From Deltaproteobacteria bacterium HGW-Deltaproteobacteria-8 (GTDB lineage Bacteria > Desulfobacterota > Desulfovibrionia > Desulfovibrionales > Desulfovibrionaceae), in the NCBI GenBank assembly GCA_002840405.1, contig PHAR01000003.1, forward strand, positions 1 through 64,000: DNA of 64,000 nt, in the 5' to 3' direction. Below are positions 1 through 64,000 of this stretch, one piece after another. The translations under genes and the position numbers were made by a program. Within the stretch, counting starts at the first letter, position 1. Every line of letters begins with the position of its first letter. The notes beneath the pieces were generated by a model. That model made no database searches and was not told where the DNA came from. It worked only from the letters and a program-made list of their open reading frames with translations.

Positions 1-123
1 CACCCAAAGCCGAAAGGGCTGTTTCAGGTTCCTCCTGAAACAGCCCTTTCGGCGCAATGGGGGTTCCAAGGGGCCTCAGGCCCCTTGGCGGGGTCCAGGG
101 GCAGCGCCCCTGGCCGCCGAAGG
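1..123 (+). repeat. 3'-end repeat element, copy A (cut by window edge)
   Basis: Left part lies outside the window. It holds a perfect 20-bp stem (arms 9-28 and 34-53, arm GCCGAAAGGGCTGTTTCAGG, loop TTCCT), then ATGGGGG, an 11-bp palindrome around GGGGCCTCAGGCCCC (66-88), a second hairpin CCAGGGGC/GCCCCTGG (95-113) and a degenerate right end GCCGCCGAAGG. The right end stops 4 nt before the uvrA stop codon. No T-tract follows the stem on either strand. Confidence 0.8.
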
Positions 124-127
124 TTGC

Positions 128-3046
<2,919 letters not shown>

Positions 3047-3080
3047 GTAAGCATCGGCGAGGCGTTGGCAAGGGGGGGAA

Positions 3081-3231
3081 GCCTCTGGTGACCGGGGATC
3101 CCCTTCGTGGTTCATGGCCCCGGACCCCTCATTATAGGCCTGAGACGGGTCAAAGGCAGTGGTTCAGCCTAGCCCACTCAACGCCGAACGGGGATTCCAA
3201 AGGGCCTTAAGGCCCTTTGGCCGCCGGAGGC
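3081..3231 (+). repeat. 3'-end repeat element, copy B (degenerate)
   Basis: Left end GCCTCTGGTG (3081) and right end CCGCCGGAGGC (3221-3231) match the terminal inverted repeats of the other copies. The interior keeps GGACCCCTCATTATAGGCCTGAGAC and a perfect 24-nt palindrome (3197-3220), but not the 20-bp stem-loop. It sits 22 nt downstream of the terminase stop codon (minus strand) and upstream of uvrA. Confidence 0.6.
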
Positions 3232-3253
3232 ATATTCCATCCCCTTCCCCTCA

Positions 3254-4711
3254 CTACCCTCTCGCTCTGTTCACGCTGCGCGCCTGGCGCGAACCAGCGG
3301 GCCGGTCCTGGTGCAGCAGCCGCCGGCCCTCGCCCGCGCCGAGCATGAGGTACTGCGCGGCCTCGCACACATGCGAGAAGCGGTTCTTGTCCGGGGTGTC
3401 GATGAAGCGCGCCTCGCCTGCAACCTGCATGCGTCGGTAGTGCCAGGCACCGGCCATGCCCTTGCGCAGGGTCACGCAGCGCGGGGAGAGCACAAGGCCC
3501 GGCAGGCCGTCGACGTCGCGCGAGAGGGCCGCGGCCACGGCCTCGCGCCTGAGCAGCGGGTCGTTGCTGGGCGCTGGCCGGGCAGGCAGACCGCTGGCGC
3601 GCAGGATGTCGAACGGGGTGCGCTCGTCGGTCTGGGCCCGGGCCATGCCCGCCGGGTCGCCCCAGATCTCGGCCTTGTGGTCGCCGTAGTTGTTTCGCAG
3701 GAGTTCGCGGAGCAACCCGGCAAAGCGCACCATTCCCATGTCGCTGCTGACCAGCTCGTCAAGGAAGAGCCAGCGGCCCGAGGCCATGCGCTGGCCCACG
3801 ACAGCGGCCGGGGTCAGGCCGAAGTCCAGCCCCACGAAGAGCGGCAGGCCGTCCACGGGCGCAAGCTCGGTCTGGCTCACGTGCAGGCTGTCCTTGAACT
3901 CCGGGTACACGGGCAGGCCGTCCTGCACGAAGCCGTACTGGGCGCAGTAGTACACGCGCACGTGGGCCGGGGTCTTGCCGTTCTTGCGGCGCTGGTAGAA
4001 GTCTGGCGGCAGGTGCTCCAGGTTTTCGGCTGCGGGGTTGGGAACAAACACGCCGTCTTGCTCGACCAGGCCGCCGGGCTGGCGGAAGAAGGCCCAGCCC
4101 TCGGGCCGGGTCTCCTCGGCCAGCTTGTACCACCAGTGGTCGGAGTCGGGCGGGTTGGTGTCCATGATGACCCCGGCCCAGGCGCAGCCGCCGTCGCGCG
4201 CGGCCGGATAGCGCTCCACGCGGTCGCCCAGGGCCTCGACGATGGACAGCGGCATCTCGCGCGCCTCGTTGATCCAGGCCCCGGTGAGCTCCAGGGACAG
4301 AAGCTTCTTCACGTCCTGGGGCCGGTCCAGGGCGCGGAAGAGCACGTCCAACTCGATGCGTCCGCCGTCGGCCAGGGGCAAGCGCACGCCATGGCACATG
4401 TCTGTTGCCGTGAAAGGGCCGAAGGCCTCCTCCGGGAACCAGGACAGCCAGGTGCGCACCGTGGTGTCCTTGAGTTCGCGGTAGGTGTTGCGCACCACGG
4501 CCATGCGCGAGCGGCGCACGTTGTCCGGGCCGGGGGCCTGGGCAAAGGCGCGGTTCATGAGCTCCAGGCAGCAGCCCGAGGACTTGCCCGAGCCCACAGG
4601 CCCCAGGAGGCCCCGGTAGAGCGCGGGGGAAGCCATGAACCGGGCGATGGTGGGCGGGGCCTTGTAGCACAGATGCAGGACGTCGGAGGACTCGGGGGTC
4701 TCGTGCTTCAT
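3254..4711 (-). CDS. Orphan phage-type terminase large subunit
   Basis: Resembles the large (ATPase plus nuclease) subunit of tailed-phage DNA-packaging terminases. 485 residues from the ATG at 4711. Walker A GPVGSGKS is at residues 37-44. A Walker-B-like segment, GAWINEARE, has Asn where Asp is common, followed by the catalytic Glu. The nuclease half shows VGLDFGLTP, an IWGDPAGMARAQ Asp motif and a C-terminal FSHVCEAAQYLML, so the reading frame looks intact. No portal, capsid, small terminase or integrase gene is nearby; neighbours are uvrA and a two-component system. A longer ORF runs upstream to 5053, but it would be antisense to the kinase start. A minus-strand promoter lies just upstream (4719-4748). 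It may be a phage remnant or a domesticated gene; its function here is unknown. Confidence 0.8.
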   Translation of the reverse strand: MKHETPESSDVLHLCYKAPPTIARFMASPALYRGLLGPVGSGKSSGCCLELMNRAFAQAPGPDNVRRSRMAVVRNTYRELKDTTVRTWLSWFPEEAFGPFTATDMCHGVRLPLADGGRIELDVLFRALDRPQDVKKLLSLELTGAWINEAREMPLSIVEALGDRVERYPAARDGGCAWAGVIMDTNPPDSDHWWYKLAEETRPEGWAFFRQPGGLVEQDGVFVPNPAAENLEHLPPDFYQRRKNGKTPAHVRVYYCAQYGFVQDGLPVYPEFKDSLHVSQTELAPVDGLPLFVGLDFGLTPAAVVGQRMASGRWLFLDELVSSDMGMVRFAGLLRELLRNNYGDHKAEIWGDPAGMARAQTDERTPFDILRASGLPARPAPSNDPLLRREAVAAALSRDVDGLPGLVLSPRCVTLRKGMAGAWHYRRMQVAGEARFIDTPDKNRFSHVCEAAQYLMLGAGEGRRLLHQDRPAGSRQARSVNRARG

Positions 4712-4718
4712 CGGCGGG

Positions 4719-4748
4719 AGTATAGCACGGGGTTTTGGGCCAGGACAA
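4719..4748 (-). promoter_or_regulatory. Putative sigma70 promoter of the terminase gene
   Basis: On the minus strand: -35 TTGTCC (4743-4748), 18-nt spacer, -10 TATACT (4719-4724). The -10 ends 7 nt before the ATG, which would give a leaderless or nearly leaderless transcript. No Shine-Dalgarno is seen. Confidence 0.4.
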
Positions 4749-4881
4749 AAATGGCCGGTTCTTGGCCGCGAAAAGGACAAGAATTCCCTGTTGACAGGGT
4801 GGCCGACACGGGGGCGGACCGGCGCTGCGCTGGGCAATGCGCTCCCGTGCCGGTCGGCAGGCCGAAGGGGGCCGCGACAGG

Positions 4882-4910
4882 CTGACAACGCGCCCGTCGT
4901 GAGGTATGCT
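4882..4910 (+). promoter_or_regulatory. Putative sigma70 promoter of the histidine kinase gene
   Basis: -35 CTGACA (4882-4887), 17-nt spacer, -10 TATGCT (4905-4910). The predicted transcription start is close to the ATG at 4917, so this transcript may also be leaderless. Only 4 of 6 bases of the -10 match consensus. Confidence 0.35.
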
Positions 4911-4916
4911 CGGCCC

Positions 4917-6458
4917 ATGAAACCCCAAGCCGAACCGCTGCTGGGCGCGACGCTCAAGCGTCTGGCGCAGTGCATCCAACCCTCGCTGCGCGGGCGCGTG
5001 TTCGCGCTTCTGGTGGGGCTGACGCTCTGCGCCTGCGCCGGGGCCACGGCCACGTACCTGCTGGCCCGGCACTACCTCGACGCCACGGACATCCTGCGCG
5101 AGGTAAACTTGAGCCAGCAGGTCAGCGCGCTGCAGCTCTCGGAGCAGATGCTCGGCCTGGAGGCCGACGCACTGGCCGCGCGCCAGAACCCGGAGCGGCT
5201 GCGGGACTTCAAGATCCGCCAGCAGACCGTGTCCCGGACCCTGCTCAAGGTGCTGGCCAGCGAACCCATGGAGGCCGGGCGCGAGCTCATCGACCACATG
5301 ACCGCCTCCACCACGGCCCAGGCCGAGACCCTGAACGAGCTGGTGACAAGCCCGCCGGGCCAGGGCGCGGAGATCCTGGCCAGGGCGGTGCGCCAACGCG
5401 AGGCAGCCCAGGATGCGGCGGCCGAACTCTTCGCCCTGCACGGCCGCGACGCCGACCTGGGCGTGTCGGCCATGCGCTCCCTGGCCCGGGCCGCCACCAC
5501 GGCCTCGCTCTTCGTCATCCCGGCGGGCGCGGTGCTGGGACTTCTGCTCGGCTGGGTGCTGCTGCGCCAGGTGCTCGGCCCCATCCGCAGGCTGGCCCGG
5601 GGCGCGCCCCTGGGGCCGGAGGAAGGCGCGGCCAAGGGCGCGGGCCAGGGCCAGAGTTCCTCCGACGAGGTGCGCGCCGTGGGCGAACTGGTGCACGGCC
5701 TGCTGCGCGATGTGGACCAGACCCACACCCTGCTCGAAGAGTCACGCCTGCACCTGATGCAGGCCGAGAAGCTGGCCCTGGTGGGCAAGCTGGCCGCTGG
5801 CGTGGCCCACAGCGTGCGCAACCCGCTCACCAGCGTCAAGATGCGCCTGTTCTCGCTGGAGCGCGGCCTGGACCTCTCCCCCACCCAGCGCGAGGATTTC
5901 GAGGTCATCAGCGAGGAGATCCGCCACCTGGACACCATCGTGCGCAACTTCCTTGAGTTCTCGCGCCCGCCCCGGCCCAAGTTCCAGCAGGCCAGCCCCT
6001 CGGACGTGGTGGACATGACGCTCAATCTGCTCAAGCACCGCCTGGAGACCTACGGGGTGGACGTGCGCCTGGTGCGCGAGCGGCCCCTGCCCGAGGTCGA
6101 CGTGGACCCGGAGCAGCTCAAGGAGGCGCTGGTGAACCTCATCCTCAACGCCTGCGACGCCATGGGCGAGAACGGGCGCATCGAGATCACCGAGCAGATC
6201 GGCTTCGTGGACCCGCTGGGGCGCGTGGCCGTGATCCAGCTCTCGGACTCCGGCCCGGGCATCCCCGCCGAGATCCAGGACCAGGTCTTCCAGCCCTTCT
6301 TCAGCACCAAGGAGGAAGGCACAGGCCTGGGTCTGGCCATCGCCCGGCGCATCCTGGAGGAGCACGGCGGCTACATCCACCTCAAACCGGCCGACAAGCA
6401 GGGTGCGACCTTTGTCCTCGTGCTGCCGCTGCGGGAGAAGGTGTGGATCAGATCCTGA
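4917..6458 (+). CDS. Two-component sensor histidine kinase
   Basis: Inner-membrane sensor kinase, 513 residues. Order: first membrane helix (about 27-48), a periplasmic helical region of about 140 residues, second helix (about 195-217), HAMP-like linker, HisKA domain with AAGVAHSVRNPL (His298 predicted phospho-acceptor; the usual AHEIRNPL has become AHSVRNPL), and an HATPase_c domain with N box NLILNACDAMGENG, G1 DSGPGIP and G2 GTGLGLAIA. The ATG at 4917 was chosen because it starts shortly before the first membrane helix. The NtrC-type regulator follows after 68 nt and is the likely partner. The family resembles NtrB/ZraS-like kinases that act on sigma54 activators. The signal sensed cannot be read from the sequence. 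Confidence 0.93.
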   Translation: MKPQAEPLLGATLKRLAQCIQPSLRGRVFALLVGLTLCACAGATATYLLARHYLDATDILREVNLSQQVSALQLSEQMLGLEADALAARQNPERLRDFKIRQQTVSRTLLKVLASEPMEAGRELIDHMTASTTAQAETLNELVTSPPGQGAEILARAVRQREAAQDAAAELFALHGRDADLGVSAMRSLARAATTASLFVIPAGAVLGLLLGWVLLRQVLGPIRRLARGAPLGPEEGAAKGAGQGQSSSDEVRAVGELVHGLLRDVDQTHTLLEESRLHLMQAEKLALVGKLAAGVAHSVRNPLTSVKMRLFSLERGLDLSPTQREDFEVISEEIRHLDTIVRNFLEFSRPPRPKFQQASPSDVVDMTLNLLKHRLETYGVDVRLVRERPLPEVDVDPEQLKEALVNLILNACDAMGENGRIEITEQIGFVDPLGRVAVIQLSDSGPGIPAEIQDQVFQPFFSTKEEGTGLGLAIARRILEEHGGYIHLKPADKQGATFVLVLPLREKVWIRS

Positions 6459-6526
6459 CCGGCTTCGCCGGGTTCATTGAACCCACTGCCACCTGAAACC
6501 TTCGGCACCGACCGCAGGGAGAAGAC

Positions 6527-8059
6527 ATGGCCCAGATTCTGATTGTTGACGACGACGCCCAACTGCGCCAGAGCTTCGGCAAGATCCTGGAGGCCGACGG
6601 CTTCGAGATCCGCACCGCCGCCTCTGGCGAGGCCGGCGTGGACGAGGTGGCGGCAAAGGCCCCGGACCTCGTGGTCATGGACGTGCGCATGACCGGCATC
6701 ACCGGCATTGAGGCCATGCAGCGCATGCGCGCAAAGGTGGCCAACCTGCCGGTGATCATCATGACCGCCTACGGCGGCACCGAGACCGCCATCGAGGCCA
6801 CCAAGCTCGGGGCCTTTGACTACATCCTCAAGCCCTTTGACATCCCGGACATCCTGCGGCTCATCAACCAGGCCCTGGAGGCCGGGCGCCTGGCCCGCGA
6901 GCGCGTGGCCGTCAACCTGCAGGAGGGGCTTGAGGGCGGGCCACAGGGCGAGGCCAACGCCGAAAGCACCCACGGCGACGCCCTGGTGGGCCAGAGCCGC
7001 GCCATGCAGGATATTTTTAAAGCCATCGGCCGCACCGCGCCCACCGAGGCGCTGGTCCTCGTGCGCGGCGAGTCCGGCACGGGCAAGGAGCTGGTGGCGC
7101 GCGCCCTCTGGCAGCACAGCGCCCGCGCGGCCAAGCCCTTTGTGGTCATCAACTGCGTGGCCATCCCGGAGACCCTGCTCGAGGCCGAGCTCTTCGGCTA
7201 CGAGAAGGGCGCCTTCACCGGGGCCAGCGCCCGGCGCGTGGGCAAGATCGAGCAGGCCCAGCGCGGCACCGTGTTCCTGGACGAGATCGGCGACATGCCG
7301 CTCAACATCCAGGCCAAGATCCTGCGCCTGTTGCAGGAAAAGCAGGTGGAGCGCCTGGGCGGACGCGAGATGATCCCGGTGGACGTGCGCATCCTGGCCG
7401 CCACCAACCGCGACCTGGAGACCGCCGTGGCCGAGGGCCGCTTCCGCGAGGACCTGTACTACCGCCTCAAGGTCGTGACCATCAGCCTGCCGCCCCTGCG
7501 CGCCCGCGAGGGCGACGTGCCGCTTTTGGCCCGGCACTTCCTCTCCCGGCTGGCGCGCGAAATGGACATGCAGAGCCCGGGGCTGACCCCCGAGGCCCTG
7601 GACCTGCTTTCCGCCCACCCCTGGCCCGGCAACGTGCGCGAGCTGGCCAACTCCCTGCAGAAGGCCCTGATCTTCAGCCGGGGCGCACCCATCGGCGCAG
7701 AGGAGATGCGCCAGGCCACAGGCGGCGGCGCGGCAGACACCAGAAGCGACGGCCAGGGCGGCTTCACAGCCGACCGCAACCAACCGGAACCAACCGCAAT
7801 GGGCGCGCATTCCGGCAGCCCGTCCGGCATGGCGGAGGACCCCCTGCGCGCCTTCATCCGCCGCGCCCTGCTGGCCCAGGCCGGAGACGCCGCCTTTGAG
7901 CACGTGCTCGACACCGTGGCCCGCGGCACCATCGCCGAGGCGCTCGAAATCACCGGGGGCAACCGCACCCGCGCCGCCAAGCTGCTCGGCCTGTCGCGCC
8001 CCACCCTCATCGCCAAGATCGAAAAGTACGGGCTCAAGGTCACCACCCAGGTGCAGTGA
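6527..8059 (+). CDS. Sigma54-dependent response regulator, NtrC family
   Basis: Cytoplasmic transcription activator, 510 residues. Receiver domain with acidic pocket VDDDAQ and phospho-acceptor Asp52 in LVVMDVRM; AAA+ domain with Walker A GESGTGKE (about 181-188) and the sigma54-contacting GAFTGA loop (228-233); C-terminal Fis-type HTH (EALEITGGNRTRAAKLLGLSR). The intact GAFTGA loop means it can be expected to activate sigma54-RNA polymerase. Start supported by AGGGAGA 6-8 nt before the ATG. A linker of about 50 residues rich in Gly, Gln and Pro precedes the HTH. It forms a pair with the kinase upstream. Targets are unknown. Confidence 0.95.
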   Translation: MAQILIVDDDAQLRQSFGKILEADGFEIRTAASGEAGVDEVAAKAPDLVVMDVRMTGITGIEAMQRMRAKVANLPVIIMTAYGGTETAIEATKLGAFDYILKPFDIPDILRLINQALEAGRLARERVAVNLQEGLEGGPQGEANAESTHGDALVGQSRAMQDIFKAIGRTAPTEALVLVRGESGTGKELVARALWQHSARAAKPFVVINCVAIPETLLEAELFGYEKGAFTGASARRVGKIEQAQRGTVFLDEIGDMPLNIQAKILRLLQEKQVERLGGREMIPVDVRILAATNRDLETAVAEGRFREDLYYRLKVVTISLPPLRAREGDVPLLARHFLSRLAREMDMQSPGLTPEALDLLSAHPWPGNVRELANSLQKALIFSRGAPIGAEEMRQATGGGAADTRSDGQGGFTADRNQPEPTAMGAHSGSPSGMAEDPLRAFIRRALLAQAGDAAFEHVLDTVARGTIAEALEITGGNRTRAAKLLGLSRPTLIAKIEKYGLKVTTQVQ

Positions 8060-8066
8060 CTGGGAT

Positions 8067-8250
8067 GCCTCCGGCGGCCAGGGGCTCCGCCCCTGCACCC
8101 CGCCAAAGGGCCTGAGGCCCTTTGAAATCCCCGTAGGCCAGCTCATTGACCCGCCAAAGCCGAAAGGGCTGGATCAGGTTCCTCCTGATCCAGCCCTTTC
8201 GGCGTAATGGGGGGGTCTGGGGGGCCTCAGGCCCACCAGCCGCCGGAGGC
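8067..8250 (+). repeat. 3'-end repeat element, copy C
   Basis: Terminal inverted repeats at 8067-8079 and 8239-8250. 20-bp stem arms at 8159-8178 and 8184-8203, loop TTCCT. Compared with copies A and E the arm reads CTGGATCAGG instead of CTGTTTCAGG, and the opposite arm changes to match. It fills the gap between two convergent genes: its left end is 7 nt past the regulator stop and its right end 10 nt from the methyltransferase stop. It lacks the long GC-rich stem present in D, F and G. Confidence 0.85.
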
Positions 8251-8260
8251 TCTTCTCCCT

Positions 8261-8989
8261 CTAGCCGATGCCCGGCTCGGTCTTCCAGGAATAGATGGGG
8301 GTGAGCGGCTGGTAGCCCACGAGGTCGATGCGCATGGCGCAGATGGCGCCCAGCTGCGACGGCAGGATGAGGCGGTTGATGAAGCCCCAGGGCGGCGTGT
8401 CGCGCCAGGTCCAGGGCGGGCCAGGCAGCACGGAGCGCGTGCGCGCGGGCTTGAACCCGGTGTTGACCAGCGCCAGGGCGCGCATTTCCGGCCAAGTGTA
8501 CCAGCACGCGCGCGACAGGGTGGAGCTCTCCTGCCAGGGCCAGCGCCAGCCCCGCGCCAGATAATAGCACGAGTGCCGGTTCAGAAAGCCGATGAGCAGG
8601 CCCTTGGCGGCCACGCGCGCGGCCTCGGCCAGCACCAGGCCGGGGTCGTCGCAGAACTCCAGCACGGTCCAGAGCACGCAGAAGTCGTACTCCTTGTCGG
8701 CAAAGGGCAGGGCCTCGCCATTGCCCACATAGAGCTCGGCGTTGGGGCCCAGGCGTTTGCGCGCCTCGCTGATCATCTGCGGGGACTTGTCCAGTCCGGC
8801 CACGGTGAAGCCGTCGTCGTAAAGGATCTGCTGGAACAGGCCGGTGCCGCAGCCGATCTCCAGCACGCGCTGGTTGCGCCGGGGCCACTGGGCCACCACG
8901 GAGTCGAGCAGACGGCGCTCTGCCGCAAGGGCGTGGCTGCCCTCGGGCGTGGTGAACCATTTGTCGTAGCGCAGGGCGTCCGTGTTCAT
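8261..8989 (-). CDS. Class I SAM-dependent methyltransferase
   Basis: 242 residues. The Rossmann SAM-binding motif I is clear (VLEIGCGTG), with the acidic residue of motif II in GLDKSPQMI and the Methyltransf_11-type EALPFADKEYDFC...LEFCDDP stretch. The C-terminal half is rich in Trp and Arg and does not identify a substrate. Start ATG at 8989 is preceded by GAAGG at 7 nt. It is convergent with the NtrC-type regulator; the peroxiredoxin gene upstream on the same strand is about 95 nt away. Substrate unknown; it could act on a quinone, lipid or small metabolite. Confidence 0.85.
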   Translation of the reverse strand: MNTDALRYDKWFTTPEGSHALAAERRLLDSVVAQWPRRNQRVLEIGCGTGLFQQILYDDGFTVAGLDKSPQMISEARKRLGPNAELYVGNGEALPFADKEYDFCVLWTVLEFCDDPGLVLAEAARVAAKGLLIGFLNRHSCYYLARGWRWPWQESSTLSRACWYTWPEMRALALVNTGFKPARTRSVLPGPPWTWRDTPPWGFINRLILPSQLGAICAMRIDLVGYQPLTPIYSWKTEPGIG

Positions 8990-9084
8990 GCGTGGCCTTC
9001 GGCTCGGGTTCGGGCGGACGGATGTCCCGGCCCCGGAGCGCTGGCGTGGCCTGCCTCCGGGACCGGGTTCAATGCGTGCGTGCG

Positions 9085-9732
9085 CTATTCGGGGTTCAGG
9101 GCCTCGTAGACCTTGCCCACCAGGTCCGCGCCAGGGGTGAGGGTCTTGTCGCCAGGGCTCCAGCGGGCCGGGCAGGCTTCGGCCGGGTGCTTGGCCAGGT
9201 ACACGTTGGCCTCCAGCTTGCGCACCAGCTCGTCGGCGTTGCGGCCCACGTTGTAGAAGTTGACCTCAGAGGACACCAGCACGCCGTCCGGGTTGATGAT
9301 GAAGGTGCCGCGCAGGTCGAGCCCGGTCTCCTGGTCCCAAACGTCGAAGTAGCGGGAGACATGACCAGCCGGGTCCGCAGCCATGAGGAACTTCACGCCC
9401 TCGAGCATGCGCTCGGAGGTTCTCCAGGCCAGGTGCGCGAACTGGGTGTCCGTGGACACGCTGAGGACTTCCGCGCCGAGCTTCTTCAGCTTGTCGTGCT
9501 TGGCGGCCAGGTCGGCCAGCTCCGTGGGGCAGACAAAGGTGAAGTCCGCCGGGTAGAAGAAGAGCACCAGCCACTTCTTCTTTTTCAGGATCTTTTCGGT
9601 GTCGATGGTGGTGAAGCCGCCCTCGGTGGGGTCATAGGCCTCCAGGTTGAAGTGGCGGATCTTCTGGCCCACCTTGGCGCATTCCATGAGATCTTCGTCG
9701 TCGTGGTCGTGATCGGTTTCGCAGCAGCCCAT
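9085..9732 (-). CDS. Typical 2-Cys peroxiredoxin (AhpC/Prx1 group)
   Basis: Thiol peroxidase that reduces hydrogen peroxide and organic peroxides, protecting an anaerobe from oxygen exposure. 215 residues. Peroxidatic Cys68 in FTFVCPTE, an active-site Arg in the WRTS region, and resolving Cys187 in EACPARW, so it is a full 2-Cys enzyme. The start ATG follows GGAGAATCCTT. Unusual feature: the first 18 residues (MGCCETDHDHDDEDLMEC) are rich in Cys, His and Asp, unlike ordinary AhpC, and could bind metal. It is divergent from the M16C protease; the 262-bp gap between them shows no clear element beyond start-proximal signals. The reductant system is not encoded here. Confidence 0.95.
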   Translation of the reverse strand: MGCCETDHDHDDEDLMECAKVGQKIRHFNLEAYDPTEGGFTTIDTEKILKKKKWLVLFFYPADFTFVCPTELADLAAKHDKLKKLGAEVLSVSTDTQFAHLAWRTSERMLEGVKFLMAADPAGHVSRYFDVWDQETGLDLRGTFIINPDGVLVSSEVNFYNVGRNADELVRKLEANVYLAKHPAEACPARWSPGDKTLTPGADLVGKVYEALNPE

Positions 9733-9994
9733 AAGGATTCTCCGTTGTGTGTTGGGGTTGGGGCGATGGCGCTTGCGCCCGCCAGAAGTCGGCGGCAGGC
9801 CGGGGCGCGACAGCGCTCGACTATGGGAGGATAGGGGCTGGCGGCGGGGGAGTCAAGGAGACGGGGGCAGCCAAGGGCCGGGGCACGCGCCCGGGCATCA
9901 CCCCGGCCCCCCCCTTCCCCATTGGCCCATCGTGCTATATCTTGTCCCTCGTGCGCGTTTCGCGCCACCACACTCAAGCACCCAATGAGGCGCC

Positions 9995-12900
9995 ATGACC
10001 CAGCCTTCCAAAAAATTGACCCACGGCTTTGCCCTTGAACGCGAACAGGCCATCCCCGAACTCTCCGCCATTGCCCGCGTGTACCGCCACGCCAAGACCG
10101 GCGGGCGGCTCCTGTCCATCATCAGCCCGGACGAGAACAAGGTCTTCGGCATCGCCCTGCGCACTCCCCCGGCCGACAACACCGGCCTGCCGCACATCCT
10201 GGAGCACTCGGTCCTCTGCGGCTCCAAGAAATTCCCGGTCAAGGAGCCCTTCGTGGAGCTCATCAAGGGCTCGCTGAACACCTTCCTGAACGCCCTGACC
10301 TTCCCGGACAAGACCTGCTACCCCGTGGCCAGCGCCAACGTGCAGGACTTCTACAACCTTGTTGATGTCTACCTGGACGCCGTGTTCTTCCCCCGCCTGA
10401 CCGAGAACACGCTGAAGCAGGAGGGCTGGCACTACGACGTGGAGAGCGTCGACGCGCCGCTGGCCTACAAGGGCGTGGTCTTCAACGAGATGAAGGGCGC
10501 CTACTCCTCGCCCGAGAGCCTGCTCTCCGAGTATTCCCAGCGCGCCCTGTTCCCGGACACCTGCTATGGCCTGGACTCCGGCGGCGACCCGGAGCGCATC
10601 CCGGACCTGACCTTCCAGCAGTTCATGGACTTCCACACGCGCTACTACCACCCGTCCAATTCCTACGCCTTCTTCTCCGGCGACGACGATCCGGACAAGC
10701 GCCTGGCCCTCCTGGACGAGGTCTTCTCACAGTTCGAGGACGGCCGGGAGGCCGCCGCCACCTCGGCCATCGCCCTGCAGCCGCCCTTTGCCGAGCCCCG
10801 GCGCTCCACGCACCACTATGCGGCAGACGCGCCAGGCGAGGCGGACGGCGACGACGACGAAACGGGCGAAGCGGCCGAGACGGACGAGGCCCGGCCAAAG
10901 GCCATGTGCACCGTGAACTTCGGCCTGCCCGAGCCCGCCAGCGACCCCGCCCACCCGGACGATCCGGACGCCGGGCCGGACCTGAACCTGGCGCTCAGCG
11001 TCCTGGAGCACGTGCTCATCGGCCTGCCCTCCTCGCCCCTGCGCAAGGCCCTGGTCGACTCCGGCCTGGGCGAGGACCTGACCGGCGGCGGCCTGGAGAC
11101 CGATCTGCGCCAGCTGGCCTTCTCCGTGGGCCTCAAGGGCATGGACGCCGACACCGCCGAGACCTCGGCCACCAAGGTCGAGGAGCTGGTGCTGGCCACC
11201 CTGCGCGACCTGGCCGGTCTGACCGATCCGGCCAGCGGCCAGGCCCTGCACGCCGACGACATCGAAGCCGCCCTGAACAGCGTGGAGTTCGACCTGCGCG
11301 AGAACAACACCGGCAGCTACCCGCGCGGCCTGGTCGTCTTCTTTGAGGCCCTGTCCACCTGGCTCTACGGCGCAGACCCGCTCATGCTGCTGCCCTTCGA
11401 GGGGCCGCTGTCCCGCCTCAAGGCCCGGCTGGCTGCTGGCGAGCCCGTGTTCGAGGACCTCATCCGCTCGCAGTTTTTGAACAATCCCCACCGCGCCCTG
11501 GTGCTCCTGCTGCCCGACACGACCCTGGGCCAGAAGCGCGAGGCCGTTGAACAGGCCCGCCTGAGCGCCGTGCGCGACGCCCTGTCCCCGGCCGACCTGG
11601 AGCGCCTGGTTGCCGACACCCACGCCCTGCACGCCCTGCAGGAGGCCCCGGACTCCCCCGCCGACCTGGCGCTCATCCCGCGCCTGACCCTCTCCAACCT
11701 GCCGCTCAAGAACGCGGACATCCCCCACGAGCGCACCACCCTGGCCGGAGCCCCGGCCCACCTGCACGAGCTGCCCACAAGCTCCATCGTGTACCTGGAC
11801 CTGGGCCTGGACCTCAGCGCCGTGCCCGACCACCTCGTCCCGCTGGTGCCCATCCTGGGCCGCGCGCTGGTGGAAATGGGCACCAAGCGCACCTCCTTCG
11901 TGGACCTGACGCGCAAGATCGCCATGACCACCGGCGGCATCTGGCCGCAGTCCTTCGTGTCCACCGTGCGCAAGCCCGACGGCTCCTGCGCGGCCCAGCC
12001 CTGCCAGCGCCTGTTCCTGCGCGCCAAGGCCACGTTTGAGCGCACCCCGGCCCTGCTCGACATCCTCCAGGAGCTGCTGCTCGAGGCGGACTTCTCCGAC
12101 ACCGAACGCCTGGGCAAGATCGTGCTGGAAACAAAGGCCCGCCGCGAGCACCACCTCATCCCCTCGGGCCACGCCCTGGCCGCCTCGCGCCTTACGGCCC
12201 GTTTTGGGGCTGCCCAGGCCATGGCCGAGGCCATGCAGGGCCTGTCCGGCTTCTTCTACGTGCGCGAGCTGGCCAGCCGCATGGCCACAGACCCCGAAAG
12301 CGTGGTCCGCGACCTGACCACCCTGCTCGGCCTGCTGCTCAGGCGCTCGGCCCTGGTGACCAACATCACCGCCGACGGCCCGGCCCTTGCCGACACCGCC
12401 AAGCGCCTGGACAGCCTGCTCACCACCCTGCCCGACGCCACCCTGCCCGACGCCGCCCGCACCCTGCCCGTTCTGCCCGAACGCGAGGGCCTGGTCCTGC
12501 CCGCGCAGGTCAACTACGTCTGCACCGGGGCCAACGTGAAGGCCCTGGGCCACACGCCCGGCGCAGCCGCGGCCGTGGTCGGAAAGTTCCTGCGCGCGGG
12601 CTACCTCTGGGAACGCGTGCGCGTGCAGGGCGGAGCCTACGGCGCGGGCGTGTCCTACTCCCGCACCAGCGGCAGCCTCACCTTCACCTCCTACCGCGAC
12701 CCCAACCTGGCCCGCACGGTGGAGGCCTTCGCCGCTGTGGCGCCCTACCTCGCCAGCCTGGACCTCGACCCCTCGGAACTGGAAAAGAGCATCATCGGCT
12801 CCGTGGGCGACATCGACCACTACCTGCTGCCCGACGCCAAGGGCTTCACCGCGCTGGCCCGCGACCTCACCGGCGAGGACGAGGACTACCGCCAGGCCTC

Positions 12901-13054
12901 GCGCGACGCCATCCTGTCCGCCGGACCCCAGGACTTCCGCGAGTTCGGCGAGGCTGTCGAGGCCGCAACCACCAAGGGCTGCATCGTCATCGCTGGCGGA
13001 CGCGAAGGCCTGGCGGCCAGCGGCCTGGACCTGACGCTGACCAAGGTGCTGTAG
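9995..13054 (+). CDS. M16C zinc metalloprotease (presequence-protease/PreP-like)
   Basis: 1019 residues, the normal size for single-chain M16C enzymes that enclose and degrade peptides. Inverted zinc motif HxxEH at 67-71 (HILEH), with the distal Glu in FNEMKGAYSS about 100 residues later. The C-terminal half carries the R/Y pair region (GGAYGAGVSYSRTSGS) that binds the substrate backbone. An acidic insertion near residues 270-300 (runs of Asp/Glu) is not typical. The start ATG follows GAGGCG. No signal peptide, so it is presumably cytoplasmic and degrades oligopeptides. It is a single-gene unit between a divergent promoter region and repeat element D. Confidence 0.92.
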   Translation: MTQPSKKLTHGFALEREQAIPELSAIARVYRHAKTGGRLLSIISPDENKVFGIALRTPPADNTGLPHILEHSVLCGSKKFPVKEPFVELIKGSLNTFLNALTFPDKTCYPVASANVQDFYNLVDVYLDAVFFPRLTENTLKQEGWHYDVESVDAPLAYKGVVFNEMKGAYSSPESLLSEYSQRALFPDTCYGLDSGGDPERIPDLTFQQFMDFHTRYYHPSNSYAFFSGDDDPDKRLALLDEVFSQFEDGREAAATSAIALQPPFAEPRRSTHHYAADAPGEADGDDDETGEAAETDEARPKAMCTVNFGLPEPASDPAHPDDPDAGPDLNLALSVLEHVLIGLPSSPLRKALVDSGLGEDLTGGGLETDLRQLAFSVGLKGMDADTAETSATKVEELVLATLRDLAGLTDPASGQALHADDIEAALNSVEFDLRENNTGSYPRGLVVFFEALSTWLYGADPLMLLPFEGPLSRLKARLAAGEPVFEDLIRSQFLNNPHRALVLLLPDTTLGQKREAVEQARLSAVRDALSPADLERLVADTHALHALQEAPDSPADLALIPRLTLSNLPLKNADIPHERTTLAGAPAHLHELPTSSIVYLDLGLDLSAVPDHLVPLVPILGRALVEMGTKRTSFVDLTRKIAMTTGGIWPQSFVSTVRKPDGSCAAQPCQRLFLRAKATFERTPALLDILQELLLEADFSDTERLGKIVLETKARREHHLIPSGHALAASRLTARFGAAQAMAEAMQGLSGFFYVRELASRMATDPESVVRDLTTLLGLLLRRSALVTNITADGPALADTAKRLDSLLTTLPDATLPDAARTLPVLPEREGLVLPAQVNYVCTGANVKALGHTPGAAAAVVGKFLRAGYLWERVRVQGGAYGAGVSYSRTSGSLTFTSYRDPNLARTVEAFAAVAPYLASLDLDPSELEKSIIGSVGDIDHYLLPDAKGFTALARDLTGEDEDYRQASRDAILSAGPQDFREFGEAVEAATTKGCIVIAGGREGLAASGLDLTLTKVL

Positions 13055-13060
13055 GCAATA

Positions 13061-13357
13061 GCCTCCGGCGGCCAAGGGGCCTGAGGCCCCTTGGAACCCC
13101 CATTGGGCCTGAGACGGGGGTGGCATGGGCCGGTGCTCCGGCTTGGCCCTGGCAATAGCGCGCGGGTTTTCCGTCCAAGGCGACGGAAAGCCCCGCGCGC
13201 GGTTGGCACTTTTTGAAGCGTAGCCGAAAGCCAAGAGTAAGACGCGCTCCCGTGATTCACCCAAAGCCGAACGGGCTGTTTCAGGTTCCTCCTGAAACAG
13301 CCCGTTCGGCGTAATGGGGGGGTCTGGGGGGCCTCAGGCCCCACAGCCGCCGGAGGC
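13061..13357 (+). repeat. 3'-end repeat element, copy D (full length)
   Basis: Left terminal repeat 13061-13073, 7 nt after the protease stop; right repeat 13346-13357. Modules: GGGGCCTGAGGCCCC palindrome; imperfect GC-rich stem (13158-13175 with 13182-13200); GGTTGGC and CTCCCGTGATTCAC boxes; 20-bp stem (13266-13285 with 13291-13310, loop TTCCT). Its stem differs from copy A by A to C with the matching T to G opposite, a compensatory pair. The rest of the gap (13358-13484) holds further GC-rich repeats and the GGAGAG ribosome site of the next gene; I see no gene there. Confidence 0.88.
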
Positions 13358-13484
13358 AGGCCCCACAAACGGGGGTGCCGGGGGCGGAGCCCCTGGCCGC
13401 CGGGGCGAGGCCCCTGGGCGGTGTTGATGTTCTGAAAATGGAGGCGTAGCGTCCGGCCCTTCCCTTTATCCCTGGAGAGCGTCC

Positions 13485-14210
13485 ATGCTTGGTCCCCTGG
13501 TCAACAGCGTTTGTATTGTCATTGGTTCTGTGGTCGGCTCCTTCAGCGGCTCGTCCATCACCCCGGCCTTCCGCACCAAGTTCATGCACGTGTTCAGCTG
13601 CATCGCGCTGGGCATCGGCGTGGTCATGACCGCCAAGGCCAACGCCTTGCCATCGGTGATAGCGGCCCTGCTCTTTGGCACGCTCCTGGGCGAGGCCATT
13701 CACCTTGAGGCGGGCATCATGCGTGCGGCTTCCTGGCTCGCGGGGCTGTTTCCCGGCTCCGGGCCGCAACCCTCTGATTCCCAATCCTCTGGCCTGCCCG
13801 CCAAGGTTTTCCGAGACCAGTTCGCCGTAGCCACGGTGCTGTTCTGCTTCAGCGGGCTTGGCATCATGGGCTCCATGCGCGAGGGCATGACCGGCGACTC
13901 TGCGCTGCTCTTCGCCAAGGCCCTGCTTGACCTGCCCACAGCCATGCTCTTCGCCTCAGGCGCGGGGGCGGTGATGGGAGCCCTGGCCGTGCCGCAGTTC
14001 CTGCTGCAGATGTGCATACTGCTGGCGGCCCAGGCCGTGGTGCCGCTGACCACCCCGGCCATGGTGGCGGACTTCACGGCCTGCGGCGGCATCATCATGC
14101 TCGGCACCGGGCTGCGGATGTGCGGACTGCTGGAGGTTCCCATCCTGAGCATGCTGCCCAGCCTGTTCCTGGTCATGCCCATCACCGCCCTGTGGACGCA
14201 GGTGCTTTAG
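13485..14210 (+). CDS. DUF554 integral membrane protein
   Basis: 241 residues, almost entirely hydrophobic, with about six membrane segments. It has the Gly-rich start (GPLVNSVCIVIGSVVGSFSG), the GIGVVMTAKAN region and the FSGLGIMGSMREG segment characteristic of DUF554 (YdfK/YqgA-type) proteins. The start ATG is preceded by GGAGAG. The family is found widely in bacteria and is suspected to be a transporter or channel, but its function is not established. It stands alone between repeat elements D and E. Confidence 0.85.
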   Translation: MLGPLVNSVCIVIGSVVGSFSGSSITPAFRTKFMHVFSCIALGIGVVMTAKANALPSVIAALLFGTLLGEAIHLEAGIMRAASWLAGLFPGSGPQPSDSQSSGLPAKVFRDQFAVATVLFCFSGLGIMGSMREGMTGDSALLFAKALLDLPTAMLFASGAGAVMGALAVPQFLLQMCILLAAQAVVPLTTPAMVADFTACGGIIMLGTGLRMCGLLEVPILSMLPSLFLVMPITALWTQVL

Positions 14211-14247
14211 CCGCCTGCTCGCCGGGAGCCGCCGGGAGATGAGAGAG

Positions 14248-14492
14248 GCCTCCGGCGGCCTGGGGCCTGAGGCCCCCGGACCCCCCATTGGCCTGGACCG
14301 GAGCGGCAAGGGCGGATGCCTCGGTTGGGCTGGCTGCGAACATGCGCGCGGTTGGCCCCTTTTGGAAGGAGAGGAGATAGACTCTCTCCCGTGACCCACA
14401 CAAGCCGAAAGGGCTGTTTCAGGTTCCTCCTGAAACAGCCCTTTCGGCGTATAATGGGGGTTCGGGGGCCGCTGCCCCCGACCGCCGGAGGC
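14248..14492 (+). repeat. 3'-end repeat element, copy E
   Basis: Left end 14248-14260, right end 14482-14492, between two convergent genes (38 nt after the DUF554 stop, 4 nt from the trmI stop). 20-bp stem at 14404-14423 and 14429-14448, loop TTCCT, identical to copy A. Only the right half of the GC-rich stem region remains (GCGCGCGGTTGGCCCC). Confidence 0.85.
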
Positions 14493-14496
14493 TCTT

Positions 14497-15384
14497 CTAC
14501 TCCGTGGCTTCGGGGTCGTGCTCGGCGTCTTGGGCGTCGGAGCCTTCGCCGGTTTCCGGGCCGAGGTCCGGATCGGTTTCGGAGACGGCGATTTTGGCCG
14601 GGCGGGTGAAGGGCTCGGGGTTTTCCATGCAGCGCGCGAACACGAGGAAGCCGGTGTGTGCGACCATGCGGTCTTCGGGCCGCAGGCGGTCGGGCACGCA
14701 CTTGTAGCGGCGCACCAGGATTTCCAGGGCCTCGATCTCGGTGAAGGGTCCCTGTTCCAGGCCGCGGATGAGCTCGCTGACCTGGTTCACGGTGGGCAAG
14801 AGGAAGCCGCAGGTGGCGCCGGGGGTGACGGCGGCCGGGATGTGGCGCAGGCAGTCCTGGGGTTCGCGCACGTCCAGGAACAGGGCGTCCGCGCCGGTCT
14901 GCTCAAAGCCGGTCTCTTCGATGTCGGCCAGGTGCTGTTCCACGCGGTGGGAGAGGCCCACGCGGGCGAGGTTTTTCTGGGCCAGCTTGTAGAACTCTTC
15001 GCGGCGCTCGTAGGTGTAGACCTTGCCCGTGTCGCCCACGTAGGTGGCCAGCGCCAGGGTCAGGCCGGCGCTTCCGGTGCCGGTCTCGATGACGCGGCAA
15101 CCGGGCTGGATGCCCAGCTTGAGCAGCACGTAGCCGATTTCCTTGGGGTACATGATCTGGGTCTGGCGCTTGACGCCCTTGATGAGTTCGTACACCGTGG
15201 GCTTGAGGATGCGGTAGGGGTGGCCCAGGTGCGAGCGCACGATGCCGCCGAAGCCGGCCTCGGCGATTTCGGACATGAGGATGCGCCCGTCGTGGGTGTG
15301 GATTTCCTTGGCCGGGTCGAGCGCGTGCATGTAGCGCTTGCCCTTGGGGCTGATGACCAGGACGAGCTGTCCGGCTTCGATCAT
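14497..15384 (-). CDS. trmI: tRNA (adenine(58)-N1)-methyltransferase
   Basis: Methylates N1 of A58 in the tRNA T-loop using SAM; the bacterial enzyme acts as a homotetramer. 295 residues. A small N-terminal beta domain (LVLVISPKGKRYMHAL) precedes the catalytic domain, with RQTQIMYPKEIGYVLLKLGI and SAM motif ETGTGSAGLTLALA, then FLDVREPQD and FLLPTVNQV, all typical of TrmI. The last 35 residues are an acidic Asp/Glu tail not needed in the family. The start follows GGAGGAA by 6-7 nt. It is divergent from the radical SAM gene, about 100 nt away. Confidence 0.93.
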   Translation of the reverse strand: MIEAGQLVLVISPKGKRYMHALDPAKEIHTHDGRILMSEIAEAGFGGIVRSHLGHPYRILKPTVYELIKGVKRQTQIMYPKEIGYVLLKLGIQPGCRVIETGTGSAGLTLALATYVGDTGKVYTYERREEFYKLAQKNLARVGLSHRVEQHLADIEETGFEQTGADALFLDVREPQDCLRHIPAAVTPGATCGFLLPTVNQVSELIRGLEQGPFTEIEALEILVRRYKCVPDRLRPEDRMVAHTGFLVFARCMENPEPFTRPAKIAVSETDPDLGPETGEGSDAQDAEHDPEATE

Positions 15385-15484
15385 TTGGGTTCCTCCGTGC
15401 GCGGGTAAGGCCGCGCTGGGATGGGCCTACCGGGCCGGGCGTCCGGCGTCAAGTTCACGTCGATGCGCTGTGGGGGTTGCTTTG

Positions 15485-16531
15485 GTGCAGGTCGATCCTT
15501 TTCGCTATGTTTTCGGGCCGGTGCTGTCGGGCCGGTTGGGCCGCTCCCTGGGGCTGGATCTGCTGGGTTTCCGCGTCTGCTCCATGAACTGCGTGTACTG
15601 CGAGTCCGGGCCGCTCACGCGGCTGACGCTGGAGCGTGCGCGCTACGTGCCCGCCGGTGAGGTCCTGGGCGAGCTGGCCCGCTGGGAGGCCTCGCGCATG
15701 GCCACGGGCGGCGCGCTGCCCGATGTGGTGACCCTGGGCGGCCTGGGCGAGCCCACGCTGAACAGCGACATGCCCGCCATCATCGACGGGGTGCGCAGGC
15801 TGCTGCCGGGCGTGCCTGTGGCGGTGCTGACCAACTCGAGCCTCATGACCGACCCCCAGGTGCGCGCGGAGCTGGCGGCTGCGGACATGGTGCTGCCGAG
15901 CCTGGACAGCCTGGTGCCGGAAGAATTTGCGGCGCTGAACCGGGCGCACCCAGGGCTTGACCCCAAGAGCATTGCGGACGGCATCCTGGCTTTCCGGGAA
16001 GACAGCCAGGCCAGGCACACCAAGATGTTCCTGGAGGTTCTGCTGGTGGCCGGGGTGAATGACTCGGAGCGCAACCTGGAGCTTTTGGCCGCCTTCCGCA
16101 ATCATCTGCAACCCGACCGCGTGGACGTGGTGACCCTGTCGCGCCCTGGCACGAACCCCTCGGCCAAGGCCGTGGACCAGGCCACCCTGGATCGCTGGCG
16201 TGAGCGGCTGGCCGGGCAGACGGAGCTGGCTGTACAGGCCGGAGAACGCGACACCAGTCGTGGGCGCGCCGAAGGCGCTGCTGGCTCAAGGCTTGCAGTA
16301 CCCGAGAAAAATGGGCAAGAACAGAACAGAGGCTTGCAGCCGGAGGAAGTCCGCGCACGCCTTCTGGCCTCCCTGGCGCGCCGACCGCAGACGGGCGCGC
16401 AGCTGGCGGAGGCCCTGCCCGCGGATCTGGACGTGGTGACCACCGTCCTGGCGGAGCTGCTCGGCGCTGGCCGCATAACGGCGCGCCAGCAGGACGGGCA
16501 GGACGACTACTATCAGGCCCGGACCGAGTAG
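15485..16531 (+). CDS. Radical SAM protein with C-terminal winged-helix-like domain
   Basis: About 348 residues. The CxxxCxxC cluster motif (CSMNCVYC) lies near the N-terminus and is followed by LGGLGEPTLNSD and LPSLDSL, as in the TYW1-related COG0731 group of Fe-S oxidoreductases. Residues after about 285 form a predicted small winged-helix domain (LLASLARRPQTGAQLAEALPADLDVV), unusual for a plain radical SAM enzyme, after a Gln/Arg-rich linker. No ATG fits: the GTG at 15485, with GGGGG upstream, is my choice; an upstream in-frame ATG at 15338 would overlap the trmI start. The reaction is unknown; tRNA modification is possible from the family but not shown. Confidence 0.8.
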   Translation: MQVDPFRYVFGPVLSGRLGRSLGLDLLGFRVCSMNCVYCESGPLTRLTLERARYVPAGEVLGELARWEASRMATGGALPDVVTLGGLGEPTLNSDMPAIIDGVRRLLPGVPVAVLTNSSLMTDPQVRAELAAADMVLPSLDSLVPEEFAALNRAHPGLDPKSIADGILAFREDSQARHTKMFLEVLLVAGVNDSERNLELLAAFRNHLQPDRVDVVTLSRPGTNPSAKAVDQATLDRWRERLAGQTELAVQAGERDTSRGRAEGAAGSRLAVPEKNGQEQNRGLQPEEVRARLLASLARRPQTGAQLAEALPADLDVVTTVLAELLGAGRITARQQDGQDDYYQARTE

Positions 16532-16608
16532 CCGATGCCTCAAGGCCTCTCCACAACGTGTGGATGGCACGAATTTCTTCACAAATTTCTATCTTCCGAG
16601 GTTTTTTC

Positions 16609-18585
16609 ATGAGCGAATCCAACGATCCCCAGGCCCCGCCCCAGGTGGAAGGCCCTGGCAACGCCCCCTCCGGCACCGATCCTCAGCACGATGCCCAGCA
16701 GGGCGACGCCAAACCCAAGCGTTCACGCGGCCGTCGCGGCGGGCGCGGGCGCGGACGCGGGCGCAGCAAAACCGCTGCCGAGGGCGGCCAGTCCGATTCC
16801 ATGCAGCCTGATTCCATGCAGCCCGGCGCCCCCGGCCTGCCGCCCCAAGATGGCCAGAATTCATCCGGCCAGATGCCTTCCGGCCAGGCTGCCCCTCGCC
16901 GTCCGGCCCCGGCTGCCGAGCCCCGGCCCGAATCCGAGAGCGGCGAGGCTCCTGTCACGCCCAAGCCCAAGAGCCGCAGCCGCGGGCGCGGCAAGTCGAC
17001 AGCCACACAGGGCGCCACAAAAAGTGCCGCCACGGATGGAGCGGGCGCGGCCAAGACCTCCCCGGTGCCTGCCGCCAAGGAGTCAAAGGACGCCAAGGAG
17101 CCCAAGGACGCGGCCGACAGCAAGAAGAAGCGCGCCAAGAAGATGTTCATCGGCGTGCTGCCGAACGAGCTGGTGGAGGTGGTGCTCACCGAGGAGTCCT
17201 CGGTCCAGGAATACTACGTGGAGATGCTGCACCAGGCCAAGACCAAGGGCAACATCTACAAGGGCTACATCCACAACATCGACTCCGCGCTCCAGGCCGC
17301 CTTCATCAACTACGGGGCCGAGAGAAACGGCTTCCTGCAGATCGACGAGGTGCACCCGGAGTACTACCTGGGCTCCTACCCCCTCAAGAAGGGCGCGCGC
17401 TACCCGCTCATCCAGAAGGTGCTGCGCCCCGGCCAGGAGGTCATGGTCCAGGTCGTGAAGGAGCCCACGGGCAAGAAGGGCGCCTTTGTCACCTGCTACC
17501 TGTCCCTGCCCGGCCGCTATTTCGTCTACACCCTGGGCCGCGACCAGCAGGGCGTCAGCCGCAAGATCGAGGACGAGAAGGAGCGCGAGCGCCTGAAGTC
17601 CTGCATCGACCAGATCGGCCCGCCCGAGGGCGTGGGGCTCATCGTGCGCACGGCGGGCATCGGCCGCGCCAAGACCGAACTGACGCGCGACTACAAGATC
17701 CTGCACCGCCTCTGGGGCGAGATCAAGAAGAAGGCCCAGACCGAGAAGGCCCCGGCGCTGGTCTACAAGGAGCTGGACCTGGCCGTGCGCGCCGCGCGCG
17801 ACTACCTGACCCAGGACGTCACCGAGGTCTGGGTGGACGACCCCGACACCTTTGAGCAGATCCGCGACTACGTGGCCCTGGCCTTTCCCAAGAGCCCGAA
17901 CATGGTGAGGCTCCATGCCGACCACGACAAGACCATGTGGGAGCGCTTCGGCCTGACCAAGCAGGTGGAGCAGATCTACTCGCGCGAGGTCACCCTGCCC
18001 TCTGGCGGCCGCCTGGTGTTCGACCACACCGAGGCCCTGACCTCTGTCGACATCAACTCCGGCAAGATCGGCGGGGAGCAGAGCTTCGCCCGCATGGCCC
18101 AGAAGACCAACACCGAGGCTGCCGAGGAGATCGTGCGCCAGCTGAAGCTGCGCGACATCGGCGGACAGATCGTCATCGACTTCATCGAGATGAAGGATCC
18201 CAAGCACATCCGCGACGTGGAGAAGGTCGTGCGCCAGGCCATGAAGAACGACCGCGCGCGCACCGACGTCTCCGGCATCTCGCCCTTCGGCCTCATGGAG
18301 TTGGTGCGCCAGCGCCTGGGCTCTTCGGCCATCAGCGTGTCCACCGAACCCTGCCCCTGCTGCGGCGGCACGGGCATCCGCAGAAACCTCGAGTGGCAGT
18401 CCCTGCAGGCCATGAAGACCATCCACCGCCTGCTGCGCCGCCCCGGCTGCCCGAACCCGCTCCAGGTGCCCCTGGGCCAGGAGCTGGCCATCTACATGTT
18501 GAACAACAAGCGCGAGCTCTTGACCGAGATGGGCGCGCGCCTGGACAACCGCGTGGAGATCGTTGTGGATACGAAACTGCCATAA
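16609..18585 (+). CDS. rng: Ribonuclease E/G family endoribonuclease
   Basis: Single-strand-specific endoribonuclease for mRNA decay and rRNA/tRNA processing. 658 residues. The first 180 residues are low-complexity, rich in Arg/Gly, Pro, Gln and Lys, and probably disordered RNA-binding sequence. Then come an S1 domain (about 215-330) and the catalytic domain with magnesium-binding Asp481 (SVDINSG) and Asp524 (IVIDFIEM), 43 residues apart as in E. coli RNase E. A zinc-link motif CPCC holds Cys582 and Cys585. The protein ends soon after the zinc link, as in RNase G, so there is no long degradosome scaffold at the C-terminus; the extra region is at the N-terminus instead. GAGG precedes the ATG by 7 nt. 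Confidence 0.94.
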   Translation: MSESNDPQAPPQVEGPGNAPSGTDPQHDAQQGDAKPKRSRGRRGGRGRGRGRSKTAAEGGQSDSMQPDSMQPGAPGLPPQDGQNSSGQMPSGQAAPRRPAPAAEPRPESESGEAPVTPKPKSRSRGRGKSTATQGATKSAATDGAGAAKTSPVPAAKESKDAKEPKDAADSKKKRAKKMFIGVLPNELVEVVLTEESSVQEYYVEMLHQAKTKGNIYKGYIHNIDSALQAAFINYGAERNGFLQIDEVHPEYYLGSYPLKKGARYPLIQKVLRPGQEVMVQVVKEPTGKKGAFVTCYLSLPGRYFVYTLGRDQQGVSRKIEDEKERERLKSCIDQIGPPEGVGLIVRTAGIGRAKTELTRDYKILHRLWGEIKKKAQTEKAPALVYKELDLAVRAARDYLTQDVTEVWVDDPDTFEQIRDYVALAFPKSPNMVRLHADHDKTMWERFGLTKQVEQIYSREVTLPSGGRLVFDHTEALTSVDINSGKIGGEQSFARMAQKTNTEAAEEIVRQLKLRDIGGQIVIDFIEMKDPKHIRDVEKVVRQAMKNDRARTDVSGISPFGLMELVRQRLGSSAISVSTEPCPCCGGTGIRRNLEWQSLQAMKTIHRLLRRPGCPNPLQVPLGQELAIYMLNNKRELLTEMGARLDNRVEIVVDTKLP

Positions 18586-18615
18586 CCGGGCGGAACTCCG
18601 CCGGGGGGGTGGGCC

Positions 18616-18828
18616 GTGGAAGGATTACTCGTCCTGCTGCTGTTCCTTATCCTTTGGCTGGTTGACAGAATGCTGCATGCTGCGGTGCATTGGTCCCGCA
18701 GCCGGGCCGAACTGGCGAAGGCCGTGCGCCGCGAAAACGCGGCCGTGCGGTTGCGGCTGGCCGGCGCACCGGAAGCACAACCGTCCACAAAACAACAAGA
18801 CGAGCCATGCCCAGCCCCGGACTCCTGA
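18616..18828 (+). CDS. Small single-pass membrane protein, unknown function
   Basis: 70 residues starting at a GTG. One strongly hydrophobic segment (LLVLLLFLILWLVDRML, residues 4-20) is followed by a basic amphipathic stretch (SRSRAELAKAVRRENAAVRLRLAG) and a polar tail. A G-rich run upstream may serve as ribosome site. It lies 30 nt after the RNase E/G stop, and its last 22 nt overlap the start of queH, suggesting translational coupling. I do not recognise a family. It could anchor a partner to the membrane, but this is only inferred from the shape. Confidence 0.5.
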   Translation: MEGLLVLLLFLILWLVDRMLHAAVHWSRSRAELAKAVRRENAAVRLRLAGAPEAQPSTKQQDEPCPAPDS

Positions 18829-19442
18829 CTCCGCCCGCCGCGCCCGGAGAAAACGCCATCCTGCTGCACGCCTGCTGCGGGCCGTGCAGCATCATGTCTG
18901 TGTTGCGCCTGCGCGACCTGGGCCTTGTTCCCACGCTCTTCTTCTACAACCCGAACATCCACCCGCTGTCCGAGTACCTGCGCCGCCGCGAGGGCCTGCT
19001 GGCCGTGGCCGCGCGCCTGGACGCGCCCGTCATCCTGGCCGACGAGGCCGACCCCGCCGCCGCGCACCCTGGCCCCTGGCTTGAGGCCATGGCGGCCCTC
19101 GGCCCCGGCATGGACGACATGAAGCAGCGCTGCCCGCAGTGCTACGACCTGCGCCTCGTGGTCGCCGCCCGGACCGCCCGCGACCTGGGCTTCGCGCAGT
19201 TCACCACCTCGCTCCTCTACAGCCGCTATCAGAACCGCCAGGCCATTCTGGCCTCTGGCGCGCGCCAGGCCGGGCCAGACCTCGCCTTCCTGCCCGAGGA
19301 CTTCCGCCCCGGCTTGACCGAGGGCGTGCGCCTGTCCAAGGAGTGGGGCATCTACCGCCAGCAATATTGCGGCTGCCTGTTGAGCGAGCACGAGCGCTAC
19401 AAGCGCCTGCTGATCAATGTGACGTCCGGCTCGGAGACTTAA
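18807..19442 (+). CDS. queH: Epoxyqueuosine reductase QueH (DUF208)
   Basis: Last step of queuosine biosynthesis: reduces epoxyqueuosine in tRNA to queuosine. 211 residues. It replaces the cobalamin-dependent QueG in many bacteria. Family signature cysteines are visible: CCGPC (23-27), RCPQCYDLR in the middle and YCGC near the C-terminus. These bind a 4Fe-4S cluster and a second metal. The ATG at 18807 matches the family start; upstream in-frame codons would lengthen it by 39 unconserved residues. It overlaps the small membrane protein gene by 22 nt. The earlier pathway enzyme QueA is encoded 39 kb away at 57932. Confidence 0.92.
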   Translation: MPSPGLLTPPAAPGENAILLHACCGPCSIMSVLRLRDLGLVPTLFFYNPNIHPLSEYLRRREGLLAVAARLDAPVILADEADPAAAHPGPWLEAMAALGPGMDDMKQRCPQCYDLRLVVAARTARDLGFAQFTTSLLYSRYQNRQAILASGARQAGPDLAFLPEDFRPGLTEGVRLSKEWGIYRQQYCGCLLSEHERYKRLLINVTSGSET

Positions 19443-19565
19443 CAGCCCGCAACGACACGCCTTTCCTGGACTTTACTATTTCATACGATAATGGTAGACA
19501 TTCTCCTGCGCCTGCCCGTCCCTCCGGGCAGACCGCCGTAAAGGCACGCGCCTACCCGAGGATTT

Positions 19566-21002
19566 ATGACATACAAGCTCTCTGACCTCATTGACCGCCG
19601 CGAACTCCAGCTCATGGCCAAGGCCTGCCACAAGGCTTGCGGCGTGGCCGTCAGCATCAAGGACGCCGGCGACGACCGCGTGCTCGCTGGCGCGGGCTGG
19701 CAGGTCATCTGCGCCGGGTTCCACCGCCTGCACCCCAAAAGCCGCGAGCGCTGCATCCTGAGCCGGACCGGGCTCCAGGTCTCGGGCCTGGACGCCTTTG
19801 TCCAGGACGAGCTCTGCCAAAACGGCCTGCGTCACCTGGCCATCCCCATGCTCGTGGAAGGCCAACACCTGGGCACGTACTACCTGACCCAGTTCCTCTA
19901 CGACACCGACCTCGGGGACCGCGGGCGCTTCGCGGCCCAGGCCGTGGAGTTCGGCTACGAGGCGCAGGAATATCTGAACGCCCTGGACGAGGTGCCTGTG
20001 CTCAGCCGCGAGCGCGCCAAGGAGATCGTGTCCTACGTGGGCACCTTCTCCCGGCTCATCGCCGACCTGGCCACGCGCAACCTGCGCCTCAAGCTGGCCC
20101 TGGAGGAGAACAAGCACATCCAGGCCCGCCTGCGCGACAGCCAGGAGCGCTACCGCTTCCTGGCCGAGAACTCGGCGGACATCATCTGGCGGCTGGACGC
20201 CGACCACCGCTTTGTCTACGCCAGCCCGGCCGACGAGCGCACACGCGGCTTCCACTACACCGAAACCCTCGGGCAGAGCCTGTGGGACGCCATGCCGCCC
20301 GACCTCGTGGACCACATGCAGAAGCGCTGCCGGGAGTACCTCCTCTCCATCAAGGACAACCCGGACCCTGCACCCATGCGCGTGGAAGCCCAGCTCCTGC
20401 ACAAGAACGGCGGCAAGCTCTGGGCCGAGATCCTCTCCACCCCGGTGCGCGAAGATGACGGCACGGTCACGGGCTACCACCTTGTGGCCCGCGACATCAC
20501 CAAGCGCAAGGCCTACGAGGAGCAGCTCGTGTTCCTGTCCACCCACGACACGCTCACCGGGCTTTACAACCGCGCCCACTTTGAGGCCGAGTTCCAGCGC
20601 GCCGCCCAGGGCCGCCTGCTGCCCGTCAGCGTGATCATGGCCGACGTGGACGGGCTCAAGACCGTCAACGACAATCTGGGCCACGCCGCTGGCGACGAAC
20701 TCATCAAGGACGCCGCCAACATCCTGCGCAAGGCCTTCCGCTCCGGCGACCTTGTGGCGCGCCTGGGCGGCGACGAGTTCGCCGTGCTGCTCCCTGGCGC
20801 GGACGAGGCCGCTGTGGGCCTGTCCCAAAAGCGCGTTTTCGCGGAGATGGAGAACGTACGCCATCGGCCCACGCCCTTCCCCGTGCGGCTGTCCCTGGGC
20901 GCGGCCACGGCCAGGACCGCCAAGGAGATGGAGCACGTCCAGCGCGAGGCTGACCAGCGCATGTACGAGGACAAGTCCGCACATAAGACCGCGCAGCCCT
21001 GA
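19566..21002 (+). CDS. Diguanylate cyclase with PocR and PAS sensory domains
   Basis: Makes the second messenger c-di-GMP. 478 residues, no membrane segment. Order: PocR ligand-binding domain (about 1-170, with paired Cys in CAGFHRLHPKSRERC and FAAQAVEFGYEAQEY), a coiled linker, a PAS domain (about 195-320) and a GGDEF domain with intact GGDEF at 401-405. The inhibitory I-site RSGD lies five residues before GGDEF, so product feedback is expected. The start follows GAGG by 5-6 nt. The leader (19443-19565) has a -10-like GATAAT (19487-19492) without a good -35 and a hairpin CTGCCCG/CGGGCAG (19512-19531). PocR domains are thought to sense small hydrocarbon ligands; the ligand here is unknown. 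Confidence 0.92.
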   Translation: MTYKLSDLIDRRELQLMAKACHKACGVAVSIKDAGDDRVLAGAGWQVICAGFHRLHPKSRERCILSRTGLQVSGLDAFVQDELCQNGLRHLAIPMLVEGQHLGTYYLTQFLYDTDLGDRGRFAAQAVEFGYEAQEYLNALDEVPVLSRERAKEIVSYVGTFSRLIADLATRNLRLKLALEENKHIQARLRDSQERYRFLAENSADIIWRLDADHRFVYASPADERTRGFHYTETLGQSLWDAMPPDLVDHMQKRCREYLLSIKDNPDPAPMRVEAQLLHKNGGKLWAEILSTPVREDDGTVTGYHLVARDITKRKAYEEQLVFLSTHDTLTGLYNRAHFEAEFQRAAQGRLLPVSVIMADVDGLKTVNDNLGHAAGDELIKDAANILRKAFRSGDLVARLGGDEFAVLLPGADEAAVGLSQKRVFAEMENVRHRPTPFPVRLSLGAATARTAKEMEHVQREADQRMYEDKSAHKTAQP

Positions 21003-21116
21003 GCAAAACGTCGGTATTCTGACCAAGGCCCTTGGCCCCGCACTCCGCAAATCCCCCGCAGCCCTTGAGCGCCAGGCAATTCCTGCCCCTGGCACCGCTT
21101 TTGCTAACACCTTGGC

Positions 21117-22202
21117 ATGGAAACCTCCTGCTGCCTCCACCCGCGCTCCTTGCGCACCCTGCACAGGGCCCCGGTCCGGACCCTGGCCCGCGTGCTGCTG
21201 CTGGGCCTGCTGGGCCTCGCGCTGTTCGGGGCTGGCGGCTGCGCCATGCTGCCCTTCGCCCTTTCCACCACGGCATCCTTCGCCGCGCCCAGAGTGGCCT
21301 CCCTGGCCTTCAGCGGCGTGAAGAGCGCCTACCAGGGCGCGCAGCTGGCCGCGGACGAGCGCGACATGAACACCATCATGCGCGACAACATGCTCTCCAT
21401 GAAGGCCAAAAGCTCCCTGCTGACCGAAAAGAGCGCTGCGGACGTCAACGTCTACGCCTACAACGGCGACATCTTCGCCGTGGGCGTGGTGGACAACGAG
21501 GACCAGCGCAACCATGTCATCCGCACCCTCCAGGCCGTCAAGGGCGTGGACGAGATCAAGGGCGTCCTGCGCATGCGCACCCTCGAGACCTCCTACGCCG
21601 GGCTCAAGGACGACTTCCTGGAGAACTCCACGCGCATGGCCCTGGGCCGGTACGTGCTGCACAAGAACTCCGGCATCGAAATTTCCGCCGTGCAGGGCGA
21701 GATCTGCCTCATGGGCGTGGTCGGCACCTATGCCGAAGCCCTGGACCTCATCCAGTACGTGGAATCCGTGTCCGGCACCCGCGCCATGTCGCTCCTTGCC
21801 ATCCGCGATGAATACGCCACCGGCAAGAACGAAAACAACGCGCGCTACCTCCTGGCGCCCAGCCCTGAACACGCCCCCGTGCGCCCGCAAATCGCCGCAG
21901 CACACCCCGCAAACCTGCCCGCATCACCCGTCATCGCCCGCAAGCTCAAGGCCGATACCACCGAAACCCAACCCGATTTGCCCGTGGCCTGGAACAAGGC
22001 CCGCCAACGCCTCGGCATCCGCCTGCAAACCCTTGCCCAGCAGGCCAGCAACCCCACAGCCAAGGCCGAACTGCTCACCCTGGCCGGTCAGGTCACCACC
22101 GACCGCGACCTGTCCATCACCGACCGCCTGTCCGTGGCCGCCGCTCAAGCCACCAACCAGCAGGCCCGGCTCAAGATCCAGTCCCTGCTCGCCCTGTACT
22201 GA
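21117..22202 (+). CDS. BON-domain lipoprotein
   Basis: 361 residues. A long N-region is followed by a hydrophobic core and lipobox GAGGC, with Cys42 as the predicted lipidation site, so it is probably anchored in the outer or inner membrane facing the periplasm. Residues about 95-240 hold two BON-type repeats (SAADVNVYAYNGDIFAVGVVDNEDQRNHV and IEISAVQGEICLMGVVGTYAEALDLI), as in OsmY or DolP-like proteins that bind phospholipid or preserve envelope integrity. The C-terminal 110 residues are helical and Ala/Gln-rich. Stand-alone gene, ending 18 nt before repeat element F. Confidence 0.82.
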   Translation: METSCCLHPRSLRTLHRAPVRTLARVLLLGLLGLALFGAGGCAMLPFALSTTASFAAPRVASLAFSGVKSAYQGAQLAADERDMNTIMRDNMLSMKAKSSLLTEKSAADVNVYAYNGDIFAVGVVDNEDQRNHVIRTLQAVKGVDEIKGVLRMRTLETSYAGLKDDFLENSTRMALGRYVLHKNSGIEISAVQGEICLMGVVGTYAEALDLIQYVESVSGTRAMSLLAIRDEYATGKNENNARYLLAPSPEHAPVRPQIAAAHPANLPASPVIARKLKADTTETQPDLPVAWNKARQRLGIRLQTLAQQASNPTAKAELLTLAGQVTTDRDLSITDRLSVAAAQATNQQARLKIQSLLALY

Positions 22203-22219
22203 CCCGCAGCAAAGCGGGA

Positions 22220-22524
22220 GCCTCCGGAGGCCGGGTGGCATGATGCCCCCCGGACCCCCTCATATGGCCTGAGGCTGACGGTGCAACCACGTCCATGTCC
22301 CGGCTTGGCTTGGCCCTGGCTATAGCGCGCGGATTTTTCGTCGAAGACTCCGAAAAGCCCCGCGCGCGGTTGGCCCTTTTTGAAAGCGCTGCCGAAAGGA
22401 CAAAGACACTCTCCCATGACTCACCCGAAGCGAAATGTTCCTGTCGACGGCTTTGCGTCGACAGGAACATTTCGCATAATGGGGGGGGGTCTGGGGGGCC
22501 TCAGGCCACACAGCCGCCGGAGGC
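22220..22524 (+). repeat. 3'-end repeat element, copy F (alternative stem)
   Basis: Left end 22220-22232, right end 22513-22524. It keeps the GGACCCCCTCATATGGCCTGAGG module, an imperfect GC-rich stem (GCGCGCGGATTTTTCG against CCGAAAAGCCCCGCGCGC) and the CTCCCATGACTCAC box. The usual 20-bp stem-loop is replaced by a different perfect 20-bp stem: arm GCGAAATGTTCCTGTCGACG (22430-22449), loop GCTTTG, matching arm 22456-22475. The flanking CGCATAATGGGGGG follows as in other copies. Confidence 0.88.
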
Positions 22525-22561
22525 ATTGCCTTTATCTGGGTGCTCAGGGTACAGGGGAGGC

Positions 22562-23764
22562 ATGAATGTCATCATCCTGCACCGCAATTTTCCTGGCCAG
22601 TTCCGCCACATAGCGCGTCATCTGGCGAAGAACGGGCATGGCGTGATCGGCGTGGGCAATGCCCAGGCGCCAGGCCTGCCCGGGGTCAACATGGTGCGCT
22701 ACGACTCACAAAAGCTTGCAATCGCCAGCCACCGCCATGCGCAGACGATTTTAAGCGGCGAGGCCCACGGCGTGGTGGTGGCGCACATCCTGACCCAGCT
22801 GCGCGCCAAGGGCCTTGTGCCCGATGTGGTGCTGGCGCATCCCGGCTGGGGCGAGGCGCTCTACGTCAAGGATGTGTTCCCAAAGGTCCGGCTGGTCTCG
22901 CTGTTCGAGTTCTACTACCATGCCGAGGGCGTGGACGTGGGCTTTGAGCCGGGCTCAGAGGCGGACTTCGAGCAGCGCGCCAACCTGCGCTGCCGCAACA
23001 TGCTGCATTTGGCCAACCTGGAGCTCTGCGACGCTGCGGTCTCGCCCACCAGCTGGCAAAAGTCCCTGCACCCGGCCGCGTACCAGCACAAGATCCAGGT
23101 GCTGCACGAGGGCGTGGACACCACGCACATGACGCCGGACTCCGAGGCGCGCTTTCTCCTGCCCGATGGCCGCGCGCTGACTCCCGGCGACCCGGTCATC
23201 ACCTTCGTGGCGCGCAACCTGGAGCCCTACCGGGGCTTCCACAGGCTCATGCACGCCCTGCCGGAGATCCAGCGCCGCTGCCCCCAGGCCGTGACAGTCA
23301 TCGCGGGCGGCGATGGCGTAAGCTATGGCCGCGCGCCCAAGGACGCCGCCAACTGGCGCGAGAAGCTTTTGGCCGAACTCGGCCCGAGACTCGACCTCTC
23401 CCGCGTGGTCTTCACCGGGCAGATCCCCTACAAAGACTACCGCTCACTGTTGCAGGTCTCGGCCGCACACGTGTACCTGACCTACCCCTTCGTGCTGTCC
23501 TGGTCCATGCTGGAAGCCATGAGCTGCGGCTGCCTGGTGCTGGGCTCGGCCACGCCGCCGGTCCAGGAAGTGCTGCGCCACGGCGAAAACGGCCTGCTCT
23601 TCGACTTCTTCGACGCCGAGGCCCTGGCCAGCCTGGTGGAAAGCGCCCTCACCCGGCCCGGCGACTACGCCCCCCTGCGCCAGCAAGCCCGCAAAGACAT
23701 CATGGCGGGCTACGACATCCAGAACGGCGTTGCCCGCTACATGGCGCTGCTGCAGGGCTCATAG
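22562..23764 (+). CDS. Family 4 glycosyltransferase
   Basis: 400 residues, two Rossmann-like domains of the GT-B fold. N-terminal NVIILHRNFPGQFRHIA resembles bacterial GT4 enzymes; the C-terminal domain shows VTFVARNLEPYRGFHRLMHALPEIQ, a GQIPYKDYRSLLQVSAAHVYLTYPF segment and the donor-binding ESMSCG-like stretch (LEAMSCGCLVLGS). The start ATG is preceded closely by GGGGAGG; a longer frame upstream would run through repeat element F and is rejected. It probably adds a sugar to lipopolysaccharide, a capsule or a glycoprotein; donor and acceptor cannot be told. It is flanked by repeat elements F and G. Confidence 0.87.
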   Translation: MNVIILHRNFPGQFRHIARHLAKNGHGVIGVGNAQAPGLPGVNMVRYDSQKLAIASHRHAQTILSGEAHGVVVAHILTQLRAKGLVPDVVLAHPGWGEALYVKDVFPKVRLVSLFEFYYHAEGVDVGFEPGSEADFEQRANLRCRNMLHLANLELCDAAVSPTSWQKSLHPAAYQHKIQVLHEGVDTTHMTPDSEARFLLPDGRALTPGDPVITFVARNLEPYRGFHRLMHALPEIQRRCPQAVTVIAGGDGVSYGRAPKDAANWREKLLAELGPRLDLSRVVFTGQIPYKDYRSLLQVSAAHVYLTYPFVLSWSMLEAMSCGCLVLGSATPPVQEVLRHGENGLLFDFFDAEALASLVESALTRPGDYAPLRQQARKDIMAGYDIQNGVARYMALLQGS

Positions 23765-23774
23765 GCCGGGGAAA

Positions 23775-24125
23775 GCCTCCGGCGGCCTGGGGCCTGGATG
23801 CCTCCGGCGGCCTGGGGCCTGGGGCCTGGGATGCCTCCGGCGGCCAAAGGGCCTGAGGCCCTTTGGAATCCCCATATGGCCTGGGCTTGCGTACCCACGT
23901 CCCATGCCTTGGCTTGGCCCTGGCAATGCGCGCGGGGCTTTCGAGCGTCTGCGCTCGAAAGCCCCGCGCGCGGTTGGCCCTTTTTGGAGCGGAACCGAAA
24001 GACCAAGAAAATATGTTCTCCCGTGGCTCACAAGCCGAAAGGGCTGTTTCAGGTGCCTCCTGAAACAGCCCTTTCGGCGCGATGAGGGGGTTCGGGGGGC
24101 ATCATGCCCCCCGACCGCCGGAGGC
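23775..24125 (+). repeat. 3'-end repeat element, copy G (longest, two perfect stems)
   Basis: The left terminal repeat occurs three times in a row (23775, 23800, 23833); right end 24115-24125. It fills the gap between convergent genes, 11 nt and 9 nt from their stop codons. It has two perfect 20-bp hairpins: a GC-rich one (23928-23947 with 23952-23971, loop TCTG) and the common one (24034-24053 with 24059-24078, loop TGCCT instead of TTCCT). Confidence 0.9.
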
Positions 24126-24133
24126 GCTCACTC

Positions 24134-25471
24134 TCAGACGAGCCTTTCTTCCTGGGCGTAGCGTTTGACGAAGCCTTTGGCCTCGTCAAGGTTGGTGACG
24201 TCGCCGGCGATCTGGGCCTTGAGCAGAGCGTCGCGGATGATTCCCACGGTGGGGCCGGGGTTAAGCCCGGTGGCCTGCATGATGTCGCGGCCGTTGAGCA
24301 GCGGTTCGAGCGAGTCTTCGGGCGTATCGGCGCGTTCGAACATCTTCAGGTTGTGGTTGAATTCGCGGTAGGAGCCGTTTCTGGCCTTGATGTCGGCGCG
24401 GACCATCTCCAGGATGCGCGGGTACTCGTCGATGGCCTTGAGGCGGCGCATGCCCTTGTCGGTGAGCATGAAGTGCGGGCGCATGTGGTCGCGCACCAGG
24501 GTGCAGATGAGGTCGATGTCCTCGGGCGGGAAATGCAGCCGGTTCAGCAGCTTGCGCGTGACCTTGGCGCCCACGCGGTGGTGCTGCAGGAAGCTCCACT
24601 GGCCCTCGGAATATTCGGCGGTGTAGAGCTTGCCCACATCGTGGAACATGCAGGCGATGGTGCCGTACCAGTCGTAGGGCAGCACCTCGGGATAGTGGCG
24701 CATGACGTCGAGGGTGTGCCTGAAGACCGTCTCTTCGCCTTCCTCGGGGTTCTTGATCTGCTTCACGCGGGACAGAGCGGCGATCTCCGGCAGCAGGCCG
24801 TGCAGGATCTGGCACTCGAACAGGAGCTGCACGAACTGCCAGAGGTTCTCGGCCTCGACCTTGCGGAACTCGTCCATGATGTCGGCCACGGGGCAGTAGT
24901 CCAGCACGCGGCGCGCGCCCCGGACGATGGCCATCCAGGTGTTCTGCTCGATGGGCAGGTGGTAGTTGACGGAGAAGCGCATGGCCCGCACGGACAGCAG
25001 GTAGTCGCGCTTGAGCACCTGGTCGGGGAAGCCCTTGATGCGCACCATGCCCTCGTCGAACCCGGCCAGGCCGTGGTCCTGCTCCTGGGGGCTGGGCAGG
25101 TACGGGCAGGCGGCGGAGAGCGGAATCTCGCCCTTCTGCTCCAGGACCTTGAGCAGGCGCGGGGTGAGCCGGGCCACGCACTCCTCGGGGTGGGTGCCGT
25201 CTTCCACGCTGGCTGTGTGGAAATAGAAGGTCACGCTGTTCTGACGGATGAGCCCGGTGACGCCGTGCTCGGTGCTGGCCTCCAGGTTCGGGAACAGGCG
25301 TTTCAGGCCGTCTAAGTCCAGCTCCGTGCTGATGTCCATGGCCAGCTCGTCGCCGGTTCCGGCCTCTGCCAGGACGGTCTTCTGCAGGCGGGCGTTGATG
25401 ACGTAGGCGTCGTACCCGTTGCGCATGATGCTTTTGCACAGGCTGACGGCGTCCTTGAAAGGCTGACTCAT
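24134..25471 (-). CDS. HD-domain protein with degenerate CCA/poly(A)-polymerase-like N-terminus
   Basis: 445 residues. Overall layout follows the tRNA nucleotidyltransferase/poly(A) polymerase class II fold: head domain, RNA-binding helices (KRDYLLSVRAMRFSVNYHL is the usual RED-PLRLLRAVRFA region), then an HD domain with FRHTLDVMRHY...CMFHDVGKLY and a second His motif. The nucleotidyltransferase signatures are lost: the GGAVRD loop reads VINARLQ, the metal-binding DxD is AMDIST, and RRDFTINAL is absent. So the HD phosphohydrolase half is likely active and the transferase half is not. GGAGGAAG precedes the ATG. It lies 83 nt after pyrC, probably the last gene of the same transcript. Substrate unknown. 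Confidence 0.82.
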   Translation of the reverse strand: MSQPFKDAVSLCKSIMRNGYDAYVINARLQKTVLAEAGTGDELAMDISTELDLDGLKRLFPNLEASTEHGVTGLIRQNSVTFYFHTASVEDGTHPEECVARLTPRLLKVLEQKGEIPLSAACPYLPSPQEQDHGLAGFDEGMVRIKGFPDQVLKRDYLLSVRAMRFSVNYHLPIEQNTWMAIVRGARRVLDYCPVADIMDEFRKVEAENLWQFVQLLFECQILHGLLPEIAALSRVKQIKNPEEGEETVFRHTLDVMRHYPEVLPYDWYGTIACMFHDVGKLYTAEYSEGQWSFLQHHRVGAKVTRKLLNRLHFPPEDIDLICTLVRDHMRPHFMLTDKGMRRLKAIDEYPRILEMVRADIKARNGSYREFNHNLKMFERADTPEDSLEPLLNGRDIMQATGLNPGPTVGIIRDALLKAQIAGDVTNLDEAKGFVKRYAQEERLV

Positions 25472-25554
25472 TCTTCCTCCGGGTCTCTCTGCCCTGGGCG
25501 GGCGGATGTTCGTGTTGGGCGCAGGCGGGTTGCTGATTCCGGCGCGCACGCCCT

Positions 25555-26934
25555 CTATACTATGCTTTTGCCCGCAAGGAAATGGGCCACGACGCGGCCG
25601 CGCAGGGTGCGGCCCAAGAGCGGCGTGTTCTTGCCCTTGCTCTTCATGGTCTGCGGATCCACGACCCAGGTGGCGTCCTGGTCGAAGAGCAGAAAGTCCG
25701 CCGGGTCTCCGGGGGCGAAGGTGTTCACGGGCAGCCCGAAACGCTGGCAGGGGGCCGTGGTCCAGGCCCGCAGGAAGGCGCCAAAGGGCAGCTTGCCCGC
25801 GCGCACCAGCTCCCAGGAGGTGGCAAGCGCGGTGTCCAGGCCGGAGATGCCGCAGGGCGCGGCGTCAAACTCGACCTCCTTCTCGTGGGCGGCGTGGGGC
25901 GCGTGGTCCGTGGCCAGCATGTCGATGGTGCCGTCGGCCAGGGCGTCGAGCAGGGCCTCCACGTCGGACCGGGGCCGCAGCGGCGGGTTGACCTTGGCGC
26001 TGGAGCTGTAGCCAGCCACCTCGTCTTCGGTGAGGGTCAGGTAGTGCGGGCAGGTCTCGGCCGTGACGTCGACCCCTCTGGCCTTGGCCATGCGGATGAT
26101 GGCCACGCTCTTCTCGCAGGAGATATGGGCCAGGTGGATGGGCGCGCCCAGATACTCGGCCAGGAGCACGTCGCGCGCTGCCTGGATGGCCTCGGCGATG
26201 TCCGGCTGCCCGGCCAGTCCCAGGCGGCTGGACACCTCGCCCTCGTTGACCCCGGCGGCCGGGGCCAGCCAGGGGTCCTCGCAGTGGTCGATGACCACGC
26301 GGCCCAGGTCCTGGCAGTACTCCATGGCGCGGCGGAAGAGCTCGGTGCTCGCAACAGGCCTGCCGTCGTTGGAGAAGGCCATGCAGCCGGCGGCCTTCAG
26401 GTCGGCCATGGGGGCCAGCTCCTCGCCCCTCAGGCCCTTGGTCAGCGCGCCGATGGGGAACAGGCGCGGACCATCCGGCCAGCTCTTGCGGGCCTGCTCG
26501 AGCATGAACTCGGTGACGCTGGCCGTGTCGTTGACGGGCCGGGTGTTGGCCATGCACAGGAGGTTGGAAAATCCGCCAAAGGCGGCGGCGCAAAGGCCCG
26601 AGGCGATGTCCTCCTTGTACTCCTGGCCGGGCTCGCGCAGGTGCGTGTGCACGTCGGTGAGGCTCGGCAACAGCAGCAGTCCGCGCGCGTCGATCTCTTT
26701 CGCGGCGTGCACGTCCAGGCTGCCCACGGGCGCCACGGACACGATGCGGCCACGGGCCACCAGCACGTCGACGAGCTGGCCTTTGGGCTGCTGCATCTTT
26801 CCAAGCTGGCTACCGGGCTGTGAACCCTTCTGGCTGCTTGCTTTGGCCTGGCTCTTCAGGGGGCCGAGCCAAAGGGCGCTCTTCACCGCGAGGTCGATTT
26901 TCTTTGCCTGTTGTGGTTTGTTGTTCTCGGGCAT
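25555..26934 (-). CDS. pyrC: Dihydroorotase
   Basis: Third step of pyrimidine synthesis: cyclises carbamoyl-aspartate to dihydroorotate. Class I type, 459 residues against about 425 normally. Metal ligands: HTHLREPG (HxH), IDHCED, HISCEK and the catalytic ATDHAPH. All are present, so it should be active rather than a pseudo-dihydroorotase. The extra length is a Gln/Ser/Lys-rich insertion (about residues 28-55) between two strands of the N-terminal beta domain. It starts 9 nt after pyrB and is surely co-transcribed with it; the two enzymes catalyse consecutive steps and often associate. Confidence 0.96.
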   Translation of the reverse strand: MPENNKPQQAKKIDLAVKSALWLGPLKSQAKASSQKGSQPGSQLGKMQQPKGQLVDVLVARGRIVSVAPVGSLDVHAAKEIDARGLLLLPSLTDVHTHLREPGQEYKEDIASGLCAAAFGGFSNLLCMANTRPVNDTASVTEFMLEQARKSWPDGPRLFPIGALTKGLRGEELAPMADLKAAGCMAFSNDGRPVASTELFRRAMEYCQDLGRVVIDHCEDPWLAPAAGVNEGEVSSRLGLAGQPDIAEAIQAARDVLLAEYLGAPIHLAHISCEKSVAIIRMAKARGVDVTAETCPHYLTLTEDEVAGYSSSAKVNPPLRPRSDVEALLDALADGTIDMLATDHAPHAAHEKEVEFDAAPCGISGLDTALATSWELVRAGKLPFGAFLRAWTTAPCQRFGLPVNTFAPGDPADFLLFDQDATWVVDPQTMKSKGKNTPLLGRTLRGRVVAHFLAGKSIV

Positions 26935-26943
26935 GGCGGCCTC

Positions 26944-27900
26944 CTAGACCGGGATGCCGCTCTGCGCGGCGTCCGGGGATTTGCGGGTCAGGTAGAGGTA
27001 GAGCAGGGCCATGCGCACGGCCACCCCGTTCTCCACCTGCTCCAGGATCAGGCTCTCGGCGCTGTCGGCCAACCCCGAGTCGATCTCCACGCCCCGGTTG
27101 ATGGGGCCGGGGTGCAGCACGCAGCAGCCCGGCGCGGCCAGGGCCATGTGCCGGGGCGAGAGTCCGAAGGTGCGCGCGTACTCGCGCAGGTCCGGGAGCA
27201 GGCCCGCCTGCTGGCGCTCCAGTTGCAGGCGCAGGCACATCACCGCGTCCACGCCCTGGGCGGCCTTGGCGACCTCCGAGAAGACCGTCACGGGCCAGGT
27301 GTCCAGGCGCGGCGGCAAAAGCGTCCTGGGGCCGCACAGGCGCACGTTTGCGCCGAGCAGGTTCAGGAGCAGGACATTGGAGCGGGCCACCCGGCTGTGG
27401 GCGATGTCGCCCAGGATGAGCACGGTCTTGCCAGCGAAGTCCCCGCCCCAGCGGCGCGACAGGGTGAGCGCGTCGAGCAGGGCCTGGGTCGGGTGGGCAT
27501 GGCGGCCGTCTCCGGCGTTGATGACGCTGCATTCCAGGCGCTCGGCCAGAAACTGCGCGGCCCCGCTGGAGCCGTGGCGGATGACGATGCCGTCCGGGTT
27601 CATGGCCTGCAGGGTCAGCGCGGTGTCCTTCAGCGTCTCGCCCTTGGTCAGGCTGGAGCCGCTCTTGGCCAGGGCGAAGGTGTCCGCCGAGAGGCGCTTG
27701 CCGGCCATGTCGAAGCTGGTCTTGGTGCGGGTGCTCGGCTCGGCGAAGAAGAGCACCACGCTGCGGCCCTTCAGGGTCGGGACCTTCTTCACCGGGCGGC
27801 TGTTGATCTCCCGAAAATATGCGGCCGTGGCCAGGACGTGGCGCACCTCGTCGGCCGAGAGCTGGGAGATGTCGAGCAGGTCCTTGTGTTTCCATTGCAT
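26944..27900 (-). CDS. pyrB: Aspartate carbamoyltransferase catalytic subunit
   Basis: Transfers the carbamoyl group from carbamoyl phosphate to aspartate, the committed step of pyrimidine synthesis. 318 residues, normal length. Carbamoyl-phosphate loop PSTRTKTSF (usually STRTR), the HPTQALLD motif and the aspartate-binding GPINRGVEI near the end are all present. No pyrI regulatory subunit is found nearby. It is followed directly by pyrC (9-nt gap). The amidohydrolase gene upstream is 64 nt away on the same strand. Confidence 0.97.
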
Positions 27901-27964
27901 TGCGGCGTCCTTCCTCCCCGGCCTGCGGCTGCCCCTGTCAGGGACCGTGGCCGGGCTTTGCTGA

Positions 27965-29209
27965 TCACTCGGCGTCGATAAAAGCGTCCAGCACAGACCC
28001 TGGCACCACGGAGAAGCGCGCCGCCTGGCCCGGCGCCAGGCTGCCCAGCTTTTCGACTCCCGGCACCAGGGGGCCGAAGAAGCGGGCCGGGTTCTCGGTG
28101 ACGAGCGCCAGGCCCTGGCACAGACTCATGGCCCCGGGGTAGCGCTGGGCCAGCCAGGACAGCTCGGCGTACGGGTCCAGGTCGAAGTTGGAGCACAGGC
28201 CGTCCGTGCCCAGGCACAGGTTCACCCCTGCGGCCAGGAACTTCTCCAACGGGGCCTGGCCCACGCCGATGTACTCGTTGCTGCGCGGGCACAGGCACAC
28301 GCTGGCGCGGCTTGTCGCCAGGGTCGAAATGTCCTCGTCGGAGACGGTGACGCAGTGCACGCACAGGGTGGCCGCGTCCAGCAGGCCCAGCTCGGCCGCC
28401 AGGGGCACCGGGCGCTTGCCGGGCGCGTTGTACTCGGTAAGGAACCCGCGCTCGCGCAAAAGGTCCAGGAAGGGGCTCCGGCCCGTGAGCACGATGGCGT
28501 CCTCGTCGGCGTGCTCGGCCAGGTGCAGGGAATACGGCAGGCCGTGCGCGGCGCTGACCGCCTTGGACGCGCCCAGAAGCTCCGGGCTGGTGCTGTAGAG
28601 CGCGTGCCCGGCCACGGCGCAGACGCCACGGCCGCAGCCGGCCACGGCGTCGGACCCCACGACCATGGTGCTGGGGTCGGCCGGGACCGCGTTGCCGAGG
28701 ACCTCGTGGAAGGAGCTGAAGAACAGCCCGCTTGAGGCCAGGATCTCGGCCAGGAGCGGGGCGTTGCGGGTGCTGATGTCGGCCACGAAGGCGCAGCCCT
28801 TCTGCTCCAGGCGCAGCAGCTCGGCGCGCACCAGGGGCTCGTCCACGGCGTAGGCGTCCAGGGCCAGCAGGCTCTTGATCCAGGGCACAAACCCCTGCCC
28901 GGGCGCGGTCTTGCCCAGCAGGTGCGTCATCTCCAGGTGGACATGGCTGTTGAACACGGCCGGGGCCAGGGTGACCGTGCCCAGATCGCGCACCGGGCCG
29001 GCGTATTTGCGGCGCATGTGGTCAAAGGAGCCCACGTCCAGGATCGCCTGGTCGTGGACCACGACGGCGGCGTCCTCAAGGAGGGGCCAGCCGGGTGTCA
29101 TGGGCGCGACTTTCGACGCGCGGAAGAGTTCGGGCATGGGCCTGACTTTGGTGTTGAGGTTCTCGCGGGCGGCGTGGAGCGTCTGCGCCCGCCGGGCCAC
29201 CATAGCCAT
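27965..29209 (-). CDS. Amidohydrolase, chlorohydrolase/MTA-SAH deaminase group
   Basis: 414 residues. Metal-dependent hydrolase with HVHLEMTHL (modified HxH site), HLAEHADED, the HCVTVSDED helix and terminal metal Asp in [11 protein letters not shown]. This is the TrzN/SsnA/MtaD branch, whose members deaminate methylthioadenosine, adenosylhomocysteine, guanine or aminofutalosine. The exact substrate cannot be fixed. Start ATG at 29209 is preceded by GGGGGAA; a second in-frame Met at 29137 is possible. It lies first in a run with pyrB and pyrC, so a nucleobase or nucleoside substrate is plausible. Confidence 0.82.
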
Positions 29210-29257
29210 TTCCCCCGGCGTTGCAAGGCCGCTCGCCTCGCCAGGGACTCATCCGGC

Positions 29258-29284
29258 AAAAAAAAGGGAGGCTTGCGGCCTCCC
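29258..29284 (-). terminator. Intrinsic terminator of the DUF39 gene
   Basis: On the minus strand: stem GGGAGGC/GCCTCCC with 5-nt loop, followed by eight T residues. It lies 8 nt beyond the DUF39 stop codon. This is a canonical terminator, unlike the stem-loops of the repeat elements. Confidence 0.88.
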
Positions 29285-29292
29285 TTGTCTCA

Positions 29293-30465
29293 TCACATGG
29301 ACAGTATCTCGTCCTGCGGCTCAGTGAGCAGGAACTTGCCGTCCTCGATCCATTTCTTGAGTGTCTCGGCGATCTCCAGCGAAATGGAGTAGCTGGTCAC
29401 GGGCACGGTGGGCGTCACGCGTTCATTGACCGTGATGCTGCCGCTTTTGAGCTCCTCGAAGTTCACGTGGCAGATGGTCCGGCTGATGCCGTTGGGATAG
29501 TCATAGCCGTAGTCCTTGACGGGCATCTGGATGTCCGCGTCGGCCACGCCGGTGAACCAGGCCATCTCCTCGTCCAGGATGGGGATGGGGATGCCCACGC
29601 CCAGGTTCAGCGAGCAGCCGTAGCCGAGGATCGACAGGCCGCGCACGTAGCGCGGGTCCATGCCCTTGAGGTTGCCCTTGAGCATCAGCGTGCCCGAGGC
29701 CGAGAGCGGGATGCCGCGCTCGTTGCGCGGGGGCTTGGCGTTGTGCTGGGTGCCCGCGCCGATGACGTAGCCGATGCCGCCGCCCATGAAGATCCGCGTG
29801 CCCAGGCCGATGGTGCGCAGGAAGGGATCATTGAACAGGGGCGAGAGCTGGCCCGCGGTGGCGTAGTTGGCGTTGCGGCAGCCGGGCTTGAGCGGCCCCA
29901 TGTAGGTGTAGATGGTGCGGCCGCTCATGTTCACGGCGCAGTTGTAGTTCTGGTAGCAGTTGCGGGGGTTGAGCAGCCAGGTGCCGGGCAGGCTGGCCAG
30001 GGTGACGTCCTTCTCCAGCTCCCTGCGCGGGTAGCAGTCCGTGCCGTAGGACTTGGCGCGCAGGCGCACGGGCTTGCCGCGCAGCAGGTCCTCGATGACG
30101 TGGCCGCCGCCGTAGGCGAAGCGGCCGGGGTAGACCTTGTTCAGGGGGTCGTCGGCGCTGGCTTCCGTGGCGCCGCAATAGGCGTCCACAGCGGCCAGGC
30201 CCGCGTAGCAGGGCACGTTGTTCAGCCAGACCTGGCTGGCCTTCATCAAGGGCGGCTCCTGACCGAAGTTGAAGAGCATGCCGGACGAGCACATGGGCGA
30301 GAAGGTTCCCGTGGTGACGACGTCGACCTCTTTGGCGGCCTTGGTCTTGCCCAGGCGCTTGACGGTCTCGACCATCTCTTCAGCCGTGAGCACCACGGCC
30401 TTGCCCTTCTTGATGCGCTCGTTGATCTCGGCGATGGTCTTTCCGGTCTTGGTTTTCCCGGCCAT
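29293..30465 (-). CDS. DUF39 family homocysteine-biosynthesis protein
   Basis: 390 residues from the ATG at 30465 (GGAGG 7 nt upstream). It matches the DUF39 family throughout: TIAEINERIKKGKAVVLTAEEM, VVTTGTFSPMCSSG, AYCGATEAS, GGGHVIEDLLRGK and the SLNLGVGIPIPILDEE stretch with conserved Cys residues. Members are implicated in making homocysteine from aspartate semialdehyde with a sulfur donor in methanogens and Deltaproteobacteria. The second component, a NIL/ferredoxin protein, is not next to it here. An intrinsic terminator follows. A possible basic-protein ORF overlaps its start on the same strand. Confidence 0.9.
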   Translation of the reverse strand: MAGKTKTGKTIAEINERIKKGKAVVLTAEEMVETVKRLGKTKAAKEVDVVTTGTFSPMCSSGMLFNFGQEPPLMKASQVWLNNVPCYAGLAAVDAYCGATEASADDPLNKVYPGRFAYGGGHVIEDLLRGKPVRLRAKSYGTDCYPRRELEKDVTLASLPGTWLLNPRNCYQNYNCAVNMSGRTIYTYMGPLKPGCRNANYATAGQLSPLFNDPFLRTIGLGTRIFMGGGIGYVIGAGTQHNAKPPRNERGIPLSASGTLMLKGNLKGMDPRYVRGLSILGYGCSLNLGVGIPIPILDEEMAWFTGVADADIQMPVKDYGYDYPNGISRTICHVNFEELKSGSITVNERVTPTVPVTSYSISLEIAETLKKWIEDGKFLLTEPQDEILSM

Positions 30466-30713
30466 GCTATCCTCCGCTGCTGGAACTCTTGAGGCTTGCG
30501 GCCGCGCCCACCGCGCAAGCGGCGGCGGCCAGCCGTCCGCGACGACTTCTCTTCCGCGAGAGGGTCCGTGCGATACTCGGGCTTGCGCCGGGGCGCCTTG
30601 CGCCGCTTGTCGGCCATGGGCTTGCCTGCCGGGGCCAGGGTCTTGCGCACACGCACCTCGCCCGGCTCGATGACCACAGTGAAAGCCGTGGCTTGGCCCT
30701 GTTTCCTGCCCAT
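30246..30713 (-). CDS. Possible small basic protein overlapping the DUF39 start
   Basis: Starts at an ATG with GAGG 6 nt upstream; about the first 80 residues look coding (good third-position GC, MGRKQGQATAF then VVIEPGEVRVRKTLAPAGKP, then a Lys/Arg-rich tail). The frame stays open to 30246, 220 nt into the DUF39 gene in another frame, where its composition becomes that of a shadow frame. Either the overlap is real, or a frameshift near 30480 hides an earlier stop. It has no family I recognise. A highly basic product upstream of a metabolic gene and beside oriC could bind nucleic acid, but that is a guess. Confidence 0.35.
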   Translation of the reverse strand: MGRKQGQATAFTVVIEPGEVRVRKTLAPAGKPMADKRRKAPRRKPEYRTDPLAEEKSSRTAGRRRLRGGRGRKPQEFQQRRIAWPGKPRPERPSPRSTSASRRARPWCSRLKRWSRPSSAWARPRPPKRSTSSPREPSRPCARPACSSTSVRSRP

Positions 30714-30773
30714 GATCGCCTCGCCCGCAGGCTCCGGTTCGTTTGAACACACTCTGGAAAATTCACTACATTC

Positions 30774-30782
30774 TGTGGAAAA
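30774..30782 (-). promoter_or_regulatory. DnaA box
   Basis: TTTTCCACA on the minus strand, matching the relaxed consensus TTWTNCACA; followed by a T-rich run on the plus strand. Confidence 0.55.
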
Positions 30783-30953
30783 CTTTTTAGTCTTCCGCCT
30801 CCGCAAACATGGCTCAAATCGCTGCGGTTGGCAATTCTTTTTCCGCTGGCGGCCTGCGCTATTTGCTTGGCATCGGGAGGCTTTTCGGGTAGGACTATGG
30901 GGGATGCGGGAGTCTTGCGGGGCTCCCTGAAAAACCGATGAAAATCTCCTTGT

Positions 30954-30962
30954 TTTTCCACA
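30954..30962 (+). promoter_or_regulatory. DnaA box
   Basis: TTTTCCACA on the plus strand, 31 nt before the dnaA start codon, inverted relative to the box at 30774. It may also allow DnaA to control its own gene. Confidence 0.55.
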
Positions 30963-30992
30963 AATTGAACGAAGGATACAGGCCCCAGGACC

Positions 30993-32282
30993 GTGAAGAA
31001 AGCCCTGCGTGAACACCTTGCGGGCTCCTGCACCGAGCAGGAGCTGAAGCGTTGGTTCGACCCCCTGGACGTGGAACAGTCCGAGGGTGGCCGAGAAATA
31101 CGCATAGGTTTTCCGCACAGTTATTTCGCCCAGTGGTTCGCCGGGCGCATGCAGGACCGCTTCGAAGCCGAAGTGCACCGCTTCAACGGCGGCGCCTGCG
31201 ACATCCGCTACCTCAGCCCCGGCCTGCGCCGGGCCAGCGGCATAGGCTCCGAGCCAGCACCCAGGAAGCTCAGCTTCCCGTTTGATGCGCAATACAGCTT
31301 CGAGAGTTTCCTGACCAACTCCAAAAATTATTTTCCTTTGGAGACTGCGCGCCAGGTGGCGAAGGACGGCATGGGCCAGTTCAACCCCTTTGTCATCTGC
31401 GGCAAGTCCGGATCCGGCAAGAGCCATCTCTTGAAGGCCATTGCCAACGAGATGGCCAAGAACCATCCGCTGTCCGAGATCCTGGTGACCACGGGCGAGG
31501 GCCTGCGCACGCTTTTGTCCCAGAGCGACCAGATGGCCGCCCGCAGCCATGTGGCCGCGCACCACTTCCTTCTGGTGGACGACATCCACTGGCTGGCCGG
31601 GGACGAGAGGCTCCAGCAGGAGCTGCTGGTGCTCTTCAACCACTTCCACGACGGGCACAAGCAGATGGTCTTCACCTGCCAGGACCGCATCGGCGCGCAC
31701 GAGGACATCATCCCGGCCCTGCGTTCGCGCCTGGAGGGCGGGCTGGTGGTCAGCCTCAAGCAGCCGGACCTGGAGATCCGCGTGGCCCTCATCCAGGAAC
31801 GCGTGCGGGCCAAGAAGCTGCCCCTGGCCAAGGAGCAGATCCTGACCCTGGCCCAGCGCTTCCAGAACTTCCGCGCGCTGAACGGCATCCTCATCAAGCT
31901 GCTGGCCTTCCGCGAGCTGGTGCGCAAGGACATCTCGGCCCGTGACTTCGACCACATCCTGTCCAACACCGAGGAGCGCGACCTGCCCAAGGTTACGGCA
32001 GACAGCATCATCGACACTGTCTGTCAGCACTACCAGGTCAAGCGCAAGGACGTCATGGGCGAGGACAGGCGGCAGGGAATCGCCCTGGCCAGACAGGTGG
32101 CCATGTTTTTGTGCCGGGAGATGCTTGGCCAGTCCTACCCTATTCTTGGGCGCACCTTTGGCGGCAAGGACCACAGCACAGTCATCTATTCAGTCAAAAA
32201 GATAAAAGAATTACAGGAAGATGGCAAAGAAATGAAACAGCTGTTGAAAGATTTGAAGATTCGTTGTCGACAAACGGGTTGA
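30993..32282 (+). CDS. dnaA: Chromosomal replication initiator protein DnaA
   Basis: Opens the chromosomal origin and loads helicase. 429 residues, GTG start. Domain I (about 1-80), short linker, AAA+ domain III with Walker A GKSGSGKSH, Walker B LLVDDIHW and sensor II in the NFRALNGILIKL helix, then domain IV with DNA-recognition motif GGKDHSTVIYSVKKI. Domain II is short (about 20 residues), so the protein is somewhat smaller than E. coli DnaA. The recognised box should be close to TTATCCACA, in keeping with the two TTTTCCACA sites upstream. dnaN follows after a 141-nt leader. Confidence 0.97.
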   Translation: MKKALREHLAGSCTEQELKRWFDPLDVEQSEGGREIRIGFPHSYFAQWFAGRMQDRFEAEVHRFNGGACDIRYLSPGLRRASGIGSEPAPRKLSFPFDAQYSFESFLTNSKNYFPLETARQVAKDGMGQFNPFVICGKSGSGKSHLLKAIANEMAKNHPLSEILVTTGEGLRTLLSQSDQMAARSHVAAHHFLLVDDIHWLAGDERLQQELLVLFNHFHDGHKQMVFTCQDRIGAHEDIIPALRSRLEGGLVVSLKQPDLEIRVALIQERVRAKKLPLAKEQILTLAQRFQNFRALNGILIKLLAFRELVRKDISARDFDHILSNTEERDLPKVTADSIIDTVCQHYQVKRKDVMGEDRRQGIALARQVAMFLCREMLGQSYPILGRTFGGKDHSTVIYSVKKIKELQEDGKEMKQLLKDLKIRCRQTG

Positions 32283-32301
32283 GCCGTGTTTGAAGCGCGT
32301 G

Positions 32302-32340
32302 AAACATCATTCTGTTCCTGTGAAACGACAGCTGATGTTT
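32302..32340 (+). promoter_or_regulatory. Hairpin in the dnaN leader
   Basis: Interrupted inverted repeat: AAACATCA (32302-32309) with TGATGTTT (32333-32340), extended by CTGT/ACAG inside, loop of 12 nt. It lies between dnaA and dnaN, has no T-tract and is not a canonical terminator. It could be a protein-binding palindrome or an mRNA structure affecting dnaN expression. Confidence 0.35.
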
Positions 32341-32423
32341 GAAAAATGCGATTGGAAACCAAGATGTTGCCATTGTTTCGAACAAACAGGCGCTGCTAAT
32401 AGAAGCCATCAAGGAGAATATGT

Positions 32424-36151
<3,728 letters not shown>

Positions 36152-36165
36152 GGAGAGAGAGTATT

Positions 36166-36350
36166 GGGGGCGCTGCCCCCAAGCCCCTGCCAAAGGGACG
36201 AGTCCCTTTGGAATCCCGAGTTGTTGATGTCTATTGCAGTAAATTAAAGTTGACCTGATTCCCCTTGACCAACCCTTTGGGGGGTCAGGGGGCCTCAGGC
36301 CCCCTGGCGGAGATGGGGGTCTGGGGGAAGAGGCTTTAGCCTCTGCCCCC
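36166..36350 (+). repeat. Repeat-module region between gyrB and gyrA (copy H, no terminal repeats)
   Basis: Hairpins GGGGGC/GCCCCC (36166-36180), CCAAAGGGACGAGTCCCTTTGG (36190-36211) and a palindrome around GGGGCCTCAGGCCCC (36286-36306), plus GGGGGTCTGGGGG. They match the inner modules of elements A and C in the same orientation. The terminal repeats and the 20-bp stem are missing. The middle (about 36212-36270) is AT-rich and could carry a gyrA promoter. Confidence 0.6.
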
Positions 36351-36385
36351 GGTTCCACCCGACCCGCCACATACGGAGGATCTAC

Positions 36386-38857
36386 GTGAGTCAGAACGTC
36401 ACCATTGAACGCGAGATGCAGAAATCCTACCTGGAGTATTCGCTCTCGGTCATCGTGGGCCGCGCCATCCCGGATGTGCGCGACGGCCTCAAACCCGTGC
36501 ACCGGCGCATCCTGTTCGCCATGCACGAGCTCGGCAACGCTTACAACCGCGCTTACAAGAAGTCGGCCCGCGTAGTCGGCGACGTCATCGGCAAGTACCA
36601 TCCGCACGGCGACACGGCGGTGTACGACGCCATCGTGCGCATGGCCCAGCTGTTCTCCATGCGCGACCCGCTCGTCGACGGCCAGGGCAACTTCGGTTCC
36701 ATCGACGGCGACTCTGCTGCAGCCATGCGTTACACCGAAGTGCGCATGAGCAAGCTGGCCAGCGAGTTTCTGGGCGACATCGAGAAGAACACCGTCGACT
36801 TCCGGCCCAACTATGACAACACCATGGAGGAGCCCTCGGTGCTCCCGGCCAAGGTGCCCAACCTGCTGTTGAACGGCACCACGGGCATCGCGGTGGGCAT
36901 GGCCACGAACATCCCGCCGCACAACCTGGGCGAGCTCATCACGGCCACGTTGCACGTGCTGGACCATCCCAACTGCGGGCCGCGCGACCTTCTGCCCATG
37001 ATCAAGGGCCCGGACTTCCCCACGGGCGGCATCGTCTTCACCGGGCGCGGCCTGGCCGAGGCCTACCTGACCGGGCGCGGCAGCATCAAGATGCGCGGCG
37101 TGGTGAACGTCGAGGAAGCCAAGAAGGGCGGCAAGGAAAACGTCGTCATCACCGAGATCCCCTTCGCGCTCAACAAGTCGAGCCTGGTGGAGAAGATCGC
37201 GGCGCTGGTCAACGACAAGAAGATCGACGGCGTTGTCGACCTGCGCGACGAGAGCGACCGCAAGGGCATCCGCATCGTGCTGGAGCTCAAGCGCGGCGCC
37301 ATCGCCGACATCGTCATCAACGCGCTCTACAAGTTCACCCCCCTGGAAAGCTCGTTCGGCATCAACATGATGGCCGTGGTGGGCAACCGGCCCATGCTGC
37401 TCAACGTCAAGCAGATCTTGTCCTACTTCCTGGAGCACCGGCGCGAGGTCATCATCCGCCGCACCCAGTACGACCTGGACAAGAGCCAGGCCCGGGCGCA
37501 CATCCTGGAAGGCCTCAAGATCGCGCTGGACAACATCGACGAGGTCGTGGCCCTGATCCGCGCCAGCAAGGGCGTGGTCGAGGCCAAGGCCGGCCTCATG
37601 GAGCGCTTCGGGCTCACGGACATCCAGTCCCAGGCCATCCTGGACATGCGCCTGCAGCGCCTGACCAACATGGAGCGCGAGAAGCTGCTCGACGAGTATG
37701 CCGCCCTGCTGAAGCTCATCGCCTACCTGCAGAGCATTCTGGCCGACGAGAACGTGCTGCGCGGCGTCATCCGCGACGAGCTGACCGAGGTGGGCGAGAA
37801 CTACGCCACCCCGCGCAAGTCGAAGATCGTGGCTGAAGAGGCCACGGACATCGCCATCGAGGACCTGATCCCCGATGAGGAGGCTGTCATCACCCTGTCG
37901 CGCCGGGGCTACATCAAGCGCACCAACCTCTCCAACTACCAGCAGCAGAAGCGTGGCGGAAAGGGCATCGCGGGCGTCAGCACCAGCGACGGCGACTTCG
38001 TGCACACCTTCCTGTTGACCAGCAACCACCAGCACCTGCTGCTGTTCACCAACCAGGGCCGCATGTACCAGATGAAGGCCCACCAGGTGCCAGAGGCCGG
38101 TCGCTACGCCAAGGGCGCGCATATCGCCAACCTGGTGCCCCTGGACAAGGACGAGTACATCGCCACGGCCATCACCCTGCGCGAGTTCCTGGAGGACCGT
38201 CAGTTCCTCTTCGTCACCCGCCGGGGCATGGTCAAGCGCACCTCCTCCGCGCTCTACGCCAACAGCCGCGCCAGCGGCATCCGCGCCGTGACCCTCAAGG
38301 AAGGGGATGAGCTGATCATGGTCTGCGACGTGCGGGACGAGGCCAATGTTCTGCTCATCACCGAGCAGGGCAAGGCCATCCGCTTCGCAGTGGAGGAAGT
38401 CCGGCCCATGGGCCGCACCGCCGCCGGCGTCAAGGGCATCGCCCTGCGCGGCAAGGACCGCGTCATGGCCGGGGTCGTCACCGGCGACCCGGACCGCGAG
38501 CAGGTCCTCACCGTCAGCGACCTGGGCTACGGCAAGCGCACCCCGCTGGACGCCTACCGTGCGCAGTCGCGCGGGGGCATGGGCATCATCAACATGCGCG
38601 TCACCGAAAAGACCGGCAAGGTCATGGGCGCGGTGATGGTGGCCGAGACCGACCAGATGGTCGTGCTCTCCAGCGCCAACAAGATCGTGCGCTTCCCGGT
38701 GCTTCAGGTGAGCCTGAACCAGGGCCGCGCCACCCAGGGCGTGCGCCTGGTGCGCCTGGCCAGCGGCGAAAATGTGGCCGGGTTCGACCTGGTGCAGCGC
38801 GACGGCCTGGAGTCTGTGGAAGGTGTGGAGGAGGAGCTTCCTCCGGTTGAGGAATAA
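36386..38857 (+). CDS. gyrA: DNA gyrase subunit A
   Basis: Breakage-reunion subunit of gyrase. 823 residues, GTG start with GGAGG 7 nt upstream. Catalytic Tyr in [14 protein letters not shown]. The quinolone-resistance region reads [17 protein letters not shown]: Thr at the position of E. coli Ser83 and Asp at position 87. The C-terminal beta-pinwheel has the GyrA box region [16 protein letters not shown]. It forms a heterotetramer with GyrB. A TPR lipoprotein gene starts 10 nt after its stop codon. Confidence 0.98.
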
Positions 38858-38867
38858 GGGCGGGAGC

Positions 38868-39776
38868 ATGGCTGAGGCGCGCACCCGCAAGGTCCTGTCG
38901 GCGCTGATCTGCGCCGCGCTGCTGCTGGGGCTCCTGGGCCTCTGCGGCTGCGACCGGGGCGGGCCAAGCGGCTCGGCCCTGGACCTGACCATCGCGCGCG
39001 ATGCGTACGCCGGGGGCTACTTCCTGGAGGCCGAGACGGCCTACGAGCGCTATCTCCAGGCCGACCCCCAGGGCAAGCACCGCCTGGAGGCCTGGACACG
39101 GCTTGTGGAGATCTCAAGCGGCGTCAAGGGCGACCTGGGCAAGGCCGTGACGCTGCTTGAGACCGCCACGCTGGAGTACAACAGCAGGCCAGAGGTCAAC
39201 TGGCCGCTGTTGTTCCGCCTGGGCGAGCTGTACGAGCTGCAGGGGCAGCGCCGGAAGGCCCTGGATTCCTGGGGCCGTTGCCTGGACACCAGCGGGGGCG
39301 ACGTGGGCAAGGCCGTGCAGGCCCAGATGCGCATGGCCTTGGCCAACCGCGCCTTGGGCAACCACGACCTGGCCATGCAGCTTCTGACCCAGTGCGTGGC
39401 CCAGGCCAAGGATGTGGAGACCAAGAGCCGGGCCATGTACGAGATGGCCCAGACCCTGACCCTGTCCTGGCAGTGGGCCAAGGCCATTCCCATCCTGGAC
39501 GAGATCCTGGCCCTGGAAAAGGCGCCCCAGGACGTCAAGGTCATGAGCGCCTACCTGCTGGCCGATGCTTACGAGGCCCAGCGCAACATCCCCAAGGCCC
39601 GCGAGATATTGCTTTCTTTGAAGGACACCTACCCCAATCCCGAGGTCATCGTTGCCCGGCTGGCCACCCTGGGCCAGCAGCACGGCGCCCAAATCTCGCC
39701 GCAGCTCCAGCCCGGCGACGGCATTCCGGCTGAAGCGGCCGACGCCAAGACCCCCAAGGGCCGCAGGCGGCGCTAG
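38868..39776 (+). CDS. TPR-repeat lipoprotein
   Basis: 302 residues. N-terminal signal with lipobox LCGC (Cys28 the likely lipidated residue), then TPR-like helical repeats to about residue 260 (DAYAGGYFLEAETAYERYLQ, LFRLGELYELQGQRRKALDSWG, QMRMALANRALGNHDLAMQLL, AYLLADAYEAQRNIPKAREIL) and a Lys/Arg-rich tail. It resembles envelope scaffold lipoproteins of the YfgC/BamD type only in general plan. GGGAG precedes the ATG, and it follows gyrA by 10 nt, so it probably shares the gyrA transcript. Partner unknown. Confidence 0.8.
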   Translation: MAEARTRKVLSALICAALLLGLLGLCGCDRGGPSGSALDLTIARDAYAGGYFLEAETAYERYLQADPQGKHRLEAWTRLVEISSGVKGDLGKAVTLLETATLEYNSRPEVNWPLLFRLGELYELQGQRRKALDSWGRCLDTSGGDVGKAVQAQMRMALANRALGNHDLAMQLLTQCVAQAKDVETKSRAMYEMAQTLTLSWQWAKAIPILDEILALEKAPQDVKVMSAYLLADAYEAQRNIPKAREILLSLKDTYPNPEVIVARLATLGQQHGAQISPQLQPGDGIPAEAADAKTPKGRRRR

Positions 39777-39783
39777 ACCGCCC

Positions 39784-40122
39784 CTATACCTTCCTGCTGA
39801 TGGGCAGGGCCTCGCGGTTCCGGGCCAAGCGCTTCTCGCATTCCCGCACATCCTCGGGCCTGTTGCTGTCCAGCATTTCCGCCAGGGCGCTCTCCTGACT
39901 CTTCACCCTGTCCAGAAATCCGCTCAGCCTGGCCAGCCATGTGTCCAGCTCACCCCTGGCCAGGGCCGTGCCCGGACGCAACGCCGGAGGCCCCTGCACG
40001 GCCACGTTCCGTTCCAGGGCCGCGACATGGCGCCGGACGTCCGTCTTGAGGCCGCTGCGGGCCGGGCCAGCAACGCAGACAAAGGAGAACAGGAGCGCAA
40101 GAAGGACAATGCGCTTGTTCAT
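39784..40122 (-). CDS. Small secreted helical protein, unknown function
   Basis: 112 residues. Clear signal peptide (MNKRIVLLALLFSFVCVAGPARS), then about 85 residues of charged helices (LDTWLARLSGFLDRVKSQESALAEML) with no Cys after the signal. GGGGG lies 8 nt before the ATG. Convergent with the TPR lipoprotein, with 7 nt between stops, so no room for a terminator. I do not recognise a family; a periplasmic location is inferred from the signal only. Confidence 0.6.
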   Translation of the reverse strand: MNKRIVLLALLFSFVCVAGPARSGLKTDVRRHVAALERNVAVQGPPALRPGTALARGELDTWLARLSGFLDRVKSQESALAEMLDSNRPEDVRECEKRLARNREALPISRKV

Positions 40123-40331
40123 GCAGCAGCCCCCTATGCGTGTGCGAATTGGCTCAGCAGGGCCAGCCAGACGCTGGGCAGAGCCGTTCGCGGGGAGGCA
40201 AGCATGGAACATGCCAACCGTATCAGACTGCAATTGTTTTGTTTTGTTGTGCAATCGCGTGCGCCTGTGCATCCGCCTTCACAAAACGTCCGGGTCGACG
40301 TGCACAAGGTTGCGCAGAGGCGTTCCCGGAC

Positions 40332-40939
40332 TCAGGTCTTCCGGCAGATTAGCAGGCCTGCGCCCACGGGCAGGATCACAGCGTCCACGCGCGCGTCCAT
40401 CTCCGCGTCGAACAGGAAGCGCCGGAAGTTGGCCTGGCCGCCAGCACGTTCAGCGGCGTGCCTGGGGGCAGGGCCACGCAGACCAGCCCGCCGGGCTTGA
40501 GCCTCGCCAGCGCCAGCTCATAGGCCGCGCGCGCTTGGCCCGGGTCCGCGTCGAGGAAGCAGAACGCCAGCTCTGGGAGTGCCTCCAGGCCCTTGAGCCC
40601 GTCGCCCTCGCGCAAGTCCACCACGTCCAGCACGTCGGCCGCAGAAAGGCTCTGGCGCGCCAGCTCGGCCCTGTTCGGGTCCAGCTCAAAGGTCGTGAGC
40701 CTGCGGCCCGTGGCGCGGCAGGCCAGGGCCAGCCAGAGTGCGGAAAGCCCCCCGCCCGTGCCAAGCTCGGCCGCGTCGCCCGCCGGGCATCCGGCCAGCA
40801 GGATGGCCAGCAGTTTCCCAGCCTCCGGGTTGACCTGGACCACGCGCCGGGCTTCCACGCCCTGGGCGTTGCGCCAGGCGGCCAGGGCCTTCAGATGGCC
40901 TTGCGTGACCTCAATGGCCTGGGGGATGTTGCGAAACAT
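40332..40939 (-). pseudogene. O-methyltransferase-like gene with an apparent frameshift
   Basis: First part (from the ATG at 40939) reads as a class I SAM methyltransferase of the Methyltransf_24/O-methyltransferase type: AAELGTGGGLSALWLALA (motif I), TTFELDPNRAELARQSL and FCFLDADPGQARAAYELALARLKPGGLVCV. After GTPLNVL the frame goes out of register and stops at 40376. One base off, the sequence continues sensibly: QANFRRFLFDAEMDARVDAV then ILPVGAGLLICRKT, stop at 40332-40334, which is the usual C-terminus of the family. A one-base loss in the GGCCTGGCCGCC run (about 40432-40443) explains it. It may be a sequencing error or a true inactivation. Substrate unknown. Confidence 0.75.
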
Positions 40940-41118
40940 GGGAACCTCCGTGCAATAGGCGCGCTGCGGACCTCAGGTAGCTGATTTGGCGCGTCAGGGG
41001 AAGCGCGGCCGGGCTGTCTCCGTGCGGGGCCGTGAGCTGCCTTTGGGCGCATTGGGGTCAGTGGGCATCCCTGCTTGCGTTCTTCTGCGAGAATTGACTA
41101 TACCTTTTGCAGATGCAG

Positions 41119-41126
41119 GCCGATAA
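41119..41126 (+). promoter_or_regulatory. Possible sigma28 (FliA) -10 element before fliL
   Basis: GCCGATAA matches the sigma28 -10 consensus exactly and lies about 70 nt upstream of fliL. The -35 region 15 nt further up reads ATAC rather than TAAA, so the match is only half convincing. Confidence 0.3.
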
Positions 41127-41194
41127 GGTTTTCGGGACAGAGTACAGCGGTTGCCGGTTGATCCCGGCTGCATCGACAACAAGGCGGTTTACCA

Positions 41195-41788
41195 GTGGCG
41201 AAGAAACCAGACGCGGAACCGGCGGCCGAGATTGCCATTGACGGCGAGGCCCCGAAGAAGTCCAAGAAGAAACTGATCATTATCCTCGGCATTAGCCTGC
41301 TCCTGCTCGCTGTGCTCGGTGCTGGCGGCTTTTTTGGCTACAAGTGGTGGATGGGCAAGAAGGCCGCTTCCGCCGGGGGCGACAACGCCACGGAGCAGAA
41401 GGCCGACGCCGGTCATGGCGAGAAGAAGGCCGAGGGCGGCCAGGGCGACAAGAAGGACGAGAAGGCAGGCGGAGCAGCCGGCGAGGGCGGCGAGCTGGTG
41501 AGCATCCCGCCCTTCCTGGTGAACCTGGCCGATCCTCAGGGCCGTCGCTACCTCAAGCTGGCCCTGGACATCGAGGTCAAGGACAAGGCCGCGGCGGATT
41601 CGCTCAACAAGAATATGCCCAAGGTCAAGGACGCCCTGCTCTTGCTGCTCTCCAGCAAGACGTACGATGATCTCGCGTCCCTTGAGAACAAGATCCTTCT
41701 CAAGAAGGAGATCGTGGAACGCTTGACGCTGGTGGTGGGCGAACAGAAAGTCTCGCGGGTGTATATCACGGAGATTGTCATCCAGTAG
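41195..41788 (+). CDS. fliL: Flagellar basal body-associated protein FliL
   Basis: Inner-membrane protein that surrounds or supports the stator units of the flagellar motor. 197 residues, GTG start. Short basic cytoplasmic part, one membrane helix (about 26-48, LIIILGISLLLLAVLGAGGFFGY), a Lys/Glu/Gly-rich linker (50-95) and a stomatin-like periplasmic domain beginning at LVSIPPFLVNLADPQGRRYLKL and ending in the typical VYITEIVIQ. First gene of a fliL-fliN-fliO-fliP-fliQ set; fliM, usually next to fliL, is missing here. Confidence 0.92.
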   Translation: MAKKPDAEPAAEIAIDGEAPKKSKKKLIIILGISLLLLAVLGAGGFFGYKWWMGKKAASAGGDNATEQKADAGHGEKKAEGGQGDKKDEKAGGAAGEGGELVSIPPFLVNLADPQGRRYLKLALDIEVKDKAAADSLNKNMPKVKDALLLLLSSKTYDDLASLENKILLKKEIVERLTLVVGEQKVSRVYITEIVIQ

Positions 41789-41913
41789 CCGAGCGGATTG
41801 GCGGGGAATGTCTTGGGAGCCCTTGCTTGTGCACGGGTTTTGCAATACTGACTTGAGCACGGGAGTGACCCGCGCCTTGCGATCTGCGTTCAACTTCACA
41901 CAGAGAGGTCAGC

Positions 41914-42459
41914 ATGGCCGATGACAAAGACCAGGACGCCCTCGCCGAGGAATGGGCCAACGCCCTGATGAAGGAAGAGGGCGGCGCGGAAGCCCCTGCC
42001 GCTGAAGTGGCCGAGGCCGCTGCCGGTGGCTCGTCCGATGACGCCCTGGCCGACGAGTGGGCCAAGGCCCTGGCCACCCAGGAGGTCGACGGGGTCAAGA
42101 AGGAGAAGGAGCAGACCTATCTCCGCACCCAGACCCACGAGCCTGAGTTCAAGGATATGACGGCCGAGCACAAGGCTCAGCGCCAGAATCCCGGCACCAA
42201 GCGCGACCTGGACTTCATCTTGGACATCCCCCTTGAGGTCTCGGCCGAGCTCGGGCGTACCAAGCTGCTCATCAATGAGCTGTTGCAACTTGGCCAGGGC
42301 AGCGTTATCGAGCTGAACAAGCTCGCTGGCGAGCCCATGGAGATTTTTGTCAACGGCAAGCTCGTGGCGCGGGGCGAGGCTGTGGTCATCAACGAGAAGT
42401 TCGGCATCCGCCTGACCGACATCATCAGTCCCATTGAGAGGGTCAAGCAACTTGCCTGA
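41914..42459 (+). CDS. fliN: Flagellar motor switch protein FliN
   Basis: Component of the rotor C-ring. 181 residues. The C-terminal SpoA domain (about 97-181: DFILDIPLEVSAELGRTKLLI...DIISPIERVKQLA) is complete. The N-terminus carries two copies of the short motif that in E. coli FliN (LWAEAL) binds FliH: DALAEEWANAL (8-18) and DALADEWAKAL (43-53). GAGAGG lies before the ATG. fliO overlaps its last codons. 125 nt without a gene separate it from fliL. Confidence 0.94.
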   Translation: MADDKDQDALAEEWANALMKEEGGAEAPAAEVAEAAAGGSSDDALADEWAKALATQEVDGVKKEKEQTYLRTQTHEPEFKDMTAEHKAQRQNPGTKRDLDFILDIPLEVSAELGRTKLLINELLQLGQGSVIELNKLAGEPMEIFVNGKLVARGEAVVINEKFGIRLTDIISPIERVKQLA

Positions 42460-42904
42460 TCAGCTTTTTCCTGACATTATGAAGATGCTCGTGGCGCTCA
42501 CGGGCATTGTGGCGTTTATTTTCTTTGTTGTCTGGCTGATGAAGAAGTTTTTGCCCGGGGTGGTGCGCCGACCGATTGATCGGGTGGACCTGGGCGTCAT
42601 CGCGCAGCTGTCCCTCGGCTCACGGCAGCGGGTGGCCGTTATTCGCGTGGCTGAGCGCACCCTGGTCATTGGCGTTACCGAAGGCTCCATCACCACCCTG
42701 GCGGAGCTTGAGACGCCGCAAAGAGAGTCCGCAGCCCAGAAGGAAGCCGATGACCCGAAAATTTTCGCTGATCTGCTCGCCTGGCGCAAGGACAGCCCTG
42801 ACCCGGTCGCCGAGCCTGCCAACAAGCCGACACCCAGGACTGCTGCCCTCGTTGAAGACGAAGGGCCGCGCCTCTTCGCTCCTGGCGAACGCCTCTCGCG
42901 CTAA
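42452..42904 (+). CDS. fliO: Flagellar biosynthesis protein FliO
   Basis: Membrane chaperone that helps assemble the FliP ring of the flagellar export gate. 150 residues from the TTG at 42452, which overlaps the fliN stop and has GAGAGGG about 10 nt upstream; another TTG at 42434 is possible. One membrane helix (MLVALTGIVAFIFFVVWLM) followed by the FliO cytoplasmic domain (VIAQLSLGSRQRVAVIRVAERTLVIGVTEGSITTL). Only weak sequence conservation is normal in this family; position between fliN and fliP supports the call. Confidence 0.85.
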   Translation: MPDQLFPDIMKMLVALTGIVAFIFFVVWLMKKFLPGVVRRPIDRVDLGVIAQLSLGSRQRVAVIRVAERTLVIGVTEGSITTLAELETPQRESAAQKEADDPKIFADLLAWRKDSPDPVAEPANKPTPRTAALVEDEGPRLFAPGERLSR

Positions 42905-43676
42905 CTTCGCCACCGTCGGGCTGCTCTGCTTCGGGCTGCTTTTCCTGTTTGTCATGCTCCCTGCCATGGCCCAGGCGGCGGCCCCGGCTAACACGGCCAG
43001 CGTGCCTACGCTGACCATGCAGCTCTCCGGCGGCCAGAGTGAGCCCACCAAGGTGGCCGTGGCCCTGGAGCTCATGTTCCTGTTCACGGTGCTGACCATC
43101 GCGCCTTCCATTGTGCTGACCATGACCTCGTTCACGCGCATCATCATCGTCTTCCATTTCCTGCGCCAGGCCATGGGCACCCCGCAGATGCCGCCCAACC
43201 AGATCCTGGCCTCGCTCGCCCTGTTCATGACCATCATCATCATGGGGCCGGTGATCAAGAGCGTGAACCAGGACGCCCTCCAGCCCTACCTGGAGGAGCG
43301 CATCGGCTTCAAGGAGGCTCTGGACAAGGCCCAGGTGCCTGTCCGCGCCTTCCTGTTCAAGCACACCCGCGAGAAAGACCTGTCGATTTTCTACTCCATC
43401 AGCAAGGAAGAGCGCCCGCAGAACAAGGAGCAGGTGTCCACCATCATGCTCGTGGCCGCGTACACCATCAGCGAGCTCAAGACCGGCTTCTCCATCGGCT
43501 TTCTCATCTACATCCCGTTCCTCATCCTGGACATGGTGGTGGCCAGCATCCTTTTGTCCATGGGCATGATGATGCTCCCCCCGGCAATGGTGGCCCTGCC
43601 CTTCAAGATCCTGTTATTCATCCTGGTTGACGGCTGGAGCCTGCTTATCGGCTCTGTTGTCAACTCCTTTGCCTGA
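42852..43676 (+). CDS. fliP: Flagellar export gate protein FliP
   Basis: Forms the core pentamer of the type III export gate with FliQ and FliR. About 274 residues from a TTG at 42852, which overlaps fliO by 53 nt and gives a proper signal sequence (KTKGRASS...LLCFGLLFLFVMLPAMAQA). Starting at ATG 42954 would cut the signal. The mature part has TMTSFTRIIIVFHFLRQAMGTPQMPPNQIL, the GFKEALDKAQ periplasmic region and the C-terminal membrane pair with PPAMVALPFKILLFILVDGW, all typical. The start codon is uncertain. Confidence 0.93.
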   Translation: MKTKGRASSLLANASRANFATVGLLCFGLLFLFVMLPAMAQAAAPANTASVPTLTMQLSGGQSEPTKVAVALELMFLFTVLTIAPSIVLTMTSFTRIIIVFHFLRQAMGTPQMPPNQILASLALFMTIIIMGPVIKSVNQDALQPYLEERIGFKEALDKAQVPVRAFLFKHTREKDLSIFYSISKEERPQNKEQVSTIMLVAAYTISELKTGFSIGFLIYIPFLILDMVVASILLSMGMMMLPPAMVALPFKILLFILVDGWSLLIGSVVNSFA

Positions 43677-43683
43677 CGACGCC

Positions 43684-43959
43684 ATGGCCATAACTCCTGA
43701 ATTCGTCGTCGGTTTTGCCCGCGAGGCCATGGAGATGACTTTGGTCATCTGCCTGCCCATGATGGGTGTGGGCCTGGCTGTGGGCGTGTGCATCAGCGTG
43801 TTCCAGGCGGCCACGCAGATCCAGGACGCCACGCTCTCCCTTGTGCCAAAACTTGTGGCCATGTTCATAGCCTTGATCCTGGCTTTTCCCTGGATCATGG
43901 ACAAGATGATCACCTACACCACAAATCTTTTCACTAACTTACCCGTATACATACGATAG
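43684..43959 (+). CDS. fliQ: Flagellar export gate protein FliQ
   Basis: Small export-gate subunit that wraps around the FliP/FliR core. 91 residues with two membrane helices (LVICLPMMGVGLAVGVCISVFQ and LVPKLVAMFIALILAFPWIM) and the conserved QAATQIQDATLSLVPK between them. It starts 7 nt after fliP; no Shine-Dalgarno is visible, suggesting coupling to fliP translation. fliR does not follow here. The 250 bp downstream (43960-44209) hold no gene I can support and only a weak GC-rich hairpin just after the stop. Confidence 0.94.
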   Translation: MAITPEFVVGFAREAMEMTLVICLPMMGVGLAVGVCISVFQAATQIQDATLSLVPKLVAMFIALILAFPWIMDKMITYTTNLFTNLPVYIR

Positions 43960-44209
43960 CGGCCAGCTGTTTCCGGCCAACCTTGCCAAACCGGCACTCA
44001 CAGGCTAGGACTCTACGCACGCGCCTAAACACCAGGGGTTATCTTCCACACATGAGCAGGCGTCAGGACACTCGCAGTAACGGTCAGGCTGCCGGGGAGC
44101 GGGCCTGCGGTTACGTCGGTCCCGCGTTTGTGACGGATTCTGGCTTTGCGCCGGGATGCGCCTGTGGTCGCCCCCCTGCTCCTTGCTCCAGCCCCATAGG
44201 GACACCGTA

Positions 44210-45835
44210 ATGATCCTCGACTCCATCACCAATTCCATCAAGGCCAAGCCCGCGCGCTGGCTCTTTTTTCTCATCCTCCTGCCAACGCTCTTGCGTGTCT
44301 GGTTCGTGGCCACCGGGCAGCTCGGCCTGGTGCAGGACGAGGCCCAATACTGGGACTGGACCCGGCACCTGCAGCTGACCTACTATTCCAAGGGTCCTCT
44401 CATCGCCTGGATCATCGCCCTGTTCACGGGACTGTTGGGCAACACCGAGCTTGGCGTGCGCATGGGCTCCATCGTCGGTGCTGCGCTGTTCCCGCTGCTC
44501 TTGTGGTGGCTTGTGGCTGTGCTCTGGAAGCGTCCGGTGCTGGCCGTGCTGGCGGTGTTCCTGGCGGCGGTCTCCCCGCTGTTTGAGGCCCTCGGCATCC
44601 TCATGACCACGGACAACCCCTTTGTGCTCTGCTGGACCCTGTCCATGATCGCCCTGTACGCCGCGTCCACGCCCGATGATTCCGGCCGTGACCGTGGCCT
44701 GTGGCCGTTTCTGCTGCTGGCCCTGGCCTTTGGGGTGGGCATCCTGGCCAAGTACACCATGCTCGGTCTGGTGGGCCTGGTTGTCGCCTACGGCATCCTG
44801 CTTCACCGCGGCGGTGTTTTGCCCCGCCGCTTTTGGCCGCGTCTTTTCGTTTCCCTGGTCGTGGGCGTGCTGCTCGGCTTTCTGCCCACCCTTATCTGGA
44901 ACATGCAGAACGATTTTGTGGGCTACAAGCATGTGCTGCACCTCATCGGCCTGACTGGCGAAGGTTCCAAGACCATCTTCCGGCTCTCTCGCGTGCCGGA
45001 GTATGTGGGCGCGCAGCTGGGCTTCGCCTTGCCGTGGTGGTTCTGGATGATGCTTGTGGCGGGCCTGAGCACCGCTCGCCAGGTCTGGCAGGGAGCGGGT
45101 TTGCGCATGTCTGCAACCATCCCCAACAACGATAACGGGGCTTCCTTCGCCCAGTCGGCCCTGCTGGTGGTTTTCTTCTGGCCCATGACGCTCTTTTTCC
45201 TGGCCTGGAGCTTTCACACCAAGGTGCTGGCCAACTGGAACACGGTGAGTTTCGTCGCCGGCTGCGTGCTCGGCGCGCTTGAGCTGGAGCGGCTGTGCCT
45301 GTCGAATCCTTCCCGGCGCACCTCGCGCTTGCTGGTCTCCGCTGGCGTTGCCAGCATTCTGCTTCTGCTTTTCCTGCACCTGCACCAGCTGCTGCCCATT
45401 CCCGCCTCCATCAACCCCGCGCACCGGCTCAAGGGCTGGGAAGACATGGGCGCTCGCATGGGCCAGGTGGCGGAGCAGCGTTTTGCTGACCCGAAGCGTG
45501 TGTTCTTCATGAGCGATGTCTACGACATCACATCCTCCCTGGCCTTCTATGTGCCTGGCCAGCCGCAAACCTACTGCATGTGGTGGTATGGGCGCCGCAT
45601 GAACCAGTATGACCTTTGGGGCGGCCCTGAGGGCAAACTGGGCTGGGACGCGGTGCTGGTGCTCAAGGGCGACTCTGCGGGCATGCCCCCGGTGCTCACG
45701 GACATGTTCGCCAGCGTCTCCGGTCCCTACCGCTATGTTGCCAGCTATCGCGACGTTCCTGTCCGTCCTTTCTACTACTACCTCTGCTACGGCTACAAAG
45801 GTCTTTGGCCCCGCCACGACACCGGCACTTTCTAG
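44210..45835 (+). CDS. Family 39 (ArnT/PMT-like) glycosyltransferase
   Basis: 541 residues, about ten to twelve membrane helices. The first periplasmic loop contains the acidic catalytic pair DE (residues 43-44, in VQDEAQYWDW) expected for GT-C enzymes that use lipid-linked sugars. The C-terminal 120 residues form a soluble periplasmic domain. Such enzymes transfer sugars from polyprenyl phosphate to lipid A, proteins or polysaccharides. The ATG at 44210 is chosen over an upstream Met at 44156 because it puts the first helix near the start and has AGGGA upstream. Monocistronic as far as can be seen. Confidence 0.87.
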   Translation: MILDSITNSIKAKPARWLFFLILLPTLLRVWFVATGQLGLVQDEAQYWDWTRHLQLTYYSKGPLIAWIIALFTGLLGNTELGVRMGSIVGAALFPLLLWWLVAVLWKRPVLAVLAVFLAAVSPLFEALGILMTTDNPFVLCWTLSMIALYAASTPDDSGRDRGLWPFLLLALAFGVGILAKYTMLGLVGLVVAYGILLHRGGVLPRRFWPRLFVSLVVGVLLGFLPTLIWNMQNDFVGYKHVLHLIGLTGEGSKTIFRLSRVPEYVGAQLGFALPWWFWMMLVAGLSTARQVWQGAGLRMSATIPNNDNGASFAQSALLVVFFWPMTLFFLAWSFHTKVLANWNTVSFVAGCVLGALELERLCLSNPSRRTSRLLVSAGVASILLLLFLHLHQLLPIPASINPAHRLKGWEDMGARMGQVAEQRFADPKRVFFMSDVYDITSSLAFYVPGQPQTYCMWWYGRRMNQYDLWGGPEGKLGWDAVLVLKGDSAGMPPVLTDMFASVSGPYRYVASYRDVPVRPFYYYLCYGYKGLWPRHDTGTF

Positions 45836-45928
45836 CCCGCCTGTTCCATGCAATCGACTCAATTCTCGTGCGATTTTGAACGAGTTTTGAGTCTTTTAAT
45901 GCCTTTTGATGACAAACGTTGACATTCT

Positions 45929-45957
45929 TTGACAACGGGTGCATAAGCGCATATATC
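45929..45957 (+). promoter_or_regulatory. Putative sigma70 promoter of the excisionase-like gene
   Basis: -35 TTGACA (45929-45934), 17-nt spacer, -10 TATATC (45952-45957). A second TTGACA lies 10 nt upstream (45919), with a poorer -10. The predicted start site is next to the ATG at 45966, and no ribosome site is present, so translation is probably leaderless. The region 45836-45965 is clearly AT-richer than its neighbours. Confidence 0.5.
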
Positions 45958-45965
45958 GGTGTCAT

Positions 45966-46241
45966 ATGGTAGACAACGATGTACACGCTCTGGATTCCGC
46001 TTTGGTGTTGCCTCGACTTCTTACCCTGAAGGAGGTCGCCAACATCTTGCGCATCCACCCCAGAACAGCGTATAGGCTTGTTCAGGACGGAGCGCTGGTA
46101 GCAATACGTGTTGGAACGCAGTGGCGCGTCACCGAGGAAGCGCTGCACGAGTATGTTTCACGCGGTTGGAGGCACTGGCGGCCAGAGCCCTCCAGAGCCA
46201 GGACGCGGCAATACAGCTTGCCGTTTGACGAACAGGAGTGA
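45966..46241 (+). CDS. Excisionase/MerR-type helix-turn-helix protein
   Basis: 91 residues. Central HTH_17 (excisionase-family) domain: LLTLKEVANILRIHPRTAYRLVQDGALVAIRVGTQWRVTEEALHEYV, followed by a basic tail. The family includes Xis proteins and small regulators that bind single operators. No integrase or phage gene is near, so a regulatory role is more likely. The GTG at 45939 is an alternative start but falls inside the promoter. Its stop overlaps the ribosome site of the next gene (3 nt before the ATG), so the two are co-translated. Confidence 0.78.
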   Translation: MVDNDVHALDSALVLPRLLTLKEVANILRIHPRTAYRLVQDGALVAIRVGTQWRVTEEALHEYVSRGWRHWRPEPSRARTRQYSLPFDEQE

Positions 46242-46243
46242 GC

Positions 46244-46645
46244 ATGAACCAGACGCCTGTGGACTTTTCCGGCAACCCGGCTCCGGCCCGTCCAATCACG
46301 TTGCCGAACGACTTCGGCAACCCCATCACCTTGACGGCGAGCCTGGTGGCCGAGGATATCCATTTCAGCACCACGACAGGGCTGCTCACCGTTGAGAAGC
46401 TTTACCGCACCGCACAGGGCCGTGTCGGCTACGGCATCATCGCCGCCTCTGGCGAGAGCCGAGAGCGCCGGGCCTACACCCTGGACGACCAGGGCGAGAC
46501 AGTGGTCTGCGACAACGGCGCGTACACCGTTGAGTTGCCCGTGAACGACCTGCAGGAGCTCCTGTGCATGGCCTTGCAGGCGGAAGACGCCCTGAAGACC
46601 GTGGGTGAGCACGCCCACTTCTCCGTGGCCGTGAACGACGAATAG
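46244..46645 (+). CDS. Hypothetical protein co-transcribed with the HTH gene
   Basis: 133 residues, no signal peptide or membrane segment, mixed alpha/beta by composition. It contains RPITLPNDFGNPITLTASLVAEDIHF, then GYGIIAASGESRERRAYTLD and an acidic C-terminus. AGGAG lies 5 nt before the ATG, inside the end of the HTH gene. A strong intrinsic terminator follows. I do not recognise a family; the tight link to an excisionase-like protein suggests a common regulated function. Confidence 0.72.
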   Translation: MNQTPVDFSGNPAPARPITLPNDFGNPITLTASLVAEDIHFSTTTGLLTVEKLYRTAQGRVGYGIIAASGESRERRAYTLDDQGETVVCDNGAYTVELPVNDLQELLCMALQAEDALKTVGEHAHFSVAVNDE

Positions 46646-46671
46646 CTCAGCTCCTCCTGCCAGAAACGACA

Positions 46672-46699
46672 AGCGCCCGGATTTCCGGGCGCTTTTTTT
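46672..46699 (+). terminator. Intrinsic terminator
   Basis: Perfect 9-bp stem AGCGCCCGG/CCGGGCGCT, loop ATTT, then seven T residues. It ends the HTH/hypothetical transcript and lies between convergent genes. Confidence 0.93.
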
Positions 46700-46719
46700 G
46701 TCTGGGCGCAAGCCCGGTC

Positions 46720-48060
46720 TTAATCCTGCTCGCAGTGCTGGATGCCGTGGGAGCCGAAGTCCTCCTGTCCGGTGGACTCGATGACCGCGCGCCAGTAGTC
46801 GGAGTTGATGTTGAGCATCTTGCGCTTGCTGGTGACGAGCTCCAGCGGCACGTGCACGTAGCGCGACTGCAGCCGGCTGACGACCATGCCGGTCTTTCCG
46901 GCCATGGCCGCGTGCACGGCGTTCTGGCCGAGGAAGCCGGAGTAGACGCGGTCGTTGGCGTTGGCGGGCACGGAGCGTATGATGTAGCTCGGGTCAATGA
47001 ATTTGACGGTGACCTCCATGCTGCGGTTCTTGAAGTGTTCCTTGATGCGCGCGATGAGTATGCTGCAGATGTCGCAGAGCACGGGGTTGCCGGAGGCGTC
47101 GGTTCTGCCGCTGGCCTCGCAGAGGTGCTGGCCAGCGCCCTCGGCCACCACGATGACCGCGTGCCTGCGCTTGCGCAGGCGCAGTTCCAGCTGCGTCAGC
47201 AGCCCCTCCGGCCCGTCCAGCTCAAAGGGGTTCTCCGGCACCATCACGAAGTTGACCTCTTTGAGGGCCAGGGTGGCTTGTGCGGCGATGAACCCGGACT
47301 CCCGGCCCATGAGCTTGACGATGCCGATGCCGTTGTAGGCGCCGACGGCCTCCACGTGCGCGCAGCCGATGGCCTCTGTGGCCTTTTCCACGGCCGTGTC
47401 GAAGCCGAAGGACTTGCCCACGAAGTTGATGTCGTTGTCGATGGTCTTGGGGATGCCGATGATGCTGATGCGCGAGTTCCGCGCCTTGATTTCCTTGACG
47501 ATGTTGGCAGCGGCCTTCATGGTGCCGTCCCCGCCGATCATGAACAGCACGTTGATGTTCATGCGCTCCAGGGCGTCCACGATCTCATCCGGGGCCTGCG
47601 GCCCGCGGGAGGAGCCGAGTTCGGTGCCGCCGAAGACATGGAAGTTCGACACCTTGTCCGGGGTCAGCTCCATGATGTCGTGCCCGTATTTGGGGATGAA
47701 GCCCTGCAGGCCGTAGCGTATGCCGATGACCGAGGCCACGTGGTAGTGGTGGTAGGCGTCCATGACGATGGCGCGGATCACGTCGTTGATGCCTGGGCAC
47801 AGCCCGCCACAGGTGACGATGGCGCACTTGACCTTGGACGAGTCGAAGTAGAGCTTGCCGCGCGGCCCGGCCTTCTCGAAGCGCATGGGCCCACGCGCGA
47901 TGCCGAGCAGGTCGGCCTCTTCTTCGGTCAGGTTCAGCTCCAGCTCTTCTTCCTGGGCGATGTAGCTGCAGTAGTGCAGTGGGGTAGGGATCTTGGCCAC
48001 GCCAAGGGTCTCGATGGCGGTGTTGAGCCCGGATTTTTTGGAGCCTGCGCTCTTGGTCAT
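46720..48060 (-). CDS. pfkA: 6-phosphofructokinase, long PPi-PFK-like group
   Basis: Phosphorylates fructose 6-phosphate in glycolysis. 446 residues, with the N-terminal extension and GPRGKLYFD segment of the plant/trypanosome-like long group. Active site: CGGLCPGINDVIR, GGDGTMKAA and PKTIDNDI. The Gly in GGDGT points to ATP rather than pyrophosphate as donor, whereas the Lys in PKTIDND is shared with the PPi enzymes; this Gly/Lys combination is known in ATP-dependent long PFKs. So ATP use is likely but not certain. AGGAGG precedes the ATG by 5 nt. Single gene between convergent and same-strand neighbours. Confidence 0.9.
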   Translation of the reverse strand: MTKSAGSKKSGLNTAIETLGVAKIPTPLHYCSYIAQEEELELNLTEEEADLLGIARGPMRFEKAGPRGKLYFDSSKVKCAIVTCGGLCPGINDVIRAIVMDAYHHYHVASVIGIRYGLQGFIPKYGHDIMELTPDKVSNFHVFGGTELGSSRGPQAPDEIVDALERMNINVLFMIGGDGTMKAAANIVKEIKARNSRISIIGIPKTIDNDINFVGKSFGFDTAVEKATEAIGCAHVEAVGAYNGIGIVKLMGRESGFIAAQATLALKEVNFVMVPENPFELDGPEGLLTQLELRLRKRRHAVIVVAEGAGQHLCEASGRTDASGNPVLCDICSILIARIKEHFKNRSMEVTVKFIDPSYIIRSVPANANDRVYSGFLGQNAVHAAMAGKTGMVVSRLQSRYVHVPLELVTSKRKMLNINSDYWRAVIESTGQEDFGSHGIQHCEQD

Positions 48061-48154
48061 GGGGACCTCCTGTGGCCGGATACAGAGTATTTTTCTATTC
48101 TTCTATCCAATCCTTGCCCTTGCGTAAACTCCCCTTGTGCCAAGTCCATTGAAA

Positions 48155-49684
48155 TCATTGCAGCAGTATTGGGCGCGTAGGCGCGTCTGCCGCGAGGCCC
48201 TGGCGCAGAGGCACGGATTTCGTCACCATTGCGGTTGCTGGAGCAGGTTCCGCAACACTCCCCAAGGGCATGCCAGACGTTGCGGCGGGGGCCTCCACGC
48301 TCAGTGTCAGGCCGGGGACGGCTGCTGTCCAGAGCATGATCCGAGTCTCTGAAAGGGCGCGCACGTTGATTTTCCCGGTTCCATCGGCCTTTTCAAGCTG
48401 GTCGAAAATGCGCATGCGCAGGCCGGGAATGTGCGCCGTGCCATCCGGCCCGACCACAACCTCTATCCAATCGTCTGCAAAGCATTGGGAGTGCGCCTTG
48501 CCGCTGTGCGCATCGAAATAGCGCACCACACCATCGACATCGGAAAGGCGCAGGCACCTGGCATGGCTGGAGACGGCCAGCTGCGGGAGATGCGGTTCGT
48601 ACACTGGCGTTGGCCGCCAGGACAGCCCAGAGCGCACGTAGAGCAGGTTCGGGCCACGGAGCTCCAGCCAGCCGTCATTCTTGCCCGTGGAGGCCTCTCC
48701 AGGCGTTTTCTCGGCCTCGGCAGGGCGGTTGTGCAGCACGTCCCAGCGCACCAGGCGCCCGTCCGTGGTCCAGAGCCGCGCCTCGATTCCCTGAATGTCG
48801 CCCCGTGCGAAAGGCCCGCCAGGCACGGACAGGGTGCGCAGGCCCACGCCCGAGCGTGCGTTCCAGGCCCCGCCGTGGCCCTGGCCGTCCAGGACCAGCA
48901 GGACCCCCTCGCCGTCGGAAAAGCCGATGGCTGCGGGAGCCCCGCCCAAGGCCGCGACCATGCGCATCGCGCCGCCGCGCGGCCCGACCCAGACCTGTCC
49001 GCTCTGGTCCTGCGCCGCCAAAAAGGCCCCGGTGGCGCTGACGGTGAGGCTGATCTGTCCGCGCATGGCGGTTTCGGTGGTGGTTGCCGGGCAGCCGGGC
49101 GCACGCAGGTCGAAGAAGACAAGCCGGTTCAATCCCTGCGCCCAGGCCGCAAGCACATCCCCTTCGGCCGCCAGGGCCATGGCATAGGCCGGGTCCCCGC
49201 TCGGCATCGCAAGGCTCGTGCAGTTGCCTGCCCCGAACAGCTCGATGCGGCCGTCCGCGTGGCTGGCCGCTGCTGCCGTGGCATCTCCGGCGCTGGCTAT
49301 GACGTTGGTGGAGAGCAGCACGGCAGGGCGCTGGAGGCTCAGGTCCAGGCCCTGGGCTCCGGCCCAAACCCCTGAGGACGGGTCCAGCAGCCCCGCAACG
49401 TTTTGGCTGGCCTGGAGCAGGCTGCGCTCCAATGCCTGGCCGGGTGCGGCGGGCCTGCCCTCGGCAACAGGGGCGTCGATGTAGCTCTCGCCCATCCCCG
49501 GCCTGATGGCCTCGGCCGCAGTACCAGCGGCCAAGGGAAAGAGCGGCAGCAGGCAGGCAAGACCGACGCAGAGCGCAAGCCGGAGCAGGGGGGTTCGGCT
49601 GCCGGAGCAAGGCCCGGCCTTTGGAGCCTGGTCGCGACATGCTTTGCAGGCCCTTGCGGAGTGTGTGCGGAGAGGTTCACGCAT
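48155..49684 (-). CDS. Exported beta-propeller-like protein, unknown function
   Basis: 509 residues. Probable signal sequence (hydrophobic LLRLALCVGLACLLPLFPLAAGTAAEA after a basic N-region) and a long middle part of short beta-strands with repeated G-x-A/W-x-x-D patterns (DGRIELFGAGN, DVLAAWAQGLNRLVFFDLR, GVLLVLDGQGHGGAWNAR, TTDGRLVRWDV), suggesting a WD40-type propeller of six or seven blades. The C-terminus is Ala/Pro-rich. It starts 30 nt after rfaE1, with no strong ribosome site, and may share its transcript. Periplasmic or surface location is inferred. Confidence 0.6.
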   Translation of the reverse strand: MREPLRTHSARACKACRDQAPKAGPCSGSRTPLLRLALCVGLACLLPLFPLAAGTAAEAIRPGMGESYIDAPVAEGRPAAPGQALERSLLQASQNVAGLLDPSSGVWAGAQGLDLSLQRPAVLLSTNVIASAGDATAAAASHADGRIELFGAGNCTSLAMPSGDPAYAMALAAEGDVLAAWAQGLNRLVFFDLRAPGCPATTTETAMRGQISLTVSATGAFLAAQDQSGQVWVGPRGGAMRMVAALGGAPAAIGFSDGEGVLLVLDGQGHGGAWNARSGVGLRTLSVPGGPFARGDIQGIEARLWTTDGRLVRWDVLHNRPAEAEKTPGEASTGKNDGWLELRGPNLLYVRSGLSWRPTPVYEPHLPQLAVSSHARCLRLSDVDGVVRYFDAHSGKAHSQCFADDWIEVVVGPDGTAHIPGLRMRIFDQLEKADGTGKINVRALSETRIMLWTAAVPGLTLSVEAPAATSGMPLGSVAEPAPATAMVTKSVPLRQGLAADAPTRPILLQ

Positions 49685-49714
49685 GGCGGCTGCTCGGGGC
49701 GTTATCCGGAAGCC

Positions 49715-50734
49715 TCAGCCAAGGGGGGGAAGCTCCTCGATGGCAAGGTCCGGGTGGCTGGCGATGGCCTCGCGCAGGGCCTCGGGGCTGGCCGTGGCTG
49801 CGCCAACCTGGGCCACGACGATGCCGGCGGCGTGGTTGGCCAGCACGGCGGAGGAGAGCAGGTCCGCGCCAGCAGCCATGGCCAGCGCCAGCGTGGCGAT
49901 GACCGTGTCGCCCGCGCCGGTGACGTCAAAGACCTTGCGCGCAAAGGTCGGGATGCGCTGGGCCCTGTCCGGACCGTGGAACAGGGCCATGCCCTGGGGG
50001 CCGAGGGTGATGAGCAGGTGCGCGCAGCCCAGGCGCTTGAACAGGGCGTTGGCAGCCGGTCCTGGCCCATCCGGGCCGGTGACGGGAAGGCCGGCGCCTT
50101 CGGAGGCTTCCTTGGCGTTGGGGGTCAGGAGGTCCACGCCCTTGTAGAGGTCGTAATTGCAGGGCTTGGGGTCCACCAGGATGCGCGGGCGCGCCCCTGA
50201 TTGGCCCGTGAGCGTCTGCAATCCGGCCATGAGCGCCCTGGTCACAACGCCCTTGCCATAGTCGGAAACAATAACGATGTCATGGTGTTGCGCATGAACA
50301 GCGAGCTTTTCCAGCAGGGCTTCAACCACGGCCTTGGAGAGCGGTTCGGTTTCCTCGCGGTCAACCCTGACGATCTGCTGATTCTGGGCGATGATGCGGG
50401 TCTTGCGCGTTGTACGGCGGCGATCATCGTGAACCAGGTCGGTCTGGACGCCAGCCTCGCTTAAGAGGGTGGTGAGCGTCTGGCCATCCTGATCAATGCC
50501 GGCGACGCCGATCATCATGGCCTGACCACCAAGGGCCACGATGTTTCGAGCGACGTTCCCGGCTCCGCCAAGGCGGTACTGCTCGTCGGACACTTGCAGC
50601 ACGGGCACTGGCGCCTCGGGTGAGATCCTCGTGACTGACCCGAAGGTGTAGTGATCAAGCATGACGTCGCCCACGATCATCACGCGCCGACCCGCCAAGT
50701 GATCAACCAATGAGAGCATGTCCAGTGTGATCAT
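49715..50734 (-). CDS. rfaE1: D-glycero-beta-D-manno-heptose-7-phosphate kinase
   Basis: Makes the 1,7-bisphosphate on the route to ADP-heptose for the LPS inner core. 339 residues: only the kinase half of the fused HldE enzyme, so the adenylyltransferase (RfaE2/HldE C-terminal) must be encoded elsewhere. PfkB-family sugar kinase with GDVMLDHYTFG...RISPEAPVPVL, GGAGNVARNIVALG and catalytic DVTGAGDTV. GAAGAGG lies before the ATG. ParB is encoded 99 nt upstream on the same strand. Confidence 0.94.
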   Translation of the reverse strand: MITLDMLSLVDHLAGRRVMIVGDVMLDHYTFGSVTRISPEAPVPVLQVSDEQYRLGGAGNVARNIVALGGQAMMIGVAGIDQDGQTLTTLLSEAGVQTDLVHDDRRRTTRKTRIIAQNQQIVRVDREETEPLSKAVVEALLEKLAVHAQHHDIVIVSDYGKGVVTRALMAGLQTLTGQSGARPRILVDPKPCNYDLYKGVDLLTPNAKEASEGAGLPVTGPDGPGPAANALFKRLGCAHLLITLGPQGMALFHGPDRAQRIPTFARKVFDVTGAGDTVIATLALAMAAGADLLSSAVLANHAAGIVVAQVGAATASPEALREAIASHPDLAIEELPPLG

Positions 50735-50832
50735 CAGACCTCTTCACGGCAACAGCACCACGACCGCCGCCAACTAAAGTTACTGGAAAATAAGTCTGTT
50801 AAGTGTGATGATGATCTGGTGATTGCCGTAAT

Positions 50833-51768
50833 CTAGGCTTCGTCCAGCCCGAGCAACTGAGAAATGTGCGTCAGATCCTCAAGGGATTGATAAGAAAGGG
50901 AAAGCACGCCTTTGCCTTGGGATCCGGAGATTTTCACAGTGCACCCAAGGACTTGCTCCAGGCGTTCCTGAATGTCGCGCAGGGTCTCGTCGGCCTTTTC
51001 CGCAGGCTGGCGGCCATTGCGCGTGCCGCGTGCGGCTTTGCCCCGGGGCTTTTGGCTTCCGTAGAGTTCTTCAGGCTCGGCCAGTCTGCCGTTCTCCTTG
51101 AAGAAGGTGGCCTCGGCCTCGGCCTGGCGCACCGAGAGGTTGAACTCCTTGATGCGTTCGAACAGGGCATGGCAAAATTCGCCTTCAACGGCCATGATGG
51201 CGCGGCCGTGGCCAGCGGTAAGCACGCCGGACTGGATGTCGGCCTGCATGATCTCGGGCAGATTGAGCAGGCGCAGGGAGTTGGCCAGGGCCGAGCGGCT
51301 CTTGCCCACCTGCCGCGCCAGTTCCTCCTGGTTCAGGCCAAAGTCCTTGAGCAGCTGCTGGAACCCGCGCGCCTCTTCAATGGCGTTCAGGTCCTCGCGT
51401 TGCAGGTTCTCAATGAGCGCAATGGCCAGGGTCTCCATGTCCGTGAGCGTGCGCACAAGGGCAGGGATCTCTTTCAGACCCGCCATCTTGGAGGCGCGGG
51501 TGCGTCGCTCGCCGGCCACCAGCTCGTAGCCTTCCTTGCCGTCGGCCAGGGGCCGCACCAGGATGGGCTGGAGCACGCCCTGGACCTTGATGGACGCCGA
51601 CAGGTCCTCTAGGGCCTGGGGGTCAAACTCCTTGCGCGGCTGGTGCGGGTTCGGAACGATGGTGGAGATAGGGATGAGCCGCACCTCCGCCGTGTTGACA
51701 GACTCTGGTCGGATGCTCCCGAGCAATGCGTCCAGACCGCGTCCGAGTCCTCTTTGCCCTATGGCCAT
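50833..51768 (-). CDS. parB: Chromosome-partitioning protein ParB
   Basis: CTP-dependent DNA clamp that loads at parS and organises the origin region. 311 residues from the ATG at 51768. CTP-binding motifs GERRTRA (86-92) and ENLQREDLN (120-128), central HTH (LNQEELARQVGKSRSALANSLRLL), Lys/Arg-rich linker and C-terminal dimer domain. The start GQRGLGRGLDALLG is the ParA-activating N-terminus and fits this Met; an upstream in-frame Met (51849) would add 27 unconserved residues. GGAGG lies 9 nt upstream. parA and a perfect parS lie 0.6-1.4 kb away. The origin candidate is about 20 kb away. Confidence 0.96.
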   Translation of the reverse strand: MAIGQRGLGRGLDALLGSIRPESVNTAEVRLIPISTIVPNPHQPRKEFDPQALEDLSASIKVQGVLQPILVRPLADGKEGYELVAGERRTRASKMAGLKEIPALVRTLTDMETLAIALIENLQREDLNAIEEARGFQQLLKDFGLNQEELARQVGKSRSALANSLRLLNLPEIMQADIQSGVLTAGHGRAIMAVEGEFCHALFERIKEFNLSVRQAEAEATFFKENGRLAEPEELYGSQKPRGKAARGTRNGRQPAEKADETLRDIQERLEQVLGCTVKISGSQGKGVLSLSYQSLEDLTHISQLLGLDEA

Positions 51769-51902
51769 GCCATTTCCTCCGGGTGTCCTCGCGCCGCTCG
51801 CCCAGATCGTCTGGGCTTGTGCAGCGCTCTCGCGTTTGTGTCTTGCCATGTCCGCGCCTGCCCCCTATAAGGGCCACACGCCAACGCCAAGGAGTTCACG
51901 CC

Positions 51903-52340
51903 ATGAGCCAGACCCACGACATCCTCAGCTTTCAGGAAATCTTCGACGCACAGGGCCAGCCCCTTGGCGCCATTCTCGGTCCAGAGGCCTGGGCCAGTGT
52001 TCGCGAGATCGTCTTGCAGCATTTTTCCCTGCCCGAGGCCGAGCCCGAGAAGCCCGAGCCCCTGGAGGACTGGAGAAGTTTGGTCCTGCACTGGGACTTC
52101 CGGTATCCCGTGGACCTGGACGTGTCCTGCCCATTCTGCGGCAGTGACACCGCTGACTGGGAGCACGACTCCCCGCGCAAATTCATGCTCACCGCAGCCA
52201 ACATGGGCGGTCTGGTTTCCTTCCGCTGCCTGTCCTGCCAGGCCCGCATCATCAAGAGGCACTTCTACGACGCCATCAAGGTTGAGGCGCTGCCCTACTC
52301 GCCGGAGAAAGGCCTGCGCAACAAGGGCCGCGCCTCCTAA
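51903..52340 (+). CDS. Zinc-ribbon protein of unknown function
   Basis: 145 residues. Two CxxC pairs (VSCPFCGSD and RCLSCQARII) about 35 residues apart form a likely zinc ribbon, with a mixed-charge N-terminal half. AAGGAG lies 9 nt before the ATG. It sits on the plus strand between parB and parA, which are both on the minus strand, divergent from parB (135-nt gap) and convergent with parA (8 nt between stops). I do not recognise a named family. Being placed between parA and parB makes a link to chromosome handling possible but unproven. Confidence 0.75.
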   Translation: MSQTHDILSFQEIFDAQGQPLGAILGPEAWASVREIVLQHFSLPEAEPEKPEPLEDWRSLVLHWDFRYPVDLDVSCPFCGSDTADWEHDSPRKFMLTAANMGGLVSFRCLSCQARIIKRHFYDAIKVEALPYSPEKGLRNKGRAS

Positions 52341-52348
52341 ACTCCCCC

Positions 52349-53119
52349 CTAGTCCCGCACCTTGCTGCGCGTGACCTCCTGGGCCAGGGCCATGTAGGCC
52401 TCGGCCCCGCTGGAGCGGATGTCGTAGGTGATCACGGGCTTGCCGAAGCTCGGCGCCTCGGAGAGGCGCACGTTGCGCGGAATGATGACCTCGAACAGGT
52501 GCTGGGGCAGGGCCTTTCTCACCTCGTGCTTGACCTGCCAGGAGAGCTTGTTGCGCTGGTCGTACATGGTCAGCACCACGCCCAGCACCCGGAGCTCCGG
52601 GTTGAGGCGCTTCTTCACCAGCTCAAAGGTCATGAGCAGCTGCGAAAGGCCCTCCAGGGCGTAGTACTCGCACTGGAGCGGCACCAATAGTTCCCGCGCC
52701 GCGCACAAGGCGTTCACGGTCAGGATGCCCAGCGACGGCGGGCAATCGATGATGATGTAGTCGTACTCGTCCTCCACCGGGCTGAGCAGGTCCCGCACAT
52801 AATATTCGCGTCCGAGCTTGTCCGCCAGTTCGATCTCCGCCCCCACCAAGTCCTGGGTTCCGGGCAGCAGCGAGAGAAACGGAATGGCCGTCTGCACAAT
52901 GGAGTCGCGCACATTCTCGGGCTCGAACAGGGCCGTATAGATGTTCGGCCTGTCGTCGCCGGGGTAGAAGCCCAGGCCGCTGGAGGCATTGCCCTGGGGA
53001 TCGCAATCCACCAGGAGCACCCGCTTCTCCATGACCGCCAGGGATGCGCCAAGATTCACCGCGGTGGTGGTTTTGCCCACGCCGCCTTTCTGATTCGCCA
53101 CAACTATTCTGCGTGCCAC
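52349..53119 (-). CDS. parA: Chromosome-partitioning ATPase ParA (Soj)
   Basis: ATPase that moves or separates ParB-parS complexes on the nucleoid. 256 residues. Deviant Walker A KGGVGKTTT (11-18), Walker A' VLLVDCDPQGNASSGLG, Walker B YDYIIIDCPPSLG and the DNA-binding basic patch in the C-terminal half. It has no N-terminal HTH, so it is the short chromosomal (Soj) type. Separated from parB by the zinc-ribbon gene on the other strand. A perfect parS lies 26 nt upstream of the start codon. Confidence 0.96.
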   Translation of the reverse strand: MARRIVVANQKGGVGKTTTAVNLGASLAVMEKRVLLVDCDPQGNASSGLGFYPGDDRPNIYTALFEPENVRDSIVQTAIPFLSLLPGTQDLVGAEIELADKLGREYYVRDLLSPVEDEYDYIIIDCPPSLGILTVNALCAARELLVPLQCEYYALEGLSQLLMTFELVKKRLNPELRVLGVVLTMYDQRNKLSWQVKHEVRKALPQHLFEVIIPRNVRLSEAPSFGKPVITYDIRSSGAEAYMALAQEVTRSKVRD

Positions 53120-53145
53120 TCAGGCCTCCGGGAAGGAACTCGGTG

Positions 53146-53161
53146 TGTTTCACGTGAAACA
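53146..53161. promoter_or_regulatory. parS centromere site
   Basis: TGTTTCACGTGAAACA, identical to the bacterial parS consensus. It lies just upstream of parA. Its right half is also part of the left arm of an 11-bp GC-rich hairpin (53157-53182). Confidence 0.93.
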
Positions 53162-53182
53162 CCGGGCGGCGGCCCGGTGTTT
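53157..53182. terminator. Hairpin overlapping parS, possible weak terminator
   Basis: Stem AAACACCGGGC/GCCCGGTGTTT (11 bp), loop GGCG. Followed by only two further T on the plus strand and by CACG on the minus strand. It would serve the epimerase transcript (minus strand) if it terminates; the T residues lie inside the stem, so efficiency is doubtful. A second small hairpin TTCCCGCTGACGGGAA is nearby at 53217-53232. Confidence 0.4.
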
Positions 53183-53272
53183 TTCGTCGGTGCAACGCTT
53201 GAGTATGGAACCTACTTCCCGCTGACGGGAAAATCAAGGCGCGAGTGCGTCCGTCGGATAAAAAAACGGAAA

Positions 53273-54280
53273 CTAGACCTTGAAGTACTCGCGGTACCAC
53301 TCGACAAAACGGGCGATGCCGTCCTCGATGCGTGTGGCGGGCTTGAATCCCACGTCCCGAACCAGGTCGTCCACGTTGGCTTCGGTGGCCGGAACGTCGC
53401 CCATCTGCATGGGCAGGTATTCCTTGATGGCCTTCTTGCCCAGGCAGTCCTCCAGGACTTCGATGTAGTGGGAGAGCTCGACAACCGTGTTGTTGCCGAT
53501 GTTGTAGAGGCGATAGGGGGCAGGGCTGGTGGCCGGGTCCGGGTGGGCGCCGTCCCAGTTCGGGTTGGGCTCGGCCGTGTGCATGGTCACGCGCACCACG
53601 CCTTCCACGATGTCGTCGATGTAGGTGAAGTCGCGCTTCATCTTGCCGTGGTTGAAGACCTTGATGGGCTCGCCCGCCAGGATGGCCTTGGTGAACAGGA
53701 ACAGCGCCATGTCCGGCCGGCCCCAGGGGCCATAGACCGTGAAGAAGCGCAAGCCGGTGCAGGGCAGGCCGTAGAGGTGGCTGTAGGTGTGGGCCATGAG
53801 CTCGTTGGACTTCTTGCTCGCGGCGTACAGGCTCATGGGGTGGTCCACGTTGTCGTGCACGCTGAGCGGCATGGTGGTGTTCAGCCCGTATACCGAACTC
53901 GAGGAGGCAAAGGCCAGGTGGCCGACCTTGTTGTGGCGGCAACCTTCCAGGATGTTCAGAAAGCCGACGATGTTCGAGTCGATGTAGGCGCGCGGGTTCT
54001 CGATGGAGTAGCGCACACCGGCCTGGGCAGCCAGGTTCACCACATGGGTGAAGCCGTGGTCCTTGAAGAGCTTGGCCATGCCTTCGGTGTCGGCCAGGTC
54101 AAGCTTGACGAAGGTGAAGCGCGGGTCCGGGGTGAGCATGGCCAGGCGCGACAGCTTGACGTCCACGGAATAGTAGTCGTTCAGAATGTCCAGGCCCACG
54201 ACCTCGTGGCCCATGGAGAGCAGCCGGCGGGAGAGATGGAATCCGATGAAGCCTGCGGCTCCTGTGACAAGTACCTTCAT
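53273..54280 (-). CDS. NAD-dependent sugar-nucleotide epimerase, probably UDP-glucuronate 4-epimerase
   Basis: 335 residues, extended short-chain dehydrogenase fold. NAD-binding [14 protein letters not shown] at the N-terminus, catalytic SSSVYG and YAASKKSNE (Tyr-x-x-x-Lys). The segments [18 protein letters not shown] and [14 protein letters not shown] are those of UDP-glucuronate 4-epimerases (LpsL/Cap1J type), which make UDP-galacturonate for capsule or LPS. Substrate assignment is by similarity only. ATG start. It stands between parA and the coaBC cluster on the same strand. Confidence 0.86.
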
Positions 54281-54356
54281 GGTGTGTGTCCTATGGTTTT
54301 GGTGGTCATGGTTTTAAGGGGCGAGGTGTACCCGCCGTGCGCGGCAAAGGCAAGGC

Positions 54357-55025
54357 TCACTCAAGGGTCAGGGCCTTGAGGGCGGCCACGGCGCGGTGCA
54401 ACTCGTGGGGCAGAAGTCCGATAAGTTCACTTGGCTCGGGCAGGGAGAGGACGCGGATTTCCGTGTCCGCAGGTCCGGGCGGAAACAGGGCCGTGGCGAT
54501 GTGCGCGGCATCAGACCCAAAGCAGGCGATGTGCGTGACGCCGAAGCTGAGCGCGCCGTTGAGGAAGATGTTGCGAGCCAGTCCGGGCAGCTCCGGGGCA
54601 TCGGTGCAGGGCCAGAACAGGCTGGTTCCCTGGGGCCAGCCCATGTAGCCGAGGATGGTCTGGAAGAGCTTGCGCCGGGCCGGGTCGGCCTGACCGGTGA
54701 CATCCGCCGTGAGTGATGCATAGGTGATGATGATCTGAGGCTTGCTGCGCAGGCGCGAGGCAATGGCGCGCCAAGGCTCCGGCCAGTCGTTGTCGATTGG
54801 GGGAGTAGGGGCTTCGGGGCTGGTGGCGCCGTCGAAGGGCTTGGCCTGGGGTGCCCCCGCGTGATCGCCAGTGACCGGCGCGGCCACAGGCACGCCTGAT
54901 CTGGCAGCAGGCGAAAAGACAGGCAGCCCGTCCGGCAGGAACAGGGAGTCCAGTCCGGCGGCGCGCCAGGGGCGCAGGTGGTCCGGCAGGTCTACAGGTG
55001 CCGCAAAAGATCCCAGACGCGCCAC
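54357..55025 (-). CDS. Conserved hypothetical protein overlapping coaBC
   Basis: 222 residues, GTG start with GGAGG 6 nt upstream, overlapping the end of coaBC by 34 nt. The N-terminal 80 residues are Pro/Ala-rich; from about residue 85 there is a compact alpha/beta part (IIITYASLTADVTGQADPARRKLFQTILGYMGWPQGTSLFWPC...ITHIACFGSDAAHIA) that reads like a Rossmann-type or nucleotide-hydrolase domain. No motif decides a function. Overlap with coaBC indicates coupled translation. Confidence 0.65.
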   Translation of the reverse strand: MARLGSFAAPVDLPDHLRPWRAAGLDSLFLPDGLPVFSPAARSGVPVAAPVTGDHAGAPQAKPFDGATSPEAPTPPIDNDWPEPWRAIASRLRSKPQIIITYASLTADVTGQADPARRKLFQTILGYMGWPQGTSLFWPCTDAPELPGLARNIFLNGALSFGVTHIACFGSDAAHIATALFPPGPADTEIRVLSLPEPSELIGLLPHELHRAVAALKALTLE

Positions 55026-56230
55026 GCGACCTCCGTCTTAGGCAGTTCCGGCCATTGCTCCACCCGGCCAGTGCGGTCCAGCACGGCCACGGTGTTGGTG
55101 CCAGAGTCGAAACCGCTGCCAGGGACGCCCACCAGGTTGGCCACGATGAGGTCCAGGTTCTTCTCGGACAATTTGAAGCGGGCCTGACCCATGAGGTCCT
55201 CGGTCTCGGCGGCGAAGCCGATGAGGATCTGGTCCTTGCGCTTCTGTTCGCCCAGGGTGCGCAGAATGTCAGGGTTGGCGGCGAGGCGCAGCACGAGGTC
55301 GTCCGGGGCCATGTCGCGTTTCTTGAGCTTGCGCGCAGGGTCGGCGTTCTTGGGGGCAAGCGGGCGGAAGTCGCACACGGCGGCCGTGCAGCAGGCCAGG
55401 TCGGAGTCAGGCCAGAGGGCCTGGCAGGCGTCGAGCATCTCCAGGGCCGAAGTGACTGGAGTGACCTCGATGCCTGGCGGAAAGTCGAACCCGGTGGGGC
55501 CAGCCACTACGCGCACGTGGGCCCCGCGCATCCAGGCGGACACGGCCAGGCACGCGCCCATGAGGCCGCTCGAAGGGTTGGAGAGGAAGCGCACGGCGTC
55601 CCAATTCTCGCGGGTGGGGCCGAGGGTCACGAGCACCGTCTTCCCGGCCAGGTCGTGCGGGGAAAGGGCGCGCAGCACCCCCGCCAGGATGTGCTCCACA
55701 GGGGAGAGCTTGCCCTGGCCGGTGTCGCCACAGGCCACATCGCCCACAGCCGGGCCGATGCCAACGGTTCCGCGTGCAAGCAGGGTGCGCCAGTTGGCCT
55801 GGGTGGCCGGGGCGCTCCACATGGCCGGATTCATGGCCGGAGCCAGCAGCAGAGGTCCGCCAAAGGCCAGGGCCTGGGTGGACAGGAGGTCATCGGCCAG
55901 GCCGTGCGCCAGCTTGGCCAGAATGTTGGCCGTGGCCGGGGCGATGACCATGGCGCTGGCGGTCTGGCCGGGCGTCAGGTGCACGAAGGGATCCTCGCCC
56001 GCGCCGGGGCCGAACATGCTGGTGGTAACCATATCCGCGCCCAGGGCGCGAAAACTCTCGGGTCCGACGAAGCGCAGGGCGGACTCGGTGAGAGTGACGC
56101 TGACCGCAACCTGGCACTGGCGCAGCAGGCGCAGCAGTTCAATACTCTTGTAGGCGGCTACGCTGCCGGTGACGCCCAGGTGGACGCGCTTGCCCAAGAA
56201 GCAGGGAAACTGCAGGTGTGCGGTGCTCAA
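54992..56230 (-). CDS. coaBC: Bifunctional phosphopantothenoylcysteine synthetase/decarboxylase
   Basis: Two steps of coenzyme A synthesis. 412 residues. N-terminal CoaC flavoprotein (VHLGVTGSVAAYKSIELLR, APATANILAKLAHG, APAMNPAMW and the active-site ACGDTGQGKL) followed by C-terminal CoaB (LVTLGPTRENWDAVRFLSNPSSGLMG, CCTAAVCDFRP, KLKK). The catalytic residues of both halves are present. The start is a TTG whose bases overlap the TGA of the lipoprotein gene upstream. It overlaps the hypothetical gene downstream by 34 nt, so three genes are tightly coupled. Confidence 0.95.
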   Translation of the reverse strand: MSTAHLQFPCFLGKRVHLGVTGSVAAYKSIELLRLLRQCQVAVSVTLTESALRFVGPESFRALGADMVTTSMFGPGAGEDPFVHLTPGQTASAMVIAPATANILAKLAHGLADDLLSTQALAFGGPLLLAPAMNPAMWSAPATQANWRTLLARGTVGIGPAVGDVACGDTGQGKLSPVEHILAGVLRALSPHDLAGKTVLVTLGPTRENWDAVRFLSNPSSGLMGACLAVSAWMRGAHVRVVAGPTGFDFPPGIEVTPVTSALEMLDACQALWPDSDLACCTAAVCDFRPLAPKNADPARKLKKRDMAPDDLVLRLAANPDILRTLGEQKRKDQILIGFAAETEDLMGQARFKLSEKNLDLIVANLVGVPGSGFDSGTNTVAVLDRTGRVEQWPELPKTEVAWRVWDLLRHL

Positions 56231-56793
56231 TTGCTGATGTCCTTCTCGGAGAAGCTGCCGCCATTCCTGGAGGAGCTGGTGGAGCCCGCCGGGGCCTTGG
56301 CCGTGCCAGGCCGGCTCTGGGTATTGGAGCGGCTGGAGTAGGAGCCGGCCTTGTACTCAAAGGCGAAGACCGTGGCCTTGGCCTTGTAGCCGTCGGACAG
56401 CTCGATGATGGCCGCCTTGTTGGCCTTTTCAAAGATGAGGATGCTCTTCTTGGAGCGCACGGCCGAGACCTTCTTCCAGCCGTCCTTGACCATGTTGTTC
56501 AGGAAAAAGTTGATGAGGTCGTCGTACACCACACGGCCCTGGAAAACCTGAATTCCGGCCTTGAACTGCTGCGTGTCGAAGGAGAAATCCTCGTCAGCGG
56601 TGTGCTCCATGCCGTTAGGGATCAAAATGTCATCGAACAGGTAGTAATAATTGGGATTGTCGTACGTCTCAGCCTGGGAGCCGCCAGAGGCCGGGCTGGC
56701 GTCGGCGTTGCTCTTGGTATTCAGGCCGGAACAGGCGGTGAGGGCAAGGGCCAGAGTGAGGCAGAGCAGAGCTTTGTGGAAATATGAGTGCAT
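56227..56793 (-). CDS. Lipoprotein of unknown function
   Basis: 188 residues. Signal peptide with lipobox LTAC (Cys21), then a folded part with the motif pair DDILIPNGMEHTADEDFSFDT and YDDLINFFLNNMVKDGWKKVSAVRSKKSILIFEKANKAAII, and a Ser/Gly-rich tail. This layout recurs in Desulfovibrio-type lipoproteins of the DUF4810-like kind, though I cannot name the family firmly. It precedes coaBC with a 4-nt overlap. Divergence in function from coaBC is likely; the coupling may be only operonic. Confidence 0.78.
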   Translation of the reverse strand: MHSYFHKALLCLTLALALTACSGLNTKSNADASPASGGSQAETYDNPNYYYLFDDILIPNGMEHTADEDFSFDTQQFKAGIQVFQGRVVYDDLINFFLNNMVKDGWKKVSAVRSKKSILIFEKANKAAIIELSDGYKAKATVFAFEYKAGSYSSRSNTQSRPGTAKAPAGSTSSSRNGGSFSEKDISN

Positions 56794-56948
56794 GGCGGGC
56801 TCCTCCGGATATTTGGCGTGAAGTTCGGCGCGATGTTTCGCGGGCAGTTCAGCGTGGCAAACGCTTATGATGAGTATGCATATATGAAGACGAAGGGAAT
56901 CTCAATGCGGCCCAGAGGCGCGCGATGGCAGGAAAAGAAAGGTCAGGG

Positions 56949-57671
56949 TCAGACGGGTAGTCCATTCAGGCGTTTGAGGATGTCCTCAAGGCGCTGGCGG
57001 TCTTCGCGGAGGCGTTGCAGCTCCACTTCCTGTGCCGAGAGCCGCGCCTTCAGGTCCGCGTTGTCGCTGGTCAGCGTCAGGGTGATCTCTTCCATGACCG
57101 CGAGCTTGGGCTCCATGTTGCGCATGCGTTCCTGGATGCGGATGATCTGGGTCATGGTGTCGGACTGGTCGCGCCGGGCCAGGCGCTTCAGGTTGCGCGC
57201 CAGCAGCACAAAGCCGTTTTTGAGCTTGCTGATGTCCGACTGCTGCACGTCCAGGTGGGATTTCTGGTCGGCCAGGGCGTCCAGGGTTTCGCCGAAGCGG
57301 TTCAGGGACGAGGACAAGGCCTCGGACAGCGCGTCGGACAGGGCGTCGGTCAGGATGTCGGTGAGGTTGCCGGGGAGCGACGAAAGCTCGGGTGGCACGG
57401 CGGGCAGGGCCATGTGCTCGCCGGCCGGGCCGACCTCAATGGTGCGCGGGAACTCGCGGCGCAGGATCTCCTCGATCTCGGCGGTGATGCGGCCTTGGCC
57501 ATACAGCTCGCTGACGCGCAGGAAAACCGGCACCGCGTCCTCGGGATAGCGCGTCATGCGCCCCAGGCGACGGCCCGAGAAAAAGTCCTTGAACAGGGCG
57601 GCATAGCGCCGCGCAGTTGGAGCGGGGATGCCTGTGCGTCGCGCAATGTCGCTTAATGCCATGAGTTCCAT
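56949..57671 (-). CDS. MerR-type HTH protein with long coiled coil
   Basis: 240 residues. N-terminal winged HTH of the MerR type (LSDIARRTGIPAPTARRYAALFKDFF...GRMTRYPEDAVPVFLRVSELYGQGRITAEIEEIL). A middle region with repeated LTDILTDALSDALSEALSSSL follows, and then a coiled coil of about 100 residues (SKLKNGFVLLARNLKRLARRDQ...LREDRQRLEDILKRL). There are no effector-binding cysteines. Such proteins can organise DNA or regulate plasmid or chromosome functions. The ATG at 57671 or at 57662 could be used. Regulated target unknown. Confidence 0.72.
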   Translation of the reverse strand: MELMALSDIARRTGIPAPTARRYAALFKDFFSGRRLGRMTRYPEDAVPVFLRVSELYGQGRITAEIEEILRREFPRTIEVGPAGEHMALPAVPPELSSLPGNLTDILTDALSDALSEALSSSLNRFGETLDALADQKSHLDVQQSDISKLKNGFVLLARNLKRLARRDQSDTMTQIIRIQERMRNMEPKLAVMEEITLTLTSDNADLKARLSAQEVELQRLREDRQRLEDILKRLNGLPV

Positions 57672-57931
57672 GCACTCGACATACCAGGATCGTTAACAAG
57701 ATCAAGGGAAAATTACCGCAGGATGCCGATCCGCCATCAAGTGATCGTGCAAGGCGGGTGATCATCGGGGCGTGCACCGGGCCTGAGCGGGTGATGAGCC
57801 CGTGGCGCGGCAAGGTAAGAGCAGAGCGGTCTCAAGGGCAAGAAAGAGGGGGAACGGGTGGGCCGAGACGATGGCCTTTCAAACGCCGAGGACTTGCGTT
57901 GCGTTGTCGAATACGTAAGAGTGTTTGGCAC

Positions 57932-59053
57932 ATGACAATCCCCCCGAAGCACATTCCTCCCGAATACGCGCTGGCCAGCTATGTTTACGAGCTGCCGCCC
58001 GAGCGCATCGCCCGCCGCCCGGCAGACGCCCGCGACGGCTCAAGGTTGCTGGTGGTCGACCGCGGCGCCGAAGACTCGCCCGAAGACCTGCGCTTCACGG
58101 ACCTGCCCGAGATCCTGGCCCGGCGCTATCCCCGGGGAGCGCTGTTGATCGCAAACAATTCCAGGGTGTTCCCGGCGCGCGTGTTCGGCCGCAGGCACAC
58201 CGGCGGGCGGGTGGAGCTGCTGCTCCTGACGCCCCTGCCGCTGCTCGACGTGGCCCCCTGCCCAGGCGAGGGAGGCTGGCTTTGCGCCGAGGCCGAGGGC
58301 CTGGTGCGCACGGCCAAGCGCATGAAAGAGGGCGAGGCCGCAGAGTTCGACGCGCCCTTGCGCGTGGTCCTGCTCGAGCGCGGGGAGTACGGCCGCTGCC
58401 GCCTGCGCCTGGAATGGCAGGGAGACCTGCAGACGATCTTCAACGACATCGGGCATATGCCCCTGCCTCCGTACCTGGAGCGGGAGGATGACATAAGCGA
58501 CCGCGAGCGCTACCAGACCACCTACGCCGACGCGGGCAAGGCCGGGAGCGTGGCCGCGCCCACGGCCGGGCTGCACTTCACGCCCGAGGTGCGGCAGCGG
58601 CTCGCGGCCAAGGGCTTTCCCTGGGCCGAGGTGACGCTGTACGTGGGCTACGGGACCTTCAGCCCGGTGCGGGCCGGGGACATTCGCGAGCACAAGATGC
58701 ATGCCGAGCACGTGGAGGTGCCCGAGGCAACAGCCAGCGCCATCCGCGAGGCCAAGGCCGCTGGCCTGCCGGTCATCGCCGTGGGCACCACCAGCGCGCG
58801 CAGCCTGGAGGGCATGCACCAGGCCCTGGGCGAGGTCGCGGCCTTTGCCGGAGATACAAGGATCTACATTACGCCCGGCTACGAATTTCGTGTCGTGGAC
58901 GCATTGCTCACCAATTTTCATTTGCCAGAATCAAGTCTCCTGATTATGGTCTCGGCCCTAGCGGGCCGTGCGCGCATCCTGCATGCGTACGGCGTTGCGC
59001 TGGCCCGGGAGTACCGGTTTTTCTCCTACGGCGACGCCATGCTCATTGTCTGA
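57932..59053 (+). CDS. queA: S-adenosylmethionine:tRNA ribosyltransferase-isomerase
   Basis: Transfers and isomerises the ribosyl group of SAM to 7-aminomethyl-7-deazaguanine in tRNA, giving epoxyqueuosine. 373 residues, slightly long. Motifs: ALIANNSRVFPARVFGRR, EWQGDLQTIFNDIGHMPLPPYLER then EDDISDRERYQTTYA, AAPTAGLHFT and AVGTTSARSLE. The ATG at 57932 is where family similarity begins; an AAGAG lies upstream. The product is processed by QueH, encoded at 18807. The ferredoxin gene follows after 48 nt. Confidence 0.95.
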   Translation: MTIPPKHIPPEYALASYVYELPPERIARRPADARDGSRLLVVDRGAEDSPEDLRFTDLPEILARRYPRGALLIANNSRVFPARVFGRRHTGGRVELLLLTPLPLLDVAPCPGEGGWLCAEAEGLVRTAKRMKEGEAAEFDAPLRVVLLERGEYGRCRLRLEWQGDLQTIFNDIGHMPLPPYLEREDDISDRERYQTTYADAGKAGSVAAPTAGLHFTPEVRQRLAAKGFPWAEVTLYVGYGTFSPVRAGDIREHKMHAEHVEVPEATASAIREAKAAGLPVIAVGTTSARSLEGMHQALGEVAAFAGDTRIYITPGYEFRVVDALLTNFHLPESSLLIMVSALAGRARILHAYGVALAREYRFFSYGDAMLIV

Positions 59054-59101
59054 AATAGCCAGGACTGGCGCGGGTTTCCCGCCCAGCAAAGGGGTCTTGT
59101 A

Positions 59102-59335
59102 ATGTCCCGCATAGTGGTAACGGAAGAGCGCTGCAAGGGCTGCCTGCTCTGCACAACGGTCTGCCCGGTTTCGATCATCCGGCAGAGCGAGCGCATCAAC
59201 CAGCAAGGATACAAGGTCGCCGAGGTGGGCGCGGACGACATGGGCAAATGCACAGGCTGCACCTCCTGCGCCACCATCTGCCCGGACATGGCCATCGAAG
59301 TCTGGCGCACCAAAAAGTCCAAGAAGGCGGCGTAG
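59102..59335 (+). CDS. Ferredoxin subunit of 2-oxoacid:acceptor oxidoreductase
   Basis: 77 residues with two 4Fe-4S motifs: CKGCLLCTTVCP and CTGCTSCATICP. It is the delta (KorD/VorA-like) subunit that takes electrons from the thiamine-diphosphate centre. AAAGGGG lies before the ATG. It is followed by the alpha subunit after 1 nt and by beta and gamma, so the four genes form one operon. Confidence 0.92.
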   Translation: MSRIVVTEERCKGCLLCTTVCPVSIIRQSERINQQGYKVAEVGADDMGKCTGCTSCATICPDMAIEVWRTKKSKKAA

Positions 59336-59336
59336 C

Positions 59337-60428
59337 ATGGCAGGAAAAAACGAGCTCACCTTCGTCAAGGGCAACGAGGCCATCGCCATGGGCGCGCTGG
59401 ACGCGGGCTGCCTGTGCTTCTTCGGCTATCCCATCACCCCCCAGAACGACATCCCGGAATACATGTCCAAGGCCATCTACGAGGTCGGCGGCGAGTTCGT
59501 CCAGGCCGAGAGCGAGGTGGCTGCGGCCAACATGCTGCTGGGCGCGGGCGCCTGCGGCGTGCGGGCCATGACGAGCTCCTCCAGCCCGGGCATGAGCCTG
59601 AAGCAGGAGGCCATCAGCTACATGGCCGGCAGCGACATCCCGGCGGTCATCGTGAACGTGAGCCGTGGCGGCCCGGGCCTGGGCGACATCGGCCCCAGCC
59701 AAGGCGACTATTTCCAGTCCACGCGCGGCGGCGGCCACGGCGACTACCGCCTGCTGGTGCTGGCCCCGTCGAGCGCCCAGGAAGCCTACGACATGACCCA
59801 CAAGGCCTTTGACCTGGCCTTTGCCTACCGCAGCCCGGTGCTCATCCTGGGCGACGCCATCGTGGGCCAGATGAAGGAGCCCATCCGCCGTCGCCAGGGG
59901 ACCACGGCCGCATCGAACGAGGGCGCGCAGTGGCGACTGGAAGGCACGGCCGCTGGCCTCAAGCCCGGCAAGAAGCCCAGGGAGCACCGCATTCTCAAGT
60001 CGTTGTTCCTGAGCGATGGCGAGCTGGCCGGGCAGAACCAGAAGCTCCAGGCCAAGTACGAGGCCTGGAAGGACCTGGTGGAGTTCGAGACCTTTGAGGT
60101 CAAGGACGCCGAGCTGGTGGTGGTGGCCTTCGGCTCCATCGGCCGCATCGCCAAGAACGCGGTGCGCGCGCTGCGCAAGAAGGGCAAGAAGGTCGGCCTG
60201 TTCCGGCCCAAGACCCTGTACCCCTTCCCTGAGAAGGCCCTGGCCAAATTGGCCAAGGAAGGCAAGCGCTTCCTGACCATTGAGCACAACCTGGGCCAGA
60301 TGGTGGAGGACGTGCGGCTGTCCGTGCGCAAGCATGCCGACTCCGAGCTGTTCTGCGTCTACCCCGGCAACATGCCCAGCCCAGATGATTTTGAAGCGCC
60401 CATCCTGCGCGCGCTGGGGAGGAAATAA
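59337..60428 (+). CDS. 2-oxoacid:ferredoxin oxidoreductase alpha subunit (Kor/Vor type)
   Basis: Pyrimidine-domain subunit of a CoA-dependent oxidoreductase that oxidises 2-oxoglutarate or branched-chain 2-oxoacids with ferredoxin, or runs in reverse. 363 residues. KGNEAIAMGALDAGCLCFFGYPITPQNDIPEYM, SSSPGMSLKQEAISYMAGSDIPAVIVNVSRGGPGLGDIGPSQGDY and GDYRLLVLAPSSAQEAYDMTHKAF are typical of VorB/KorA. Which oxoacid is used cannot be decided. Start ATG is 1 nt after the ferredoxin stop. Confidence 0.94.
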   Translation: MAGKNELTFVKGNEAIAMGALDAGCLCFFGYPITPQNDIPEYMSKAIYEVGGEFVQAESEVAAANMLLGAGACGVRAMTSSSSPGMSLKQEAISYMAGSDIPAVIVNVSRGGPGLGDIGPSQGDYFQSTRGGGHGDYRLLVLAPSSAQEAYDMTHKAFDLAFAYRSPVLILGDAIVGQMKEPIRRRQGTTAASNEGAQWRLEGTAAGLKPGKKPREHRILKSLFLSDGELAGQNQKLQAKYEAWKDLVEFETFEVKDAELVVVAFGSIGRIAKNAVRALRKKGKKVGLFRPKTLYPFPEKALAKLAKEGKRFLTIEHNLGQMVEDVRLSVRKHADSELFCVYPGNMPSPDDFEAPILRALGRK

Positions 60429-60430
60429 CC

Positions 60431-61384
60431 ATGGCCAAGGCAAAAAGCGCGGCCAAGGCGGCACCGGCTCCCAAGGCCGGAGCGCCCAAGGCTGCGGTGA
60501 AGAAAACTGCGGCAAAGAAGACAGCGGCGTCCAAGGTCGCACCTGCTCCCAAGAAGACGGTGGCCAAGGCTGCGGAGAACGAGGAGCTGGTTTTCACCCG
60601 CCCGGCAGCCCTGGCTGACCGCGCCACCCATTACTGCCCCGGCTGCCACCATGGCATCGCCCACCGCATGGTGGCCGAGCTGCTGGACGAGATGGACCTG
60701 GCCGGGCGCACCGTGGCCGCCAGCGCCATCGGCTGCTCCGTGTTCCTGTACAACTACATCAAGGTCGACACGGTGGAGTCCCCGCACGGCCGCGCCCCGG
60801 CCGTGGCCACGGGCATCAAGCGCGCACGCGGCGACAAGTTCGTCTTCACCTACCAGGGCGACGGCGACCTGGCCTCCATCGGCATGGCCGAGATCATGCA
60901 CGCGGCCAACCGCGGCGAGCGCATCACGGTCGTGTTCGTGAACAACACCGTGTACGGCATGACCGGCGGCCAGATGGCCCCGACCACCCTCATCGGCCAG
61001 AAGACCACCACCTGCCCCGGCGGCCGATGCAAGGACCGCGAGGGCGCGCCCATCCGCATGGCCGAGATCATCGCCCAGCTGGGCGGCACGGCCTTCTGCG
61101 CGCGCGGAAGCCTGGACTCGGTGAAGAACATCAGGCAGGCCAAGAAGTACATGCGCCAGGCCTTCGAGGCCCAGACCAAGGGCCTGGGCTTCGGCTTCGT
61201 GGAGCTCTTGTCCGGCTGCCCCACCAACTGGCGCCTGAGCCCGGTGGCGGCCAACAAGCGCATCACCGACGAGATGATCCCGTACTTCCCGCTGGGCGTG
61301 TACAAGGAGCTTGAGGGCGACGCCACCTGCGGTTCCCTGATCGCCCCCGGCACAGCCGCTGGCGGCGCAGGAGAAGGCAAATGA
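60431..61384 (+). CDS. 2-oxoacid:ferredoxin oxidoreductase beta subunit with Ala/Lys-rich N-terminus
   Basis: 317 residues; the usual Kor/Vor beta subunit has about 260-280. The extra N-terminal 50 residues (MAKAKSAAKAAPAPKAGAPK...TVAKAAENEE) are made almost only of Ala, Lys and Pro. Then thiamine-diphosphate-binding domain: HYCPGCHHGIAHR, IGCSVFLYNYIKVDTVESPHGRAPAVATGIKRA, the GDGD...N motif YQGDGDLASIGMAEIMHAANRGERITVVFVNN then TVYGMTGGQMAPTT, and TCPGGR. Catalytically complete. It overlaps the gamma gene by 4 nt (ATGA). Confidence 0.93.
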   Translation: MAKAKSAAKAAPAPKAGAPKAAVKKTAAKKTAASKVAPAPKKTVAKAAENEELVFTRPAALADRATHYCPGCHHGIAHRMVAELLDEMDLAGRTVAASAIGCSVFLYNYIKVDTVESPHGRAPAVATGIKRARGDKFVFTYQGDGDLASIGMAEIMHAANRGERITVVFVNNTVYGMTGGQMAPTTLIGQKTTTCPGGRCKDREGAPIRMAEIIAQLGGTAFCARGSLDSVKNIRQAKKYMRQAFEAQTKGLGFGFVELLSGCPTNWRLSPVAANKRITDEMIPYFPLGVYKELEGDATCGSLIAPGTAAGGAGEGK

Positions 61385-62349
61385 GCAGATACCTCGACGT
61401 GATCATGGCCGGATTCGGCGGCCAGGGCGTGCTGTTGATCGGCAACCTGCTGGCCTACGCGGGCATGCGCGAGAAGCTCCAGGTGACCTACATCCCGGTC
61501 TACGGGGTCGAGATGCGCGGCGGCACGGCCAACTGCACCGTGGTGCTCTCCGATGAAGAGATCGGCTCGCCCATCATCAACCAGCCGTTGAGCCTTATCG
61601 TCATGAACCGCCCGAGCCTGGACAAGTTCCAGCCCAAGCTCAAGGACGGCGGCATCCAGATCGTCAACTCCTCCCTCGTGGACGAGGGCCTGGTGGAGCG
61701 TGGCGGTCGCATCAGAAGTGTGCTTGTTCCGGCCAATGAACTGGCCGACAAGGTCGGCAATCCACGCGCGGTGAACACGATCATGCTCGGGGCGTTTGTG
61801 GCCGCCACGGGCATGGTGCGCTTGTCCACCGTGGAGGATTGTCTGACAGAGGTGATGGCAGCCAAGATCGTTGCAATCAACGTCACAGCACTGCGCACTG
61901 GCGCGGAGTACGCGATGAAGCAGCTCGAAAAGGCCAAGAAGACCGCACCTGCTCCCAAGACCCCCGCGAAAGCCCCGGCCAAGGCTCCGGCCAAGGCGCC
62001 TGCCAAGGCTCCCGCGAAAGCCCCTGCCAAGGCCCCTGCCAAGGCCCCTGCGAAGGCTCCGGCTAAGGCTCCGGCTAAGGCACCCGCCAAGGCTCCTGCG
62101 AAGGCCCCTGCCAAGGCTCCTGCCAAGAAGGCCCCTGCCAAGGCTCCTGCCAAGAAGGCCCCTGCGAAGGCACCTGCCAAGGCTCCTGCCAAGAAGGCCC
62201 CTGCGAAGGCACCCGCCAAGGCCCCTGCCAAGGCCCCTGCCAAGGCTCCGGCCAAGGCCCCTGCCAAGGCCCCGGCCAAACCCGCAGCCAAGAAACCTGT
62301 TGCCAAGAAGCCTGCGGCCAAGAAGCCCGCTGCGCCGAAGAAGAAGTAG
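61381..62349 (+). CDS. 2-oxoacid:ferredoxin oxidoreductase gamma subunit with AKAP-repeat tail
   Basis: 322 residues. Residues 1-183 form a complete gamma domain (GFGGQGVLLIGNLLAYAG, YIPVYGVEMRGGTANCTVVLSDEEIGSPII, NTIMLGAFVAATGMV). From about 184 to the end runs a tail of Ala, Pro and Lys only, with roughly thirty tetrapeptide units of the AKAP/PAKA type, closing in PAAKKPVAKKPAAKK. It resembles the tail of bacterial histone-H1-like proteins and should be disordered and strongly positive. At DNA level the tail is a degenerate 12-bp tandem repeat (GCCAAGGCTCCT type, 61960-62285). The frame stays open throughout. Confidence 0.92.
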   Translation: MSRYLDVIMAGFGGQGVLLIGNLLAYAGMREKLQVTYIPVYGVEMRGGTANCTVVLSDEEIGSPIINQPLSLIVMNRPSLDKFQPKLKDGGIQIVNSSLVDEGLVERGGRIRSVLVPANELADKVGNPRAVNTIMLGAFVAATGMVRLSTVEDCLTEVMAAKIVAINVTALRTGAEYAMKQLEKAKKTAPAPKTPAKAPAKAPAKAPAKAPAKAPAKAPAKAPAKAPAKAPAKAPAKAPAKAPAKAPAKKAPAKAPAKKAPAKAPAKAPAKKAPAKAPAKAPAKAPAKAPAKAPAKAPAKPAAKKPVAKKPAAKKPAAPKKK

Positions 62350-62357
62350 ACCTATTT

Positions 62358-63176
62358 GTGACAGCGCCATACGGGATCATCGGCTGGCCCCTGGGCCACA
62401 GCAAGAGCCCGCTCTTGCACAACTGGGGGCTGCGTACGAGCGGTCTGCCTGGCACGTACGAGGCTTGGCCTACCGAGCCGAAGAAGCTCAAGGCCTTCAT
62501 GGCCGAGGTGCGCGCACGCCATATCAAGGGCGTGAGCGTGACCATTCCGCACAAGCAGGCGGTCATGCCCTTTCTGGATGGACTCACCGATCGCGCCACA
62601 CGCGTGGGGGCGGTGAACACCCTGTTCTGGGCTGACGGCAAACTCCTGGGCGACAACACCGACGTGGCCGGGATCGTGGCCCCGCTCGTTCCGCACCGGG
62701 AGGCCATCGCCTCGGCCCTGGTGCTGGGCGCGGGCGGGGCTGCGCGCGCTGCCTGCGCGGCCCTGCAGGAGCTCGGCGTGGCCGAGATCGCCGTGGCCAA
62801 CCGCACCGCGAAAAAGGCCGGGCTTCTGGCGCAAGACTTTGGCATCACCGCTGTGGAGTGGGAGGGGCGCGCCGCACGCCCCTGGTCGCTTCTGGTGAAC
62901 ACCACGCCGCTGGGCATGAAGGGCGAGCACCAGGACCAGTCGCCCTGGCCCAAGGACGGCTTTGGGGGCGTGGGCCTGGTCTTTGACCTGGTGTACAACC
63001 CCGTGCGCACGGTGTTGCTGCAGGATGCCAAAAACGCCGGGGTTACGGTGCTCTCGGGCCTGCAGATGTTCTTGCAGCAAGGCCTGGCCCAGTTCGAGAT
63101 CTGGACCGGGGTCAAGCTCGACGAGAAGGGCGCGCGCCAGCTTTTGATGATGGATCTGCTGGCCACCGGCGGGTAG
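62358..63176 (+). CDS. aroE: Shikimate dehydrogenase
   Basis: Reduces 3-dehydroshikimate with NADPH in aromatic amino-acid synthesis. 272 residues, normal length. Starts GTG 8 nt after the gamma-subunit stop (no ATG fits the conserved beginning PYGIIGWPLGHSKSPLLHN). VSVTIPHKQAVM (catalytic Lys), NTLFWADGKLLGDNTDVAGI (catalytic Asp) and NADP-binding GAGGAARAACAAL are all present. Likely read through from the oxidoreductase operon. Confidence 0.95.
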   Translation: MTAPYGIIGWPLGHSKSPLLHNWGLRTSGLPGTYEAWPTEPKKLKAFMAEVRARHIKGVSVTIPHKQAVMPFLDGLTDRATRVGAVNTLFWADGKLLGDNTDVAGIVAPLVPHREAIASALVLGAGGAARAACAALQELGVAEIAVANRTAKKAGLLAQDFGITAVEWEGRAARPWSLLVNTTPLGMKGEHQDQSPWPKDGFGGVGLVFDLVYNPVRTVLLQDAKNAGVTVLSGLQMFLQQGLAQFEIWTGVKLDEKGARQLLMMDLLATGG

Positions 63177-63200
63177 AAAGTTCCTGCGGCGTTTTCGCGA

Positions 63201-63224
63201 CCAGGGGCGGCTTGCCGCCCCTGG
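63201..63224. terminator. Hairpin after aroE, possible terminator
   Basis: CCAGGGGCGG/CCGCCCCTGG stem (10 bp, loop CTTG), 25 nt past the aroE stop codon. No T-tract follows directly (ATCCACCTCTTTT). The same CCAGGGGC/GCCCCTGG type of hairpin occurs in repeat element A. Confidence 0.45.
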
Positions 63225-63372
63225 ATCCACCTCTTTTCCCTCTCCCCCCTGAGGCCCGCCAGGTATCAGATGGCGCAGCACGAGGCGTCTTGGCGCAACG
63301 TGGCGCGAACACCCGGCGGGAGGCTCCACAGCCCCCTGTCTGCCTTGTGCGGCAGGCGTTCCGGGCGCGCAC

Positions 63373-63401
63373 TTGACCTTTGCCGCCATCTGGGGGATGA
63401 T
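63373..63401 (+). promoter_or_regulatory. Putative sigma70 promoter of prfC
   Basis: -35 TTGACC (63373-63378), 17-nt spacer, -10 GATGAT (63396-63401), giving a leader of about 50 nt. The remaining gap (63225-63372) shows nothing I can name. Confidence 0.4.
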
Positions 63402-63457
63402 TCCGCGATTTTTCGGCTACGCGCGAGCCATCGCGCAAGGCCAAATTTGGAGTACAT

Positions 63458-64000
63458 GTGACCGATCCCCAGTTCGAAAAAGATCTCGCCCGGGAGACCA
63501 ATCGCCGCCGCACCTTCGGCATCATCAGCCACCCGGACGCAGGCAAGACCACCCTCACCGAAAAGCTTCTGCTCTTCGGCGGCGCCATCCAGATGGCCGG
63601 CACCGTCAAAGCCCGCAAAGCCGCGCGCTACGCCACAAGCGACTGGATGGCCATGGAGCGCGAGCGCGGCATCTCCGTCACCAGCTCGGTGATGCAGTTC
63701 GAGTACGAAGGCTACGCCATCAACCTGCTGGACACCCCGGGCCACCAGGACTTCTCCGAGGACACCTACCGCGTGCTCACGGCCGTGGACTCCGCAGTCA
63801 TGGTCATCGACTCGGCCAAGGGCGTGGAGACCCAGACCAAGAAGCTCATGGAGGTCTGCCGCCTGCGCGACACGCCCATCCTGACCTTCATCAACAAGAT
63901 GGACCGCGAGGGCCGCGAGCCGCTGGACCTGCTCACCGACATCGAGGAGAGCTTAGGGATCGAGTGCGCGGCCATGACCTGGCCCATCGGCATGGGCAAG
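63458..64000 (+). CDS. prfC: Peptide chain release factor 3 (5' part, cut by window edge)
   Basis: GTPase that recycles RF1/RF2 after termination. Only 181 codons lie in the window. GTG start with GGAG 8 nt upstream; the protein opens [37 protein letters not shown] (G1), then [15 protein letters not shown] (G2), [16 protein letters not shown] (G3) and [16 protein letters not shown] (G4). These match RF3 rather than EF-G, as [15 protein letters not shown] and the DPLDLL-like helix show. Confidence 0.95.

Follow-up and report, generated by a model that had tools for sequence, protein, structure and literature searches.

A modular palindromic intergenic repeat with different 20-bp stems at one hairpin position in a genus of Desulfovibrionaceae

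The stretch of DNA analysed here (the window, 64,000 nt) carries several copies of an intergenic repeat in which one hairpin position is filled by stems of different sequence and set length. Among the genomes searched, the repeat was not seen outside one genus of sulfate-reducing bacteria (Desulfovibrionaceae), and no gene was called inside it. Within each of two stem types, A and F, base pairing is kept by paired changes while the sequence drifts, and comparison of orthologous loci shows that one gene gap can hold different stem types in different species. Gene calling, which was crude, places the repeat after stop codons, mostly between convergent genes. We lean slightly towards reading it as a modular repeat whose hairpin forms transcript 3' ends, as a terminator or stabiliser, and whose stems are exchanged by recombination.

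Results and Discussion

Structure of copy F and of the other copies in the window

The ground plan of the element consists of inverted ends (GCCTCCGGCGGC...), a short hairpin at each end, a middle hairpin, a box, a 20-bp stem and a G-run. The parts of copy F, the copy with which this analysis began, are listed in Table 1, in which the boundaries of its middle hairpin were set by eye; the counterparts of this hairpin in other copies are of 18-20 bp. Its left half shares 96% identity over 50-51 nt with two more copies in the same genome. Predicted pairing suggests that the box and the G-run after the stem may form an outer clamp below the stem. The genes on either side of copy F are codirectional and encode a BON-domain protein (21117-22202, +) and a family-4 glycosyltransferase (22562-23764, +).

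Table 1. Positions of copy F, its parts and the other repeat copies in the window
Feature	Position	Strand	Basis or remark
Copy F, whole repeat element, 305 nt	22220-22524	+	End motifs, length, folding, gene calls
Copy F, end motif GCCTCCGGAGGCC	22220-22232		1 mismatch relative to GCCTCCGGCGGCC
Copy F, end motif GCCTCCGGCGGCT	22512-22524	-	1 mismatch relative to GCCTCCGGCGGCC
Copy F, left terminal half, containing a short hairpin and ending in GGACCCCCTCATATGGCCT	22220-22270	+	Repeat family D7
Copy F, middle hairpin, GCGCGCGGATTTTTCG ... CGAAAAGCCCCGCGCGC	22325-22369	+	Repeat family D6; paired in fold
Copy F, box CTCCCATGACTCACCC	22411-22426	+	Exact match
Copy F, 5' arm of F-type 20-bp stem	22430-22449	+	
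Copy F, loop GCTTTG, 6 nt	22450-22455	+	
Copy F, 3' arm of F-type 20-bp stem	22456-22475	+	
Copy F, ATAATGGGGG, then right terminal half (inverted counterpart of left end)	22476-22524	+	Repeat family D5, end motif
Type-A copy cut by contig end, stem 9-53	1-100	+	End coordinate from repeat family D2 (4-100); BLAST match 1-84
Type-A copy, variant stem GCCGAAAGGGCTGGATCAGG at 8159-8203	8067-8250	+	Convergent genes
Type-A copy, variant stem GCCGAACGGGCTGTTTCAGG at 13266-13310	13061-13357	+	
Type-A copy, stem 14404-14448	14248-14492	+	Convergent genes
Type-A copy, stem 24034-24078, downstream of glycosyltransferase gene	23833-24125	+	Convergent with HD-domain gene 24134-25471 (-)

A preliminary description of this DNA had reported a 20-bp hairpin at 22430-22475, set in the normal frame of the repeat. 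The hairpin is real, with arms complementary at 20 of 20 positions around the GCTTTG loop. The frame is conserved but not identical, as exact CTCCCATGACTCACCC has a single occurrence in the genome, in copy F, and exact ATAATGGGGG has one further copy in the window, at 14451. The arm length of 20 bp is indeed that of the other copies, but the loops differ, with 6 nt in type F and 5 nt in type A.

On a rough estimate, chance alone would not produce a perfect 20-bp hairpin in a sequence of 64 kb. The region 22210-22530 has a folding z of -8.05, and a 96-nt piece with stem F has z values of -8.3 on the + strand and -9.4 on the - strand (0 of 200 shuffles equally stable). A scan of the window for inverted repeats (minimum arm 16 nt, maximum separation 20 nt) returned 16 pairs, seven of which are perfect 20-mers. 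Of these seven, five belong to type-A right stems, one to copy F and one to a middle hairpin (23928-23971). Beyond copy F, the window holds five copies or part-copies of the repeat, every one with a type-A right stem (GCCGAAAGGGCTGTTTCAGG). A window scan against Rfam 15 at gathering score gave no matches, and a tRNA scan of the window gave nothing.

Three further features were observed. The end motif GCCTCCGGCGGCC occurs in tandem, 25-28 nt apart, just outside some elements (window 23775-23822; in this genome, G000, also C2:73099-73192 and C2:339914-339978, given as contig and position). Three assembly contig ends lie in or beside repeat copies (window 1-100; G000 C11:276491-276694 and C13:85233-85301), so copies at assembly breaks are probably under-counted. 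Finally, a 12-nt-periodic repeat at 61925-62335 (18 overlapping copies, family D1) lies mostly inside a called gene (61381-62349, +).

Distribution of the stem types

In all, 136 elements were collected from four genomes, of which 44 have both ends (at most 2 mismatches); the median length of these 44 is 315 nt. The set from this genome is a lower bound, being drawn from the best 40 BLAST candidates for each search and, for the end motif, from 100 of 175 places. The genus is inferred to be Humidesulfovibrio-like, and type-A stems were found in 50 contig stretches, including those of a named Humidesulfovibrio MAG. At no more than 3 mismatches, type-A stems are present in 7 of 15 genomes of the genus (39 in G000, 27 in G002, 35 in G006, 11 in G012, 13 in G014, 5 in G007 and 3 in G009) and in none of the 273 family genomes from other genera that were searched.

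F-type stems number 20 copies in 5 of the 15 genus genomes (four each in G000 and G002, three in G006, one in G009 and eight in G012), and types A and F coexist in five genomes. The search pattern for F covered 13 + 6 + 13 inner bases with at most 3 mismatches, the outer 7 bp being outside the pattern; in all 20 copies the outermost pair, at position 20, is nevertheless G-C, and the next pair outward cannot form. The loop is GCTTTG in 19 of the 20, and GTA follows the stem in 17. Two of the 20 stems have no non-Watson-Crick position (the window copy has none), 14 have one and four have two to four. The preliminary description had named, as an outcome that would speak against it, a unique copy F among copies with random stem lengths; instead, there are four F stems in the genome and 20 in the genus.

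All four true F-type stems of G000 are on contig C2 (22430, 73508, 126158 and 349943), and an F-like fifth is on C1; C2 thus holds 4 of the 5 F or F-like copies and 16 of the 50 elements (hypergeometric p 0.03). Some type-A copies have their loop inverted, with AGGAA for TTCCT in an unchanged frame (for instance at G000 C5:156147 and C3:396448), as if the palindrome had flipped.

Pairing, covariation and stem length

The 17 distinct stems of F or F-like type have changes on both sides at 12 of 20 pairs, with 97.9% of cells paired; among 33 distinct A stems, the corresponding values are 11 of 20 pairs and 96.7%. For both types, 0 of 500 shuffles scored as high, and sliding the partner arm gave far lower values. 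The type-A alignment used 33 of 37 distinct rows, leaving out non-5-nt loops, repeated stems and 4 stems that had slipped badly. The two types were counted separately, because aligning them jointly put A and F one base out of register. The window stem itself provides an example of paired change, having AT at positions 6-7 where its kin mostly have GG or AG, with the other arm matching the change. A perfect 20/20 stem is present in 86 of the 136 elements. G-T wobbles show no common strand preference, with 17 on the + and 20 on the - strand in type A and 18 and 3, respectively, in type F. The reading that stem length and pairing outweigh sequence is thus well supported, both by the strong covariation in A and F and by the recurrence of F stems bounded at 20 bp.

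Most type-A copies were found using the A pattern itself. A census anchored on the end-repeat instead (about 278 kb) gave 26 hairpins that start no more than 20 nt from an end-repeat. Most (17) have 20-bp stems and five have 19 bp, with single cases of 18, 14, 23 and 24 bp; the census passes over some known copies, copy F among them. A 19-bp family (GCCGCGAATTCTGCGGCGG and relatives, with a 3-nt loop) lies directly between two end halves and has no box, and a 23-bp stem at C11:129166 is placed likewise, also with no box. Longer stems at C3:396537 and C11:137527 adjoin one end, with an A stem at the other end. Several stem types at set lengths (A, F and others at 19, 20 and 23-24 bp) therefore exist, which is what the preliminary description had proposed to look for.

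Gene context and a possible role at transcript 3' ends

Gene neighbours were taken from a simple home-made codon-usage caller. By these calls, 104 elements have both neighbours, of which 74 are in convergent, 20 + 9 in codirectional and 1 in divergent pairs; the window background of 46 neighbouring gene pairs comprises 6 convergent, 33 codirectional and 7 divergent. In 94 of the 104 elements, though not in copy F, the neighbouring gene on the stem side has its 3' end towards the element. On the strand of the stem-side gene, the 8 nt after the stem contain a mean of 4.0 T, versus 1.7 on the other strand, and at least 4 T are present in 99 of 135 stems versus 1 of 135.

This context and the T tails point to a role at transcript 3' ends, which the hairpin may fulfil in more than one way. 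At least 5 T in 8, the mark of an intrinsic terminator, follow only 30 of 135 stems, and a consensus terminator scan at this threshold found none at any element hairpin in window 7900-24300. Because the tails are weaker than those of consensus terminators, a stabilising hairpin or a rho-assisted ending would be as likely. The F and A stems are also about twice as long as a usual intrinsic-terminator stem.

Several relatives lack the element in the convergent gap that follows the glycosyltransferase gene and have a hairpin followed by a T-run there instead. A script detected it on the - strand of G004 and G001 and, more weakly, of G003; in G010, G005 and G014 it was recognised by eye. In G014 (L175), this is a bare hairpin, CCGAAAGGGCTGGCTCAG ..., then TTTTT on the - strand, with no end-repeats. 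It looks like an ordinary terminator, and type A could be related to it. At copy F itself, the stem probably has little terminator work, since the neighbouring genes are codirectional. The - strand tail after the stem, TTCGGGTG, is poor as well (3 T of 8), and the function of copy F is the least certain among the elements.

Stem type at orthologous loci

The glycosyltransferase gene to the right of copy F has close orthologs in nine other genomes, with identities of 84% to G002 and 79% to G006. The sequence to its left looks different, judged by eye, in G012, G004, G010, G003, G005 and G001, so the site comparison covers G002, G006 and G014. At the copy F locus in G002 (L172/L213) and G006 (L173/L232), an element of the same family lies between the same gene pair and carries a type-A stem. 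Because both relatives, at these identities, have type A there, the simplest history would be that the locus changed from A to F on the present lineage. To the left of the same gene in G005 (L179), a lone hairpin, GTCCAGAGGGCCTCGTGCCCTCTGGCGGGG, resembles an end half and has no 20-bp stem beside it.

Mixed types were also found more widely, in a set restricted to stems no more than 12 mismatches from A or F (40 positions), with pairs matched on one flank counted apart. Matching on both flanks gave 27 orthologous pairs, 20 A/A, 7 A/F and 0 F/F, values close to the 21.1, 5.6 and 0.4 that independent assignment of types predicts. Restricting these to the 25 unambiguous pairs leaves 18 A/A, 7 A/F and 0 F/F, the seven mixed pairs representing six loci and one of them relying on an A-like stem without a box (C3:344549). 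The 27 one-flank pairs (23 A/A, 4 A/F, 0 F/F) fit independent assignment more poorly (16.6, 9.5 and 0.9 predicted). At C2:73508, single-flank matches have F stems in G002 and G012 too, and this F stem may have been inherited.

These pairs bear on the possibility that A and F descended from one ancestral stem by slowly accumulated compensatory mutations, with no exchange of cassettes, which we regard as improbable. Stem F had earlier been called unrelated to the stem of the other copies; it is indeed a different stem from type A, but the wording was slightly overstated, since both begin GC(C)GAAAGG-like. The F consensus and the A consensus agree at 9 of 20 positions when aligned ungapped, but with gaps allowed this shared start brings the shuffle p to 0.034 for the window stem and to 0.002-0.03 for four species versions (several comparisons, p uncorrected), a weak similarity in the outer stem that slow divergence would explain. 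It would also account for an intermediate stem, GCAAAGGGCTCCTTCCGGCG with loop GCTTTG, at C1:339489, and for hybrid stems at C1:69711 and C8:283986, in which the lower 13 bp are as in type A and the top and loop differ. However, the F stems of different species resemble one another and five genomes contain both types, so the A/F split is old, and point mutation at each locus would not give an A/F difference at one locus between close relatives. Slow divergence therefore appears already strained by the mixed orthologous pairs.

Orientation varies between species as well. The element is inverted relative to its flanks in 4 of the 27 both-flank pairs, although for two of these four the orientation of one element is ambiguous. 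Among the 27 one-flank pairs, 10 are inverted. Such inversions, together with the inverted loops, are what might be expected if the palindrome acted as DNA, as a folded single strand or cruciform serving as a recombination or nucleoid-protein site, with the position at gene ends reflecting tolerance only. The attC site of integrons, an imperfect hairpin with core boxes that is used with an integron integrase, would be comparable in working by its shape. Type-A pairing kept with no consistent wobble strand bias would also suit a DNA-level site. However, the T-rich tail on one strand and the strong orientation preference relative to the neighbouring gene fit RNA more easily, and a DNA-level site is judged distinctly improbable.

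What is exchanged between copies

The segments of copy F mostly have different nearest relatives: both ends match the copy at C6:233 kb well, the middle hairpin matches copies on C8 and C13, and the stem matches the F copies of G006. Tests of the frame used 126 of the 136 elements, leaving out those with short flanks, and the permutation leaves recent duplicates in. Stem type F goes with the sequence of the 30 nt closest to it: of the three elements most similar there, a fraction of 0.55 are F, compared with 0.215 on average after permutation (0 of 500 permutations as high). It also goes with the bases after the stem (GTA). For the parts further away the association is weak or absent, with p 0.048 at both the middle hairpin and the right end and p 0.17 at the far left, and the outer frame of copy F is equally close to A and F copies.

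Orthologous elements in the same orientation have a median left-frame score of 83, versus 23 for random elements. The ortholog took first rank in 4 of 72 same-orientation comparisons and fell in the upper half in 51 of them; among 18 inverted comparisons, it was in the upper half in 6. Orthologous elements are thus more alike than random ones, and turnover is incomplete. The preliminary description had proposed that stems are replaced as modules by recombination. This is plausible, given the differing stem types at orthologous loci, but unproven: a cassette of stem and near flanks moving within a shared frame would fit, and so would replacement of the whole element followed by recombination. 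The remainder of the element shows little locus specificity either, so the data are compatible with both.

A REPIN- or MITE-like history, in which A and F are separate mobile subfamilies inserting repeatedly in tolerant gaps at gene ends, copy F is a fresh F insertion and the hairpin serves transposition and not the host, would account for several of these observations, namely the many dispersed copies, the F stems with their own adjacent box and GTA, and the reversed orientation in some both-flank pairs. Similarly, at the copy F gap, G014 has the same gene pair and no element, and a shared ATTGCC lies at a varying distance from the element's right end (0 nt in G000, 18 nt in G002 and 22 nt in G006). 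However, a search for the Y1/RAYT transposase family (PF01797) was negative in all 15 genus genomes, while 5 of 14 control genomes were positive. Among the 44 two-ended elements, those with a full 14 nt on both sides show no excess flank identity that would indicate a target-site duplication (lengths 2-11, shuffle p at least 0.18). Additionally, a fresh F insertion is at odds with an outer frame as near to A as to F copies, and the preference for one orientation at gene ends would also need selection or targeting. Mobile DNA alone is therefore considered possible but rather doubtful.

Under the preferred reading, a hairpin and short T-rich tail, transcribed from the stem-side gene, would form the mRNA 3' end as a weak intrinsic terminator or a block to exonucleases. 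Given such a role, geometry rather than sequence would be selected. The shared frame would serve as the substrate for homologous recombination or gene conversion, through which cassettes and whole elements would pass from copy to copy, and elements could flip by means of their inverted ends. More tentatively, there might be a genome-wide pool of interchangeable 3'-end hairpin cassettes, in which gene conversion between dispersed copies rewrites the stem as a unit; sequence turnover would then be fast, and the constant 20-bp (or 19-, 23-24-bp) geometry would be set by RNA polymerase, RNase III or an exonuclease.

The same structural slot filled by different sequences at orthologous sites offers a natural experiment that separates selection on hairpin geometry from selection on sequence. 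It also raises the questions of how a repeat spreads with no evident transposase, whether repeats become the terminators of their neighbours and why stems stop at about 20 bp.

Comparison with known systems

No record of this repeat family was noticed in the literature searched, a limited open-access set, and the family is a modular palindromic intergenic repeat that corresponds to no full definition among the known kinds tested. It has the stable hairpin just downstream of a stop codon that characterises intrinsic (rho-independent) terminators in the 94 elements described above, copy F not among them, and resembles such terminators in its GC-rich hairpin and T-rich tail; it differs in that the tail mostly falls short of 5 T in 8 and the stem is embedded in a repeat with inverted ends. 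As in MITEs, the ends are terminal inverted repeats, but with no target-site duplication detected, and no Rfam 15 family matched.

The family shares with REPIN and REP-BIME elements of Pseudomonas and E. coli many short non-coding extragenic palindromes in inverted pairs (here 39 type-A stems at up to 3 mismatches and four F stems, with inverted ends) that form hairpins. According to PMC3116915, the inner part of a REPIN matters for its length and hairpin capacity, and compensatory changes are common, an emphasis on length and pairing that is similar to that found here. PMC3733652 places REPs mostly downstream of genes, between convergent and unidirectional ORFs, and describes a GTAG or CGTC tag at one end of the palindrome. 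Unlike these elements, the Humidesulfovibrio-like repeat has no RAYT in any of the 15 genus genomes, is longer, adds by eye a middle hairpin and a box, and has a stem that differs at orthologous sites.

Three further repeats are similar in part. The SPRITE of Streptococcus pneumoniae has an 18-bp duplex, is likely terminator-like and is over-represented between convergent genes (PMC3049150), and its uridine-rich tract is much longer than usual; likened by description only, both repeats have a long duplex between convergent genes, and the tail of the present one, at about 4 T in 8, is weaker. In the Correia elements of Neisseria (CREE/NEMIS), which are mobile, the inverted ends fold, in the mRNA, into a hairpin that RNase III binds or cleaves (PMC2649163), so that the stem consists of the element ends, whereas here it is an internal 20-bp cassette. 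Finally, the BOX element of Streptococcus is a modular intergenic repeat with exchangeable parts and a predicted fold, over-represented between convergent genes (PMC3049150), and its variation lies mainly in the number of boxB modules. Both BOX and the Humidesulfovibrio-like repeat are thus modular and occupy gaps between convergent genes, but the latter fills one hairpin position with different stems of set length.
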